Source: Vitis vinifera
Taxonomy: Eukaryota > Streptophyta > Magnoliopsida > Vitales > Vitaceae
NCBI RefSeq assembly: GCF_030704535.1
Contig: NC_081817.1
Coordinates: 139,001-203,000 of the forward strand
Reading direction: 5' to 3'
Length of the DNA: 64,000 bases
The notes under the pieces are model-generated. The model was not told the origin of the DNA. It did no database searches and saw nothing but the letters and a program-made list of their open reading frames with translations. Shown piece after piece: positions 1-64,000 of this stretch (positions are counted from its first letter, which is position 1; each line of letters opens with the position of its first letter). The position numbers were made by a program, and so were the translations under genes.

Positions 1-720
1 TGGTCAAGAAAACCCACCTCTTACAATCACGGCTGTTGCAGCTAAATAATGAGAGCTCGACTGGAATAGAGTAAATGCAAACTCTACTGCCTTAACGATT
101 CAATTTGGGCCAATCATCATAAGCAAAAACATCAAGCCCTTTAATAAAATCAGCGTCAAATGTAAATGCATTTTGATGAATAACCATGTGCAAGAAAAGC
201 GTAAACAACAAGATTCCAAAAATAAGCTCCCGAAAATTCAATTAAAAACACACAGGCGCCGAACCCAGTAAGACCAATGTGGAGTTCTTTGGAGGAAAAA
301 GCCAAATACCAGTCAACCTCAAATCAAAAAAGTTAACAAGAACAGTTTAGAAATCTTCTTGGGGAAATTTCAGAGTTGAAAAGCCTAAGCATCATGAGGA
401 CATGACTAAGATCAGAGGAATTAAATAGTAATAATATTCATGTATATATCATCAAGTTCTCGAATCTGGAATTCTCGAAAATAAAGGAAGAAAGAAAAAC
501 TTACAGAAGGCTTGAAGATGGAATGAACCCAGCAGCGTGGATCATTTCCTGAATAAGAAAACGCAAATTGAGAGAGAAAATAATGGAGAAATATCAAGAA
601 TGGGAATGCGAAAATGATTATGAATCTCCACCTTCCCTTCTCTCCCAGATTCACACGAGATGCAGATCGTTACTCTGGATCGGAAATATCACGAAGAGAA
701 GAGGCTCTCCCTTTCTGTAT
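1..720 (-). CDS. 5' end of an unidentified gene running off the left edge
   Basis: The minus strand from about 720 downward looks like a transcript leader (pyrimidine-rich, ending in an ATG at 545-543). A short reading frame beginning MIHAAGFIPSSS follows and meets a good splice donor (GTAAGT) at 504-503. A possible next exon begins at 41 after an acceptor AG at 43-42; joined there, the frame stays open to the window edge. Too little is visible to name a product. The frame could also be non-coding 5' UTR with the true start beyond the edge. The gene lies downstream of, and on the same strand as, the glyoxalase gene. Confidence is low for coding and moderate for a transcribed 5' end. Confidence 0.3.
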
Positions 721-830
721 TTATTTATTTATTTAATTTTCTCTACTTCCCTGCTTGCTTCCGCACCAAACAGTAGTGAAGCCAACAAAAACAGATATAA
801 ATAATCAACCGCACTATGCTACGGAAATTT

Positions 831-1730
831 CGATTGGAGTTGTTCAGATATATGATGAAATCTGGACTCCCTCTTGAAACCTATGGAATTCAATGTTTAA
901 TTTCAAAACAATAAATCAACCTATAAAATAACACATCACTTATTAAGTTACCAAGTAATTAAATCTAATAAGATCATACGTAAATTATAAAATAATGAAA
1001 TCCTTAATTCAAAACAATAGGATTAAGGCCCTCTGATTGGTTTTATATTTTTCAATACCATTAGGTTAAAATTATTTTTCATGGTTCAAAAGATTTTTTT
1101 TTTTTTCTGTTAAAGAGTGGAAATTGAAATATATATATCTACTTATCATTATTAACTACCGAGTAAGGAATTTTTCTTTTTAGATATATCTAAAATCTAT
1201 AGTTCCCATTTTTTAATCCAGACCATTTTATATGTATATCAAAATTTAGATAATTGAATGAAAATGCAAACTACAAATACCAAGTACTAAGTTGCACAAT
1301 AATGTGCCCAAGGTAGGACCAAAGTGCACATGTTGCAACCCCCCTCCATATATAAAAATGCTATGGTTCCAAAACCACTGTAGAAGTTGGATATGCGTCA
1401 TCGCCTTTGTTGGGTTGAGCGGTGAACATCAACCTCGTAATGATTGAATTGATAGGTAGAGCGAGGTATTTAGGCAAATTGTTGCCTCCATTCTTTTAAG
1501 TACCGTAGCCATCGGAATTTTTGGCAATTTATGAAATACAAGCAGCATTTGCAGGCCAAAAGCAGATTACTACAAGTGGGAGATTGCAAATATTGTATCA
1601 CTCCACACAGAAAACACGAATTGCACAACCCAAGCCAAAGCAGCAATGTAATGCTACTTTCACATTATCACACACCCCGTTCATGTATATTCAAGAAGAA
1701 ACAAAATAACACGCCAAGCAGGTCCTTAGT
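831..1730. other. Intergenic DNA and 3' UTR of glyoxalase II
   Basis: AT-rich sequence without a supportable reading frame. The part nearest 1730 should be the 3' UTR of the minus-strand glyoxalase gene. Nothing else is recognisable. Confidence 0.6.
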
Positions 1731-4700
1731 TCAGCCTCTCCAGTTGTCCTTCTGCCGCCTTATCTCTTGTAGAGCATCTATGGCCGACTGGCAACCAACC
1801 CTCTCCTGTAAAAGAGGCAAAGTTCTAGTCAAGAAAGCCATATGACATATTAGACATATTGTCATGATACACTACACTTGGCTACATTATTATGCACAAG
1901 TATAAGGAATCCATTGCAATTCTGAGTCCACATTTCATGAATGCCTAGGCAGACTTGATGCATTTCATCCCCATTATGTTCTCTTCAAACACCATACAAA
2001 GGTTGCTTCAAAGGGACAAAAAAGCCTACCTGAAGCTCTGGTAGGTCAACCCGCATGAATGGGTTAGTCTCCATCTCTTCATCAATTGTTGAGGGAATGG
2101 TGGGGAGGCCAGCTTGTCGTTGATGTTGTGCCCATGACAGCTTTTGCCCCACCCTCACATTATCTGGTTCAACAGTCAGAGCAAACTGCAAGTTCTTAAC
2201 TGTGTACTGGAGAAACATAAAGAAAAGCATTACATTCCTTGAAAATGAAGGAAAAAGATATAACAGGAGAACTGCAAGTCTCTTATGATGACTATTGAAA
2301 TTAGATTGGGGTGACTGAAGTTAAAATGTCTTCCCATTTCAGAAGTTCTACTTTCCAATTTAATATCAAGTGTCACAATGCAAAAAGATCCACTTGATTT
2401 GATTTTGGGGCAAAGAAGAGCTCGTATTACACAGGAATTTGTGCTAGAAAAAAAGTCCCAATTGTAACCCTGAGTGGCATACTATTAAAACCAATGTATT
2501 TGCTATGGTCAATTCACAGGGTTTACAGAGTCATTTTATCTGTTGGCACCAAAACAAATCCAAGTAATACAGGCCAACAAAATCTGTCAATCCCACATGT
2601 GCGATCAAGTTAAGATTTTTCCCATCTCCACATACTTCGAGTGATTTGATTAAAGATGAAATTATATTACTTGCATTCATTTTACTACTACTGGGAGGAA
2701 AAACTGAATAACAGTACTTAGTTAACTGGGAAAATTCCACGATGTAAACCAGTGACTGATGGAAAAATAAATAACCAGCATCAGTTCATTCCAAACTGTT
2801 CACTATAAGTACCTTTTGCCCTTATCGAGGCGAGGGACGCTTGCTCCAACTACCACCCTTAGTCTCCCAGCCTCTTACCTCACTATATCAATATCCGGTG
2901 AGGTGTTTAAGTTGATAGTGAGGGTAGAGGAATTTTTTGATTTCCAATGCAAACAGTCATAGCCCCAAAATTTGACTCAATCTAAAGCAGTGGAAGTGCA
3001 GTCAGAGCTTATGAAGAGGGGTTGGTACGAGTTCAGTCCCATCCATATTCTCTGTGGAATTCGAACCTGAGCTCTATTTACGACCCTCTTCAAGTATAGT
3101 TGAGCTAAAGCCCTCAAGTTGTCTAGCATAAGCCTGAGGTGTATAGCACATGTTCCTCAAGGCTCTTGCTGTACACCACAATCTCGTTTACATATTAAGT
3201 GATTTGATTAAAAATGAAATTATATTACTTGCATCATTTTACCACTGTGAGGAAAAGATGAACAACAGTACTAGGTTAACTGGGAAAATTCCACTACGTG
3301 AACCAATGACTCATGGAAAAATAAATAACATCATGAATACCTGTTACTAGAGACATCTTCCATGGAATAATCTCAGACAAGTAATGCCACAATACTTTTC
3401 TTCGTCAAACAACAATAATGAGAAAACTAGAGGGTATTGTCGAATTCCAGGAATCTCCAAAATGAATGTATTAAGAATCATTTTACCTCATGGCCACAGT
3501 ATACTCTAGTTGGCTTTGGCAATGAGGCCAATGTTACACATAGCGATTGATACATCTGTTCTGCTGTGCCTTCAAAAAATTTCCCACAACCAGCAACAAA
3601 CTGCACATGCATGAAGTAACCACTATTAACTGTTTAACATCGTAACTAGCAAGTCAAAAAAGAACAAGATTTTATTACAAAGTAAAGGGATCCAGTCATT
3701 CACCAACTAAAAGCCTTCTTAAAAAATAATATAGTCCAATGTATGTTAAACTTATGTGGTTTAATAATATTCATAGCCAAAGGTGTTGCACTCAGAATGC
3801 AGTGCAAGGATGGTACCAAGATGTTCTAAGGATGACTAACTCAGACCATCCCACCTAAAGCAATTTTTTCCAGAGTTCTATCATAATGATTCACTCTCCC
3901 AAAGAGGAAAATGCAATCCCTTCCGAGACCATGTATATCTTACATAGCTCAGTTCTCTGGTTTATCTTGATGAAAATTGACTGCGGAAATCACTATGAGA
4001 TCTTTTTCTCCCTTACCAATGTGTCTCCAGTGAAAACAGCCGGGACATCTTCCTCTTTGCCTGTCACATAGTAACTTATGTGACCCCTTGTATGACTGAT
4101 GAAAGCAAGCCAGAGAGAAAAAAGTGAGACCGAAGTAATTCAGTTCAAACAATGGAACAGAAATAAGTTTACTGGAGATGCATATGCAAATAACAGGAAT
4201 CAGTTCTCTACCCAAGGTAAATTTCATATTAAAGCAAGCACAAAGTATCTATGGTTTGCATTTGCAGAAGCCCAGGAGACACATGAATATGAGAATTTAG
4301 GCCATCAAAAAACCAAACAAAAAGTAATGCTATTCTCCAAAGATACAGAGGATTAAGGCCCTGACTTTGCAAAATGTTATAAAACAGGTCACAGAGTGTA
4401 TCATAGAGACATTGGGAAGGAAAAAATTGAAACAACACAAAGAAAAGTTCATTTTTCCAAAGGGAAATTAGAAAAAGTAGTGCTAAACGTTGAGAATCAG
4501 AAAATCCAAATGGGGAAGCAAGAGAAAATTACCAAGGAGTGTGAAGAGCCAAAACGGCGAGATCAGAGCCAAGCGACAGCTTATCACCATTTTGGAGTGG
4601 ATGGGTGCAACCCTTGACGTTGTCGACAGACCCACCGTACACTTCGATTCCGGGCACCAGCTGCTTTATCTTTTCGTTTCCGCCGGCGTGATCCCTACCA

Positions 4701-5035
4701 CATATCAGCAATTAAAACAAAGAAAAAAAAATCCAACCTCCCCCCAAAAAAAAAATGGAGGAAGAAATTCAAGAACCAGTGATGGTGAGTGGTGAGGACG
4801 AGCTTGAGATGGACGCCATATTCATAAGCAGCTTGAAGAACCTTCTGGGGCTCTACTGGATCAACAACTGCTGCTTCTTTAGAACTCTCATCGATGATCC
4901 TGTAAATCAGTCAATCCCACATTTAGCCACAAACACTAACCCTAATTCACCTGTCTTTAACTTATGGCCCGAGAAATTAAATCCGTACAGGTAAGAGTAA
5001 TTGTCTTCCAAGCAAGGAACTGGGACGATCTTCAT
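1731..5035 (-). CDS. GLX2-2: Hydroxyacylglutathione hydrolase, cytosolic (glyoxalase II)
   Basis: Glyoxalase II hydrolyses S-D-lactoylglutathione to D-lactate and glutathione, the second step of methylglyoxal detoxification. Seven exons are read on the minus strand: 5035-4989, 4899-4777, 4694-4533, 4095-4017, 3600-3487, 2206-2030 and 1805-1731. All have GT-AG borders and compatible phases. They total 777 nt (258 residues), the usual length of the plant cytosolic form. The protein starts [16 protein letters not shown]. It carries the metallo-beta-lactamase metal motif THHHWDHAGG with H54, H56, D58 and H59. Further family signatures are the GHISYYVTG and [19 protein letters not shown] segments, the YCGHEYTVKNL metal/substrate region and a C-terminal KDNWRG. 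No transit peptide precedes the start, which favours the cytosol. A longer in-frame start at 5101 would add 22 residues with no family support. The fifth intron (3486-2207) is long and contains a duplicated segment. Confidence 0.95.
2639..3332. repeat. Direct duplication inside a glyoxalase II intron
   Basis: About 140 bp at 2639-2778 recurs with mismatches at 3199-3332. Both copies share AGTGATTTGATTAAA, TTATATTACTTGCAT, GTTAACTGGGAAAATTCCAC and a final GGAAAAATAAATAAC. They lie about 560 bp apart in the same intron. The spacer 2820-3140 looks unrelated, so this may be a segmental duplication or two copies of one small element. Confidence 0.7.
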
Positions 5036-5160
5036 ATCGCCAGCAAACCCTTTACAGTTGTCCGACTGATCGATCACCCTCGTTCCATTTCCATCCACCA
5101 CACAACGACCGCCGTCGAGACGTGTCCTCCCAGCAAGCTGAATCCTAGTTGGGCCGCCTG

Positions 5161-6115
5161 AACTGGGCTTCGTTCATTGGGCTAGGTGAAAACTGTTGTG
5201 TAAAACGTTTTCCTATTGTTTGGAACGTGAAACAGTTTTCGAATTTTAAAAATACCTTTTGATAAATTTTGAAAATAGTTTTCTGAGAATGTATTTTGAA
5301 AACATATTTTTTGTTAGAATAGATTTGATATGTTTTCAATTATTTTCCAGAATATGTTAGGACAATAATTAAAAATATGAAGAATATTTTAAAAAACTTA
5401 TGCGTTCTACCACATTGCATACTATTTTTATGAAAAAGGGGTCAAGAAAACTATTTTATATTTAAATTTTTAAGCAAAATTTTCTTTCCCTAAAACAATT
5501 GAGAACTACGTTCAACAACCGCTCTCAAAAACTATTTTTGAAAATATGAATTTGCAATCTTTGAAAAACAAGTAAAAAAGAACTGTTTTTATATTTGGGT
5601 TTTCATATAGAATTTTGCTTTTCCAGACAATTGAAGATTGGTTATAATAACTGACAATCTGTTTTTTAAAAACTATGGTTGTGATGTAAACGTCCTCTTG
5701 GTATTATTGTTTAGTTTGTCACATGATCTGATGCAGTTTGAAGTTGTGCCCTGATTATAGGGTTCTTGGCATCTTGATGTGTAAATTTTTTTGCTCTAAT
5801 CTTTACTCATCTCCACAATCAACTATAGAAGAGTTCCACTTCAAGCTGTTGTCATAGTTCATGCATCATTATATTGTAGTAATCTCTACACAAACCATTA
5901 TCCATGCTATCTTGCCATATGGCCATATGGGTATGTTTATGCCTGCCCCGCTGCTTCTTGGTATGCAGGTGTGAAGATGTGCTTGAAATTCATAATATAT
6001 GAGAAATAATTTTTGCCCTCCCAACTGCTTTTATATCTTCTCATTCTTCCTTTCTGCATTGGATGATCATCTGATGGAATCTTCCCATATTTGAAATTAT
6101 GATATTTCTATTTAG
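5161..6115. other. Intergenic, AT-rich upstream of glyoxalase II
   Basis: 5161-5700 is dominated by A/T runs. 5700-6115 is of more ordinary composition and resembles intron or UTR sequence next to the exon-like blocks at 6116. No reading frame or repeat is supportable here. Confidence 0.5.
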
Positions 6116-6374
6116 GCCAGAAGAGAGAGACCCTAATCCAAACAAAGCGTAACAGTGGATCTTACTCTCACGAGATTGATTTTGAGAGAAGTGGTGGTGT
6201 TATGGCGATGGGGTGAGAGTTCTCCTATTTCCAATGCTGCAATCGAGGTTACTAACTTACTATAACCAATAAATATTGATTATTCTCTAGTGCATGCTGC
6301 CAGTCTTTCCTTAATTATCACCGCTTTCAATGAATCAATAGCATCTGATGCCATCTGCTTGCCAATGGATTGAG
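6116..6374 (+). pseudogene. Two exon-like blocks of an unidentified gene, left of the Copia nest
   Basis: After an acceptor TTTAG at 6111-6115, a frame reads QKRETLIQTKRNSGSYSHE and continues to a donor (GTGAGA) at 6213. A second block after CTCTAG (6285-6290) contains a plausible segment HAASLSLIITAFNESIASDA in one frame. The phase does not join cleanly to the first block, and the frame that does join stops quickly. I cannot name the family. With the block at 18721-18790 it may be the remains of a gene split by the Copia insertions. This is inference only. Confidence 0.25.
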
Positions 6375-6386
6375 CTGACCGGTTCC

Positions 6387-6706
6387 TGTTGGTTTAAGGG
6401 TATGGAAGCAAAGGACTAACCCAAAAGAAACAAAGAACAGAATGAATAATAAGAAAAATTTATCGATTGAGGCGTGACAAGTACTATCCTTGAAATAGAT
6501 TCACCCTCCTCGAAAACAAACTCGGTGCACTAGGGTACCAGTGGTCTACTTCCATGATTCAATAGTCAGATCTTGCATTGGGTGCATTTTGTAAGCGAGA
6601 CGTGTACAACTCGGATTTTGAAAAAATACCTCTAGATAGATGAATGAAAGGCTCTCGAAGAAAGTCTCTGAAAATTTTTGGTATTAAAGAGAGTGAAAGG
6701 CGACTT
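6387..6706 (-). repeat. Outer Copia 3' LTR, first part
   Basis: This matches 18079-18400 in the same orientation: TGTTGGTTTAAGG start, the TGCACTAGGGTA block and the GGTATTAAAGAGAGTGAAAG block. It stops abruptly at the inner element's target site GACTT (6702-6706). Confidence 0.9.
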
Positions 6707-7182
6707 TGTTAGTAATTCATGTCCTCTCCATTAACACCAAAACACACAGAGGATATATGCATGTATATCAATTCGTTTATTTTATAAATCATGCCTTCAA
6801 CATTCCTGAATCAAACATACCCGTGTCCATTGTGAATTTGAAGACGGTACGGATCTTCTAAGGCTGATGGAGGGCACCACCTTTCTCTGGATTCTCTCAG
6901 GCAATGGGAGCGGGAGAGAGAGCGGTTCAGTTCTTTCAAAAGATGTGATTATCCCAAAAGACACAAGCCGAAGCCCTTTTATACCCTCCTACCTTAGGGA
7001 CCATACCCATTGGTTATTGGGCCTCACGGGCCTTAGGCCCATCATCTAAAGCCCGTGATTGCATTGGGCTCTATACATAAGGTGGCCCATACTCTTAAAA
7101 CAAACATTAAATCAAATGTCTATAATTCGAATAGCTTAATCATGAATCATTGATTAAGAATGTGTGAGTCCATATCTTAACA
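6707..7182 (-). repeat. Inner Copia 3' LTR
   Basis: 476 bp, TG...CA ends, paired with 12930-13405. A short open frame inside it (6867-7049, repeated at 13090-13272) is LTR sequence, not a gene. Confidence 0.95.
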
Positions 7183-7196
7183 ATCTCTCACTTGGA
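7183..7196 (-). promoter_or_regulatory. Polypurine tract of the inner Copia
   Basis: On the minus strand AAGTGAGAGAT directly precedes the 3' LTR, the position and composition expected of the plus-strand DNA primer. Confidence 0.75.
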
Positions 7197-7635
7197 CCAC
7201 ACATGTTACCAAACAATGTTCATGATGGTACTTTATCGAGCTCATCTTGCTATTCTATCTTAATATCCTTTAACAATCCAATCTACTAATTAAGTTAACA
7301 TAGGATTAAAGCGGCCTTCGTTAATTATAATTATAACTAGACGCAACAATGATCACAATATTAACAAAATTAGCAATATGGATCAAGTATGGATGTGTAG
7401 CATGGAAATTACATAGAATGTGATATTTAATATGTCTATTTCCAATTGGTCCTACTTTATGACTAAAAATAGTCAAATTCTACTTTCAACACTTGATACT
7501 AAACTGCTTCTGAAAGTCATCATTTCAATTCAGAGTGTTCAAATACAATAGTCTTTTAAAATCAAGGTCTGTACAGATAACACAACATAATATCACATCA
7601 AGAGAATAAACACAAAATCTAAATACAAACTCCCA

Positions 7636-10600
7636 CTATACTGGCACATCATCAATGTGTACAACACCCATATGTGTAACGTGCGCATGATATACTTTGG
7701 GTGGCAAACCCTTAGTGAGCGGATCCGCAATCATGGGGTTTGTGCTTATGTGTTCAATCGATACTTGAATACTCTGAACTCTCTCTTTCACAACCAAGAA
7801 CTTGATGTCAATGTGTTTGGACTTTGACGAACTTCGGTTGTTCTTAGAATATAATTCTGCAGCCTTATTATCACAGTTGATTCTCAATGGTTTCTCAATC
7901 CCATCAACTATTCGTAACTGAGTGACAAAATTCCGCAGCCATATCCCATGGTTTGATGCTTCGTAACAGGCTATGAATTCTGCCTCCATGGTGGAAGAAG
8001 TAATAAGTGTTTGTTTAACACTTTTCCATGAAACTGCTCCTCCAGCTAACATGAAGATGTAGCCTGAAGTGGATCTCCTACTATCAAGACATCCCGCGAA
8101 ATCGAAGTCCGAATATCCCACGATCTCTAAGTGACTTGATCTACGGTATGTGAGCATGTAATCTTTAGTTCTTTGTAAATACCGCATAACCCGTTTTGCC
8201 TTTTTCCAATGATCCATACCTGGGTTACTTAAATATATGCCTAACATTCCAACAATGTACGCAATATCCGGACGCGTACAAACTTGTGCATACATGAGAC
8301 TTCCTATTGCCGAGGCATAGGGAAATCTCTCCATATCTTTCTTCTCAAGTTCATTTTCCGGACATTGGTGCAAACTAAACTTATCGCCTTTTGCTACAGG
8401 TGTGTCTCCTAGTGCACAATTGCTCATGCCAAATCTACTCAACACCTTATCGATGTAGGCCTTTTATGATAACCCAAGTATACCTCTTGAACGATTCCTA
8501 TGGATCTATATACCCAGCACAAAAGATGCATTACCAAGATCCTTCATGTCAAATTTACTAGACAGAAATCGCTTGGTTTCATGCAAAAGTCCCACATCAC
8601 TACTTGCAAGTAGAATATCATCAACATATAACACCAAGATAATAAATTTGCTCCCATTGAACTTGAGGTATATGTATTGATCAACGGTGTTCTCCTTAAA
8701 ACCAAATGAAGTAATCACCTGATCAAACTTTCGGTACCATTGTCGGGATGCTTGCTTTAAACCATATATGGACCTTTTTAATCTGCATACAAGTTGCTTT
8801 GAATCATTAGACTCAAAGTTCTCCGGTTGCACCATGTATATTGTCTCATCAATGTTGCCATTAAGAAACGCAGTTTTAACGTCCATTTGATGTAACTCTA
8901 AATCATAATGAGCTACAAGTGTCATGATGATTCTAAAGGAGTCCTTTGATGAAACTGGTGAAAAGGTCTCCTTATAATCAATGCCTTCCTTTGGAGTGAA
9001 ACCTTTTGCAACTAGGCGTGCCATATACCTAACAATATTGCCTTTTGAATCCTGCTTGGTTTTAAAAATCCATTTACAACCAATCGGTTTTACACCTTTA
9101 GGCAACTCTACTAGGTCCCAAACACCATTGTCTTTCATTGATTTCATCTCATTCTTCATGACTTCTATCCACTTTTCAGAATCAGAACTTTGTTTGACTT
9201 GACTTACTGAAATTGAATCGTCTTCCAGACCCATGTCAAACTCATGTTCTTGGAGATATACAACATAATCATCTGAAATTGTACTTCTCATTTCTTTAGT
9301 GGATCTCCTTAGTGGCACTTGTACTTAAGGTTCTTGAGGTTGTTGAGTTACCTCTTGATGAACTTGAATCGGTTCCATAACTTGAGTAGGAGGAATCTCA
9401 GGTGTGTCTTGAATCCCTGTTATCGACTGTACATTCTGAATATTGTCATCAAACATAATATGACCATGTCTAGTCGTAATAATAGGAATATTAACAGATT
9501 TTTCTTCAAAGACCACCTTTCTTAATGACTCTCTCCCACTTAACTCAACATCCTCAATGAACTTAGCATTGCCCGTTTCAAAGAAGGATCTAGTTGAGGG
9601 ATCATAAAATTTGAAACCTCTCGACCTCTCAGAATACCCTACAAAGTAGCAGCTCACTGTTCTGGAGTCCAATTTCTTTTCATTTGGCTTGTAAGGCCTA
9701 GCTTCAGTTGGACAACCCCAGACATGCAAGTGCCTAATACTAGGTTTCTTGCTAGTCCATAACTCATATGGGGTTTTGGCTACTGCTTTGCTTGGTACTC
9801 TATTTAAAATATAAACTGCAGTTTTAATGGCTTCGCCCCAAAGTGATTCTGGTAAGGTGGAATGACTGATCATACTTCTTACCATATCCTTAAGAGTACG
9901 GTTTCGCCTCTCTGCTACACCATTTTGGCTCAGAGTCCCTGGCATGGTGTATTGAGGAACGATACCACACTCCATCAAATATTTGGCGAATGGCCCTGGA
10001 CGTTGTTCTCCGGATCCGTCATATCTACCATAATATTCACTTCCACAGTCAGATCTGACGACTTTTATTTTCTTGCTTAGTTGGTTCTCAACTTCAGCTT
10101 TGAAATTCTTGATCACATCCAATGACTGAGACTTTTCATGAATCAAATAAAGATAGCCATAACGCGAGTAATCGTCAATGAAAGTGATAAAATATTGTTT
10201 TCCATTCCATGAAGGGGTAGGAAATGGACCACAAATGTCTGTATGTATCAATTCCAAGACGTCACTGCACCTATTGGCATTCTTTTTCTTCATATTTGTT
10301 TGTTTTCATTTAATGCACTCTATACAGACTTGAAAGTCTGAGAAATCAAGTGGATCGAGAATTCCATCTGACACAAGTCTTTGTATTCGTTGATTTGAAA
10401 TATGACCCAAACACTTGTGCCATAACATTGATGAATTCTCATTCATTAATTTTCGCTTAATGCCATAATTACTTGAATGCAAGGTTTCATTTCCATTAGT
10501 GGCCTTTATGTTCAATTTATATAGTTTGTCTGTTAGACTACCTGTACCAATAATATTTGAATTTAGATAAAGACTAACCATTCCATTTCCAAATGAACAA

Positions 10601-11747
10601 CAATATCCAAATTTGTCCAAACATGAAACAGAAATTAAATTCCGTCTAAACGACGGTACTACAAAAGTCTCTTCCAAATCCAATGTACATCCAGAGTCTA
10701 ACTGTAATCTGAAAAGACCAATAGCCTTGACTGTAGCCTTGTTGCCATTTCCCACATAGATGTATTTTTCACCATCAGTTGGCATTTGGCTCCTTAGGCA
10801 ACCTGCCCAGTGACACTTATGTGAGTAGTTACACCCGTATCTATCCACCAAGTGTCAGTAGGCACTACAACTAAATTAATTTTTGAACAAACAAAGTTGA
10901 TAAGTGTACCTTTCTTTTCACGCCAAACAGCGTATTTGGTACATGTCTTCTTCATATGACCAACCTTCTTGCAAAAGAAACAAGTGATCTCCTTATCTTG
11001 TTTCTTTTGCTTCTTTTGCTTTAATGTCCTAGAAACTGCAGTTTGTTTTCCTTTATTGTCCCTCTTTCTTTTCTTATTGGTACCAAATCCCTGAGATGTG
11101 GAAGCCAAGTGAGCACTTTTTATTTTTTCTTGCTTCAATCTCTCCTTCTCTTGCACACATTGAGCAATAAGCTCATTCAAAGTCCATTTTTCCTTTTGTG
11201 TATTGTAACTGATTTTGAATGGACTAAATTGTGTAGGTAGAGAGATCAAGACCAAGTGCACGAGTATGTCTTCCGACAACTCTAACTTTAGTGTCTTGAG
11301 TCTTGTCACAAGATTAGACATTTCCATAATGTACTCCCTGATATTCTCTTTTCCTTTATACCGCATAGAGACAAGCTTACTAAGAATAATGCTTGTCTCA
11401 ACCTTTTCGTTTGCAGCGAATCGGTTTGCTATCTAGTCCAAGAATGCCTTGGCTTGGGTTTCCTCAGGTATTGCACCCCTTATTGCTTCTGAAATTGAGT
11501 GCTTCATAATCATTAGACTCATACGATTGGATCGCTCCCATTTTTCCATAGTAGACCTTTGCTCAGCAGTGCTGACACTAGTAAGATCTGAGGGGCGATC
11601 CTCCCTTAATGCAAAGTCTAAATCCATGCACCCGAGCACAATTATAACGTGCTCTTTCCATTTCTTGAAGTTTGTGCCATTAAGCACAGGAATGTTATTA
11701 ACATTTGCAGATATAGAATATGTTGAATTCATAATAATAAAGCTCAC
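7636..11747 (-). pseudogene. Inner Copia gag-pol, broken
   Basis: Gag runs from 11747 and carries the zinc knuckle CFFCKKVGHMKKTC near 10960. The protease motif WIDTG is near 10860. The pre-integrase LWHKCLGHIS is near 10420. Integrase (10293-9325) has [11 protein letters not shown] and [11 protein letters not shown] as its D-D-E positions. RT (9318-8506) has YVDD. RNase H (8445-7636) has the YSDFDFAGC and STMEAEFIAC motifs. Breaks seen: in-frame stops at 11433-11435, just after 10306, at about 9325, near 8506 and near 8463, plus a frameshift near 10800 between protease and the following segment. All segments before the frameshift share one frame, and all after it share another. It encodes the usual Copia polyprotein but cannot make it. 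Confidence 0.95.
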
Positions 11748-12231
11748 AATCAGTCACATAAGCATCATACATACATGAAAAATAACATCATATAAAATAC
11801 CTAGCACAAACATTAATATTCAGTCTTTGGACAAAAATATTAACTTGTTATTGGTATCCTTATACAAAATTAATTCATAAATATTGACAATAAAACCGAA
11901 AAAAATATGTTTGTCTTTGGACTAACATATCGAATGCAAGATAAACATTATATGTCATATATTTATGATTTCTTTATTTATTATCATATATAAAAAAAAA
12001 TCTTCCTTTAGGCCGATTATTTTATACAATAATACCATGTTTCATACTTCAAAATGAATAAAATTATGTAATATAAGTCACTTTGGCAACAAATATATAG
12101 ATAATCTATTCAATTTGAAGCGTTAAACATAAACGCAACAAGAAATAATAAATTCTAGAAAAAGAATACGAAAAATTCATCAAAACTATAAATTTATAAT
12201 AGTACAAAATTCATAAATGAATATAAGAGTC
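11748..12231. other. AT-rich part of the inner Copia leader
   Basis: Non-coding, AT-rich sequence between gag and the tRNA-like block. No frame or repeat could be supported. Confidence 0.6.
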
Positions 12232-12296
12232 CCATAGGTGCCTAGTTGGTCAAGCATAAGGTTTTACAATCTTGTGGTCGTGGGTTCGAAGCCCAT

Positions 12297-12356
<60 letters not shown>
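12232..12356 (+). mobile_element. tRNA-like (SINE-like) block with a 57-T tail in the Copia leader
   Basis: On the plus strand GTGCCTAGTTGGTCAAGC resembles a tRNA A box. GTGGGTTCGAAGCCC, some 45 bp further on, resembles a B box (GGTTCGANNCC). A pure run of 57 T (12300-12356) follows at once and would act as a polymerase III terminator. CCCATAGGT flanks the block on both sides (12232-12240 and 12292-12300). No clear target duplication is visible. It is antisense to the Copia transcript, in which the tail reads as poly(A). A short tRNA-derived SINE is the most likely origin; a degenerate tRNA is the alternative. Confidence 0.45.
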
Positions 12357-12359
<3 letters not shown>

Positions 12360-12409
12360 GCCATTCATGGCATTGGCAGCAACAGCATGCCGCCTAAAAT
12401 GGCGGCTTA

Positions 12410-12810
12410 AAGGCACTTTGAGAGAAACGCCTTGACGGTGCCTACAGTGGCGCCCTGAAGCACCCCCCCCAGAAGCCGCGCCTGCAGCGCGCACCATCAG
12501 CGCGCCTGAAGCACCTCCAATGGCGCTGATGAAGCACCTAAATGGCGCTGCAGTGACGCCATAACGGCGCCTGGAGTGACAGCCTGGAGACGATGCTTCC
12601 ACGACCACCAAACTAGAGCAATGCCACCGGCGTTGCAATGGATCTGGCGACGCCTCCAACAGCGCTGCAGATGACGCTTGAACGCTGCATCAAAGAGTGC
12701 TTGAACGACGCTTCTAATGACGCCTGAACGGCGTCAGGAATGATGTCGAAGTAGCGCCCTGAACGGCGCCTGCAGCGTGCCTCCAAGGCACGTGAACAAC
12801 GCCTTCAATG
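12410..12810 (-). repeat. GC-rich irregular repeat in the inner Copia leader
   Basis: A block much richer in GC than its surroundings, made of loose repeats around GGCGCC, GGCGCTG and ACGCCTGAAC spaced roughly 20-25 bp. It lies between the primer binding site and gag, so it would be in the 5' leader of the RNA. No conserved coding frame is visible. Confidence 0.65.
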
Positions 12811-12916
12811 TCCAAATTATTATTATTATTTTGTTTAGGATCCATTAAAGGGTCCTGGATCTGTTTGATTCTCGTTTCGAAAACTTGAATATGGTTTTGG
12901 GGAGAATGGAACCAGT

Positions 12917-12928
12917 GCTCTAATACCA
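12917..12928 (-). promoter_or_regulatory. Primer binding site of the inner Copia (tRNA-Met type)
   Basis: The minus strand reads TGGTATTAGAGC one base after the 5' LTR. This is one mismatch from TGGTATCAGAGC, the usual site complementary to initiator tRNA-Met in plant Copia elements. Confidence 0.85.
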
Positions 12929-12929
12929 T

Positions 12930-13405
12930 TGTTAGTAATTCATGTCCTCTCTATTAACACCAAAACACACAGAGGATATATGCATGTATATCAATTCGTT
13001 TATTTTATAAATCATGCCTTCAACATCCCTGAATCAAACATACCTATGTCCATTGTGAATTTGAAGACGGTACGGATCTTCTAAGGCTGATGGAGGGCAC
13101 CACCTTTCTCTGGATTCTCTCAGGCAATGGGAGTGGGAGAGAGAGCGGTTCAGTTCTTTCAAAAGATGTGATTATTCCAAAAGACACAAGCCGAAGCCCT
13201 TTTATACTCTCCTGCTTTAGGGACCATACCCATTGGTTATTGGGCCTCACGGGCCTTAGGCCCATCATCTAAAGCCCGTGATTGCATTGGGCTTTATACA
13301 TAAGGTGGCCCATACTCTTAAAACAAACATTAAATCAAATGTCTATAATTCGAATAGCTTAATCATGAATCATTGATTAAGAATGTGTGAGTCCATATCT
13401 TAACA
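12930..13405 (-). repeat. Inner Copia 5' LTR
   Basis: 476 bp, same ends as 6707-7182, followed by the target duplication GACTT (13406-13410). Confidence 0.95.
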
Positions 13406-13410
13406 GACTT

Positions 13411-13650
13411 GCTTTGATGGACCACTAACACAATCTCAATGACACTTTAATTGTAATCAGAACAGGACTCAAAATGGAATGAGATTCTACTTATAAATAG
13501 AACGGGACTCCACTAGCACAATCCCAATAGGACTCTTCCAAAAAATATAAGACTAATAGAATAAAATAAAATAAAATAAAATTATTTTGAATTTTGTAAA
13601 AATTAGTTGAATTCACTAAAACACTTTTTCATATTTACACTATTCATACA
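13411..13650 (-). repeat. Outer Copia 3' LTR, second part
   Basis: Continues the LTR broken at 6706 and matches 18401-18640 (AATTGTAATCAGAACA, ATAAGACTAATAGAATAAAA and TTTACAC near the end). It ends ATACA at 13650. Confidence 0.9.
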
Positions 13651-14349
13651 ATCCCTCACAGAGTGTAGATGTGAAAAGAAAAAAAATGGAGGAAAAAAAA
13701 AATCTAATGTGTTAGTACTAGTGCCCAAAGGCTATGAATTAGTCTTAGGATAAATAAGAATTGAATAATAAAACACAATGAATATAAATTTCTATGAACT
13801 GATGTTTCTTGATGAAACTTAAGGAACCTTTATCCACATTGGTTTTCTCAACTTTACTATGAGTTGTACAGAACGGGTTGGCACAAATAGGTCATTTGTC
13901 TTGCTTGGATATTCATGAAAGCTCCAAAGAATCTGCCTAAGTTCTCATAGGAAGCAGCTCTACCTCCACTCTCATATAGGTGAATCCATCGAGTATGTTC
14001 TGCATTTAAACATACCATCCATAAGGAATATGGTATTCATTAAGAGTAAACACTCAACCTTAGTCAATGCAGAATATGCTCTATCTACATCATAGGGATA
14101 AACTCTCATACAATTAAAGTCGATAGAACAACTCAAGTCAATAAGTGATTTGTTATTACCCATATGAACCTACTTCGTGGAATTTCCATTCTAATAAATT
14201 GGGTTACCACCACTTTTGACTTCTGTAATATGCATAAGCCCCATCCCCCTCGATGTTTCTTCCATTAGTTTCTTATTTAGTGGTTTGGTCAAATGATCGG
14301 TCAAATTCAACTATGACTTCACAAATTCTAGGGATATAACCCCTGTTTC
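13651..14349. other. 3' non-coding part of the outer Copia
   Basis: Lies between the RNase H remnant and the 3' LTR of the minus-strand element. A purine stretch GAGGGAT next to the LTR may be the polypurine tract. No reading frame is supported. Confidence 0.5.
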
Positions 14350-17300
14350 AAGCAGTTATCGCACAATATTGTGTCTTAGGCGTATATACATGTTCTTCCC
14401 ATTAAATATTTTACTTTTAGCCTTAGAAATTGTAGCTTGGCTGTCACAATGTATAGACACAGATAGGGTTGGTCTCATCCATAAAGAAATATCTGCAAAG
14501 AGGTTTCTAAACCACTCAACCTCAAAACTTACCTTTTCTAAGACAATAAACTCAGTCTCCATAGCAAACCGAGTAATGCAAGTTTGTTTGGTAGACTTCC
14601 AAGAAATTGCACTTCCACCAAGGATGAAAACATATCCACTAGTGGATTTCATCTCATTTGAATTTGAGATCCAATTTGTATCACTAAATCTTTCAAGGAC
14701 ACTTGAAAATCCACTATAGCACAAACCATAGTTAATGGTGTCTCTCAAATACTTAAGGACTCTACGAACAACAGTCCAATGGTCTTGATCAGAACTTTAG
14801 GTGTACCGACTCAATCTACCTATTGCATAAGCAATGTTAGGTCTGATACAGTTCATTAAGTACATTAGGTTCCCTATGATATGAGCATACTCTATTTGGG
14901 CAACACTATGTTCTCTATTTTTCTTCATCTGTGAGTTGGGATCATAAGGAGTTGACATTGGTTTATAATCAATGTGTTCAAACTTCCTTAGGATCTTTTC
15001 AACATAGTGCTCTTGAGAAAGTTTAAGCCCATTAGGTGTTCTACTTATTTTAATTCCTAGATTCACCTCTGTCTTTCCCAGGTCTTTCATATCAAACTTA
15101 AAACCTACGAATTTCTTGGTCTCACACACAACCTCTAGGCTTGTTCTAAATATCAACATGTCATCAACATAAAGGCAGATGACTACACATGTGTTATCCT
15201 CATACTTGCTGTAGATACACTTATCAGCATCATTAATGAAATATCCATTAGTTACTAACATATGATCAAACTTTTTGTGCCACAGTTTGGGAGCTTGTTT
15301 TAACCTATATAGCGATTTAACCAACTTACACATTTTTTCTCCTTTTCTAGAACTACACAACCCTCAGGTTGTTCCATATAAATTTTCTCTTCCAAATTCC
15401 CATTCAAGAATGTAGTCTTGACATCCATTTGGTGTATCACCAAATTATGAATGGAAGCTAGAGCGATCAATACTCTAATTGATGTTATTCTAATTACAAG
15501 GGCAAATGTGTCAAAGTAATCTACATCATTCTTTTGTTTAAAGCGTTTGGCAACTAAATGAACTTTATACTTCTCTATAAACCCATCTTGTTTTAACTTT
15601 CTTTTAAAGATCTACTTACAACCAATAGTCTTTGCACCATGAGGTAAATCTACTAACTCCCATGTATGGTTTATACATGTTTGATTCGATTTCATTGTTA
15701 ATGGCCTTCTTCCAGAATGGTGCATCAGGAGAAGTTATAGTTTTTTTGTAGGATCTAGGGTTCTCATCTATTAGGAAGATGTAGAAACCATCTCCAAGGT
15801 TTTTTTTTTCCTATCTCTTTTACTCCTTCTAGGTTCAAATTCAAAAGGTTTTATAGACTTGACTCTACTTGTATTTTGAACTTGTTGTTCACCATTTAGT
15901 TTCATAGGAAAGATGTTTTCAAAGAAATTTGCATTCTTTGTTTCTATTATAGTATTAACATCTACAAGATTTTTTTCTGACTTAGTAACAAGAAACCTAT
16001 ATGTCACATTATTCTCAACATAGCCAATGAGCATTGCATCAAAGGTTTTAGGACCTAGTTTTCGTTTTTTAGGTTCAAGGGAAAGAACTTTAGCTAAACA
16101 CCCCCACACTTTTAGGTATGCTATATTAGGTGCACAACCTTTCCACAACTCATAAGGAGTTTTACCATTTTTCTTGTAAGGTATTCTATTTTGAATATGA
16201 CATGCAGATAGGATAGCTTCCCCCCACAAGTTCAAGGGTGCTCCTGAACTTACCAACATTGCATTCATCATTTCTTTTAAGGTCCTATTTTTCCTTTCTA
16301 TTACTCCATTAGACTCAGGAGAATAAGGAGTAGTTTCGTGAATGATCCCATGATCTTCACATAAAGAATTAAAGGGGTTAGACTCATACTCTCCTCCCCT
16401 ATCAGTTCTAAGCCTTTTAATTTTCTTACTTAGTTGAGTTTCCACTTTATTTTTGTACTTGATGAAAACATCTCTTGCTTCATCTTTGTTTCTCAAAAGA
16501 TATACCCTTGTATACCTTGAGTAGCCATCTATGAAAGTTATGTAGAATCATTTACCACCTCTAGTCATTGTATTTTTTAGGTCTCTTAAGTCACTATGTA
16601 TTAAACTTAGTAGATTTGATTCTTTTTCAACTGATTTGTAAGATTTCTTTGTGGTTTTAGATTCTACACAAGATTCACATTTTCCATGGATTCTAAGGAC
16701 AATTTAAGGATTAAACTCAATTCAACCATTTTCTTCATATATGAAAAGTTCACATGTCCTAGTCTATCATGCCAAATATCATAAGAATCAACTACGTAAG
16801 TAGAAGAAGAAGATGCATTATTATTGATAATATCATAAACATTCAACATAAATAAACCCTGATTACAATAGCCATTTCCCACAAATGCATCTTTCTTGGT
16901 TAAAACTATTTTATCAGAGTCAAACAAGATCTTCACTCCTGTTTTTCCAAGCAAAGATATTGACACCAAGTTCCAGCGGATATCTGGGACATGAAGAACA
17001 TCACTGAGGGCAAGCACTTTTCCAGAGGTTAACTTGAGGAGAACTTTCCCTTTGCCAATCACTGAAGTAGATCTATAATCACCCATGAATATTTGTTCAT
17101 CTCCTTCCTTTATAGTGGTATAAGAAGTAAATGCACTTTTATTTCCACAAATATGCCTAGTAGCCCCAAAGTCTACCACCCAATCCCTTCATATTGGTGA
17201 CCATGCTCACCTTAGAGGAGACTACTACTGAGATCACCTCTGTCTCTACTAGATTTGCCTTTGAATTGGACTTCTCAATTATCTTCCTATGGCGACATTG

Positions 17301-18060
17301 AGTTGCATGGTGTCCAGACTTGCCACAGACAAAGCATTTACCCCACTTTTTAATAGTTGGGTTATGGACCTTGTTTGATGCATTAGGTTTGGTCCTAGGG
17401 TTTTGCTTTCTAGGCCTATTGTTTTTGGGTTTGAGTTTTTCTTCTACTACATTAGCCTTAGAAGACAATTCTTTAGCTTTTTCAATATTGTCCCTATTTC
17501 GGTTTTGTTCCTCAATCCTAATATAGATTATGACTTCGTCTAGGGACATTTGTTTCATGTTATTTTTGTAGTCTTTCCAAGACTCTGGAAGAGTCTCTAC
17601 TAAATAACCAACCACAAAAGGTTTGGGTAATTTAATGTCTTCAATAACTAAGTCATTAATTAACAAGTGGTAGTCATGGATTTGAGATGATACATCTTTA
17701 TCCTCAGTCATTTGGAAATTTCTAAAATTCCCTATGACATATTTATGAGTTCCTAAATTTTCCAAAATATATTTTTTATTCATTGCATTCCAAATTTCTT
17801 TTGCAACTTTAAATTGACAATAAATATAAAAAAGTTCATTAGAAAGAGTACTCAAAATAGCATGCCTAACTTGTTTATTTCCAGTTTCCCAGGTTGGTAG
17901 CAAATGAGAACCATCTTCTAGTTTTGGGTTAGTCAAAATGTGTCCCAAGTTCACTACATCTTGCAGAGAAAACCCTTTTTTGCCATCTCTTAAAGAATGT
18001 CCCGTTGAAGGGATCAATTTTAGAGGTGGCAGGACAAGTGTGAACTAGGGAAGCTTTCAT
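14350..18060 (-). pseudogene. Outer Copia gag-pol, heavily decayed
   Basis: Gag starts at 18060 (MKASLVHTCPATSK) and shifts frame near 17960. It carries the zinc knuckle CFVCGKSGHHATQC near 17330. The protease motif reads DFG instead of D-S/T-G (near 17170), so the active site looks altered. A pre-integrase WHDRLGHVNF lies near 16770. Integrase (16496-15771) keeps RTDRGGEY and NGVIERKNRTL. RT (15360-14797) keeps YVDD. RNase H (14748-14356) keeps STSGYVFILGG. Frame breaks separate the pieces near 15770-15360 and elsewhere. The order is that of Copia. The decay agrees with the diverged LTRs. Confidence 0.92.
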
Positions 18061-18078
18061 TTGGATATATTTCAAGAT

Positions 18079-18640
18079 TGTTGGTTTAAGGGTGTGGAAA
18101 CAAAGGATTAGCCCAAAAGATACAAACAAATAACATAATAAATAGTAAGAAAAACTTATCGGCTGAGACGTGACAAACATTGTCCTTGAAATAGATCCAC
18201 CTTCCTCGAAGATGAACTCAGTGCACTAGGGTATCAATGGTCTACCTCTAGGATCCATCAACCAGATCTCGTCTTTGGTGCACTTTGTAAGTGAGATGCG
18301 TATAGTTCAGGTTTTAAAAAAATTCCTCCAGATAGATATATGAAAGGCTCTTTGAGAAACTCTTTGAAAATTTTTGGTATTAAAGAGAGTGAAAGATGTC
18401 CTACTTTTATAGGTCATTAACACCGTCCCAATGAGACTCTAATTGTAATCAGAACATGACTCAAAGTGGAACGAGATTCTACTTATAAGTGGAACGAGAC
18501 TCCACTAGTACAATCCTAATAGGATTCTTCCAAAAAATATAAGACTAATAGAATAAAATAAAAATAAAAAATTATATTGAATTTTGTAAAAATTAGCTGA
18601 ATTCACTAAAATACTTTTTCAGATTTACACTCTTTCTACA
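18079..18640 (-). repeat. Outer Copia 5' LTR
   Basis: 562 bp, TGTTGGTTTAAGG to CTTTCTACA, paired with the split LTR at 6387-6706 plus 13411-13650. No obvious tRNA-complementary primer site follows it on the minus strand. Confidence 0.9.
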
Positions 18641-18720
18641 GTTACTTCACAACATGTTGAGTTGGAGCCTTTCTAGTGTTATATGAAATAGCTTACAATT
18701 TGTGATTTGGAATTTTGCAG

Positions 18721-18790
18721 CTTCTTCGATGTCGTGGACCCTCTGGCAAATCCTATACCTGGAAAGGCATTTTTGCCTGCAGCTGTCTAG
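18721..18790 (+). pseudogene. Possible terminal exon, right of the Copia nest
   Basis: After a good acceptor (TTTTGCAG, 18713-18720) a short frame reads FFDVVDPLANPIPGK and stops at TAG 18788-18790. A second frame through the same DNA stays open to 18889. It could be the last exon of the gene whose other exon-like blocks lie at 6116-6374, which would make the Copia nest an insertion into that gene. The family is not recognised. Confidence 0.25.
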
Positions 18791-20325
18791 GATGGCTCCT
18801 GGAATGTAATGGAGTCTTGGCAGCTGATCAGCCTGGAAGGTTGGTTTTGCCTTCAGCTGTTGAGGAAATTATTATAGACATCCCTTAAGAAATTTTATGC
18901 AGGACCAGTAATCAGTTTATTACCCAAAAATCTAAGTCATTGAATTGGCACCTATTGAAATTTAAATTTGAGATGTTCACAGTATATGATAAAATATACA
19001 TTGATCAATAAGAGTACAAACCTATTCAACCGCGGTACAAACAAATTGTATCTATGTAGAAACCAATGAGACTTACATGTAAAACAATAAAATCATATAT
19101 GAGAAATATGGAAGTAAGATTTAAGTGAAAAAAAATAAGTGATAAGGCTTCAATTGCTAATAGTTACTGAATTAGTGCTATAACCCATCTTTAGTATCTG
19201 TCATCTAGATTCATTAACTCTTCCAACCACCTTATTCATCCTCATAAAAGAATTCAATCTCTTTTGTTGGATTTTATTTATATTATTTAGAAAAATTTAT
19301 TAAAGAAACAATTTATCGGGACTTGTTAACTTTGAAATGTTTACTCATCAACATCACCCAACCTTATCTTTTTTGTTTTTGATCTCTCGTTGAATTAACT
19401 TGTTTGTTTTACAAGTTTTTTTTTTTTTTAAAAAAAAGTATTTTAAAAATTATTTATAAAATGAGTTTTTAACTATTTTTAAAAAGAAAATTCATCTATA
19501 AATTGAAATATAAAAGCATTTTTCTTTACTTACAATCATAAAATTACCAAGTGCTTGTGTACCGCATGTAAAATTTTTAAAATATATGTCATATTTTAAA
19601 TCATTTTAAAAACATTAAATTAATTTGATTCTTCCCTCATCAAGTTTTAATTAAATATACATAATCATATTAATTAAAAATTTTATCAAATACTTTCCCT
19701 ATCATTTTTCTTTTTTATTTTCACTCGTTTTTTTTCTTTTCCTTCCATGCAAAATAATAAAGGTATATTTATTGAAATTTCAATCCCACAAATAGAACCA
19801 AAATATCAAAAGATGATGGATGAAATTTGCCTTAAAGATATTCTAAAAGATTATGTACAAATATTTTAAATTTATTTTAAGATATAACTTATTTTTTAAA
19901 TATATTTACATGAAAAATAAAATTTCAGAAATAGACATCTTAAAACTTCTTATTGTTGTGCAACTGTGATCTAAAGTGGCCAACTTATCTGCTACAATTG
20001 ATGTATTCATCAAGGCCTATGAGCCTCTCCATGGATCATCCTCTCATTTTAATGTGTAACAACTTCGTTTATAAGAAATATGGTGATATGTCTATCTGGT
20101 GAAATATTATTTTCCAGGAAAATGTTTATTTTCATCCTGTGATTGGATAGAAAAGAAATGAAAATAGATTCGGTTTTGTAAGAACTAAGAAGAGTACAAA
20201 TTTGAGATAAAATAGTAAAATACCGTTTGTTTTTCATTTTTGGGAAAAGAAAAATGAAATGCAAGAGAATGGAGCCCGGAGGGGCATATATATAACATGA
20301 GTATCATCGTCTCCATGGTCTACTC
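18791..20325. other. Intergenic, AT-rich
   Basis: Mostly A/T-rich low-complexity sequence with poly-A and poly-T runs near 19410. The last part is the promoter of the gene starting at 20374. No gene is supported. Confidence 0.6.
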
Positions 20326-20373
20326 TTGAGTTTGTGGCTCGGTGAATCTAAATCTGCACAAGAAAGAAGAAAA

Positions 20374-23300
20374 ATGGCAAAGCCCCCACAAAGACTCTTC
20401 CAACACCATTCTCAATTTCTGGGTCTCCTCAGATCACACATCAATCGTCTTCATTTTCACGATAAACCCTCCATCTCTCTTCCCGCCGGCGGCTCCCTTT
20501 CTCCTTCCTCTGCTATTCGCGGCCCTGATCCACTTTCTACAACCCTATGCTTTTCTTCCAGAGTTGAAAGCTTCCAAATTCAATCTAAGCGGCTCTCGAA
20601 ACCCTACCCGATTCCTCCGATTTTCTCTTCTGGGTTTGGTGCTAGACTCTACGCAAACTCATCAGGGCTTAGGTACTTCTCTTCTGGGGGTTGGAACTTG
20701 GGTAAAGCTCAAACCAATGCTAATTTCCCGAAGGCATTTCTCGATCTGCCGCTGCGTTCTCTTCGTTCTGCTTTCTATCGTTACCGGGAAGCTGTTGGAT
20801 TGCAGATTGAGGCGTTTTGGAAGAGGAATTATGTGTTTCTGTTGGGGGCCGGAGGAGTTGTGCTGTGCGCTGTGTTGTGGAGGGCTATGTTTGGAATTGC
20901 AACCACTTTCGTCGGCCTTTCTGAAGGCATGGCCAAGTATGGGTTTCTTGCGCTTTCAGCATCTATAGTTGCTTTCTCTGTAAGTTGCTTTCATATTTCC
21001 GGCTCACTTTCTTGATCTTCACATGCTGATCCACCCAGAACCTCTCAATCTGTGTTTGAGCTTAAATTTTTATGTAATTCATGTGTTCGCTTCTTCTAGA
21101 TTTATTGATTGCATATACAAGTGGGTTCTTTGATGGTCTGGATAATAGTGAGAATGTAAATAATATGCCTATCATTGTAAGCTTACTTCTGGCCCCAGCA
21201 ACACACTCTCTCTAACATATTATCAGAATCCATAAAATAAAAAAAACTGGCCTTTGCTGATGGGAATGCTACGGAACTCAACTTAATGGATGTTGGTTTG
21301 ATAAAGAAATGATGTTAACATTGACAATGCCAATGGCCCAATGTCCCTCAGCTCTGCATTTCATCTAGCAGCCCAATTGTTGCTTTTAGGTATTGAATGT
21401 GTACAGATGTTGATACACTGCAAGGATTTTGTTGAAGTAAGATTGACAGGTCACATGATTCATATTCCAAGTCTTCAGCAGGTTGACTAGCCATACAGAT
21501 CCCCCAGAACCTGGTAACCTGAATTCCGTTACCTTCTATATAGTAAATTCTATTGTTTTTCATGTTATTGTCTGAGCCCACATAGTGCATATTGAGGAAG
21601 TTCACTGTATAGTACCTGTTATTCCTGTTGCTTGAGTGTGCAACATCCATGGGAAAATACTCATCATGGTAGAGATGTTAGCCACCTCATTTAATGACAT
21701 TGATCACTCAAACCAAGCAATCTAATCTCCTTTTATGTCTACCTTTTTGAAATGGGTTAGAGGGTACATAGAGGAGCACTTTATGTATATGGTAGGCTTT
21801 GTGGATTGGTTGAGCTTCAAATAAGGAGAGAGAGTTTGTTTTCTATTTTTTCTTTCCTTGGTTAGCCTTTTGGCACATATTGTATACATTGTGTGTACTT
21901 TGATGTGTCTCCTCTTAGGCTCTTTTAGTCTTTATATGTATATTTTTATTGCCTATAAAAAAATAATTATAATTTATTACACAGGAATTGGTAAATGATA
22001 TGAATTCATTCTTAGGAACTGTCTTTTGACTACTTCTAATAAGAATTTTGCCATTTTTAAAATTTTGATTTTCTCTTTCAAATTACTGCAATCATAATGT
22101 GTATTTTTACTTCCTTCAATGCACATCATAATGCTCACCACCTGATCTCAACAAAGTCGGGATTGGCCACATAAATTATTTTTATCAATTTAGCTCTATC
22201 TAGGGCCATATTATCTATTAAGCAATTGGAAGCTATTTATTTTCTAACTCCCTTGACTTGCATTCATTTTGGCTGTCTCTTGTCCTGTTGATGGCTTCAA
22301 CTTGTATCAAGCCCCTCTAGTTCTTTTATCAAATTTTTTGTGTTATCTTAGATGACTTTCCGTCATCTCATGCTCAAGTGTGCATTCCCAATCAACAGTC
22401 AAAACCTCATGAAGCATTGTGCATATTCTGCCGATTGGAGCTGGATATGTTTAATGGGTTTTAACATTTTCTTAATGGATAATAATTGGTTCTCTGTATG
22501 TCGTTTTTTTGTTTTAAGGGCCTGTATATCCGTTCAAGGCTCACAATCAATCCTGATAAAGTTTATAGAATTGCCATGAGGAAGCTTAACACATCTGCTG
22601 GGATTCTTGAGGTTATGGGTGCCCCTCTCACAGGGACAGATTTGAGAGCATATGTGATGTCAGGAGGTGGACTTAGTCTGAAGAAATTCAAGCCAACTCT
22701 TAGGAGCAAGCGCTGTTTTCTTATCTTCCCAATTCGAGGTTCTGAGAGAAGAGGCCTAGTAAGCATTGAAGTCAAGAAGAAAAAAGGCGAGGTTTGCTTC
22801 TATACTTTCTGCCCCCTTTTCTTATTACGAGGCATTCAAACTTCTTATCCTTGGGTATATTACCTGTTCCTATTTTAACTGCCTTCTGTAACAATAACAG
22901 GGGACTATTTCCTGAAGTTCAACCAGATTTATTTCCTCATAAGGAGGGTCTGTCTGTGAAAATTTTATTGCAGTTGTTGGGTCCCACCAATAGGACTTTT
23001 CTGGTCAAAAAATGCCCCAGCAAGAACCACAAATCAGGTCTGTCCCAAGTAAGACCAAAGGGCATCCCTACTACCTACCTTCATGATTCTTATATCACTT
23101 TTCAGACAGGCTTTTGAACACGACGAGATGTCAGATCAAAAGTTGGAATGTTTGTTCCTAAGTAACCTCTTAGCATGGGCAGGGATGTATATTAAGGAAG
23201 GTTCATGCCTTTGATTGATTTTGTTAATTTGTTAGGATTTTGTTGAGAGAGAGAGAGTTGTTTTTCGTGTTCTCTCTTGTGCGGCTTTGCCTTTTTATGC

Positions 23301-24027
23301 CCATTGTGTATGTCCTGTGCTACTCTGGTATACTCTTTTCTTTTGCCATATATGTACAGCTTTTATTGCCTATCAAAATATATAAATAATTGGTTTTTGA
23401 CCCCATTTGAACAGAAGAAAACTATGGGTATGTGGAATTTAACTCTACATTACTTACAGAAGTGAAAACCCTGTTAGTGCTCGGGCATATTCACTGACTG
23501 AAAATACTATGGTTCTTTTATCGTGTACTCTCGACCACATTCAATGACTAAGTTTTGCCTGTACCCAAGCTGAAGAAAGATTTCCTAGCCTGACCATTTT
23601 AAAGCTTTCTAAACATGGAATATGGAGACCTAAAATTTTCTTTTATGAAACCTTGAACTGATAGAACAAAACATGAAAAATATGTCTGCCAGTAGAGGGG
23701 TGCTCAGATATCTAGTAATTTCTTATTCAAGGATATGACGTTTATCTTCATTTGCAGTATGATATGAAGCTACTGGCAGTTGATATACCTATGGCAACAG
23801 GACCTGATCAACGTTTGTTCCTGATTGGAGATGAAGAAGAGTACAAGGTCGGTGGTGGACTAATATCTGAACTAAGAGATCCTGTAGTAAAAGCAATGGC
23901 AGCAACTAAGGAGTTTGAAGAGCTTGATCAGATAGAGGAAGAAGAAGATGCTGAAAGAGAACTTCAGGAAGCAGAAAGAAAGCACAGAGAAGAAATTGAA
24001 AAGCTTGAGAAAGGTGCCCCCCAGTGA
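20374..24027 (+). CDS. Putative mitochondrial membrane protein with Coa1/Tim21-like domain
   Basis: Three exons, 20374-20979, 22519-22791 and 23758-24027, all phase 0 with GT-AG borders, give 382 residues. I start at 20374 (AAAAATGGCA, a good initiation context) rather than an in-frame ATG 48 nt upstream. Residues 1-130 are rich in S, R and P with few acids, like a mitochondrial or plastid presequence. Hydrophobic segments are near 153-175 and 188-205. The following part (RSRLTINPDKVYRIAMRKL, EVMGAPLTGTDLRAYV, FPIRGSERRGLVSIEV, DMKLLAVDIP) has the layout of the Coa1/Tim21 fold: helix, MGxP turn, then strands with a PIRGS motif. The C-terminus is an acidic charged helix. Membership of the fold is inferred from pattern. 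A role in respiratory-complex assembly or protein import would follow but is not shown. Confidence 0.85.
21830..21968 (+). mobile_element. Possible truncated LINE 3' end in an intron
   Basis: In the first intron of the Coa1-like gene. A GAGTTTGTTTT start, a TGTGTACTTTGATGTGTCTC body and an end TTTTTATTGCCTATAAAAAAA resemble the 3' tails of plant LINEs. A similar end occurs at 23240-23395. Confidence 0.35.
23240..23395 (+). mobile_element. Possible second LINE 3' end in the next intron
   Basis: Second intron of the Coa1-like gene. It shares with 21830-21968 the order GAGAGAGTTG..., TCTTTTCTTT and GCTTTTATTGCCTATCAAAA before an A-rich end. Too short for a coding domain. Confidence 0.35.
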
Positions 24028-24899
24028 TTGTTTCAAGAGTTTTTGGTTCTTGGTTTCTCACTAAAGTTGTTAAGCCTGAGGTTTTGACTTAGGATATAAA
24101 AGAAAGTGATACAGGGCTCCCTGCCTCTGTATCAGAGTTGAGTTTTGCAAGGATTACTTTACCTTGTAAAGCTAATTAGGGCGTTTAGAAATGTCAAAAT
24201 TTGCCAAACTAGGATGAATAGAACTTATCATTGAGGCACACCCTGAATAAGACCAACCTTTGCTTTTGTGATGTTTCATGGCGCATTTGCCTTATTTAAT
24301 CCATAAACAGGTTCCATTCACACACACAAATATTTTGCCCTAAACGAAATGACCCTATCCAGGGACTTCCTAGTTCTGGTTGTGCCTTCTTTTTATACCT
24401 TGTCATTGGTAAGGTCAATCACTGCATCTGCATAAGCATATGCCCCGAGTGGCATGTGACATGATGGCCTCCTTGACACTAGTACACTCTTGAACCTATC
24501 ATTCCTACACTGGGATTTTTGCTCATACTGCAGTTATAGTTAGCATGATGTATGGTGCTAGTGTCCTCGAAACACCAGAATACTTGAGTTCAACACTAAC
24601 TAAGAACTGCTGCATGAACTAAAATTCAGCAGTGGTAGGCCTAAATGAAGTAGTCTATGATCTATCATCTTTAGCCAGCCGCCTAGTCAAATACACTCGG
24701 CAAGCCAGCAGCCTTAATTGTCCTTCCTCATTCTACTTATCAGTTTTAAGAGAAATATATCACTGGGAAATCATGTAACCATACACTAACTACAAAAGTT
24801 ATGAGATTCTGAAATTTTACTTTTTCCTTTTTAATTTTGGTGTAAAATTGGAAAAAGTATTGTCTATTCATGCATTCCAATAGACACTTACCCCCAAAT
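24028..24899. other. 3' UTR of the Coa1-like gene and intergenic DNA
   Basis: The first 150-200 bp should be 3' UTR. The rest has no supportable reading frame or repeat. Confidence 0.5.
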
Positions 24900-24945
24900 T
24901 TTGTAAATAATATATCAAATTTTATAAAGGATGTGCCAAGAGTGT

Positions 24946-25561
24946 CAAAGTTCGTTTCGAGGTAGAGAATGACCTTCAATTACTACCTGAGGGTCCTCAA
25001 AGGATAATATGGACCATGAGAAGATAGATAGGGGTCTCGATAGCCTGAGAATTGGATGTACCAAAATTTCTTAACGATATACCAAATTTCTTTAAGGATG
25101 TACTTATGGTTCTAAAGTTCGTTTTGAAGTAAGGAACGACCTCTAATTACTTCCTAAAGATCCCTAAAGAAATAAACAAATCATGGGTAATAATATAGAG
25201 GTCCCGGTAGCTCATGGATTGGATGTATCAAATTGTTTTAAGGATGTGTCAAATTTTATTAAATATATACCAAATTTTGTAAAGGATGTACCAAATTGTT
25301 TTTAGGATGTACCTTGAGTTCCAATGTCCATTTCAAGGTGGGGAACAACTTTCAATTCCTTCTCGAAGGTCCCCAAAGGAATACATGAACCATGAGAATG
25401 GAGATAGGGGTCTTGGTTCCTCTAAGAATGGATATACTTAGGGTTCAAAGTTCCTTTTGGGGTGGGCGAGGACCTCTAATTTCTTATCGAGAGTCCTAAA
25501 AGAATATATATACCATGATAAGTATGATAGTGTTTCCAATTCCTCTAAGCATGAATTTACC
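24946..25561. repeat. Four diverged tandem repeats of about 120-200 bp
   Basis: A unit of the form AAAGTTCGTTT...GACCTTCAATTACT...AGGGTCC..AAAGGA...ACCATGAGAA...AGGGGTC...AGAATTGGATGTAC occurs at about 24946-25057, 25113-25233, 25320-25440 and 25443-25561. AT-rich spacers containing GGATGTACCAAATT lie between the first three units. The units differ considerably, so this is an old tandem array. No coding frame is conserved between copies. Confidence 0.75.
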
Positions 25562-26490
25562 TATTTTTGATGTTTCGATTTTATATGAAATTAATATAAA
25601 AGGTTAAATACAATTTTTTTTATAAAAAAATAATTTTATTTTATATTTTATTTTAATTAAAAATTAAATATTTTAACAAAAAAAAAATAGATCCACGATC
25701 AATTTAAAATTATAAGAAAAATGATAAAAAGTATCATCACTTATTGTGATTTTGATATGATAAATTTAAAAGGAAAATTAAAAGAAAAATAATGTAAATA
25801 ATAAAATAGTATTACAAAGATATTTTTACTTTTATGTGTGATATAATTTACAAAATAAATAAATCTTTTGTTTAGCATTAATATAAAAAATCTTATATCA
25901 TAAACTTCTAAATGATAAAATAGAATTTTAAAATTTAAACCTTAATTTATAAAATGTATTATTATAATTAATATTTAAAATCTTAGAAAATATTATTTGT
26001 GGGATAATATTTTCATTTTTGTATATTATATATTTTGTTTTTATTTAATTTGTTATATTAACTATTTATTATATATTATCATTTTAAGTTTAATATGTCA
26101 AAAAATAATTAAAATCAATAAATATGGAGAAATTAAAGAGAAAAAAAATTAAAATTAAAGAAGTTTTATGAGAAAATGCACGAACATGTTGAAAAGAATA
26201 TAAAGGAAAAAAAATAATAAAAAAAACTATAATATGTGACAATGGATTATGGTGGTAGGAGAAGAAAAAAAAAAAGTGATAAGTGGTAAGTGAGATATAT
26301 TGATGTGAGAGAAATAATAAAAATAAATTACACATGGTATTAAATTGATGTGTAGGTAATTGTGAAACAAATTTAAAAGTATTATTAGAGTACATGAATG
26401 GATAATAATTTTTTTTATTTTATATCAAAATTAAAAAAAAAAAAGTAAAATTCTAAAATCTCGTTTTTTTTTTTTTTTTTAATTGGTGTA
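25562..26490. other. AT desert
   Basis: Almost pure A/T-rich sequence ending in a T run (about 26465-26480). The open frames here are products of composition. Confidence 0.7.
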
Positions 26491-26773
26491 TCATCACTTC
26501 ACAACTCTTACGGGGCTACATTGCCTCATTTCCAAGGTCACACTTCTAGTTCCTCCAAAGAGGCGCCCCGGTGACGCAAAACTCCCAAGGTACAAGAAGA
26601 TGACCCCCTCCCGCTGCCCCACTAGTCTATAGACTAACAAGCCATCCGTGGACTTTTTTGCCATGCCACTTTGAAGTTGATGCACCGCTGAATAGGAGTG
26701 ACTACAGTAAAAGTGCTTTTTTGCCGCCGTGTTTTTGTCCGTAGCATTTCTATTAATGGCATTTTTACGGAGG
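26491..26773. other. GC-richer island beside the MULE
   Basis: About 230 bp (26500-26730) of much higher GC than either side. The minus strand has a frame containing FLYLGSFASPGRLFGGTRS, but I cannot assign it. It lies just outside the MULE target duplication, so it is part of the insertion site or of another element. Confidence 0.4.
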
Positions 26774-26782
26774 GAAATAATT

Positions 26783-27401
26783 GAGTTTTGGGTCAAAATG
26801 ACCCATTTTTTAAACTTAAACGTCGAAAACGGGTTAATTTTGAAACTATTGTTCAAAACAGCCCTTTAAAACTACATCAGCCCATAAAATCAATATTTTA
26901 TATCCTTTTTACTTTACCTTTTCTCCAGCCATCCCCGAGCTCTGTTCTCTCCCATTCTGCTATCTTTCTGTGCGATTTTTTTTTATAAACCCTATCCCCA
27001 CCAGTGGGCCACTAAAAAAGACGGTGGAGCTACAAAAAAGTTTAAAGTGAGTCCTAATCTTCTTTTTGGCTTATATAAAGTTTTTGACACTTTCCAATTT
27101 TTTTTCCCATCTCAAAATCTCGATTTTTAGAATTTTTTTTGTTGGGCTGTGTTAATTGTGGCTGTGTTGATTGTGTTTTGTTGCTATATTTGGTTGGTGA
27201 GAATTGGCTACAAGGAGAGTAAATTATTGTTACAAAAAACCGAGGCCCTCCCATTGCAGCTGTTGGGCTTAATTAAAATGAGTTTTTAACAAAACAAGAA
27301 CAGGAAATGAGATGGTTGTTGTTTAAAAAAAATGGAGGTTTTGGGTTTTTTTTTTTTGTATTTAAGTCCATGTATACACAAACACATGTATATTAAAATC
27401 T
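26783..27401 (+). repeat. Left terminal inverted repeat of the MULE
   Basis: About 619 bp, matching the reverse complement of 30822-31447 with scattered mismatches and small length differences in A/T runs. An open frame seen in both ends (27254-27054 minus; 30976-31179 plus) is repeat sequence, not a separate gene. Confidence 0.95.
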
Positions 27402-27406
27402 CACAA

Positions 27407-27762
27407 GAACAGCCAGCTCACTTTTATTTTTTTTCAAAAATCATACAACATTTCTAATATATATATAACTAATGCAAAATACTTACACAAAAGAGGGCTA
27501 GCTCAATTGGTGGCTAGCTCCCTTATGGATCCATAAGGGAAGGGGTCCGGACAAGTTTGCGCGGGTGGGTTTGGGTAAAAATTAAAATAGTTTTCAGTTT
27601 TAAAGGGAAGGAGATTTGAACCCCTTCCCTTATGGATCCATAAGGGAGCTAGCCACCAATTGAGCTAATCCTCTTTTGTGTAAGTATTTTGCATTAGTTA
27701 TATATATATATTAAAAATGTTGTATGATTTTTTAAAAAAACATAAAAATGAGCTGGCTGTTC
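27407..27762. repeat. Foldback of two tRNA-like arms nested in the MULE
   Basis: The arm 27407-27546 is the reverse complement of 27620-27762 (about 140 bp, few mismatches), with about 73 bp between. Each arm ends GAACAGCCAGCTCA outside and has GCTAGCTCCCTTATGGATCC inside. TAGCTCAATTGGTGGCTAGC resembles a tRNA A box, and on the minus strand GGGGTTCAAATCTCC (27622-27608) resembles a B box. This looks like a tRNA-derived SINE in head-to-head form, or a MITE that took one up. Confidence 0.7.
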
Positions 27763-27812
27763 AAAATTATTTTTGAAAAAAATAATTTTGTCTCAAATTA
27801 TTCAATATTATT

Positions 27813-28060
27813 GAACAGCATTTCCCCTAAACAATAGAGATTCAAAAATTTTCAATGTAACATGATATAAGTAAAATATGAATGAATTGAAAAAAAATAA
27901 CAATTTCTAACAACATTAATTTCATTATTAAAATTTTAAAAATTTGAACAACATCTCACCTAAATAATAGAGATTAATAATTTTTTCATGTAACCTGATA
28001 TAAGCAAAATAAGAATGAATTGACAAAAAATAATAATTTCAAACAAACAAACGTCAATAA
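27813..28060. repeat. Tandem duplication near the MULE left end
   Basis: GAACAGCATTTCCCCTAAAC... (about 27815-27912) recurs as GAACAACATCTCACCTAAAT... (about 27945-28045). Shared blocks are AATAGAGATT, GATATAAG and GAATGAATTGA. Non-coding. Confidence 0.7.
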
Positions 28061-28160
28061 GATGTTCAATAAGATAGTTTCTACATATATCTTAAAACGA
28101 TTAAGGTCAATACTAGTAAATTTAAAAAAAAACAGTACAATAAGATGTTCATGAAGTACA

Positions 28161-30757
28161 TCAACTCCTCCTATCATTGGTTTCTCTATTAGGACAAGAA
28201 CGCCGATTGTGACCCAATTGCTTGCAAAGTCCACATGTTTGTGGAATCCTAGTTTCCCTTGCATCCATCTCATTATGCAAATGACTTGATTTTGGTCGAC
28301 CAGAAGTTAGCCGTTTCATTGAGTCTGAAGGCACAATTATCGGTCCATTATATTGAGGCCACTCCAACTCATCAAATATGGGATAAAACAAGGGAACCCA
28401 TGTTGATAGGTAAGCACGTGTGGTGTAATAACCTTGTACAAATTGACAAAATCAATTGCTCGACAATGACAAGCAGCAAGAATGTGTGAAAATGGGAATC
28501 CTAACAAAAATGTTTTGTTACATGTGCAAGACCCCGTTTGAAGGGTAACATGATATGTGCGAGGTTTCCTATTACTGCTTCCAATAGAGTGTCTAGTTTT
28601 AACATGAAAACGTCCCGCCACATGATCATACAAAAGAACCTCATGTGCACCCGCCTTAACAACTGTAGCCTTTATCTTGGCATCAATATGTGGAGTGAAT
28701 TCTTCACCTGAAGCGAGCCGACTGGCACCATGCTCCCGCCTGACTGTGAAATAATTGTTAACCTGATAAAAAGTTAACTGGACTAAAGCTGTTATTGGTA
28801 AGTTACGAGCACCCTTAAGGACACCATTAAAAACTTCAGACATATTAGTTGTCATAATCCCATATCTCCGCCCACCATCATATGAGAGTGCCCATTTTTC
28901 AAGAGGAATTTGCTCCAACCAATTTCTAGCCTCGGCATTTATCCGGCCAATTGTATCCATGTGAGAAATAAATTTTTTAACTTTACTCTCCATAGCAGCC
29001 CTACACATGAGATCCTTTAAAGTCTTATTTTTGAACTTTGTGTTCAAATTACTCGCTAAATGACGCAAGCAAAATCTATGACAAGCATTTGGCTGAGTCC
29101 ATCCCAAATATGTTTCATTAACAGCAGCTATAATGCCAAGATGACGATCAGAAATCAGACACAACCCTTTCCTTTGTGTTACTCCAACTCGGATACATGC
29201 CAAAAACCAACTCTAACTATCTGTATTCTCTCCTTCTGTAATGGCAAATGCAAGTGGAAACAATTGGTTATTACCATCACATCCCATAGCAATTAGCAAA
29301 GTCCCTTTATATTTTCCATACAAATGTGTCCCATCAATACTGAGAACTGGTCGACAGTGTGCAAACCCTTTAATAGATGGAGCGAATGCCCAAAAAACAC
29401 GCTGAAAAATTTCTTCATTCGGATTGTTTCCAAGAACCATTTTGGAATACATAATGCATCCAGGATTTGACTGCTCCAAGGCAAGGAAGAAACGAGGCAA
29501 CTCTGCATAAGACTTGTACCAATCACCAAATAATCGAGTCATTGCTTTCCTTTTTGCCTTCATTGCTTTTTGATAAGAAATTTGGTAACCAAATTGTTCC
29601 GTAACAACAGCTTGAATTGCAGCAACTATAATGGTCATTTCTGCCTTCACCAATGTTTCAATATACTTAGATACAAAGCTAGAATCCAACTGTGAATGAT
29701 CGTGATTAATACATGGATTGACACATGTATGAGGACCTTTGTACTTTGTGATTCTAAACATACCTGTATCTTTCACTGTCATTGCCCTTAGTCGCCATTG
29801 GCACTCTGGTGCTTTTTTACATTGAAGAACTAACACACTTGCATTTGATCTATAAACAGTAAACTCTTGGTGCGCCTTTATGGAAAACATCTTCACAGCA
29901 TGTTGCAAATATGATTTTGAGGAAAATATTTGGCCAATTGATAATTCTCCATCAACATTTCCTAAAGTTGGCTTTTTCCATGGAGTCCAATCACTTACAA
30001 CACAATTAATTGTCGCGTCCATATTTAAAAATTGTGGTGTAGGTGGCATATGGTATGAAACGGGTACAAATGTTTCCTGTAGGTTGTCATTAGAGATATT
30101 AAGTTGGGTACCATGTGGAGAGGCAACTAGTGATGTGTTTTCAACCTTAAACTCAACCTCAGGATTATTAGACCTATCACCAACTTCAAGGTTCACAAAT
30201 CTTGTGCTTTCACATTCCACAATTTGTTGGACCATCACCAAATCAATATTTTCTGTTTGACAACAATTTTCATCATCATTAGGTAAATGAATCTCATCTG
30301 TGTCGATTGCATCATCTCTATCATCTTCCTCATCTCTCTCATTTTCGTCATCAACATCAGTATCACCTGTTGATAATCGTGTCAAATGACCCATTTCATT
30401 ACTCAAATGATAATGGTTGGGAGTTTGCTCTATGAATAATTGAACTGAAGACATTCCATACTTCGATGGCACCAGTAGCATACGTGCAACTGTCCGATCA
30501 TTTCTCACCACTAATGGTTGAAATTTGTTCATTTCAGTTGGATGACGACATTTCAAGACTAACTGATAGTCTCTGTCAACACCAATGATATCATATATCA
30601 TCTTCAACAACTCCACAAAGGTCGTATGAATGGGCACATCTATAGGCTCAATCTCTACATTATTTCCAATATATCTCAAATCCGTTTCTGTCCTCAAAAT
30701 TTTTTCATTCCAATAATATAGCACTTCTACCGTGGAATCAGTCATAATTGCCTTCAC
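28161..30757 (-). pseudogene. MULE transposase, interrupted
   Basis: From 30757 an N-terminal domain (about residues 1-250, with an acidic stretch near 140-160) leads into the MuDR-type zinc-binding region (LQCKKAPECQWRLRA) and the MULE catalytic domain. First D is in VLSIDGTHLYGKYKG (near residue 475). Second D is in CLISDRHLGI. The E region is NMSEVFNGVLKGARN, with a CLRHL motif between. A TAG at 29213-29215 interrupts it in frame. The SWIM-type motif CTCNKTFLLGFPFSH lacks its third Cys (Phe in its place). A frameshift near 28390 separates the C-terminal zinc knuckle CGLCKQLGHNRRSC. Uninterrupted it would be about 865 codons. The element therefore cannot move itself. Confidence 0.93.
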
Positions 30758-30821
30758 ATAAATAATAACAAAAGGTTATTACATAAAAAAAATTATATTT
30801 ATTTAAGTAAAAAATAATGAC

Positions 30822-31447
30822 AGATTTTAATATACATGTGTTTGTGTATACATGGACTTAAATACAAAAAAAAAAAAAAAAAAAACCCAAAACCTCCATT
30901 TTTTTAAACAACAACCATCTCATTTTCTATTCTTGTTTTGTTAAAAACTCATTTTAATTAAGCCCAACAGCTGTAATGGGAGGGCCTCGGTTTTTTGTAA
31001 CAATAATTTACTCTCCTTGTAGCCAATTCTCACCAACCAAACATAGCAACAAAACACAATCAACACAGCCACAATCAACACAGCCCAACAAAAAAAATTC
31101 TAAAAACCGAGATTTTGAGATAGGAAAAAAAAATTGGAAAGTGCCAAAAACTTTATATAAGCCAAAAAAAAGATTATGACTCATCTTAAACTTTTTTGTA
31201 GCTCCACCGTTTTTTTTAGTGGCCCACTAGTGGGGCTAGAGTTTACAAAATAAATCGCATAAAGAGATAGCAGAATGGGAGAGAACAAAGCTCGGGGATG
31301 GCTGGAGAAAAGGTAAAGTAAAAAGGGTATAAAATATTGATTTTATGGGCTGATGTGGCTTCAAAGGGCTATTTTAAACAATAGTTTCAAAATCAACCCG
31401 TTTTCAACGTTTAAGTTTTAAAAATGGATCATTTTGACCCAAAACTC
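30822..31447 (-). repeat. Right terminal inverted repeat of the MULE
   Basis: About 626 bp, inverted copy of 26783-27401. It lies directly upstream of the transposase start, so it probably carries the transposase promoter. Confidence 0.95.
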
Positions 31448-31456
31448 GAAATAATT

Positions 31457-32297
31457 ACTACATAAATCACAAAGAATCCATCACTATTTGGATATATTTA
31501 AAAAAAAAAAAACCTTACATATTCTGAAAGTGTTTTTGGTAACTATAAGAAAAAGTGATTGTTAGGGCAAAAAAATGCTTTAAATTTTTGAAAAAGATTT
31601 TAAAAATATTAGTAAGCACCTAAATTTAATAAATAAAATATTTTCAAGTATCAACACTTATAAATTCTAAATATTAAAATGCATCTAGGAATGGTTGCTG
31701 TTAAAACGTCTATTTTGAATATTAAAATGCACCTAAGAGTGTGATTGGAGTTAAAATGTCTTTAGTTTACAACACTTTTTTAACTAGTGTTTTTGTTATA
31801 AATGCTTTTAAAAAGAAACATTTAGTGTTTGGATGTGAAAAAAATAAATATAAATGTAATGGTAATATATACATTGGAATCATCCATGGAATGATATCTT
31901 TTTGGATTTTAAAATAGTTTTAAATTATTTTCAAAAATAAAATTCAATTTTAAAACTTAAATATGTAAATTAGCTTTCTTGGTCTATTCTCTACAAAGGT
32001 ATTATATATTTATGTGAAATGCAAAAGCTCTAAATGAATTATTACTCCAAACATAAAAAACAATAAAGAAAAACATTTTAAATTTGTTATAAAAAAAAAT
32101 TAAAAAACATTTTTTCCAACTAAATTCTTATTAAACCGTTTTCTGTCAAATAAATTATTAAGTACATTTTTTTGAAGTAAAAACTATTTTTCTTTTTGAA
32201 AAAATGTAAAACTATTTTCAATAATATTTTTTCAAACTGATATATATATATATATATTGTAAGAAAACATTTTTAAACATATATAGTTTTTTTGCAG
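31457..32297. other. AT-rich intergenic DNA
   Basis: Low-complexity A/T-rich sequence with a short (TA)n near 32240. Nothing else is supportable. Confidence 0.6.
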
Positions 32298-32489
32298 AAA
32301 AGTAATCTCAAAATTACTTGCAAACAGAATGTTTTCTTCCCAAGTACTATAAAATCTTTGGAAGCTGGTCCATCTCTTCTTATCCTTGAAATCCATGAAC
32401 TCAGTTTAGCATTACCAGACAGGTCACGAAATCATTATCAACCTCCATTTGCTGAGTTGCCTCAAATAAACAATGGCAATGATGATTGA
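32298..32489 (+). CDS. Possible orphan terminal exon
   Basis: A strong acceptor (TTTTTTTGCAG ending 32297) is followed by an open frame of 63 codons (KSNLKITCKQNVFFPSTIKS, then SLLILEIHELSLALPDRSRN, ending NNGNDD). Its composition is more like coding sequence than the flanks. No upstream exon is visible before the AT-rich zone and the MULE, so the rest of the gene may be lost, distant or absent. The family is not recognised. Confidence 0.25.
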   Translation, partial: KSNLKITCKQNVFFPSTIKSLEAGPSLLILEIHELSLALPDRSRNHYQPPFAELPQINNGNDD

Positions 32490-33063
32490 TGATCGCATGA
32501 CAACTCAAACCCAAGGCTCCCCGAGCCTATCCACTCTGCAACTTGATTAAAATTATAATAATACTAATTTCGTACTCTTCGATTAATATCATTATCCTAT
32601 TTTTAATATCACTTATGGCTTTAGTTTTTAAATGTTGTTAACACGTCAAGCAAACCAACCTTTGCTAGTTTATACTAATAAAAATTTGTAGTGACGAGTG
32701 TGGCACACCTAACACCAATAATGACAATTCCTGGCAATACATCATTATCATATGAAGCAGGTGATTACTTTTCTAACACATAATTTCCAAACATAAGAAA
32801 TTCCCAGAGCCATTGACTATGACTGCGCGCAATTGATGATCAGATCGAGCAAATAAAGATTCAAGAGGTTTAACCTTAAGTGGGTTCCAAAGATGAAGAA
32901 AATCATTTACACATTTCACAGCGTCACCTCTTTCTTGATAAATAAACAGCAAGTGGAATGCTACAGACATTACATTATACCATAAGCAAACGGATAAAAG
33001 TGGGACAAAAGACAAAGAGTAGGTTTTTGATGCCCCTTGATCAACGCCCAGCACCACTCATCA
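32490..33063. other. Intergenic DNA and PIP1 3' UTR
   Basis: The part next to 33063 is the likely 3' UTR of the minus-strand aquaporin gene. No other frame is supported. Confidence 0.55.
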
Positions 33064-34275
33064 TCACTTGGACTTGAAGGGAATGGCTCTGATGACCACC
33101 TGGTGGTATAAAGCTGCTAGTGCGGCCCCAATGAATGGTCCCACCCAGAAGATCCACTGTAGCATGAGGCAGTAAAAGAAAAGAAAAGGCAACCATAAGC
33201 ATTAGCACTATTGATTATTGTGAGTTGACTAGAAGAAAAGGGAAAGGAAAAAATGAAGTAGAGAAGCCCAATCGGTGGCTTACGTGGTCGTCCCATGCGT
33301 GGTCCTTGTTGTAGATGATGGCCGCACCCAGGCTCCGAGCTGGGTTGATGCCGGTTCCAGTTATGGGGATGGTGGCCAAGTGCACCAAGAACACTGCGAA
33401 CCCGATTGGCAACGGTGCCAGTATCTTTAACACATTCAAAATAATACATCACCCACACCGACAAAGGCAATAATTAATTAACTTGATGACAAAGTGAGTG
33501 ATTGAGTGGGTGATCGTGAGAGTCTGAGAAAGAGAAAGACAGAGAGATGTATAGCTTACAGGGACGTGGGAGTCTCTAGCGTTACGCTTGGCGTCAGTGG
33601 CGGAGAAGACAGTGTAGACAAGGACGAAGGTGCCAACAATCTCAGCACCAAGCCCATCTCCTTTGGTGTAGCCAGCGTTCACCACATTGGCACCACCACC
33701 CAGCGAGTTGTACCTGCCCTTCTCGAAACCCTTCACTACACCCGCACCACATATCGCACCCAGGCACTGCATCACCATGTAGTACACTGCCCTCGTCAGC
33801 GACAGCTTCCTTGCCAAGAACAGCCCAAAGGTCACCGCTGGATTTATATGCCCACCTGCACCGCCACCACTTTCCGTCTCATCACAGAATTCTCATATTA
33901 CATACATGAAATAGACAAAAGGTTTTTCGAGAAAAGGCCATCACCTGAGATTCCGGCGGTGCAGTAGACGAGAGCGAAGATCATACCACCAAAAGCCCAA
34001 GCAATCCCTTGAATCCCAACCGTGGAACACTTGGAGTCAGCCCTAACCACCCCCATCACCGTCAAAACGGAGACGTACAGGAACAGAAAAGTGGCTATGA
34101 ACTCCGCTATCCCAGCCCTGTAAAACGACCACGAACACAGCTCTCCAGGCTCGAACAGCGGCGCCGGTGGCGGTTCCTTGTAGTCCTTGTCATCTCCCTG
34201 AGCCGCCGTCCCTATCGGCTGCCTCTCTGAGAACTTGTTCGCTCCCACTCTCACATCCTCTTCCTTACCTTCCAT
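33064..34275 (-). CDS. PIP1: Plasma membrane aquaporin, PIP1 subfamily
   Basis: A six-helix water channel of the plasma membrane. Four exons on the minus strand, 34275-33945, 33855-33560, 33424-33284 and 33156-33064, give 861 nt (286 residues), the normal PIP1 length. I chose the ATG at 34275 because [20 protein letters not shown] is the standard PIP1 N-terminus; an in-frame ATG 13 codons upstream is not conserved. The long N-terminal tail and short C-terminus (AIPFKSK) separate PIP1 from PIP2. NPA boxes are HINPAVTF (N115) and TGINPARS (N236). The selectivity filter H224, T233 and R239 fits a water-type pore. Loop D has the RNARDSHVP segment, whose Ser is a known regulatory position in PIPs. 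PIP1 proteins usually need PIP2 partners to reach the membrane. Confidence 0.97.
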
Positions 34276-34346
34276 CTCTCCTCTTCTCTTCTCTTCTCTT
34301 CTCTCTCTGTACACACCTCCGATGCCTCCACCGTGGTGATGGCTGG

Positions 34347-34354
34347 GTTATATA
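34347..34354 (-). promoter_or_regulatory. TATA box of the PIP1 gene
   Basis: The minus strand reads GGCTATATAACCC about 75 bp before the ATG. A CT-rich leader (TCTCTTCTCTTCTC type) lies between. Confidence 0.7.
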
Positions 34355-34375
34355 GCCAGCCCTCTTCAACCATTG

Positions 34376-35012
34376 TGGCCCCACTTGCGCTTTCATTTTC
34401 TTATCTTGCGACCGACCACTCATCCTTCACTACTTCAATCGGAATGACTCAAATGCCCTCACTTCATATATGCTTTACCACCTAGACATCAGGTCCCGTC
34501 CTAGCTGGCAAGATTTTGTCCACAAACGTGCCAGATGAAAGTAAGGTCCATCTGAGATGATGCAGGCGAGTTACACCACTGTATCAAGTTTGCCTCGTGC
34601 TTAATCAAGATTGGCTCCAAATCCACCACTCACATGCTGACAGGTAAAGGGCCAATCCTGGGACCCATTAAAATCAAATTTAGAATGTTTGATAAATACC
34701 TAGTAAAGGATACGATGATTGTATTAGCTCAATTTGTATCAGATTAATCAAGAAAACCAGGTCTATAGTGAGACCCCATTATTTTGTATTCAGGATTTTA
34801 CCTTTTACCTCATATAATGTCGTACTATTTTATATCTTAATTTAATTTCTTCACACCTTAATTCTATCTATTTATATTCCTATATTATATGTACATATAT
34901 ATTTTTTATTTAATGATGCAAATTTTATCGTACATTTGAATGGTTAGAATAAAAAATTAGTATCACAAGTCCCATTTAAAAACTATTTTTAAATAAAAAA
35001 AGTTTTTTTAAC

Positions 35013-35068
<56 letters not shown>

Positions 35069-38000
35069 AAAAGATTATAATAAAAACAATATTTCAATAA
35101 TCCAATCTCAAATAAGTTTTCCAAAAAACAATTTTTTAATAATTTGTTCTTCAAATAAGTTTTTTTCAACATATTTAAGTTGTTTTTAATTATTTTAAAT
35201 AAAAAATTAAAAATATGAAAAGTAATAGTATAAATGTATAATAATATTTATGAAAATAAATAAATAAAATTATTTTTCTGATCAAGAAATATTTTCAAAG
35301 AAAAATCATAGACACCTAAACCTTTGATGCATCTCCTGTTTTTTTTTTTTTTTTTCCGTAATGATGACAACTGAAAAGAAGAAGAAAAAACCGTGATTTA
35401 GAATGGGAGTTTTCTCTTGTCAAAGCTCATCCAAAATGGCCGCCGGGGTGTGAATTAGAAAAAGGAGTGGGCGGTGGGAGATGGTGACAAGGACGGAATT
35501 TTAATTTGTATTGGGTGGTTAATTATAATGGAGTACCCCTTTGTGGGAATGATGCTTTTCGCTTTTACTTTTGTTTTTATGTGAGCCAATCATTATCAAA
35601 AAAATGGATATGCTGCAGCCTTGTCTGCAAGGTTGGCCGGGATTGCACCAATTCTATTATAAATAAAACCACAATAATTTACTCCTATTATTTTTTTGGG
35701 AAGCAAACCAAAGAAACTAATTAATAAGCTAAATGTTGCATCATCATTTGTTAATTAGCGTAAATACAGTGGGGGAGGGGGCGGGGGAGGCGGAGGATGA
35801 TGTTATGGATAAGACATGTGGTTTAAAAAATGAAGTCTGGGTCAAGCCTTACATGTATAAATTAGTTTGTTTAGTGTTAAAATATGGTTTTGTGAATAAA
35901 TATGTGGATAGCACTTGTTGGGCATACAATAGCTCCCACTAATAAATATGTGGATATGAAACCCAAGCTTCATCATATGCTGACAACTAATATTGGTTGT
36001 TTAATTTTTTCAAATTATATGTTGTATAAGATTGTCTGTTTGTAGCCAATTCAATCTGTCGAATCATGGCCACTGCTTTTTGCTGAAATGCGTTCTTCTC
36101 TATAGTGCTTACTGCATACTTCATACTTCATACTTCATACCCACTTCCCTGTAGGGTACATGGGAAGTTAACAAATAGAACATCCATGAAAGTTTGAAGG
36201 GAATTCAAGGAGTTTGATGGTTTGTCATCGGATATGTTTAAAAGAATTTAATAAATTCTTAATACTGTATATAAACGTGTTTATTTATTATGAGTAATGC
36301 ATAATGTTTATACATGAAGATTGGGCCTTTCCAAAATATTTTGAGTCTTTTTACATGTAAAGGATTTATTTGTTGCCAACGTAACTTAAGTTGAAAAATT
36401 ATTCTAGAGGCAGATGTGAACTGTTTGAGTTGACAAAGCTATTGAGATAATTAAGTTTTAAAAATAGTTTTGATAATTTTAAAAAATAATTTTTAGTTAA
36501 GCACTAGAATAAAAATTATTTAAAATTTTTAAAACTTCGTCAAACACCTTATTATTATTAATAAAAGATGACTTTCCGCTCAGTCATTCATTCATCATGG
36601 CTTGTGCAACTATTTTAAAGAGAAGCAAATAATGATGTGAAAAAGACCCATTCACATCTCTAACATTTGGAGGAAGTGGGTAACAAATACTTAAATTTCC
36701 AGAAAATACGGAATGTCTCATGGCTTATCATCATAGCTTGGGTGATAAGGGAGCTAGAGAATAATGTGGCGGACAATATCATTCACAGATGCATGCCTTA
36801 GATTTCCACACCTTTTCCTTGAAAAAAAGAAAGAAAAGAAAGGGAAGAGAAGGGCCCACAACCCCAAGCATTGTGCGACTTGGACAAATTTTTTCCCACT
36901 ATTAACCTATTTTTCTAACTAAACATTAGTTGAGGTGAGACAACAAGTAATCCATTAAGTGATGTATTGTAACAAAATATACAAATTCTTAATTTAAAAA
37001 TCTATGAAAATTTGAGTCTAACTATGCTATCCAATGTAATCATGACTAATGTCTGTCCAATGTTTCATTATTTTATATTTTATACTTCCATTTGTACTTA
37101 TATTTAATCTCATTTTTGTTTATACCTTACCTTAATTATTTTATATTGTAATTACATTTTTTTCGTTTTGTTTACTTTCTTTTGGTCTCGTGTATTTATC
37201 TTTTTATTTCACTAATCCTTAATGAAGTTTTTTTTTGTTTTGCATTAAATTAAACTGCATGCATCATTCTTTGCATGACCAAATTATTAAGATGTGTGAA
37301 ACTTAATTATTATTTTAATGACACAAATTGGTCCTACACAAAAATAGCATGTGGATTATTCTGTGGTAAGGTTGCCCCGAGGTGATAAATCCCCTTTTAG
37401 TTAAAGATAGCAGAACCACCTAGACAAAAATTTTATTAGGCCATTTTAAGTTGAAGTATTTTGAGGATTTTACATATATAATCTAGTCACCTTAATTATG
37501 TTATGTTTAGGATAATTACCTTGGTTAGATTATTGAGAATAATAGAGAAATGTAAAAGAAAAATTTTAAACGGTATGAGACTTTTTATAATTTTCTTATA
37601 AGTTTCATTTCATCAAAGTAAAAATTTATGGTGATTGCAAGTGAATGCAACTCTTATATTGAAAATGAATCATTATAAATCTTATATATTCTTATACAAA
37701 TTTTTCATATTCATTTATTATCATTTTCAAAAATAAGATTAAGGTTATGTTTAGTTTCCGAAAAATATTAAGAAAAGAAAAAAAAAATGTAAAAGAAAAT
37801 GATTTTTTCATGTTTAGTTGTCCTATGAAAAATATAAAAGAAAATAAAATATAATTAAAATTAATTAAAAACTTATGTATTTATAAATTATTTAATCTTC
37901 ATATTGATGAGTTAAAATGAATAAAATGAGTTTGAAGTAACAAAAAAAATAATTTATCGACTTTTAATCTATTTCTTTATTTTTTTTTTTCATTCTACGT

Positions 38001-40240
38001 TTCATTTGTATTTTCTTTCCTTTACATTTTTTCTGAAATTTTATGAACCAAACATACCTTAGAGTGTTTTAATCTAACATTGGTTACTTTCTTTGAGTGT
38101 CATTCTAGCCAACATACTCCTACAACATGATACTTAGTGCATTAGTTACAATATTACATGGGTTAAGGAGCACATCACTTAATCTCCTTCGCTTACGGTT
38201 AAGATTATTAAGACATCTAATCTCATTTGTTTTCATGGCTAGCTTTAGTTCCTCGATGTTAGTGTCACAGTCGGCTTAATAGAGTGCTTCCACGGATGGT
38301 GTTTTTTCCTATTTCTATTTTCTACACTTCCAACGGTTTTTTGCACTCCGGAAAATTCTCATCTTTTAATAACCTACCCCACCCCCAGTGAAGGGACTGC
38401 ATATGGTAAATTAAACTGACCGTCGGTAGTACTATAGTCTTGTTTTGATGGTTTGACCCGCAAGCTTTTGATTGGTGAGGGATAAGTTCTTTTGAAAACC
38501 CAAATGTTGTGACAAGGACTAGCTCTGCTCATGGCGAGAGTCATCGATATTTCTTCAACTCTGCCATCACACTGAAACCTATAAATCCACAGCATTATGT
38601 CGACAATTTCAGCCAATTGTTAAGCCATGATGCTACATGGTGCTTAGTTTTTTTGGGCCCCACGTTGATGAGATTGTAAATGTAAGACTATACCACCAAT
38701 GAGCAACACAAGTTTGTAGTGGAAGGTGGGTGTTGGGGCTGTGCCTTCAAATTTGACTCATTGGGTCATGGCTGTCATGGAATATAGAGTCGGCAGATTT
38801 GCAGACAAAATAATGGTGACCAAAGTGCATATATGCCACCGACCCCCTCACACCTTGCCCAGCTTCATTATTGTTTCCATGATTGGTGTCTTGGGTTGTA
38901 CAGTAAATATGAGTTGTGTCTTTCTATTCATCATCATCCACCTCCACTCTCTGATCGTGAATTTTTTATGCTGTGCCAGAGAAGACATGTGCACCAACCC
39001 CATCAGCCTACCAAGTTTACATTAAAAACCCGGTTTCAGCTCATACATTCGTACAACAAAACATTTTGTACTTGTTTGATAATTTTTATTGCAAATAGTT
39101 TTCTATTATCTTAAATGAAAAATAGGATTTTAAATTTGAAAGTATTTTTTTGTTTTTTTGAAAAACATTACTTTTTTAAAAATAAATTCAAGATGTGTTT
39201 TCCTTTTAATTTTTTTGTAAAGTGTTTTTAGGTAACCCTACAAAGATGATGAATATTTCAAATATATATGAAATTTTATTCTTCAAAACACTTAAAAATT
39301 ATTCTTAAGAATCATTCTCACAAAGTATTTTTTGATATATATATACATATATTTAAAATATTATCAAATATAATTTTTTAGTACCCAATAAAAGGATAAC
39401 ACTAGGAGAGACCGAGAGACATTTCGAAGTAATGATGATTGATTTTAGGTGAAGTGTGAGAGACAGGGATGAGTTTTGGTGAATGGGCATTGTGTGTCAA
39501 GTACAATGGTCATATGAGTTGGATTTTTAACGACAGATGGGGAAGAAGTGAGCTGCAGTTGATCTAAAAGCCAAGAGCTTCTATAATGTTTTAGAAAGCA
39601 AAATTTTAAAATAACTTTAAACTATTTTTTATATTTTTAATTATTTTGAAAAAATACAAAAATATCTTATATTTGTTTTAAAGATCTATACATATTTTAG
39701 AATAAATGGATCTTTAATTAATAAAAAAAATTGTAAAAGATGTTTTTATATGGAAGAAAAGTAAAAAACTATTTCCTATTCAAAGGATAGAAAAATGTTT
39801 CCTAAAGCGCCATGATGAACAATAATTGTTATTACCATTTATCAATTCCCATCATTCAATTTTGCGGAAGCAAGAAGGTTATCAAAGTATAACCAAAGAT
39901 AGAAAAAAATATATGTTAAATGTGACGGAAATAGGGAGAAAATATCATCTAAATTCGAAATCTAAGCTGTGACTCGAAGTTGTTACCATATACCCCTCTT
40001 AGAAACCGATTTATGTAGCATAAAACAAAAACAATATTTTATAAAATCACATACAATAATTTATACAAATCTAATGGTATCAAAATCAAAGTATGTTAGT
40101 TAAAATTAATCTATCTACGTTCTATTTAATTTATGTGACTTGGAGTTGGATTTTGAAGATACCGTACACATTTTTACGCAAACTTCATGGTAATTGGTAA
40201 GTTACACTCGTTTAACTAGATCGCGTTTATGAGACATCTG
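34376..40240. other. Gene-poor intergenic stretch
   Basis: About 5.9 kb of AT-rich DNA. Apart from the (TA)n run at 35014-35065 and the PIP1 promoter at its left end, I see no gene, conserved domain or clear element. Short frames near 38374-39114 have no recognisable product. The right end is promoter and leader of the GT64 gene. Confidence 0.55.
35014..35065. repeat. (TA)n microsatellite
   Basis: About 25 uninterrupted TA units; likely polymorphic. Confidence 0.95.
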
Positions 40241-40682
40241 GATTGTATGAGCCGACTCACGGCAACTACCCTGTGTTAACTCGGACCCATGAGAGAGAAA
40301 ACGACGTCGTCGCCTTCTTTGGAACGTAATCCCGTTGGTTAGTCTACGGTGAAGGGTCCAGAGGAGAACCGATCTAATGGAAATGTTTGTGGTCAACAGT
40401 CGAAATCACCGTATGATGTGCGATCCCTGCATCATCCAACGGCTTGGAACTGGCTTGCATGATCATAATGATAACACTCCCTGTCTACCTCTTTTACACC
40501 CTAGAAGCCTGGGCATCCCGATTTTGAAACGGATACTGACGCTGGATTCATCGGACACAAGATCGATTAAAGAGAGCGACGGCAGCGGCCTCCAGTCAGC
40601 AAATCACAGACCTCCATCGCAGATAATCTCGTGATGCTTGGTGGTTTTCAGATCTGCTGCCGGAACCGGAGGAGCATGGTGA

Positions 40683-43600
40683 ATGGAACATCGTAGAAGC
40701 AGGCGAGCGGTGATGAGAGACCGAGACCATAGGACTGCGATGCAGAGGTTCCGTCAGGGGGCGATCTCGGCTGTTGGATCGGTGAAGATTAAGCTTCTGA
40801 TCTGCAGCTGCATCGCTTTCTCGGTGTTCGCGCTCGTCAGCCGCACCGCGGATTCTATGCGATGGAGTCGTCGTACTGATACCCTCGATATCTACCCTGT
40901 TTCAAGGTCCTATGCTCTCTTTTTAGTGTCTATTTTATTAATCACTTTTATATTTTGAAAATTTAAGCGAATTTTTTCCTTTCCTTTTTGAATGCGAGGC
41001 TTGGTCACTTGGTGCACAAACACTTTTGGAAACTTAGTTTTGATTTGCAGTTAAGTCTATTGGTTTGAATTTTCCATACCTCTCATTTTGGAGGTGATTG
41101 GGGAGGTCTTGTCGAGGAAATATAGGAAAATCTAGGAATGATTTTACAAGTATATTTTTGGATTTGCGGAATAGTCTCCTTTGCTGGGAAAAATACATAG
41201 ATAAATAAACTGAGGAGGATGAGATAGTAGTACACAAAATTTGAAAGAAGGATGTGATCGTTTTGAAAGGGCAGAATTTGATAAGATGGCGTATTGTGGC
41301 AGGATAGTGGAAGAAAATGGCTAAATGCCCCAAACCTAAGGAGAACTCAACAAATTTACATTCATTTTAACTAAACATTTTCATGTTGACCTGTGTGAGT
41401 AAAGGTTTTTGCGATTTAAAGGTTTATTACTCAAACTAGTAAGCTTTGAAGAACAGTAAGTAGGTAGATTTAACAGGCACTATTATTTTGCTTGAAATTA
41501 GTAACCATATTTATCCTTATTAAGGTCAATTTCACTTTTTCCTGGACTCTTATGCTGCATGTCATATTTTTGCGTGCAGGAGGGGTTATAATATTGTGAT
41601 TAACACTTGGAAGAGAAATGATCTTTTGAAGCAGTCCGTCTCCCACTATGCATCGTGTTCTGGGCTTGATTCTATACATATTGTGTGGAGTGAGCCTGAT
41701 CCTCCATCAGAATCTTTCATTAAATTTCTGCACCATGTTGTGCATTCTAATTCCAGAGATGGTCGAAAAATCGTATTGAAATTTGATATCAATAAGGAAG
41801 ACAGCCTGAACAACAGATTCAAAGAAATTAAGGATTTGAAGACAGATGCTGTCTTTTCGATTGATGATGATATTATATTTCCTTGTTCTTCCGTAGAATT
41901 TGCTTTCAATGTCTGGCAGAGTGCACCAGACACAATGGTAGGATTTGTTCCCCGTATGCATTGGATTGATCAATCGGTATGTCTTATCTCTCTCTGCTTT
42001 TTTGGTTCTTTTTAGTCTTACTATAATTCCTTCTTTCTGAAAGTCCATCAGTATATAACTTTTGTGCTTATCCTTGGTTTCATGGTCTGAAAAATTTATA
42101 GTACTTGTATTCTTGTTGAATTCTAAGCTTTTGTTCAGCATACCCTGTAGCTAGGTGAAGAATCATTTTTCATAAAAACAAAATGCATTAGAACCATCAT
42201 ATTTATATCCTCCATGACAACTCAGTTAATATGCCTTGGAAGATTCAGAAATTTGCAACATTTGATCCTAGCTTGTCTGAAAACATAAGGATGTCTAACC
42301 AACCTCATGGGCATGTGAGCAGACATCCTAAATAGTTTATTTAAACACCCAACAAACACCTCCCTCTGGCATAAGGTCCTTGATAATAATTCTGGAATGC
42401 TATCAGAAATTAATGATTCTGGAATCTCTTTCCACTTTCAAGCGCATATGGGAAACTAACTTGTCTAAAAACCTAAGGATGCCTAACTAAACCTATGGGC
42501 TTGTGATTAAGCATCCTAAATAATTGATTTAAATTGATTTAAATGTTTAACAAGAGCCTCTCTTTGGCATGAACCACCTCAATAATGAGTCTGCATGTGT
42601 TGAAAACTATGTTTACATTGAAATCCATAGGCCATTTTTATCTGAAGATGTGATGCAGATAAGGTTTTTCCTTTCTCTGAAAAGAGAGGAGGGAGGGAGA
42701 GAGAATCTAGTGTTATCAACCATCCTGTTGGATAGGAGGGAGATTTGGTGGTCTTGTAGAAGGGGAATTGTTACAAAAACTGAGTCTATGGTGAGGGGGA
42801 GTTGGTTCTTGTTCTTTTGTGCTTGTCTCGGGATAGGAGAGGGCTTCAGAGGTATGACTTGTAGATCAACCACATTGTTGATCTTTCTAGAACCCTAGGA
42901 TGCTGCTTTGCATGGAAGACTGGGTTATTTAACCAGAAACTAGATAGTTTGGATTAGGAGTATGCCACCTTATTTAATGCATTTTTGTGGGACTTCTTCC
43001 CTCTCAAGTTTTATTGGATTTAATCTTGAGGATGGTTGATTTTTCTAGTGCTGCCTTTTTTGGATTCCCTCTTTGTTACTTTCTGCTGTTTGCTTGAAGG
43101 GTATTCAATCCCTATATTTCTTTTGTCATCATTGGTGATATTTTTCATCAAAAAAAGATTCTCCCAATTATCTTTATGAGTTGTTTGCCTGCCACTGCCA
43201 TATCTGAACAAGGCCTTGTAACTTGAACTCCAAAATAAGTCAATACCAAAAGTCAGGAACAGGAACCAAGTGCTAATCTAATACCTGCTAACGTCAAGTA
43301 CCCTGATATTTAAGACATTGATTTGGTTAATTTAAAGTTTTGGAATGTTGATATATTGTCATACCAGTGAACTTACTTTTTTTTGTGTTTTACATTTTAT
43401 TTTAAGTAATCAGATTTTTTTTTAGTAGAATATTCTATCCTCTTCCCATTTCATTATCATGTATTTTATAATTGGATCTCTGGCATGAATTACTCTACTG
43501 TCAACTTGTGAAGATGTACATTGAAGAACTTGTGACACATCATACTGAGCTTCTTGTTGTTGTAGATGGTAAATAATTGAATGATGTATTTTTTTCCAGT

Positions 43601-44068
43601 GATTTATGGTAAAACTTGGGACTTGGAAGTATCAGTTTGTGGGTCAAATTTGATTTTGTTGGCATGATCTTTCATATCTACAGTCCTCGGTTTTTCCATT
43701 GGATTGAAATAGGAGCCAGAAAGCCAGCTGCCTGAAAGATGTTATCTATGTCAAACATTCCTTCTATTAACTGGCAAGTTTTTATATGCAGAAAGGCAAT
43801 ACAGGTTCCTATGTTTATGCTGGATGGTGGTCTGTTTGGTGGACGGGTACATACAGTATGGTACTTTCGAAGGCAGCTTTTTTCCATAAAAAGTATTTCA
43901 GTCTGTATACGAATGAGATGCCAGCCTCAATCAGAGAATTTACAACCAAAAACAGGTTTCTTGTCCCCTTGATTAATCTACATAGAGCATATTGTTTACC
44001 ATTTTCTTCCCTGATTGTTGAATTGCATTGCTCATGTATTCTCTTTCTCCCCTGAATATTGGTATTGG

Positions 44069-44100
<32 letters not shown>

Positions 44101-44967
44101 ATTCCTTGTTGCAAATGTGACTGGTTCTCCCCCTATATGGGTGAAAGGTAAATGATACATATGAACTAAATTGTGTACTTCTTTGATTTCTTTTTCTCAT
44201 CCTGTACTTTTTGTTTATTCATTTCACTAGTGTTTTATTCCTTGCAATGCACAGAGATCATAGTTATTAATATGTTTAGGAGAAACTCATATTGACAACA
44301 AAGGCTTGAAGTTAATTGAAATGAAAGTCAGAGTGCTGCAAACTGCAAAAAAGAGATCTTGTTTAACAAAGTAATACACAATTTAACACAACAAAATCTT
44401 TATACCCTCTATAACTTGGGGCTGGCTGCATGCTCTATTTCTGCCCATGTCTTTTGTTAAATGACAGGCCATTATGTATTTTTCTTATTGCTTCGATCCA
44501 CATTGTTTTTCTCTTCAACTTTGCACATGGTCTAACCATCTTAGCCAACTTTCTCTTATCTTGTCCTCAATTGATGCAGACATTAGTTTCTATGCATATT
44601 TCACACCAGTCCTCTGTATCCTGTTAACTCATCCTCTTTAAGTAATGGTGAGGAAAGCTGTACTTGTATTTAGCATTAGGTAATGGAAATTTAAGTGATA
44701 AAGTTGCGGCAGAAGAAGTATGCTCCAATGTCTGTTTGAAATTGCCTTTTCATTTCTTTTCTTAATTAAATTTATTCTGAAGATGCATCTTGACCTGCCA
44801 TTGCAGGTAAGATATTTGAGATTGGTTCAACTGGAATCAGTAGCTTGGGAGGTCATACTGAAAAACGATCCCAGTGTGTGAACAGATTTGCCATGGAGTA
44901 TGGACGAATGCCCTTGGTATCTACTTCCATGAAGGCTGTAGATAGCAGGAGCAGCTGGTTTTGGTGA
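40683..44967 (+). CDS. Glycosyltransferase family 64 (EXTL-like), type II membrane protein
   Basis: Five exons, 40683-40906, 41580-41976, 43792-43955, 44077-44147 and 44807-44967, with GT-AG borders and matching phases, total 1017 nt (338 residues). A basic N-terminus and one hydrophobic segment (about residues 36-53) fit a Golgi type II anchor. The catalytic domain begins RRGYNIVINTWKRNDLLKQS, the typical GT64/exostosin C-terminal domain start. It carries the DxD metal/nucleotide-sugar motif in SIDDDIIFP (D170-D172) and later the GWWSVWWTGTYSMVLSKAAF and NCEDIAMSFLVAN motifs. The Glu-Asp of the last is a conserved catalytic region. In plants this family transfers sugars to glycosyl inositol phosphorylceramide lipids or related acceptors. 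The length suggests the smaller single-domain members. The exact donor sugar cannot be read from the sequence. Confidence 0.93.
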
Positions 44968-46191
44968 TGCTGGAGTTTCTCCTACACTCAGTTGTTGATT
45001 TTCCTCAGATTTTGTTCTGCTGGTTGGGCAATTCCAATTCTTCTTTTTCCTACTTGTATAATACTGAAGTTCTATCAAATTTACGCCATTTTGAAGATAG
45101 AAGCTGATTCAGCATTTTCATTTAGGATGATATCTTGTATTCTTTATATAGTAACTTGATGGGCAGTCGCCATTTTTGACATTTCTCATCATTGTCAGTT
45201 TAATTGAACACGCTAGGGTTTTACTTGCAGAATTCCTCTTTCATGTTTGATGCTGACTATTGTTTGCTTTTTGATACCATAGTAATACCCAAATTGTGAT
45301 TAAGCATTAGTGATTTTGCGACAAAATGTTGTTGAGTGGGATGGTCAGTAGCCTTCTTTACGCACACAATAAGCTAATGTTGTGGAAATGCTTAAATGTG
45401 AGAAAAATGAGTTAACAATTTTGATCTTAGCTTGCATTTAAAAAGACAATTAAAATGGAGGGTCATAGACATAATTAACAAAAGGGGAGCAGGTATGGGA
45501 AATGAAAGAGACAGAAATGAATAGATGTAGTATACCACCATTTGGCTGTAGCATGAAATGAAGGACAAAAAATGCTCACCCAGAGAAATGGTCTAAAGCT
45601 TGAAAGTTTGGGTAATATGAGGCATCTTCACAGTTAGTTGTCTTCCTTGTTCTTTTTCCCGAAATGAACATTTTATTCCACTATGCAGTTGAGGGACTGG
45701 GGAGATGGCTAAGATCGGGGAAAATGGTTGGAGAATGGTTATGCATGCCAACAAACACCTCTGATGGACACCCACTGGAGCAGAGCATGGTTTTGATGCT
45801 CCACCATACTTGAGGTTTAATGTATGGATATTGGGATTAGAAAATTTTGAGATTATTTCAAAGCTCGAAAGAATAATTCCAAGCTACAAATTATTCTTAT
45901 TTTTTCTCGCAGCAAATCCTAAGGCAAAATCTTCTTCTTCCAAAATTGTTTGTCAACAAAAAAAATGCATTTCAATTAGGATTTCAACATCTTTTATGCA
46001 TTTTTTTATACGCTAATATTCTGTTTGTTCTACACGAAAATAATTTAAAGCTTATTATTTCTGTAAGTTTTGACAAATATTTGTTACAAAAAATAATTTA
46101 AAAGATGTTTATAAATAATTTAGAAGTGAAAATATTTGAAAAAAATAGAAGAAAATTAAAAAAAAAAAAAGAAATTTATGCGGTGCGGGAA
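44968..46191. other. GT64 3' UTR and intergenic DNA
   Basis: The first few hundred bases are the probable 3' UTR. The remainder shows no supported gene. Confidence 0.5.
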
Positions 46192-47063
46192 GGTTCAAAA
46201 TATCGGTCGAGTCCGAGCGCCTCGAACCTTTGTGCTCTGAGTCCGATACTCGATACTATCTTCAATACAAACCCAACTAAGAATTGGTTAAACTTAGTCA
46301 CCTCCATTGAGATTCTAAGTGACTCGATTGAAATTAGGAGTTCAATCGTTTAAGATCTAAATATTCTTAGACTAAACCAAATTTTTTTTCCCTTTTAAAT
46401 CACAACAAAAAATAACCAAAACTGAGAAATCTATAATAAAAATGAGAGATTCTCTTAAAAATAAAAAAAAATTCAAGACCCATAGCCATGAAGGATTGGT
46501 GAGAAACATCACATTCTTTCATTGATGATGATCTTTGCATGTTGGTGTTGCCTCTCCTTGCTCGATCTATGTTGTTTGGCTACTTTTGCCTCTGCAAACC
46601 GGTATCCCGTGGTGTGAATAAGTGATGTTTGAGATTGATAATTGAAGAAAAGGGCTTAATGTATTATTTTATATAAAAATGATTTGTTATTTCAAATGTT
46701 CATGTATTTGCATCATTTTACCTTTTATCTCATATGTCAACAGTAATTGGAATTAGAAATTTGAAAATTAGTATTTTATATATTAAATATGGTATGAATG
46801 ACTTTAATTTAGGTAATATATTATTTTATATGGTAATGGTATTATATAAGGTGTATTATTTTATATGTTAATTTATTGTTAATAATTTAAGAAATTATTT
46901 GATTTATTATTATGTCAAAAATTTATTATTAAGTTTATTAGTTTCTTAATTCATTTAGTTATATTAAAAATAATTTTTATAATTTTTTGAACTTTTAAGT
47001 ATCTTATTTTGCATATCATACTGAACCGAGATGCCGGTACTGAGTCAACGACCATTTTGAACC
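46192..47063. mobile_element. Possible decayed DNA transposon (imperfect inverted ends)
   Basis: GGTTCAAAATATCGGTCGAGTC at the left and, inverted, GGTTCAAAATGGTCGTTGACTC at the right enclose about 870 bp of mostly AT-rich sequence. Target duplications are not clear, and the inside has no transposase. The class is uncertain. Confidence 0.35.
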
Positions 47064-47262
47064 ATGGTAAAAGGTCAGACATCAAGGAGGCATCCAAAAA
47101 AATTGTCCAACCCTACACTTTTGTTAGGATTTTTAAGATATTAGAAGAGAATAAATGTAAATAGAAAAAAGAAGGTAGATGAAAGTTGAAGTTTAAGGAT
47201 ATTTTGGGTTTTTAATTAAGGGGTATTTTTGTTCTAGAAACCTCATAATCCTGAGTGGATGC

Positions 47263-47952
47263 TGTAGGGACCCCTCCTCACACGTGGTACACATCTCCTA
47301 ATGATACGTGGCACACATTCTCATCCGAATTTCCCCAAGAGTACACGTGGCGCGCTTCTCCTATTCGGACTCTCTCAAGGAGAGGTACACGACACTCACA
47401 AACATAACATCCGGACGACTGCCACAGCGCATCCGGACGACCGACATACACTATCCGGGTATGTTTGTCTGGATCATTGACTGAAGTAAGCAAGTCTTAT
47501 ACGTATCCACCACCTGCAGGGTGAAAGGACAAGAATGAAGTGACAACAAGTCACTTCCTATGATCACTTCCCACGATTTCTAACAGTCGCAGCAACTACC
47601 ACGATCTCTGTCAGCCGCCCGTAGGGTGATGATGACCCTGCCACCACCTAGTGTCATTATGACAACACAAAATATCTCTCTACCATTAAAGAGGGAAACA
47701 AAGCTTCTAATACTATATATATGAACCTTCACACAAAGAGGAAGACAAGTTTGTTATACTTGGTAAAAGACCAACTGATTTATCTCTATCTCTCTAACCA
47801 TGGCTGAAAAAACCATCGGAGGGTACGTCCGAACACCCTGTCCGGACGTCTTTTACAGGTAGTACGATTGAATCAAGAATCTATATTGGTTGAGATCGTG
47901 CGTCCATCCATTTGGCAACTACGTGGATCACCAGGGACGCGAGGCCTCAACA
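47263..47952 (+). mobile_element. Solo LTR related to the Gypsy element at 53193-63688
   Basis: 690 bp, TGTAGGGACCCCTCC to GAGGCCTCAACA, flanked by a perfect target duplication GATGC (47258-47262 and 47953-47957). Read on the plus strand it follows the minus-strand LTR of the Gypsy element: the same start, ACGTG boxes, TCCGGA motifs, TATATATA near 47712, CCAACTGATTTAT and CCATGGCT..AAACCATCGGAGGGT. It is clearly diverged. No internal sequence remains, so the element was lost by LTR-LTR recombination. Confidence 0.93.
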
Positions 47953-48410
47953 GATGCCACGAGTGATGCATGTATAATTTCTCGTTCACTTCTATAAGCA
48001 TGGATGGTAATAATATAGGGGTAGGAAATTGAAAAGAGGAGTAGATATTTAGTTGATATTTTATCATACTTTGCATAAATATCTTATAAAATTTCAAATA
48101 TAATACAAAATAAATTCAAACAATTTTTTATTTATGATAAATTATGAAAAGAAATTAAAATAATTATTGTTATCTTACAAACATTTTTATGATGTTAATA
48201 TTAGTACACATTGTTAAATTCTTTTCTTTAAAAATCTAATCTTACATGGGCATTATCATTTTTCAAAATTTCATTTATAATTTTTATTTGTTATTCAATT
48301 TCTTTTGAATTTATTATTTTATTTTTATGAAAATTTTCATCTTAATCAATATTGAAATCTCCTTCCATATTTCCATAAAAATCAAATCATTGATATTTGT
48401 CTCTCATCAG

Positions 48411-49412
48411 CATGGTTTTAAAAACCGGACCGGACCGGCCGATCGGACCGGTCCAACCGTCGACCGGTGAACCATCCGGTTCGATCCGCTTAATGAACCG
48501 TTTTGTTATCAAACCGGCATTGAATCGTTCAAACCGACGGTTGGACCGTCGAACCAGACGACCCGTCCGGTTTTTTGCAAACCGGTCATAACTTAAAACA
48601 AGATTTTGTTTACTATATGAAAAGGCCCATTCCGGCCCAATGCTTACAACTCAACCTAATAAACCATCTTTGGTCCAAGCCACTAAGGCCTAGTCCAATG
48701 AAAAGATTAAAACACTATTATTTGGGCCATGTCTACAAGCCCAGTTTGCAGCATTCTCTATTTTAAAATTACACTTGCATTTGGGCCATGCTTTCAGGCC
48801 CAGCTTGCTGGCTTGTTTGTCTTGAAGGCAAGTTGGAAGGCATTTATAGAGCACATGGAGCACATAAAATTCTTGTGCTTCCGATGTGGGATTGGGAATG
48901 AGGCTATTAGAGCCATTTAGAGGAAAACATTGCCTTTGGACGCATGGAACTTTGATTTTATTTCAAAATTTTATCATATAAACTCTTTTAAAAAATATAA
49001 ATATTTAAATTCCTGTTTATTTTTATAATAATTATAAAAAATAATATAAATTAGTTAATAGAATAATTTAAAAACAATAAAATACAAAGACAAAAGGATA
49101 AAATTAAATATTTAAAATTTTTTTATCTTAAATATATCTTCTTTCTTAAATATTACATATTTCTATTTAATAAAATTTAAAATATTAAACTTTATCATTT
49201 AATTTAATATACCAAATATAAAAATCAAACATTATTAAAATTTGTAATTTTATATATTTTTAATTTTTATAATTAATTTTAATTTTAATAATATATAAAT
49301 TATATATTTATGACGTCACCGGTTCGATAGCGGTCTGACCGCCGGTCCGACCAGTGAACCGTGAACCGGTAACTTTTCCGGTTCGATCACCGGTCCGATT
49401 CTGAAAACATTG
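48411..49412. mobile_element. hAT-like non-autonomous element, CCGG-rich ends
   Basis: 1002 bp with an exact 8-bp target duplication CTCATCAG (48403-48410 and 49413-49420), the length typical of hAT elements. The ends are imperfect inverted repeats: CATGGTTTTAAAAACCGGAC at the left, and inverted CAATGTTTTCAGAATCGGAC at the right. Both subterminal regions (about 190 and 100 bp) are packed with ACCGGTCC/GGACCGG-type motifs. The AT-rich interior has no transposase, so movement would depend on an enzyme supplied elsewhere. Confidence 0.88.
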
Positions 49413-49420
49413 CTCATCAG

Positions 49421-49920
49421 TCATCACCCATGATCGCGTGTAAAGGTTCCAAACAAACGCATCCTAGCACAAGCATTGATGGCCAAACTTACACCTCATC
49501 TCAACAACCTGAGAATCCTGAAAGCTTTTAGAGTGAGAGAAAAATTACAGTAAGACTAAGAACAATTCCCGCTTCTGAGGAGACCTTGTAAGGAACAAAT
49601 TAACCAAAAATCGTTCTCTCATGAAAAAACACATTCGGCCCCCAATTCATTAAAATAATAAGAACCCCTAAAATGAATTTGACCCACATATACCAGTAGT
49701 CCACAATTACGCTTGTCATATTGGACTATTAGAGCAACCATTTTCATTCCCAATCCCCAGTCATTACATTGCTACTCCTTTTAGTGCATACCAGTCATGT
49801 TTGTTGGAACAGCATTTCTTTTTCTTTTGCTGAAATCAAGAAATCAAGCAATAGATTAGGAGCAAGAAGGGCACAAGAGAGTAATCTGAATTCTCTTTCC
49901 ACTATTAAGCCTTCTTCTTG
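49421..49920. other. Intergenic DNA and TPR-gene 3' UTR
   Basis: Lies between the hAT-like element and the stop of the minus-strand TPR gene. The right part is the probable 3' UTR. No separate gene is supported. Confidence 0.5.
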
Positions 49921-51690
49921 TTACAGCTGGGATGGTTGGAGAGGAAAACAGGTATCCCCACCACCAGTATTCCAAAGGAAAGTGGCATAGTTGGAAACAT
50001 GGTAAGGGTTTCCTGGCTCTGCTGCCATGGCTTGCAGAAATCTCTCCTCTGCTCCCCACAGATCCTTCCTTACCATCCATAAGAAGTTTGCATATTGGTT
50101 CAGTGCCTCTCCATCCTCTGGTTCCACCTCTACAGCCCTCTTGAAGCATTCCTCTGCCCTGTTAAACCCCAACCACACAAATTCATCAGCATATCACTAT
50201 ATATCAAACCCATGTGGCTAAAGAGCTTCTCTATCCTCCTAATTGTTTTTGAATTTGAAAAATGGGTAGCGAAAAGAGGCCAGGGTTCTAAACTGTGTCC
50301 ATGGATAGATATTGGAAGAGAGTATCACTCTACATTTTATTATGACACAGAAAATATGCAGAGAATGTAAAAGGCCCTTCAAGTAAATTGAGTTAGAAGT
50401 TCACCTGTCCTGATCACGAGCGAAAAGGCGGAGGAACTGCCCGTAATTACAGAACAGAAGGGGATTATTGGGATCCTCAGATATTCTAATCTGGTACAGA
50501 AGATCTGTTCTGAAATACTCTATGTAGTCATCTGCTTCAAGTTCCACGCCAACCGGAGAGACCATCCTTTGAATAGTCTCATGATCCAGAGCCTCAGCCC
50601 CTGATTCGGCCGCCATCCTTGAAGCTTCCTCTACCACTGAGTTCCACAAGTTCACCTCCTCCATGTGGGTCAGTTCCTCGCTCCCATACTCATCAGCAAC
50701 CACATTCGAACATAGGGTCATTGGCAATGGTCTAGTACTGATGCTAGTCTTCACAACCTCATTTGGAGAAGTGACTGATGATGTCTTAAGGAAAATTAAA
50801 GATTCGAAATTGGGTTGTGGTTGATTCTCTCTCTCTGTCACTGAGAAAGTCTCAGTGATCATACATGAGGTTGGAGGAATAGAAGTTTCTGCATTTTCAG
50901 TATCATCCATCAGTGAATATACTGTGAAATTCGCTAACAGAATCATCAAATACACCATGAGAGTTGGTGTTTTGGAGAACACCTGTTGAAAAAGCCATAC
51001 AAAGGATGCATGCAATTCTCTATGAACCCGGCTCAGAATCCCTTGTAGATCTTCACAGTAGAGAATTTCCTTTATCTGTAAGGAGTAGCTCTGCAGCTCC
51101 CTAATTATGAATACCATCGAAGAGAAGGCCTTCTTCACGGAACAATAAACAGAATCTTCTCCTTTTGTAACACCCTCTTCCCATTGTTGCTTCCTCTTAA
51201 TCATCCGCAGAGAGACAGGGATATCAAACCTAACCGCCTTTCTTTCGATGCTTGCCTGAATAATCTCATCTCTCCCTGGCCAGTTGGGCGGCTCTGGCCA
51301 AATTTCTAGCCAAGAAGGCCTCAAAGAGTCAAGCTTGGAAAAAGAAAATGATGCTGAAAACCCCATGTTGCTACTACCATCATCATCTTCATTGTACTTT
51401 GAATTTTCAAAGATTTTGGACACTGCATTCTTGTGGTCATTGTCACGGTAATCATCATGATCATCCAGTCTTGGAAAAAAACCATCATCAGAGAATTGAT
51501 CTAACTTGGCACAGCAAGCTCGGATAATGGCACAGCCTTTTGAGAGTGTAAGCCTGCGAGCTACAGCTCCATCATTGATCTTAAGTCTTGTGAATGGATA
51601 TAAACAAACAGTAGAACCCAATTTCTGAGAAGAAGAGATTGAATAAGGGGCAAAAGGGTGTGACTTTGGCCATCCAACCTGCACACCCAT
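49921..51690 (-). CDS. Tetratricopeptide-repeat-like protein with one membrane segment
   Basis: Two exons on the minus strand, 51690-50405 and 50158-49921, join in phase at an Arg codon and give 507 residues. The N-terminus (MGVQVGWPKSHPFAPYSISS) is Ser-rich and could be an organelle presequence. A conserved plant block SLRPSWLEIWPEPPNWPGRD lies near residue 122. A hydrophobic stretch TPTLMVYLMILLANFTVYSL lies near 241-260. The C-terminus holds TPR-type helices around NPLLFCNYGQFLRLFARDQD, AEECFKRAVEVEPEDGEALN and AEERFLQAMAAEPGNPYHVS, each with the W/Y-A-x-F-L and P spacing of the family. It belongs to a plant TPR family of unknown function; partner and location are inferred only. The leader is purine-rich on the plus strand ((GAA)n near 51790-51825). 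Confidence 0.9.
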
Positions 51691-53187
51691 ATCTTTGATA
51701 ACGATCAGAACCCACTTGTCTACAGATTAAGAGAGAGTACTAGGAGTAATGGGTGATGAGAAACTGATGAAAGGAGACCCTGGGGGGGAAGGAGAAGAAG
51801 AGGAGGAAGAAGAAGAAGAATAAGGATTCAAATAGTCAAAGCCCCAGAAAGTCCGTGAATGAAACTGAAAGCTAATTTTGCTTTGAAAAAAAATATGGTG
51901 CCGAATCAGGAGAAAGTCTAGAACTAGCTTTCATTTCAAGCCTACCTGTAACCAGATCAGCCATATCCCCTAAGTCAAAATCAAAGTACACCTCTGCCTA
52001 TGACTATTTCCTTCCACCTTCCTCACGCCAAATTCAATTCAGTTAAACAAAAAAGGAATTGAGTTCAAGGGAGGAGAAAAAACTCAATTAATGTATCAGA
52101 TGCAATGTATTAGAACAGAAGACAAATGGAAAGATGATGATTAACCATAGTAGTCACTGCATATAGATATAGCTTCCTCTGGTTAAGGTGACAAAATGGT
52201 GGAAAAAAGAGGAGAGAGAAAGTCCTGCTATGGACACCTGCAACTGTTTGTTTCCGGAAAAATGAGATGCAGCTCGACAGATTGACCGAGCGTCCTGCAT
52301 GGAAAAGTAGGATTTACCCGTGTCCAACAAAAGCATGATCACACGCGGGGACGTTGTCTTCTTGCCACGTTGCAGAAACCAAACAACATGTGGCATCTCG
52401 GTATTTATTCTTGACATTGGTTTCTTGGTATGGGTTTAGGCCTGGCAGGCTTGACCCTTGGGCTTTCTTAAACTGTTTTTTTTTTTTTTGAAGTAACATC
52501 ACGTACTAAATCCAAATGTCAAATAAAAAGGCATATTAAGCCTTTTTATGTAGAAAAACTCACATGACAGTTATATAGATATTTGCATAAGCTTTTAATA
52601 AAATATATATTCGTGTGTCTAAATTTATTGATACATTTATCATATGAGTCTCTTCATTTATTTTGTAAGGAAAACTTTACTAAAATGATTTATTTGACAT
52701 TCCGTTTTAGAAGAAGAGTAGCATTACTTCAGAAAAATGAAAAAAAAAAAAAAGGTTTAGGAATTAAATTGAGATGAGGAATGAGGATGATTTTTATAAT
52801 TTACCCATGGAATTTTGAAGGATTTTGGTGGGAATCTGGCGGCGAATGGTGGTGCATAAAGTCAGCCCTAATGAGACTCTGGAGGGTTGGGCTGGCCTCA
52901 AACCGGGTTAGTCTAGTGGGCCAAATTTTGGACCCCTCTTCTTTAACAGATAAAAACATTGGGCTCTGAATGAGCCCAATTTGCGGGGAGTAGGTGGTAG
53001 GGTGTTCTGGACCTTAGCCATATACCATAATTTCTGTTTAGCCAAAATACAAACACACAACACCGCATTGACAAATGTTATTAAGAGTTAGAAACAATGC
53101 TGATTGATTATTGAATGAAAAAGGTTATCAGTTTCAATTTATTAATTGGATGGTTGGTATAATAACTATGATTGAAGCATAATACTA
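51691..53187. other. TPR-gene promoter and intergenic DNA
   Basis: 51691-51850 is probably the 5' UTR with a (GAA)-type microsatellite. The rest has no supported gene. The Gypsy element inserted at its right edge. Confidence 0.5.
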
Positions 53188-53192
53188 GCAAC

Positions 53193-53997
53193 TGTTGTCG
53201 CCTCGCGTATCCGATGGTCCACGTTGCTGCTATATGGATGGACACGTGATTCTCAACACACAAGGGGTTCTTGATTCAGTGGTTGCACCTGCAAAAGGCA
53301 TCCGGACAGGGTGTCCGGACGCACCCTCCGATGGTTTTATTAGCCATGGTGAGAAAGAGATATATAAATCAGTTGGCCTTTTTCTAGGTATCAAGAGGTT
53401 ACCAGGAGATCCCCTTTCTTCTTCGTGCGAAGGTATATATATCTAGCTTCAGGGGTACTGTTCCTCTCATTAATGGTGAGGAGATCTTTTCTGTTGTGAT
53501 GATGACAATAGGTGTTAGTAGGAGCACTATCATCCTATGAATGGCTGTCAGAGACTATGGTAGGTGATGCGGCCGTCAGAGATCGTGGGAAGCGATTATG
53601 CAGAATGATCGTGGGAAGTGACTTGCTGTCACTTCCTCTTGTCTTCTCATTCTGCAGGTGATGGGATGTGGGCCATGGCTGCTTGTTGTGATTGCGTGTA
53701 AGACTCGCTTTACTTTAATTGACCATCCAGAAGATTTATATCCGGATGGCTCATGCTGACTATCCGGATGTGTTGTGGAGACTATCCGGATGTGTACGCT
53801 CTGCCAGCGTCGTTTGCTCTTCCTTGGATAGGAGAAGATGAAACGTCGTTTGCCTTTCCTTGAGGCGGTCCGGATAGGATGTCTACACCATGCATATCCT
53901 TAGGGGAATCCGGATAATGATGGTCCGGCTGATAACACGTGCCACGCGTCACTATGAGCTGCGTGCCACGTGTTTCCCAAGGGGAGGGGTCCCTACA
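53193..53997 (-). repeat. Gypsy 3' LTR
   Basis: 805 bp. On the minus strand it begins TGTAGGGACCCCTCCCC and ends GGCGACAACA. It holds several TCCGGA palindromes, ACGTG boxes near the U3 start and a TATATATA near 53445. Confidence 0.97.
53936..53972 (-). promoter_or_regulatory. ACGTG-box cluster at the start of U3
   Basis: CACGTG occurs at 53936-53941 and 53967-53972, each within a GCCACGTGT or AACACGTGCC context, with an ACGCGT between them. This is the core bound by plant bZIP factors (G-box/ABRE type). The same cluster is present in the 5' LTR at about 63627-63663 and, diverged, in the solo LTR at 47281-47349. Confidence 0.6.
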
Positions 53998-54012
53998 TTG
54001 CCCCCCTTTTTA
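53998..54012 (-). promoter_or_regulatory. Polypurine tract of the Gypsy element
   Basis: The minus strand reads AAAAAGGGGGGCAA immediately before the 3' LTR. Confidence 0.85.
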
Positions 54013-54226
54013 ACTTGCCTATTTTGCCCAAAAAATGGGCAGGTTAAAAATAACTGGCTTTTGAAAACTGAAGAAGTCCCTTCGTCTGACTGGGCCACGT
54101 GGCGAGTGGGGGTGCGGAAGCCAAAAAGGCATTTATGACGAGCCGCCGACCCTGCGTATCCCCAGACAATATGTCGTTTCAATGATAACATGGCTGTTGG
54201 TTTGGCTTTCCGAGGGGCTGTCCTGC

Positions 54227-54235
54227 TATAAATAG
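54227..54235 (+). promoter_or_regulatory. TATA box of the antisense gene in the Gypsy element
   Basis: TATAAATAG on the plus strand, 230 bp after the LTR and about 470 bp before the ATG at 54703. The stretch between would be a long T-rich leader. Confidence 0.65.
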
Positions 54236-54702
54236 GGTACTGTACCTCTTTTTGTATTTTTTCCTACTGCATTCTCTTGAGAGTCTTTCTTCTTACTGCT
54301 TTTTCTACGCCCTTTGCTTTTCTGAGAAAAAAACTCCGAAAGCTCTTTTGTACCAGTGCTTTTGTATCGCGACTTTGTTGGTTTGCTGCTGGTGATTTTG
54401 TATCAAGGCGGTACCCGTTCTTCTTCTTCGGTGCTGTATTTGGTACGTATCTCTTTGCTACTGCCGTTCCTTTGGTTGCGTTTGCTGGTTCTTTACACTT
54501 GCTTTCTGGCTTGCTTGGGCATTGTTTTGGACGAGTCGTTTGCAATTGTTGTTGAATGTTGGTACTTTGTTGTTGTTTGGAGGGGTTTTTGAGGGGTTTT
54601 TCTGACGGCTTTGAGTTAGGGTTTGTGTATTTTCTGATTGCTTGGTCTGAACCGTTTGCATTGTTTTTGCGTGTAGATTTTGCTTTGGCTTTGTGGTAAG
54701 AA

Positions 54703-57139
54703 ATGGCTCCAAAAAAGACTGTTTCGTCTGTCCGGGTCAGCGAGGCTAGCGAAAAGGCGATAGACAAATTAAATGCGAAGGAGTTCCGGGAGCGATTCCT
54801 GATCCCCCATGACGTATTGATAGACCTGGTGAACGAGGAGGCGGCTATGCCTACTGAGAAAGGTGGAAAAAACGCTATCCTCTTCACAAAGGAACAATTC
54901 AGCGCGGGGCTCCGGTTCCCTCTGCCGGCGTTGTTCAAGGAATTCCTCCACTTCTCTCAAATTCCCCCTATCTTTATTCACCCCAACCTTGTCCGGGTGC
55001 TGATGGGATGCAGCATCATCAACATGTTGTACAGCCTCGACCTGACGCTACTGGAAGTGTTCTTTGTCTATTCCCTGAAGAAAGCAAAGAATGATATCTT
55101 CAGTGTGTCTGCTCACCTGCCCTCCCTTCAAATGGTGACAGAACTGCCAGATTCGACAAAGGGAAGGGCGAAGGGGCTGGTGGCAGTCTGGGGTGGATGG
55201 GCGGGGCTATCGCAGCATCCGTCGAGGCCTTTTTCTCCGAATTATACCCTAAAAATTCCGGGTAATCTTGTTTTGCGATTTTTTTTTTTTTTTTTTTTAT
55301 CCAGATTTTGCTTTGCTGATTTTTTCTGATCTTTCCGGGCGGAATTCTCACCTTTTGTTGCTGACAATGCAGGTTTGGAATTGAGGGGCCACCTTGTGGA
55401 TTGGGTGGAAAAGGCATCCTTCGCCTGTGTCTGCAAATTATTTGAAATAGATCCCAAGGAGAGGGCCTACAAAACATTGCTCTCGGCGCGGAATTTGACA
55501 GAGGTCGTCCGGGAGCCCCAGGAATATGTTATCAACATCCTTCCTAGGAAATTGGCAAAGGATGAGATAGTGCCTGGGGAGCATTATACAGTGAAAGAGC
55601 TCCCCCTCTATCAGGAAGCTAAAGAAGCTGACGCTGAAAGGCGGCGAAAGCTCCTGGAGGATAGAGATCAGAAAAAGACTGAAGGCACTATCCGGAAGGC
55701 TCCCGGACAGAAGCGGGGTCCGGACTCCCCTCCGAAGAAAACTTCAGGAAAAAGGGGGAAGCTGGTGAAGAAGCATGGGAAGGATGCGAAGGAACCCACT
55801 CCTCCCAAGGAGTTTCCTCCTCCACAAACTACCTATGAGGGGGAAGTAATGATAGAGGAGCCAGTAAATGCTGCTCCGCACTCTATCTCAAGCGGCCCCG
55901 GGCGCATGTCGGGGTTGAATCACTCAGGTCCCTCCTTAGTCGCGGCTGCGCGTCTAGCCAACGTGGCTGAGGAAGCTGCATCTATCAACCATCCGGGCAA
56001 CCTCAATCCGGATGCAGCTGAAACGGCCCCGTTGGAGGAAGCGGGGGCAGAAAGCCAAAGTCAGCCTTCCGACGACCCGGATCGCCTGGCTATAGTCCTG
56101 GTGAAAGGGCCTCCCCTCAAGAAGCCGCGTTTGACGCGCGATCTACAGTCCGGACTCTTTGAGCGGCTTCAAGAGCGGCAGCAAGAGATTGAAATTAGCT
56201 GCGCTTCTGCCCATGACGCTCATCCGGATGGAGGCGAGGTGGAGATGGCTACTGAGACCTCAGCCGTTCCGGCAATAATTCCGGCTGAGGATGCATCCGG
56301 ACCTATGTGCCCGGACGAAAATATGGGGGCTCCGATTCCGGGACACGAGCTACCCTCTCCTTCCTCATCCGAGGAGGAATCTGCTGATGATGCCGTTCCC
56401 GCTAGCCCTTTTAGCTACGCGGAGTTGGAAGCTAAGTTAAAGCAGATTACTCTTGACTGGAAAGCCATCAAGCCCTCTGCTAAGATGTTTGATATGATAG
56501 AAACGGTACGCCGTTGTCTTGTGTTTTTGCTTTTTGACTTTTTGTTGCACTGATGTGTTTGTTGTAGTATGATTTATGTTTTTGCTTTTCTTGTTTGTGT
56601 GTTAGCTGGTGAGGGGCCTCCGCAGCATGTCTCAACAACACGCTCTTTTTACTCAGCTGCTGCAGACCGCAGACTATATGAGGACCTTCTCCTCTCGGCA
56701 CCAAGAGATTGAAAATCAACTGCGTCTGAGAATGGAGGAGGCTGAGGCCAGTCTATCCACCATGCGAGAGGAAAATGAAGCCCTCCGGGTGGAGTTGGCT
56801 GAGGCAAAGGGTCAAGAAGAATCAACTGCGGGCCGCCTTCATGAGGCGGAGGGTGAGGCAGCCCGGCTAAGGGATGAATTGAGTCGACTCCGGACAGAAG
56901 TTTTGAATGAAAAGAAACAGAAGGAAGACTTGCAGCTGCGTCTGGATGTGCAAAAAGAGGAACTTGAACGGGAGTTTGCTGTGGAAAGGGAGGAACTTGC
57001 AGCGGATTACCAGAGACAAGTGGATGATACATTTATCTTTGGGTATCGCTGCTGCATGAAGAAGAACGGTATAAAGCGAGATACCCCTTCAATTCCTCCA
57101 AGTGAAGAAAAGAAGCTCCATGAGAAACCTGCTCCCTGA
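54703..57139 (+). CDS. Antisense accessory gene of the retrotransposon (gypsy-type transposon domain, coiled coil)
   Basis: This gene is on the strand opposite to gag-pol. Three exons, 54703-55261, 55373-56505 and 56606-57139, have GT-AG borders and matching phases and encode 741 residues. The start MAPKKTVSSVRVSEASEKAI follows AAGAA-ATG. Residues about 60-185 (ILFTKEQFSAGLRFPLPALF, HPNLVRVLMGCSIINMLYSL, then a VWGGW motif) match the layout of the plant 'putative gypsy type transposon' domain. The middle is a long disordered part rich in P, K and E with basic clusters (KKTSGKRGKLVKKHGK) that could be nuclear signals. Exon 3 is a long heptad-rich coiled coil. A TATA box precedes it and AATAAA (57236) follows. 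The function is unknown; chromatin or RNA binding is only a guess. It could also be a captured host-type gene. Confidence 0.85.
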
Positions 57140-57235
57140 TAGTTTATCTCTTCTTGCAATTTTTCTGCTGTAATTTTTCCTTCTGTATATTTTTGTGGTC
57201 CGGATGTCTCTTTGTAATTTACATTTACTCATATC

Positions 57236-57241
57236 AATAAA
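57236..57241 (+). terminator. Polyadenylation signal of the antisense gene
   Basis: AATAAA 97 bp after the TGA of the antisense gene and 37 bp before the convergent pol stop codon. Confidence 0.6.
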
Positions 57242-57277
57242 ACTTACTTCTTTCTCATTTGCACTTGTGTACACTTT

Positions 57278-60200
57278 CTACTGATAATACTGCTTTAAAT
57301 TAAACACATTCCATGGTCTGAGTAACGGAGTGCCATCTAGCTTTTGTAAATGATAGGCTCCATTTTCATTTGCCTTAGACACTATGTAGGGTCCTTCCCA
57401 ATTGGCTTGGAATTTTCCTGCGCCTACTTCAGCAGTATTTTCAAAAACTTTTCTAAGTACTAGCGTACCATTTTTGAAGTTTCTGGGCCTGACTTTTCGA
57501 TTGTAATGCGCTGATGCTCTTTGTTGATAATCTGCCATCCGGATGGATGCGCTTTCTCTGACTTCGTCTGCCCAGTCCAAATTTCTTCCTAGTTCCGTGT
57601 CGGCATCTTTTTGCTTTGCTGCATCAGTCCGGATAGTAGGAAGACCTATTTCAGTGGGAATGACTGCATCCATTCCATATGTGAGGGCAAAAGGAGTATT
57701 TCCTGTTGGTCGTCCGGGTGTGGTCCGATAGGCCCACAGGACGCCGGGTAGTTCCTCCACCCACCTCCCTTTGGCTCGCTCCAGCCTTTTCTTCAAGGCA
57801 TTGACTAGAGTTTTGTTTGTGGCTTCCGCCTGGCCATTGCTTTGAGGATAACGTGGCGTGGAGTATGAATTCCGGATATTCAGTTCCGAATAGAAATTCC
57901 TGAATGCAATGCTGTCAAATTGTGGACCGTTGTCAGCTATGATGATTTGGGGAATCCCATAACGGCAAACAATGTTCTTCCATACGAACTTGGTAACATC
58001 TTTATCTTTGATGCTTGCATATGCTTCAGCTTCTACCCATTTACTGAAGTAATCAGTGGCGACAAGAAGGAATTTCTTTTGGGCGGGTGCTGCTGGGAGG
58101 GGTCCCACTATGTCCATGCCCCACTGCGCGAAAGGCCATGGGCTTGAGACCGATTTTAATGCGATTGATGGTATATGTGGAATGGGAGCGTATCTTTGAC
58201 ATTTATCACATTTTTGGACATATGCTGCCGCGTCTTTCTTCATTGTTGGCCAATAGTATCCTTGTGAATGAGCTCTATGTGCTAGGGATCGTCCTCCCGT
58301 ATGATTTCCGCATACTCCTTCATGTAACTCAGCTAACACATACTGGGCCTCTGAATGCCCAAGACAGCGAAGATAAGGCCCTGTGAAGGATCGCTTGTAC
58401 AGGTGCCCCCCAATTAGGGTGAAACGGGCAGCTTGCACCCGGATTTTGTGCGCTCGTTTAGGATCTTCGGGTAAAGTTCCTGTCCGGAGATATTCTGCAA
58501 TATCATGCGTCCATTCTTGATCATCCGCTTGGTCTGCTTCAATGGAGTTGCAAGTGGAATTTTCTGCGACAGAGGGATTGGCTTGTACATGGATAGGCAA
58601 TAGAATGGCTTCTCTGATGGGGAGGGAAGCAGCTATACCGGCCAAGGCGTCAGCGCGCCCGTTGTCAGCTCGCTTAATTTTTTCAATTGTCCACTCGGTG
58701 AATTGCTGTAAGGTGCTTCTTACTTTGGCCAAGTATCGCGCCATGCGTGAGTCCTTAGCCTCATATTCTTTCTGGACATGCCTTACCACTAGTTGCGAGT
58801 CGCTGTAGATTCGGAGTTTGGAGACGGATAGCGCAAGAGCGAGGTCCAATCCGGACAGGATGGCCTCGTATTCTGCTTCATTGTTAGACGCGGAGAATCC
58901 CAACCGGATGGCCTGCTCCAGATGTTCCCCAGTTGGGGACTGCAATAAGAGCCCAACTCCAGAGCCTGATGAGCGTGAGGCTCCGTCAACTCGTAGAGTC
59001 CACCACTCCTGTTCACCTGATTCGTGGTGCTGGTCGGGTCTTCGTGAATATTCGAGCACGAAGTCGGCCATTACTTGGCCTTTTTTGGATAATCTGGGTT
59101 GGAATTCGATTCCAAATTCGCTCAATTCGATGGCCCATTGTAGCATTCGCCCAGTTAAATCTGGCTTGTGTAGAATGCTACGAAGGGGCTGGTCGGTCAG
59201 TACAATCACTGGGTGAGCTTGAAAATAGGGGCGGAGCTTTTGAGCAGCACTTCGAAGAGCTAAGGCTGTTAGCTCCATTTTTGAATACCTGGTTTCTACA
59301 TCTGCCAAAGCTCTGCTGACATAGTAGACAGGTTTCTGCTCCTTTGGCGAAGGGCAGCGGAATAGAACGGCGCTGATTGCCCATTCTGAGACAGCTAAAT
59401 ACATATATAGCTTCTCCTTTGGCATGGGGCTGCTCAAGATGGGCGGATGCATAAGACAGTGTTTAATTCTTTCCAACGTGTTTTGGCAATTGTCCGTCCA
59501 TCCCTGCGTTCCAGCTTTTCGTATCGCTAAGAAGAAGGGTCGCAACTCGTCAGTGAAGCGGGCTATAAAACGTCCTAACGCAACGAGCTTGCCTGTGAGG
59601 CGTTGTAACTCCTTTTTGTTCCTGGGAGGAGGTGTCTCCATGACTGCTTTGACTTGATCCGGGCTGACTTCTATGCCTCTTTGGCTGACCATAAATCCCA
59701 GAAATTTGCCAGCACTCACGCCAAAGGCACATTTGGAAGGATTTAGCTTCATGTCATACTTTCGCAAGAGGTAAAATACTTCTTGTAAATGGAGGATATG
59801 CTGCTCTCGAGTTTTGCTTTTAACCACGATATCGTCAATGTATACCTCGACCGAGCGGCCTATCAGAGGTTTGAAGATTTTAGTCATCAATCTTTGATAC
59901 GTGGCGCCAGCGTTTTTGAGTCCGAATGGCATGACTTTGTAGCAATAGAGGCCGTGTGGCGTTATGAATGCTGTTTTTTCTTCGTCATCCGGAGACATGG
60001 GAATTTGGTGATAGCCGGAGAAGGCATCCAAGAAAGAGAGCATCCCTTGCCCGGAAGTGGAATCCACAATTTGATCTATCCGCGGTAAGGGAAAACTGTC
60101 TTTTGGACATGCATTATTGAGATTGGTGTAATCAACACAGACTCGCCATTTGCCCTCTTTCTTTGGTACCACTACTACATTTGCCAACCAATCCGGATAA

Positions 60201-60541
60201 GATACCTCTCTGATGAATCCGGCTTCCAACAATTTGTTAATTTCATCTTGGATAACTCTTTGTCTATCCGGGTGAAATCGTCTAATCTTCTGTCGAATGG
60301 GTCTGGCTGCTGGAAAGACGTTAAGCTTGTGAGAGGCGATAGAGGGATGAATTCCCTTCATATCCGAATGTGTCCATGCGAAGATGTCATGGTTACTTCG
60401 AAGGATATTCTGTATGCTCTGGGTTTCTTCTTGTGTCATGAGGGAACTGATGTTTGTGAGGTGATCATTCTCTTCTGAGATTTGGATTGTTTGTAAGGGA
60501 TCTGCTACCGGGGGATCCTTGTCCACCGGACCCAATAATTG
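57278..60541 (-). CDS. Gypsy pol: RT, two RNase H domains and integrase
   Basis: Continues the gag-pro frame after the TAG at 60544-60542 and is itself uninterrupted for about 1087 codons. RT has the FPLPRIDQIVD block, LSFLDAFSGYHQI and the active site YIDD. The RT-associated RNase H follows (LYMYLAVSEWAISAVL). A second, archaeal-type RNase H follows (LRVDGASRSSGSGVG, NNEAEYEAI, IYSDSQLVV, ADALA). Integrase has the HHCC zinc finger (CGNHTGG ... CDKCQRYA) and a D-D-E core (GMDIVGPL, ADNGPQF, NGQAEATNK). The C-terminal part ends NVFNLKQYYQ. All catalytic residues I looked for are present, so pol may be active if translated. Confidence 0.95.
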   Translation of the reverse strand, partial: QLLGPVDKDPPVADPLQTIQISEENDHLTNISSLMTQEETQSIQNILRSNHDIFAWTHSDMKGIHPSIASHKLNVFPAARPIRQKIRRFHPDRQRVIQDEINKLLEAGFIREVSYPDWLANVVVVPKKEGKWRVCVDYTNLNNACPKDSFPLPRIDQIVDSTSGQGMLSFLDAFSGYHQIPMSPDDEEKTAFITPHGLYCYKVMPFGLKNAGATYQRLMTKIFKPLIGRSVEVYIDDIVVKSKTREQHILHLQEVFYLLRKYDMKLNPSKCAFGVSAGKFLGFMVSQRGIEVSPDQVKAVMETPPPRNKKELQRLTGKLVALGRFIARFTDELRPFFLAIRKAGTQGWTDNCQNTLERIKHCLMHPPILSSPMPKEKLYMYLAVSEWAISAVLFRCPSPKEQKPVYYVSRALADVETRYSKMELTALALRSAAQKLRPYFQAHPVIVLTDQPLRSILHKPDLTGRMLQWAIELSEFGIEFQPRLSKKGQVMADFVLEYSRRPDQHHESGEQEWWTLRVDGASRSSGSGVGLLLQSPTGEHLEQAIRLGFSASNNEAEYEAILSGLDLALALSVSKLRIYSDSQLVVRHVQKEYEAKDSRMARYLAKVRSTLQQFTEWTIEKIKRADNGRADALAGIAASLPIREAILLPIHVQANPSVAENSTCNSIEADQADDQEWTHDIAEYLRTGTLPEDPKRAHKIRVQAARFTLIGGHLYKRSFTGPYLRCLGHSEAQYVLAELHEGVCGNHTGGRSLAHRAHSQGYYWPTMKKDAAAYVQKCDKCQRYAPIPHIPSIALKSVSSPWPFAQWGMDIVGPLPAAPAQKKFLLVATDYFSKWVEAEAYASIKDKDVTKFVWKNIVCRYGIPQIIIADNGPQFDSIAFRNFYSELNIRNSYSTPRYPQSNGQAEATNKTLVNALKKRLERAKGRWVEELPGVLWAYRTTPGRPTGNTPFALTYGMDAVIPTEIGLPTIRTDAAKQKDADTELGRNLDWADEVRESASIRMADYQQRASAHYNRKVRPRNFKNGTLVLRKVFENTAEVGAGKFQANWEGPYIVSKANENGAYHLQKLDGTPLLRPWNVFNLKQYYQ

Positions 60542-60547
60542 CTATTG
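60536..60547 (-). promoter_or_regulatory. Candidate leaky stop (readthrough) between Gag-Pro and RT
   Basis: On the minus strand the codons are CAA-TAG-CAA-TTA, with the same frame open on both sides. This fits the UAG-CAR-YYA context known from tobamovirus replicase readthrough in plants. The alternative is a simple mutation of CAG, as for the other gag stops. Confidence 0.5.
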
Positions 60548-62827
60548 GTCGCGCGCAATGCTAGGTTCAGGGGGAGATGCATCTTCCTGGTTAGCGACTG
60601 CTTCACGTGCTATTTGGTAGCACTGGCGAGCGGCTAACTGGCTGCCATACAAGTCAGTTTGCCCTTCATTGGTGAGGAAACTCACCATTTGATGATATGT
60701 GGAGGGGATGGCTTTCATGTAGTGAAGCCATGTGCGTCCCAAGATGATATTGAAGGGTGACAATTCTTGCACCACCGAGAATTGCACGTTGAGAGTGACT
60801 GGTCCAGCTCGAACCGGCAGTATAATGTCTCCTAAGGATGTTGTTGATGATCCGTTGAATCCAGATAAGATTCGTCCGGGGTTTTCGAGACCCGCGAGAC
60901 TGTGTCCCATATGGCCAATGACTGATGCTTGTACTAGATCGGCTGAACTGCCTGGATCAACCAAGATACGTCTTACATCAAAATCTCCTATTTCTAGAGA
61001 GAGGATGAGGGCGTCGCGATGTGGCTGTAGCGTCCGGGTGGGATCTACTGGTGGGAAAATGATTGTCCCATCTATGGGGCGAGGGCCCTCTCCAGTAAGA
61101 CCCGGCCGGATGGAATTAATGCGTTCGCGTATTGACGCGGCCCGCAGCAATTTCTGCCTTTTACGCCTGGAATCGTATTCCTCGTCAGACGGGCCCCCAT
61201 TGATATAGTTTATCACAGCCTTGGAGGCGACTGGGGCCCTCGGGGCCTCAGAGTTATGATGCTGAGATACGTCCCTTCCTCCAGTATCTGAGCGGAGGTA
61301 CTGTTTTAAATGTCCTGCTTTGATGAGCCTTTCAACTAGATACTGGAGGGATCGACACGTCTCTGTTGTATGACCATGGTCTTTGTGGAAGGCGCATTTC
61401 TTGCTGCGGTCTCTTATGGATGGGTCCGTTTCGAGGGGTCTAGGCCACCTGAAGTCGGACAACCCTTGGATCATTGGGAGAAGTTTTTCGTATGATACGG
61501 ATAGGGGTGTGACGGGCGGCCTATTCGGACGACTCGGCCCGTCCTGTCTCCGGTCAACTGGTTTTGGACGGTCCGGAGGCTTGGCATGCCTGTCCGCGTT
61601 ATCTCTAGAAGCCCGTCCGGCAACCAAAACTTGTTGAGTGGCTGCACGCACGTCATCTTCGAGCATTGAATATTTGTTAGCACGTCTGAACAAATCGTCC
61701 ATCGTTGTGGGAGGCTTTTTTGCCAGTGATTCAAAAAATGGAGTGCCTGGACAAATGCTTCTCTTGAAGATTTGTAGGACAGCATCCATGCTGCAAACCT
61801 CTATTTGGAGTACGGCTTGGCCAAATCGTTTCACAAATTCCCTCAAGGATTCGTTGTCTCTCATTTTTATGTTCTGGAGGGTGCTGATATTCTGCTTGTG
61901 TCGAGCAGAGCACAAGTACTGTCCCACGAATGCTTCAGAGAGGTCCCTGAAATTGTCAATAGAGTTAGGAGGTAGGCGATGAAACCATGAGAGGGCCTGC
62001 CCTTGAAGGCTGGCAGGGAATACTTTGCATAATAATGCATCGTTGCCAATATCGAGCGTCATAAGCTATCAATAGTGCATGATGTGATCGAAGGGATCGT
62101 TGGTCCCATCGTATGTGGAAAACTTTGGTACGAGGAATCCTCTTGGGGGCTCGTAATGGGTGATATGAGAGCAAAAGGGCGTGGAGAGCATGTCATCCAG
62201 CCTTTTGCTGATGGAGCCAATGGGTGGCTCGTTTGGGAGGTTTCTCCCAGCTGGTCGTTCCGCTAGGTGTGAATGAACGTTCCGCATCGCTAGGGTGACC
62301 ATGGGGTCACGATGCGGAGGTACGTTCTGCACCATGGGAGCGATCATAGGATCGGGGCGTGGCGCCCGGGTTGTGGCTGCTGGTGGCCTTGATCTCCCAG
62401 GCTCTTGTGGGCCTAGTCTTGCGCGCATAGAACTTGACAACTGTGATTTTCTATCACGCTGTCTTTTTGCTGAGAAATGAGTGGAATCTGAGCTTTCCTC
62501 ACGGGGAGCTCGAGGCATGGGTGTGCGTGGCTCATGGGGCCTTGCGTTGTACGTTCCTGGGATAGCTCCTGTTGACCCAGGATATATTGATTCTGGCTCT
62601 GGCTTTGAGTTTGCCACCTAGCCTTTTGAGCGCTGACGACGAGGAGGTCCTGATGTTGAGGCTTGAATGCGTAACACAGCGTTTTCTTCCCTTAACCTCT
62701 CCGTCTCCTAGAGGAGAGCTTTTAGCTGTTTTTCGCTTGCCAACTGTCTTTTTTCGATGGCTTGACGCCATTCGTGATTATCTTCTTCCTCTCTACCAGA
62801 TGATCGACTTTGGGAAGGTGTGGCCAT
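60542..62827 (-). pseudogene. Gypsy gag-pro, interrupted by stops
   Basis: Begins MATPSQSRSSG at 62827, with a short coiled-coil-like segment. It continues in one frame to the TAG at 60544. The capsid part has ALSWFHRLPPNSI and the REFVKRFGQA region. A modified zinc knuckle CAFHKDHGHTTETC lies near 61390. The aspartic protease motif ILVDPGSSADL lies near 60960. In-frame stops are TAG 62710-62708, TAG 62620-62618 and adjacent TGA/TAG at 62071-62066. Because every segment is in the same frame as pol, a single Gag-Pol frame of about 1850 codons is implied for the family. This copy could not make full Gag. Confidence 0.92.
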
Positions 62828-62863
62828 CTTTGCCAGTGACTGAATCAAAATAAAAAGTAAAAG

Positions 62864-62882
62864 TTTCCCACAGACGGCGCCA
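62864..62882 (-). promoter_or_regulatory. Primer binding site of the Gypsy element
   Basis: The minus strand reads TGGCGCCGTCTGTGGGAAA one base after the 5' LTR, a common primer site in plant Tat/Athila-group Gypsy elements. Confidence 0.85.
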
Positions 62883-62883
62883 A

Positions 62884-63688
62884 TGTTGTCGCCTCGCGTA
62901 TCCGATGGTCCACGTTGCTGCTATATGGATGGACACGTGATTCTCAACACACAAGGGGTTCTTGATTCAGTGGTTGCACCTGCAAAAGGCATCCGGACAG
63001 GGTGTCCGGACGCACCCTCCGATGGTTTTATTAGCCATGGTGAGAAAGAGATATATAAATCAGTTGGCCTTTTTCTAGGTATCAAGAGGTTACCAGGAGA
63101 TCCCCTTTCTTCTTCGTGCGAAGGTATATATATCTAGCTTCAGGGGTACTGTTCCTCTCATTAATGGTGAGGAGATCTTTTCTGTTGTGATGATGACAAT
63201 AGGTGTTAGTAGGAGCACTATCATCCTATGAATGGCTGTCAGAGACTATGGTAGGTGATGCGGCCGTCAGAGATCGTGGGAAGCGATTATGCAGAATGAT
63301 CGTGGGAAGTGACTTGCTGTCACTTCCTCTTGTCTTCTCATTCTGCAGGTGATGGGATGTGGGCCATGGCTGCTTGTTGTGATTGCGTGTAAGACTCGCT
63401 TTACTTTAATTGACCATCCAGAAGATTTATATCCGGATGGCTCATGCTGACTATCCGGATGTGTTGTGGAGACTATCCGGATGTGTACGCTCTGCCAGCG
63501 TCGTTTGCTCTTCCTTGGATAGGAGAAGATGAAACGTCGTTTGCCTTTCCTTGAGGCGGTCCGGATAGGATGTCTACACCATGCATATCCTTAGGGGAAT
63601 CCGGATAATGATGGTCCGGCTGATAACACGTGCCACGCGTCACTATGAGCTGCGTGCCACGTGTTTCCCAAGGGGAGGGGTCCCTACA
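62884..63688 (-). repeat. Gypsy 5' LTR
   Basis: 805 bp, read as identical to 53193-53997. It is followed by the target duplication GCAAC. Confidence 0.97.
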
Positions 63689-63693
63689 GCAAC

Positions 63694-64000
63694 GACTTTA
63701 TAAATATATAATTATGTATTTATTAAAAAATAATAATTTGGAAGAAATTGAAATATACATTAAAAAAAATGAAAAATTTTAATAATATTTCATTTTTCAG
63801 CTTTGATATATATTATTCTAATAAAAACATATTAATACTTTCGATTTTATTAAATAAATAAATATGTGTGAAAATATATTAGAAAGTTTATTATTCTGAG
63901 TTACAAACAAAGAAAAACATCCCATTCTTTGGCTTAAAATCATAAAATGGGAATCAAACGGGTCAAACACTTGTGCAAAAAATCTGTGAAAGTTCAAATA
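63694..64000. other. AT-rich flank of the Gypsy element
   Basis: Continues the host sequence interrupted at 53192. No feature is seen. Confidence 0.6.

What the first reader, a model, noticed from the sequence alone, without database searches (positions are those of the whole stretch)
54227..57241. Complete spliced gene on the antisense strand of a Gypsy retrotransposon
Between the 3' end of pol and the 3' LTR, facing the other way, lies TATAAATAG, an ATG, three in-phase exons (741 codons) and AATAAA. The spliced frame has a transposon-associated domain and a long coiled coil. It shows no stops, while gag in the same element has four, so this gene may have been kept intact by selection. Antisense extra frames are known in the plant Tat group, but their role is unsolved. 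A spliced, self-promoted gene convergent with pol could regulate the element (antisense RNA) or supply a protein needed for its spread.
Basis: partly seen in the sequence, partly recalled or inferred. Interest (0 to 1): 0.85.

Follow-up and report, generated by a model that had tools for sequence, protein, structure and literature searches.

The report
Spliced antisense gene in plant retrotransposon
A plant jumping gene carries, on its opposite strand, what looks like a real three-exon protein gene that evolution keeps intact; genes of this type are known, but its introns, the measured selection and a short DNA word repeated through the element give a testable idea of what it does.

Summary
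A young Gypsy element (LTRs 805/805 identical, TSD GCAAC) carries a convergent gene between pol and the 3' LTR: TATAAATAG, ATG 54703, three in-phase exons (741 codons), AATAAA 57236-57241. Related copies in the same genome show that it is a gene. GT-AG stands at both introns in 43 of 43 copies mapped; intron 1 varies from 82 to 175 nt without frame preference (99 copies), while exons 1 and 3 keep one length in the copies read. dN/dS is 0.14-0.32 across groups (0.23 at dS 0.7); four of the other five frames give about 1 or more. All 42 scored pol copies have its exon 1 beside them. It is a divergent TRP28 antisense gene of the Tat/Retand lineage, a known class (Grande gene23, Silene Retand, 2025 survey). 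Added here: conserved introns, measured selection, and a palindrome, TCCGGA, the element's commonest hexamer (30 seen, 2.8 expected), enriched beyond coding need and turning over in position between subfamilies. I infer a nuclear accessory protein; that it reads TCCGGA, as VANC proteins read their own transposons, is bold but testable. No RNA data were available: expression and splicing are untested.

The parts
53193..53997 (-). 3' LTR of the element (pol orientation is minus); holds 7 TCCGGA sites, three of them 22 bp apart
   Evidence: 805 of 805 identical to the 5' LTR; sites and tandem unit
54227..54235 (+). TATA-like box TATAAATAG of the antisense gene
   Evidence: sequence; identical in 40 of 40 A copies; the 4 B and C copies were not fetched that far upstream
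54703..55261 (+). exon 1, with the divergent TRP28 (PF04195) region at codons 62-109
   Evidence: 559 nt in 44 of 44 copies read; PF04195 below cut-off for the window and weak in 9 of 9 members, best E 0.0087; 7 of 150 scored copies have a stop
55262..55372 (+). intron 1, GT-AG, with a poly-T run
   Evidence: GT-AG in 43 of 43; 82-175 nt in 99 copies, no frame preference
55373..56505 (+). exon 2, with basic clusters that look like nuclear localisation signals (by eye)
   Evidence: 102 of 109 scored copies span it in one frame; 17 of 109 have a stop; dN/dS 0.12-0.26 between subfamilies
56506..56605 (+). intron 2, GT-AG
   Evidence: GT-AG in 43 of 43; 79-108 nt in 90 copies, 78 of them 100 nt
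56606..57139 (+). exon 3, coiled-coil-like region and a C-terminal stretch nearly unchanged between subfamilies
   Evidence: 534 nt in 43 of 43 copies mapped (L047 could not be mapped); 19 of 150 scored copies have a stop; weak coiled-coil Pfam matches
57236..57241 (+). AATAAA, possible poly(A) signal
   Evidence: present in 40 of 40 A copies
57278..60535 (-). pol: RT, RNase H, second RNase H, integrase; converges on the antisense gene
   Evidence: Pfam; 42 of 42 scored copies have the antisense exon 1 at 2.1-2.6 kb
60542..62883 (-). gag-protease region; gag carries four in-frame stops in this copy, which the 13 best-matching copies lack
62884..63688 (-). 5' LTR

Best explanation
This is a spliced accessory protein gene of a Tat/Retand-lineage retrotransposon, encoded antisense to gag-pol. 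Shown: the reading frame is maintained by purifying selection in all three exons, and both introns keep GT-AG sites while their lengths drift. Follows from the anatomy: introns survive each round of copying because the element moves through its sense RNA, in which they are reversed and cannot be spliced; none of the copies measured lacks an intron. Inferred: a promoter just inside the 3' LTR makes an mRNA that ends near the pol stop codon; the product is a nuclear, probably dimeric coiled-coil protein (Grande gene23 is nuclear, per the reviews) that helps the element in the nucleus. Most likely role: a regulator that recognises the element's own DNA, with TCCGGA as the candidate site, raising or protecting its transcription.
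For: dN/dS A1-A1 0.27, A2-A2 0.20, A1-A2 0.144, A1-C 0.23, A2-C 0.24, C-C 0.32 (one pair); single exons 0.11-0.34. Of the other five frames of the same alignment, four give 0.95-1.51; the fifth, which shares third positions, gives 0.28-0.38; each has about 19-40 stops. GT-AG 43 of 43 at both introns. Introns measured in 99 and 90 copies, none under 79 nt. Same elements: dN/dS 0.23 for the gene (7 elements), 0.29 for pol (8 elements). 42 of 42 pol copies have the gene's exon 1. TCCGGA: 30 against 2.8 in shuffles, damped z 13.8, commonest hexamer; 7-9 per CDS against 1.4-1.7 in synonymous shuffles in the four copies tested, 7 against 1.4 in pol; LTR sites kept in 92.7% of A1-A2 comparisons against 75.9% for other CG-centred hexamers.
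Against: No RNA evidence: transcription, splicing and translation are not shown. The TRP28 match is below Pfam's cut-off (weak in 9 of 9 members), and the exon 1 model is too poor to use (pLDDT 36.5), so no DNA-binding fold is shown. TCCGGA is not enriched in gag (1 against 0.7) and absent from 53998-54702, where the antisense promoter would lie; the window outside the element also has a mild excess (9 against 3.1), with 3 sites in a Copia-like relic. TCCGGA lies largely in coding sequence, unlike VANC motifs, which are mainly non-coding. Nothing links protein and motif except that both are maintained in one element.
Confidence: 0.7

Rival explanations
1. Nuclear accessory protein acting after transcription: it carries the cDNA complex into the nucleus or guides integration, and does not bind TCCGGA.
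For: A role in nuclear entry, by comparison with retroviral accessory factors, is discussed in PMC7264820; basic clusters and a charged coiled-coil-like exon 3 fit (by eye).
Against: Gives no reason for the TCCGGA enrichment and turnover.
Confidence: 0.3
2. The antisense transcript itself regulates the element through dsRNA and small RNAs; the frame is incidental.
For: The antisense mRNA would overlap the 3' part of the sense RNA; PMC7264820 keeps this possibility open.
Against: Selection is on amino acids, and exons 1 and 3 keep one length in the copies read while introns drift.
Confidence: 0.07
3. Chance open frames or a decaying captured host gene.
For: Stops occur in 7 of 150, 17 of 109 and 19 of 150 scored copies of exons 1, 2 and 3, and 6 of 44 copies read were not intact as mapped.
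Against: dN/dS far below 1 over dS 0.7 and in all three exons; pol has stops in 9 of 42 copies; exon 1 stands beside 42 of 42 pol copies.
Confidence: 0.02
4. TCCGGA is a binding site of a host transcription factor that the element exploits; the antisense protein is unrelated to it.
For: Density is highest in the LTRs, 7 in 805 bp, where promoters lie. Some plant LBD factors prefer similar sites (recalled, not checked; the one paper search, listing only, gave nothing on point).
Against: Sites are also enriched in pol and in the antisense coding sequence beyond coding need, which a promoter role does not require.
Confidence: 0.4

Closest known systems
Antisense TRP28 (PF04195) ORFs of Retand-lineage elements (PMC11963269)
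   Same: Position between pol and 3' LTR, orientation, long protein, TRP28-like region; 5 of the 6 conserved residues named there are found at one constant offset (G69, P73, L82, P94, N95; offset fitted by eye)
   Different: Three exons; that survey called ORFs with ORF Finder and drew those over 600 bp (plus shorter ones with TRP28), and its text has no word starting 'intron' ('splic' and 'exon' occur twice each, and the places shown to me are reference titles). TRP28 score here is below the Pfam cut-off. 'Vitis' does not occur in its text, though the grape element Gret1 was one of its RT queries. Its supplements were not seen
Maize Grande gene23
   Same: Antisense, between pol and 3' LTR, own promoter, nuclear protein (as told in PMC7264820, and PMC11963269; the 2013 paper itself was not read)
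   Different: Whether gene23 has introns, and its sequence likeness to this gene, were not tested
VANC anti-silencing proteins of VANDAL transposons (PMC5735166, abstract and passages)
   Same: In my reading: a TE-encoded protein and a short motif dense in its own element, partly in tandem repeats that differ between related elements
   Different: VANDALs belong to the Mutator-like DNA transposons (recalled); their motif is mainly non-coding; no sequence relation was tested; binding and methylation loss are shown for VANC and not here
HTLV antisense genes such as HBZ (mentioned in PMC11963269, and PMC7264820)
   Same: Antisense gene at the 3' end with a nuclear product
   Different: No sequence comparison was made; the HTLV antisense promoter is inside the 3' LTR, whereas the TATA box here lies outside the LTR

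Membership tests
Tat/Retand lineage | second (archaeal-type) RNase H between RNase H and integrase | tested here: met
   RVT_3 at residues 516-632, between RT_RNaseH 372-474 and rve 801-897; rule from PMC6317226. That RVT_3 stands for the archaeal type is recalled
Tat/Retand lineage | long pol-3'LTR region (2,933-6,566 bp), LTR 315-1,194 bp, TSD usually 5 bp | tested here: met
   3,280 bp from 53998 to 57277, LTR 805 bp, GCAAC; ranges from PMC11963269
Tat/Retand lineage | antisense ORF between pol and 3' LTR | tested here: met
Tat/Retand lineage | RT phylogeny places it with Retand | not tested
   no tree with named Retand RTs was built; Ogre shares the RNase H order
TRP28 / Transposase_28 (PF04195) | score above Pfam gathering cut-off 26.2 | tested here: not met
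   15.4 bits, E 0.022 for the window; 9 of 9 members match at E<=1, best E 0.0087
TRP28 / Transposase_28 (PF04195) | conserved residues G21, P25, L34, P46, N47, F55 of PMC11963269 | tested here: inconclusive
   5 of 6 present at offset 48, fitted by eye; the sixth is C103 (residues)
Grande gene23-like gene | transcribed from its own promoter, nuclear product | not testable with these tools
   TATA box kept in 40 of 40 A copies; no RNA or cell data
VANC-like sequence-specific anti-silencing | motif dense in own element, partly in tandem | tested here: met
   but not mainly non-coding as for VANC
VANC-like sequence-specific anti-silencing | protein binds the motif and removes DNA methylation | not testable with these tools
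   none
VANC-like sequence-specific anti-silencing | sequence relation to VANC | not tested
   membership is not claimed

The most novel reading that the evidence does not exclude
An LTR retrotransposon with a self-recognition system: the spliced antisense gene makes a nuclear protein that binds the palindrome (R)TCCGGA(Y), which the element keeps at high density in its LTRs and body, and so shields or switches on its own family only, as VANC does for VANDAL transposons. It would give the TRP28 antisense genes of plant Tat elements their function.
Probability: 0.22. Interest if true: 0.85.

Novelty: new variant of a known kind. Interest (0 to 1): 0.57.

Why it matters
The function of the antisense genes in plant Tat/Retand elements is called unknown in both reviews read here. 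Here the question becomes testable: the frame is under selection comparable to pol, the product appears to be spliced (so surveys that call unspliced ORFs would misjudge its length and ends), and a concrete candidate target, TCCGGA, is named. If a retrotransposon encodes its own sequence-specific regulator, that would be a second case of a strategy that the papers read here describe for VANDAL transposons.

Tried and rejected
Structure of exon 1: AlphaFold2 with 9 rows gave pLDDT 36.5 and was not used for any fold search. PDB by sequence: 0 matches up to E 1. The Pfam PF04195 model over the genome found 1 match among 150 scored candidates, so it misses this family and cannot count it. A leader intron (about 54452-54677) was looked for by divergence and length: the leader is more divergent than the exons and nothing could be concluded. 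Open frames of 621, 621, 623 and 627 aa in four A1 copies looked like intronless copies; their intron 1 is 123, 123, 129 and 141 nt, divisible by three, and happens to be open. A few other long frames were not resolved, because those copies were not read: exon 1 at C2:9686472 (654, with a stop), exon 3 at C15:20876319 (604) and C15:655799 (499); loss of an intron is not excluded there. The Genetica survey of extra ORFs is not held. The paper searches for introns in these antisense genes listed no paper on point; subscription papers are not covered, so priority for the introns is not established.

Rows dropped: of 44 copies fetched, 6 were left out of dN/dS (L047 could not be mapped; L050, L073, L074, L079, L080 have frame breaks in exon 2 as mapped), so both copies of the ~90% subfamily (B) are missing from it. 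Of 109 exon 2 matches, 7 partial ones were left out of length counts; single-frame matches have lengths divisible by three by construction. When typing the exon 3 table into I left out a few matches, partial ones mainly. The LTR test used 29 of the 30 upstream stretches. Of 140 copies asked for were given; one search gave 4 (L079 and L080 of B, L081 and L082 of C), all in shorter stretches. Search tables score only the best candidates and so favour intact copies. Six A1 copies lack the usual stop codon of exon 3; the exon 3 table shows six frames of 178 instead of 177 codons.

Full report
What is there. The finding lies inside a complete LTR retrotransposon on the minus strand, 53193-63688. 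The two LTRs (53193-53997, 62884-63688) agree at 805 of 805 positions and are flanked by GCAAC, so the insertion is young. Pol (57278-60535, minus) has RT, RNase H, a second RNase H-like domain (RVT_3) and integrase, the order that PMC6317226 gives for Ogre and Retand elements. The genome that holds the window, G000, has 495.6 million bases in 21 contigs; it is unnamed. I take it for a flowering plant, perhaps grapevine, from recall only.

The gene. On the plus strand, between the end of pol and the 3' LTR, are TATAAATAG (54227), ATG (54703), exons 54703-55261, 55373-56505 and 56606-57139, and AATAAA (57236-57241). The exons give 741 codons without a stop. The AATAAA ends 36 bases short of the pol stop codon, so the mRNA would overlap the sense genomic RNA but hardly, if at all, the pol coding sequence.

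Copies. A search with exon 1 listed 150 scored copies (of 829 candidates) in three identity groups: about 94-100% (A), 85-91% (B) and 69-76% (C). All 42 scored pol copies have an antisense exon 1 at 2.1-2.6 kb from the pol end. Stops occur in 7 of 150 exon 1, 17 of 109 exon 2 and 19 of 150 exon 3 matches (counted by hand), against 9 of 42 in pol. The tables score only the best candidates and so favour intact copies. I read 44 copies of the gene: 40 A, 2 B, 2 C.

Introns. GT-AG stands at both introns in 43 of 43 copies that could be mapped. Exon 1 is 559 nt in 44 of 44, exon 3 is 534 nt in 43 of 43. In the larger table some exon 1 matches differ by whole codons. Intron 1 was measured in 99 copies (82-175 nt; 25, 42 and 32 copies with remainder 0, 1 and 2 after division by three) and intron 2 in 90 (79-108 nt; 78 of them 100 nt). 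Exon 2 of the intact copies is 1133, 1139, 1151 or 1190 nt, steps of three. No measured copy has lost an intron; three copies with long unread frames were not resolved. Retained introns are what copying through sense RNA predicts, because they are reversed in that RNA; the logic is that of the antisense-intron indicator genes used in retrotransposition assays (recalled).

Selection. On 38 intact copies (22 A1, 14 A2, 2 C; A1 and A2 are split by exon 2 length) Nei-Gojobori dN/dS is 0.27 (A1-A1), 0.20 (A2-A2), 0.144 (A1-A2), 0.23 (A1-C, dS 0.71), 0.24 (A2-C) and 0.32 (the one C-C pair). Six of the 44 copies were left out, both B copies among them. Codon bootstraps for three single pairs give 0.17-0.26, 0.20-0.31 and 0.07-0.17. 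Read in the other frames, the A1-C alignment gives 0.95, 1.32, 1.13, 0.38 and 1.34, each with about 19-40 stops; the 0.38 frame shares its third positions with the true one. In the same young elements the gene has 0.23 (7 elements) and pol 0.29 (8 elements). The gene is thus held about as tightly as pol.

The protein. Exon 1 matches PF04195 (TRP28) in 9 of 9 members, weakly (best E 0.0087), and below the gathering score for the window. Five of six residues that PMC11963269 lists as conserved are present at one offset fitted by eye. Exon 2 has basic clusters near codons 276, 308, 319 and 436 (by eye they resemble nuclear localisation signals). Exon 3 matches coiled-coil families weakly. The last 40 or so residues are almost unchanged between A and C. 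The structure model is too poor to use.

A repeated word. TCCGGA is the commonest hexamer of the element: 30 sites, against 2.8 in 60 dinucleotide shuffles, and the first of the 64 palindromes by far. Counting one LTR there are 23: 7 in the LTR, 7 in the antisense gene, 1 in its 3' UTR, 7 in pol and 1 in gag; none lies in 53998-54702, and gag is not enriched (1 against 0.7). The rest of the window has 9 in 53.5 kb, against 3.1 in shuffles; three of these lie in a solo LTR of a related element. With the protein sequence held fixed, the antisense CDS has 7, 8, 9 and 9 sites in the four copies tested against 1.4-1.7 expected, and pol 7 against 1.4. Across the 38 intact copies the count is 6-9. 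Between the window's copy and the two C copies four of seven sites are shared; each C copy has five elsewhere. In the LTRs of 22 A1 and 7 A2 copies (29 of the 30 at hand) the sites are unchanged in 92.7% of comparisons, against 75.9% for other CG-centred hexamers and 79.4% for the rest (comparisons are not independent). Three LTR sites are 22 bp apart; the solo LTR (47263-47952, 72% alike where it aligns) has two sites 22 bp apart in the part that does not align. Two Copia-like relics and a MULE-like relic in the window, named by eye, have 3, 0 and 0 sites. So the density of the word is kept while positions turn over, as expected for a binding site read many times along the element.

How it may work. 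Shown: conserved spliced frame, conserved splice sites, maintained word. Inferred: transcription from the TATA box, splicing in the cell, nuclear location (by analogy with Grande gene23, as told in PMC7264820, parts 1 and 2 of 3). The role is a choice: a regulator that reads the element's own DNA is my first choice because it also explains the word; a factor for nuclear entry or integration is nearly as likely; antisense RNA alone is unlikely. The link between protein and word is a hypothesis, and a host factor may be its reader. VANC proteins of VANDAL transposons are the model: VANC21 binds a short motif dense in its own elements, VANC targets often form tandem repeats, and VANC induces methylation loss (PMC5735166, abstract and passages).

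What is known. Vicient 2025 (PMC11963269; [quoted passage not shown] its text holds no word starting 'intron' and no 'Vitis', though Gret1 of grape was a query; its supplements were not seen. The 2020 review by the same author and Casacuberta asks readers to look for antisense and spliced transcripts. Neumann 2019 (PMC6317226, passages) found Transposase_28 in 23% of Retand elements. So the class is known; the spliced form, the selection measured on it and the word are what this case adds, with the limit that subscription papers could not be searched (searches; listings).

Noticed in passing
60536-60547 (minus strand): Gag-protease and pol are in one frame, separated by a single TAG in the context CAA TAG CAA TTA, which fits the CARYYA type of leaky stop known from plant viruses (motif per PMC3542737, one passage). 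It is the same in 8 of 8 loci, and 41 of 42 scored pol copies have the same 1087-codon open frame, the other 1084. Pol is probably made by readthrough (inference).
   Followed up: partly
62068-62710 (minus strand): Four in-frame gag stops, two of them in adjacent codons, in a copy with identical LTRs. In the 182-aa piece between them 13 other copies score the same as the window's own and have frames of 792 or 843 codons; two of the other 84 scored copies end at or one codon from the adjacent pair. So many nonsense changes with so little else is odd as random decay; hypermutation, recombination or an assembly fault are possible. Unexplained.
   Followed up: partly
47263-47952: Solo LTR-like stretch of a related element in opposite orientation, 72% alike over its aligned parts, with three TCCGGA sites.
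   Followed up: partly
55279-55298: Poly-T run in intron 1; intron 1 length ranges over 82-175 nt in 99 copies. That the run drives the variation is a guess from four introns printed.
   Followed up: partly
54452-54677: Possible leader intron upstream of the ATG (GT and AG seen by eye); divergence data did not decide.
   Followed up: partly
7636-11366, 14797-18017, 28337-30757: ORFs that look like two Copia-type relics and a Mutator-like transposase (by eye; no family search).
   Followed up: no
50401-51690 (minus strand): 429-codon ORF without any Pfam match up to E 0.1.
   Followed up: no
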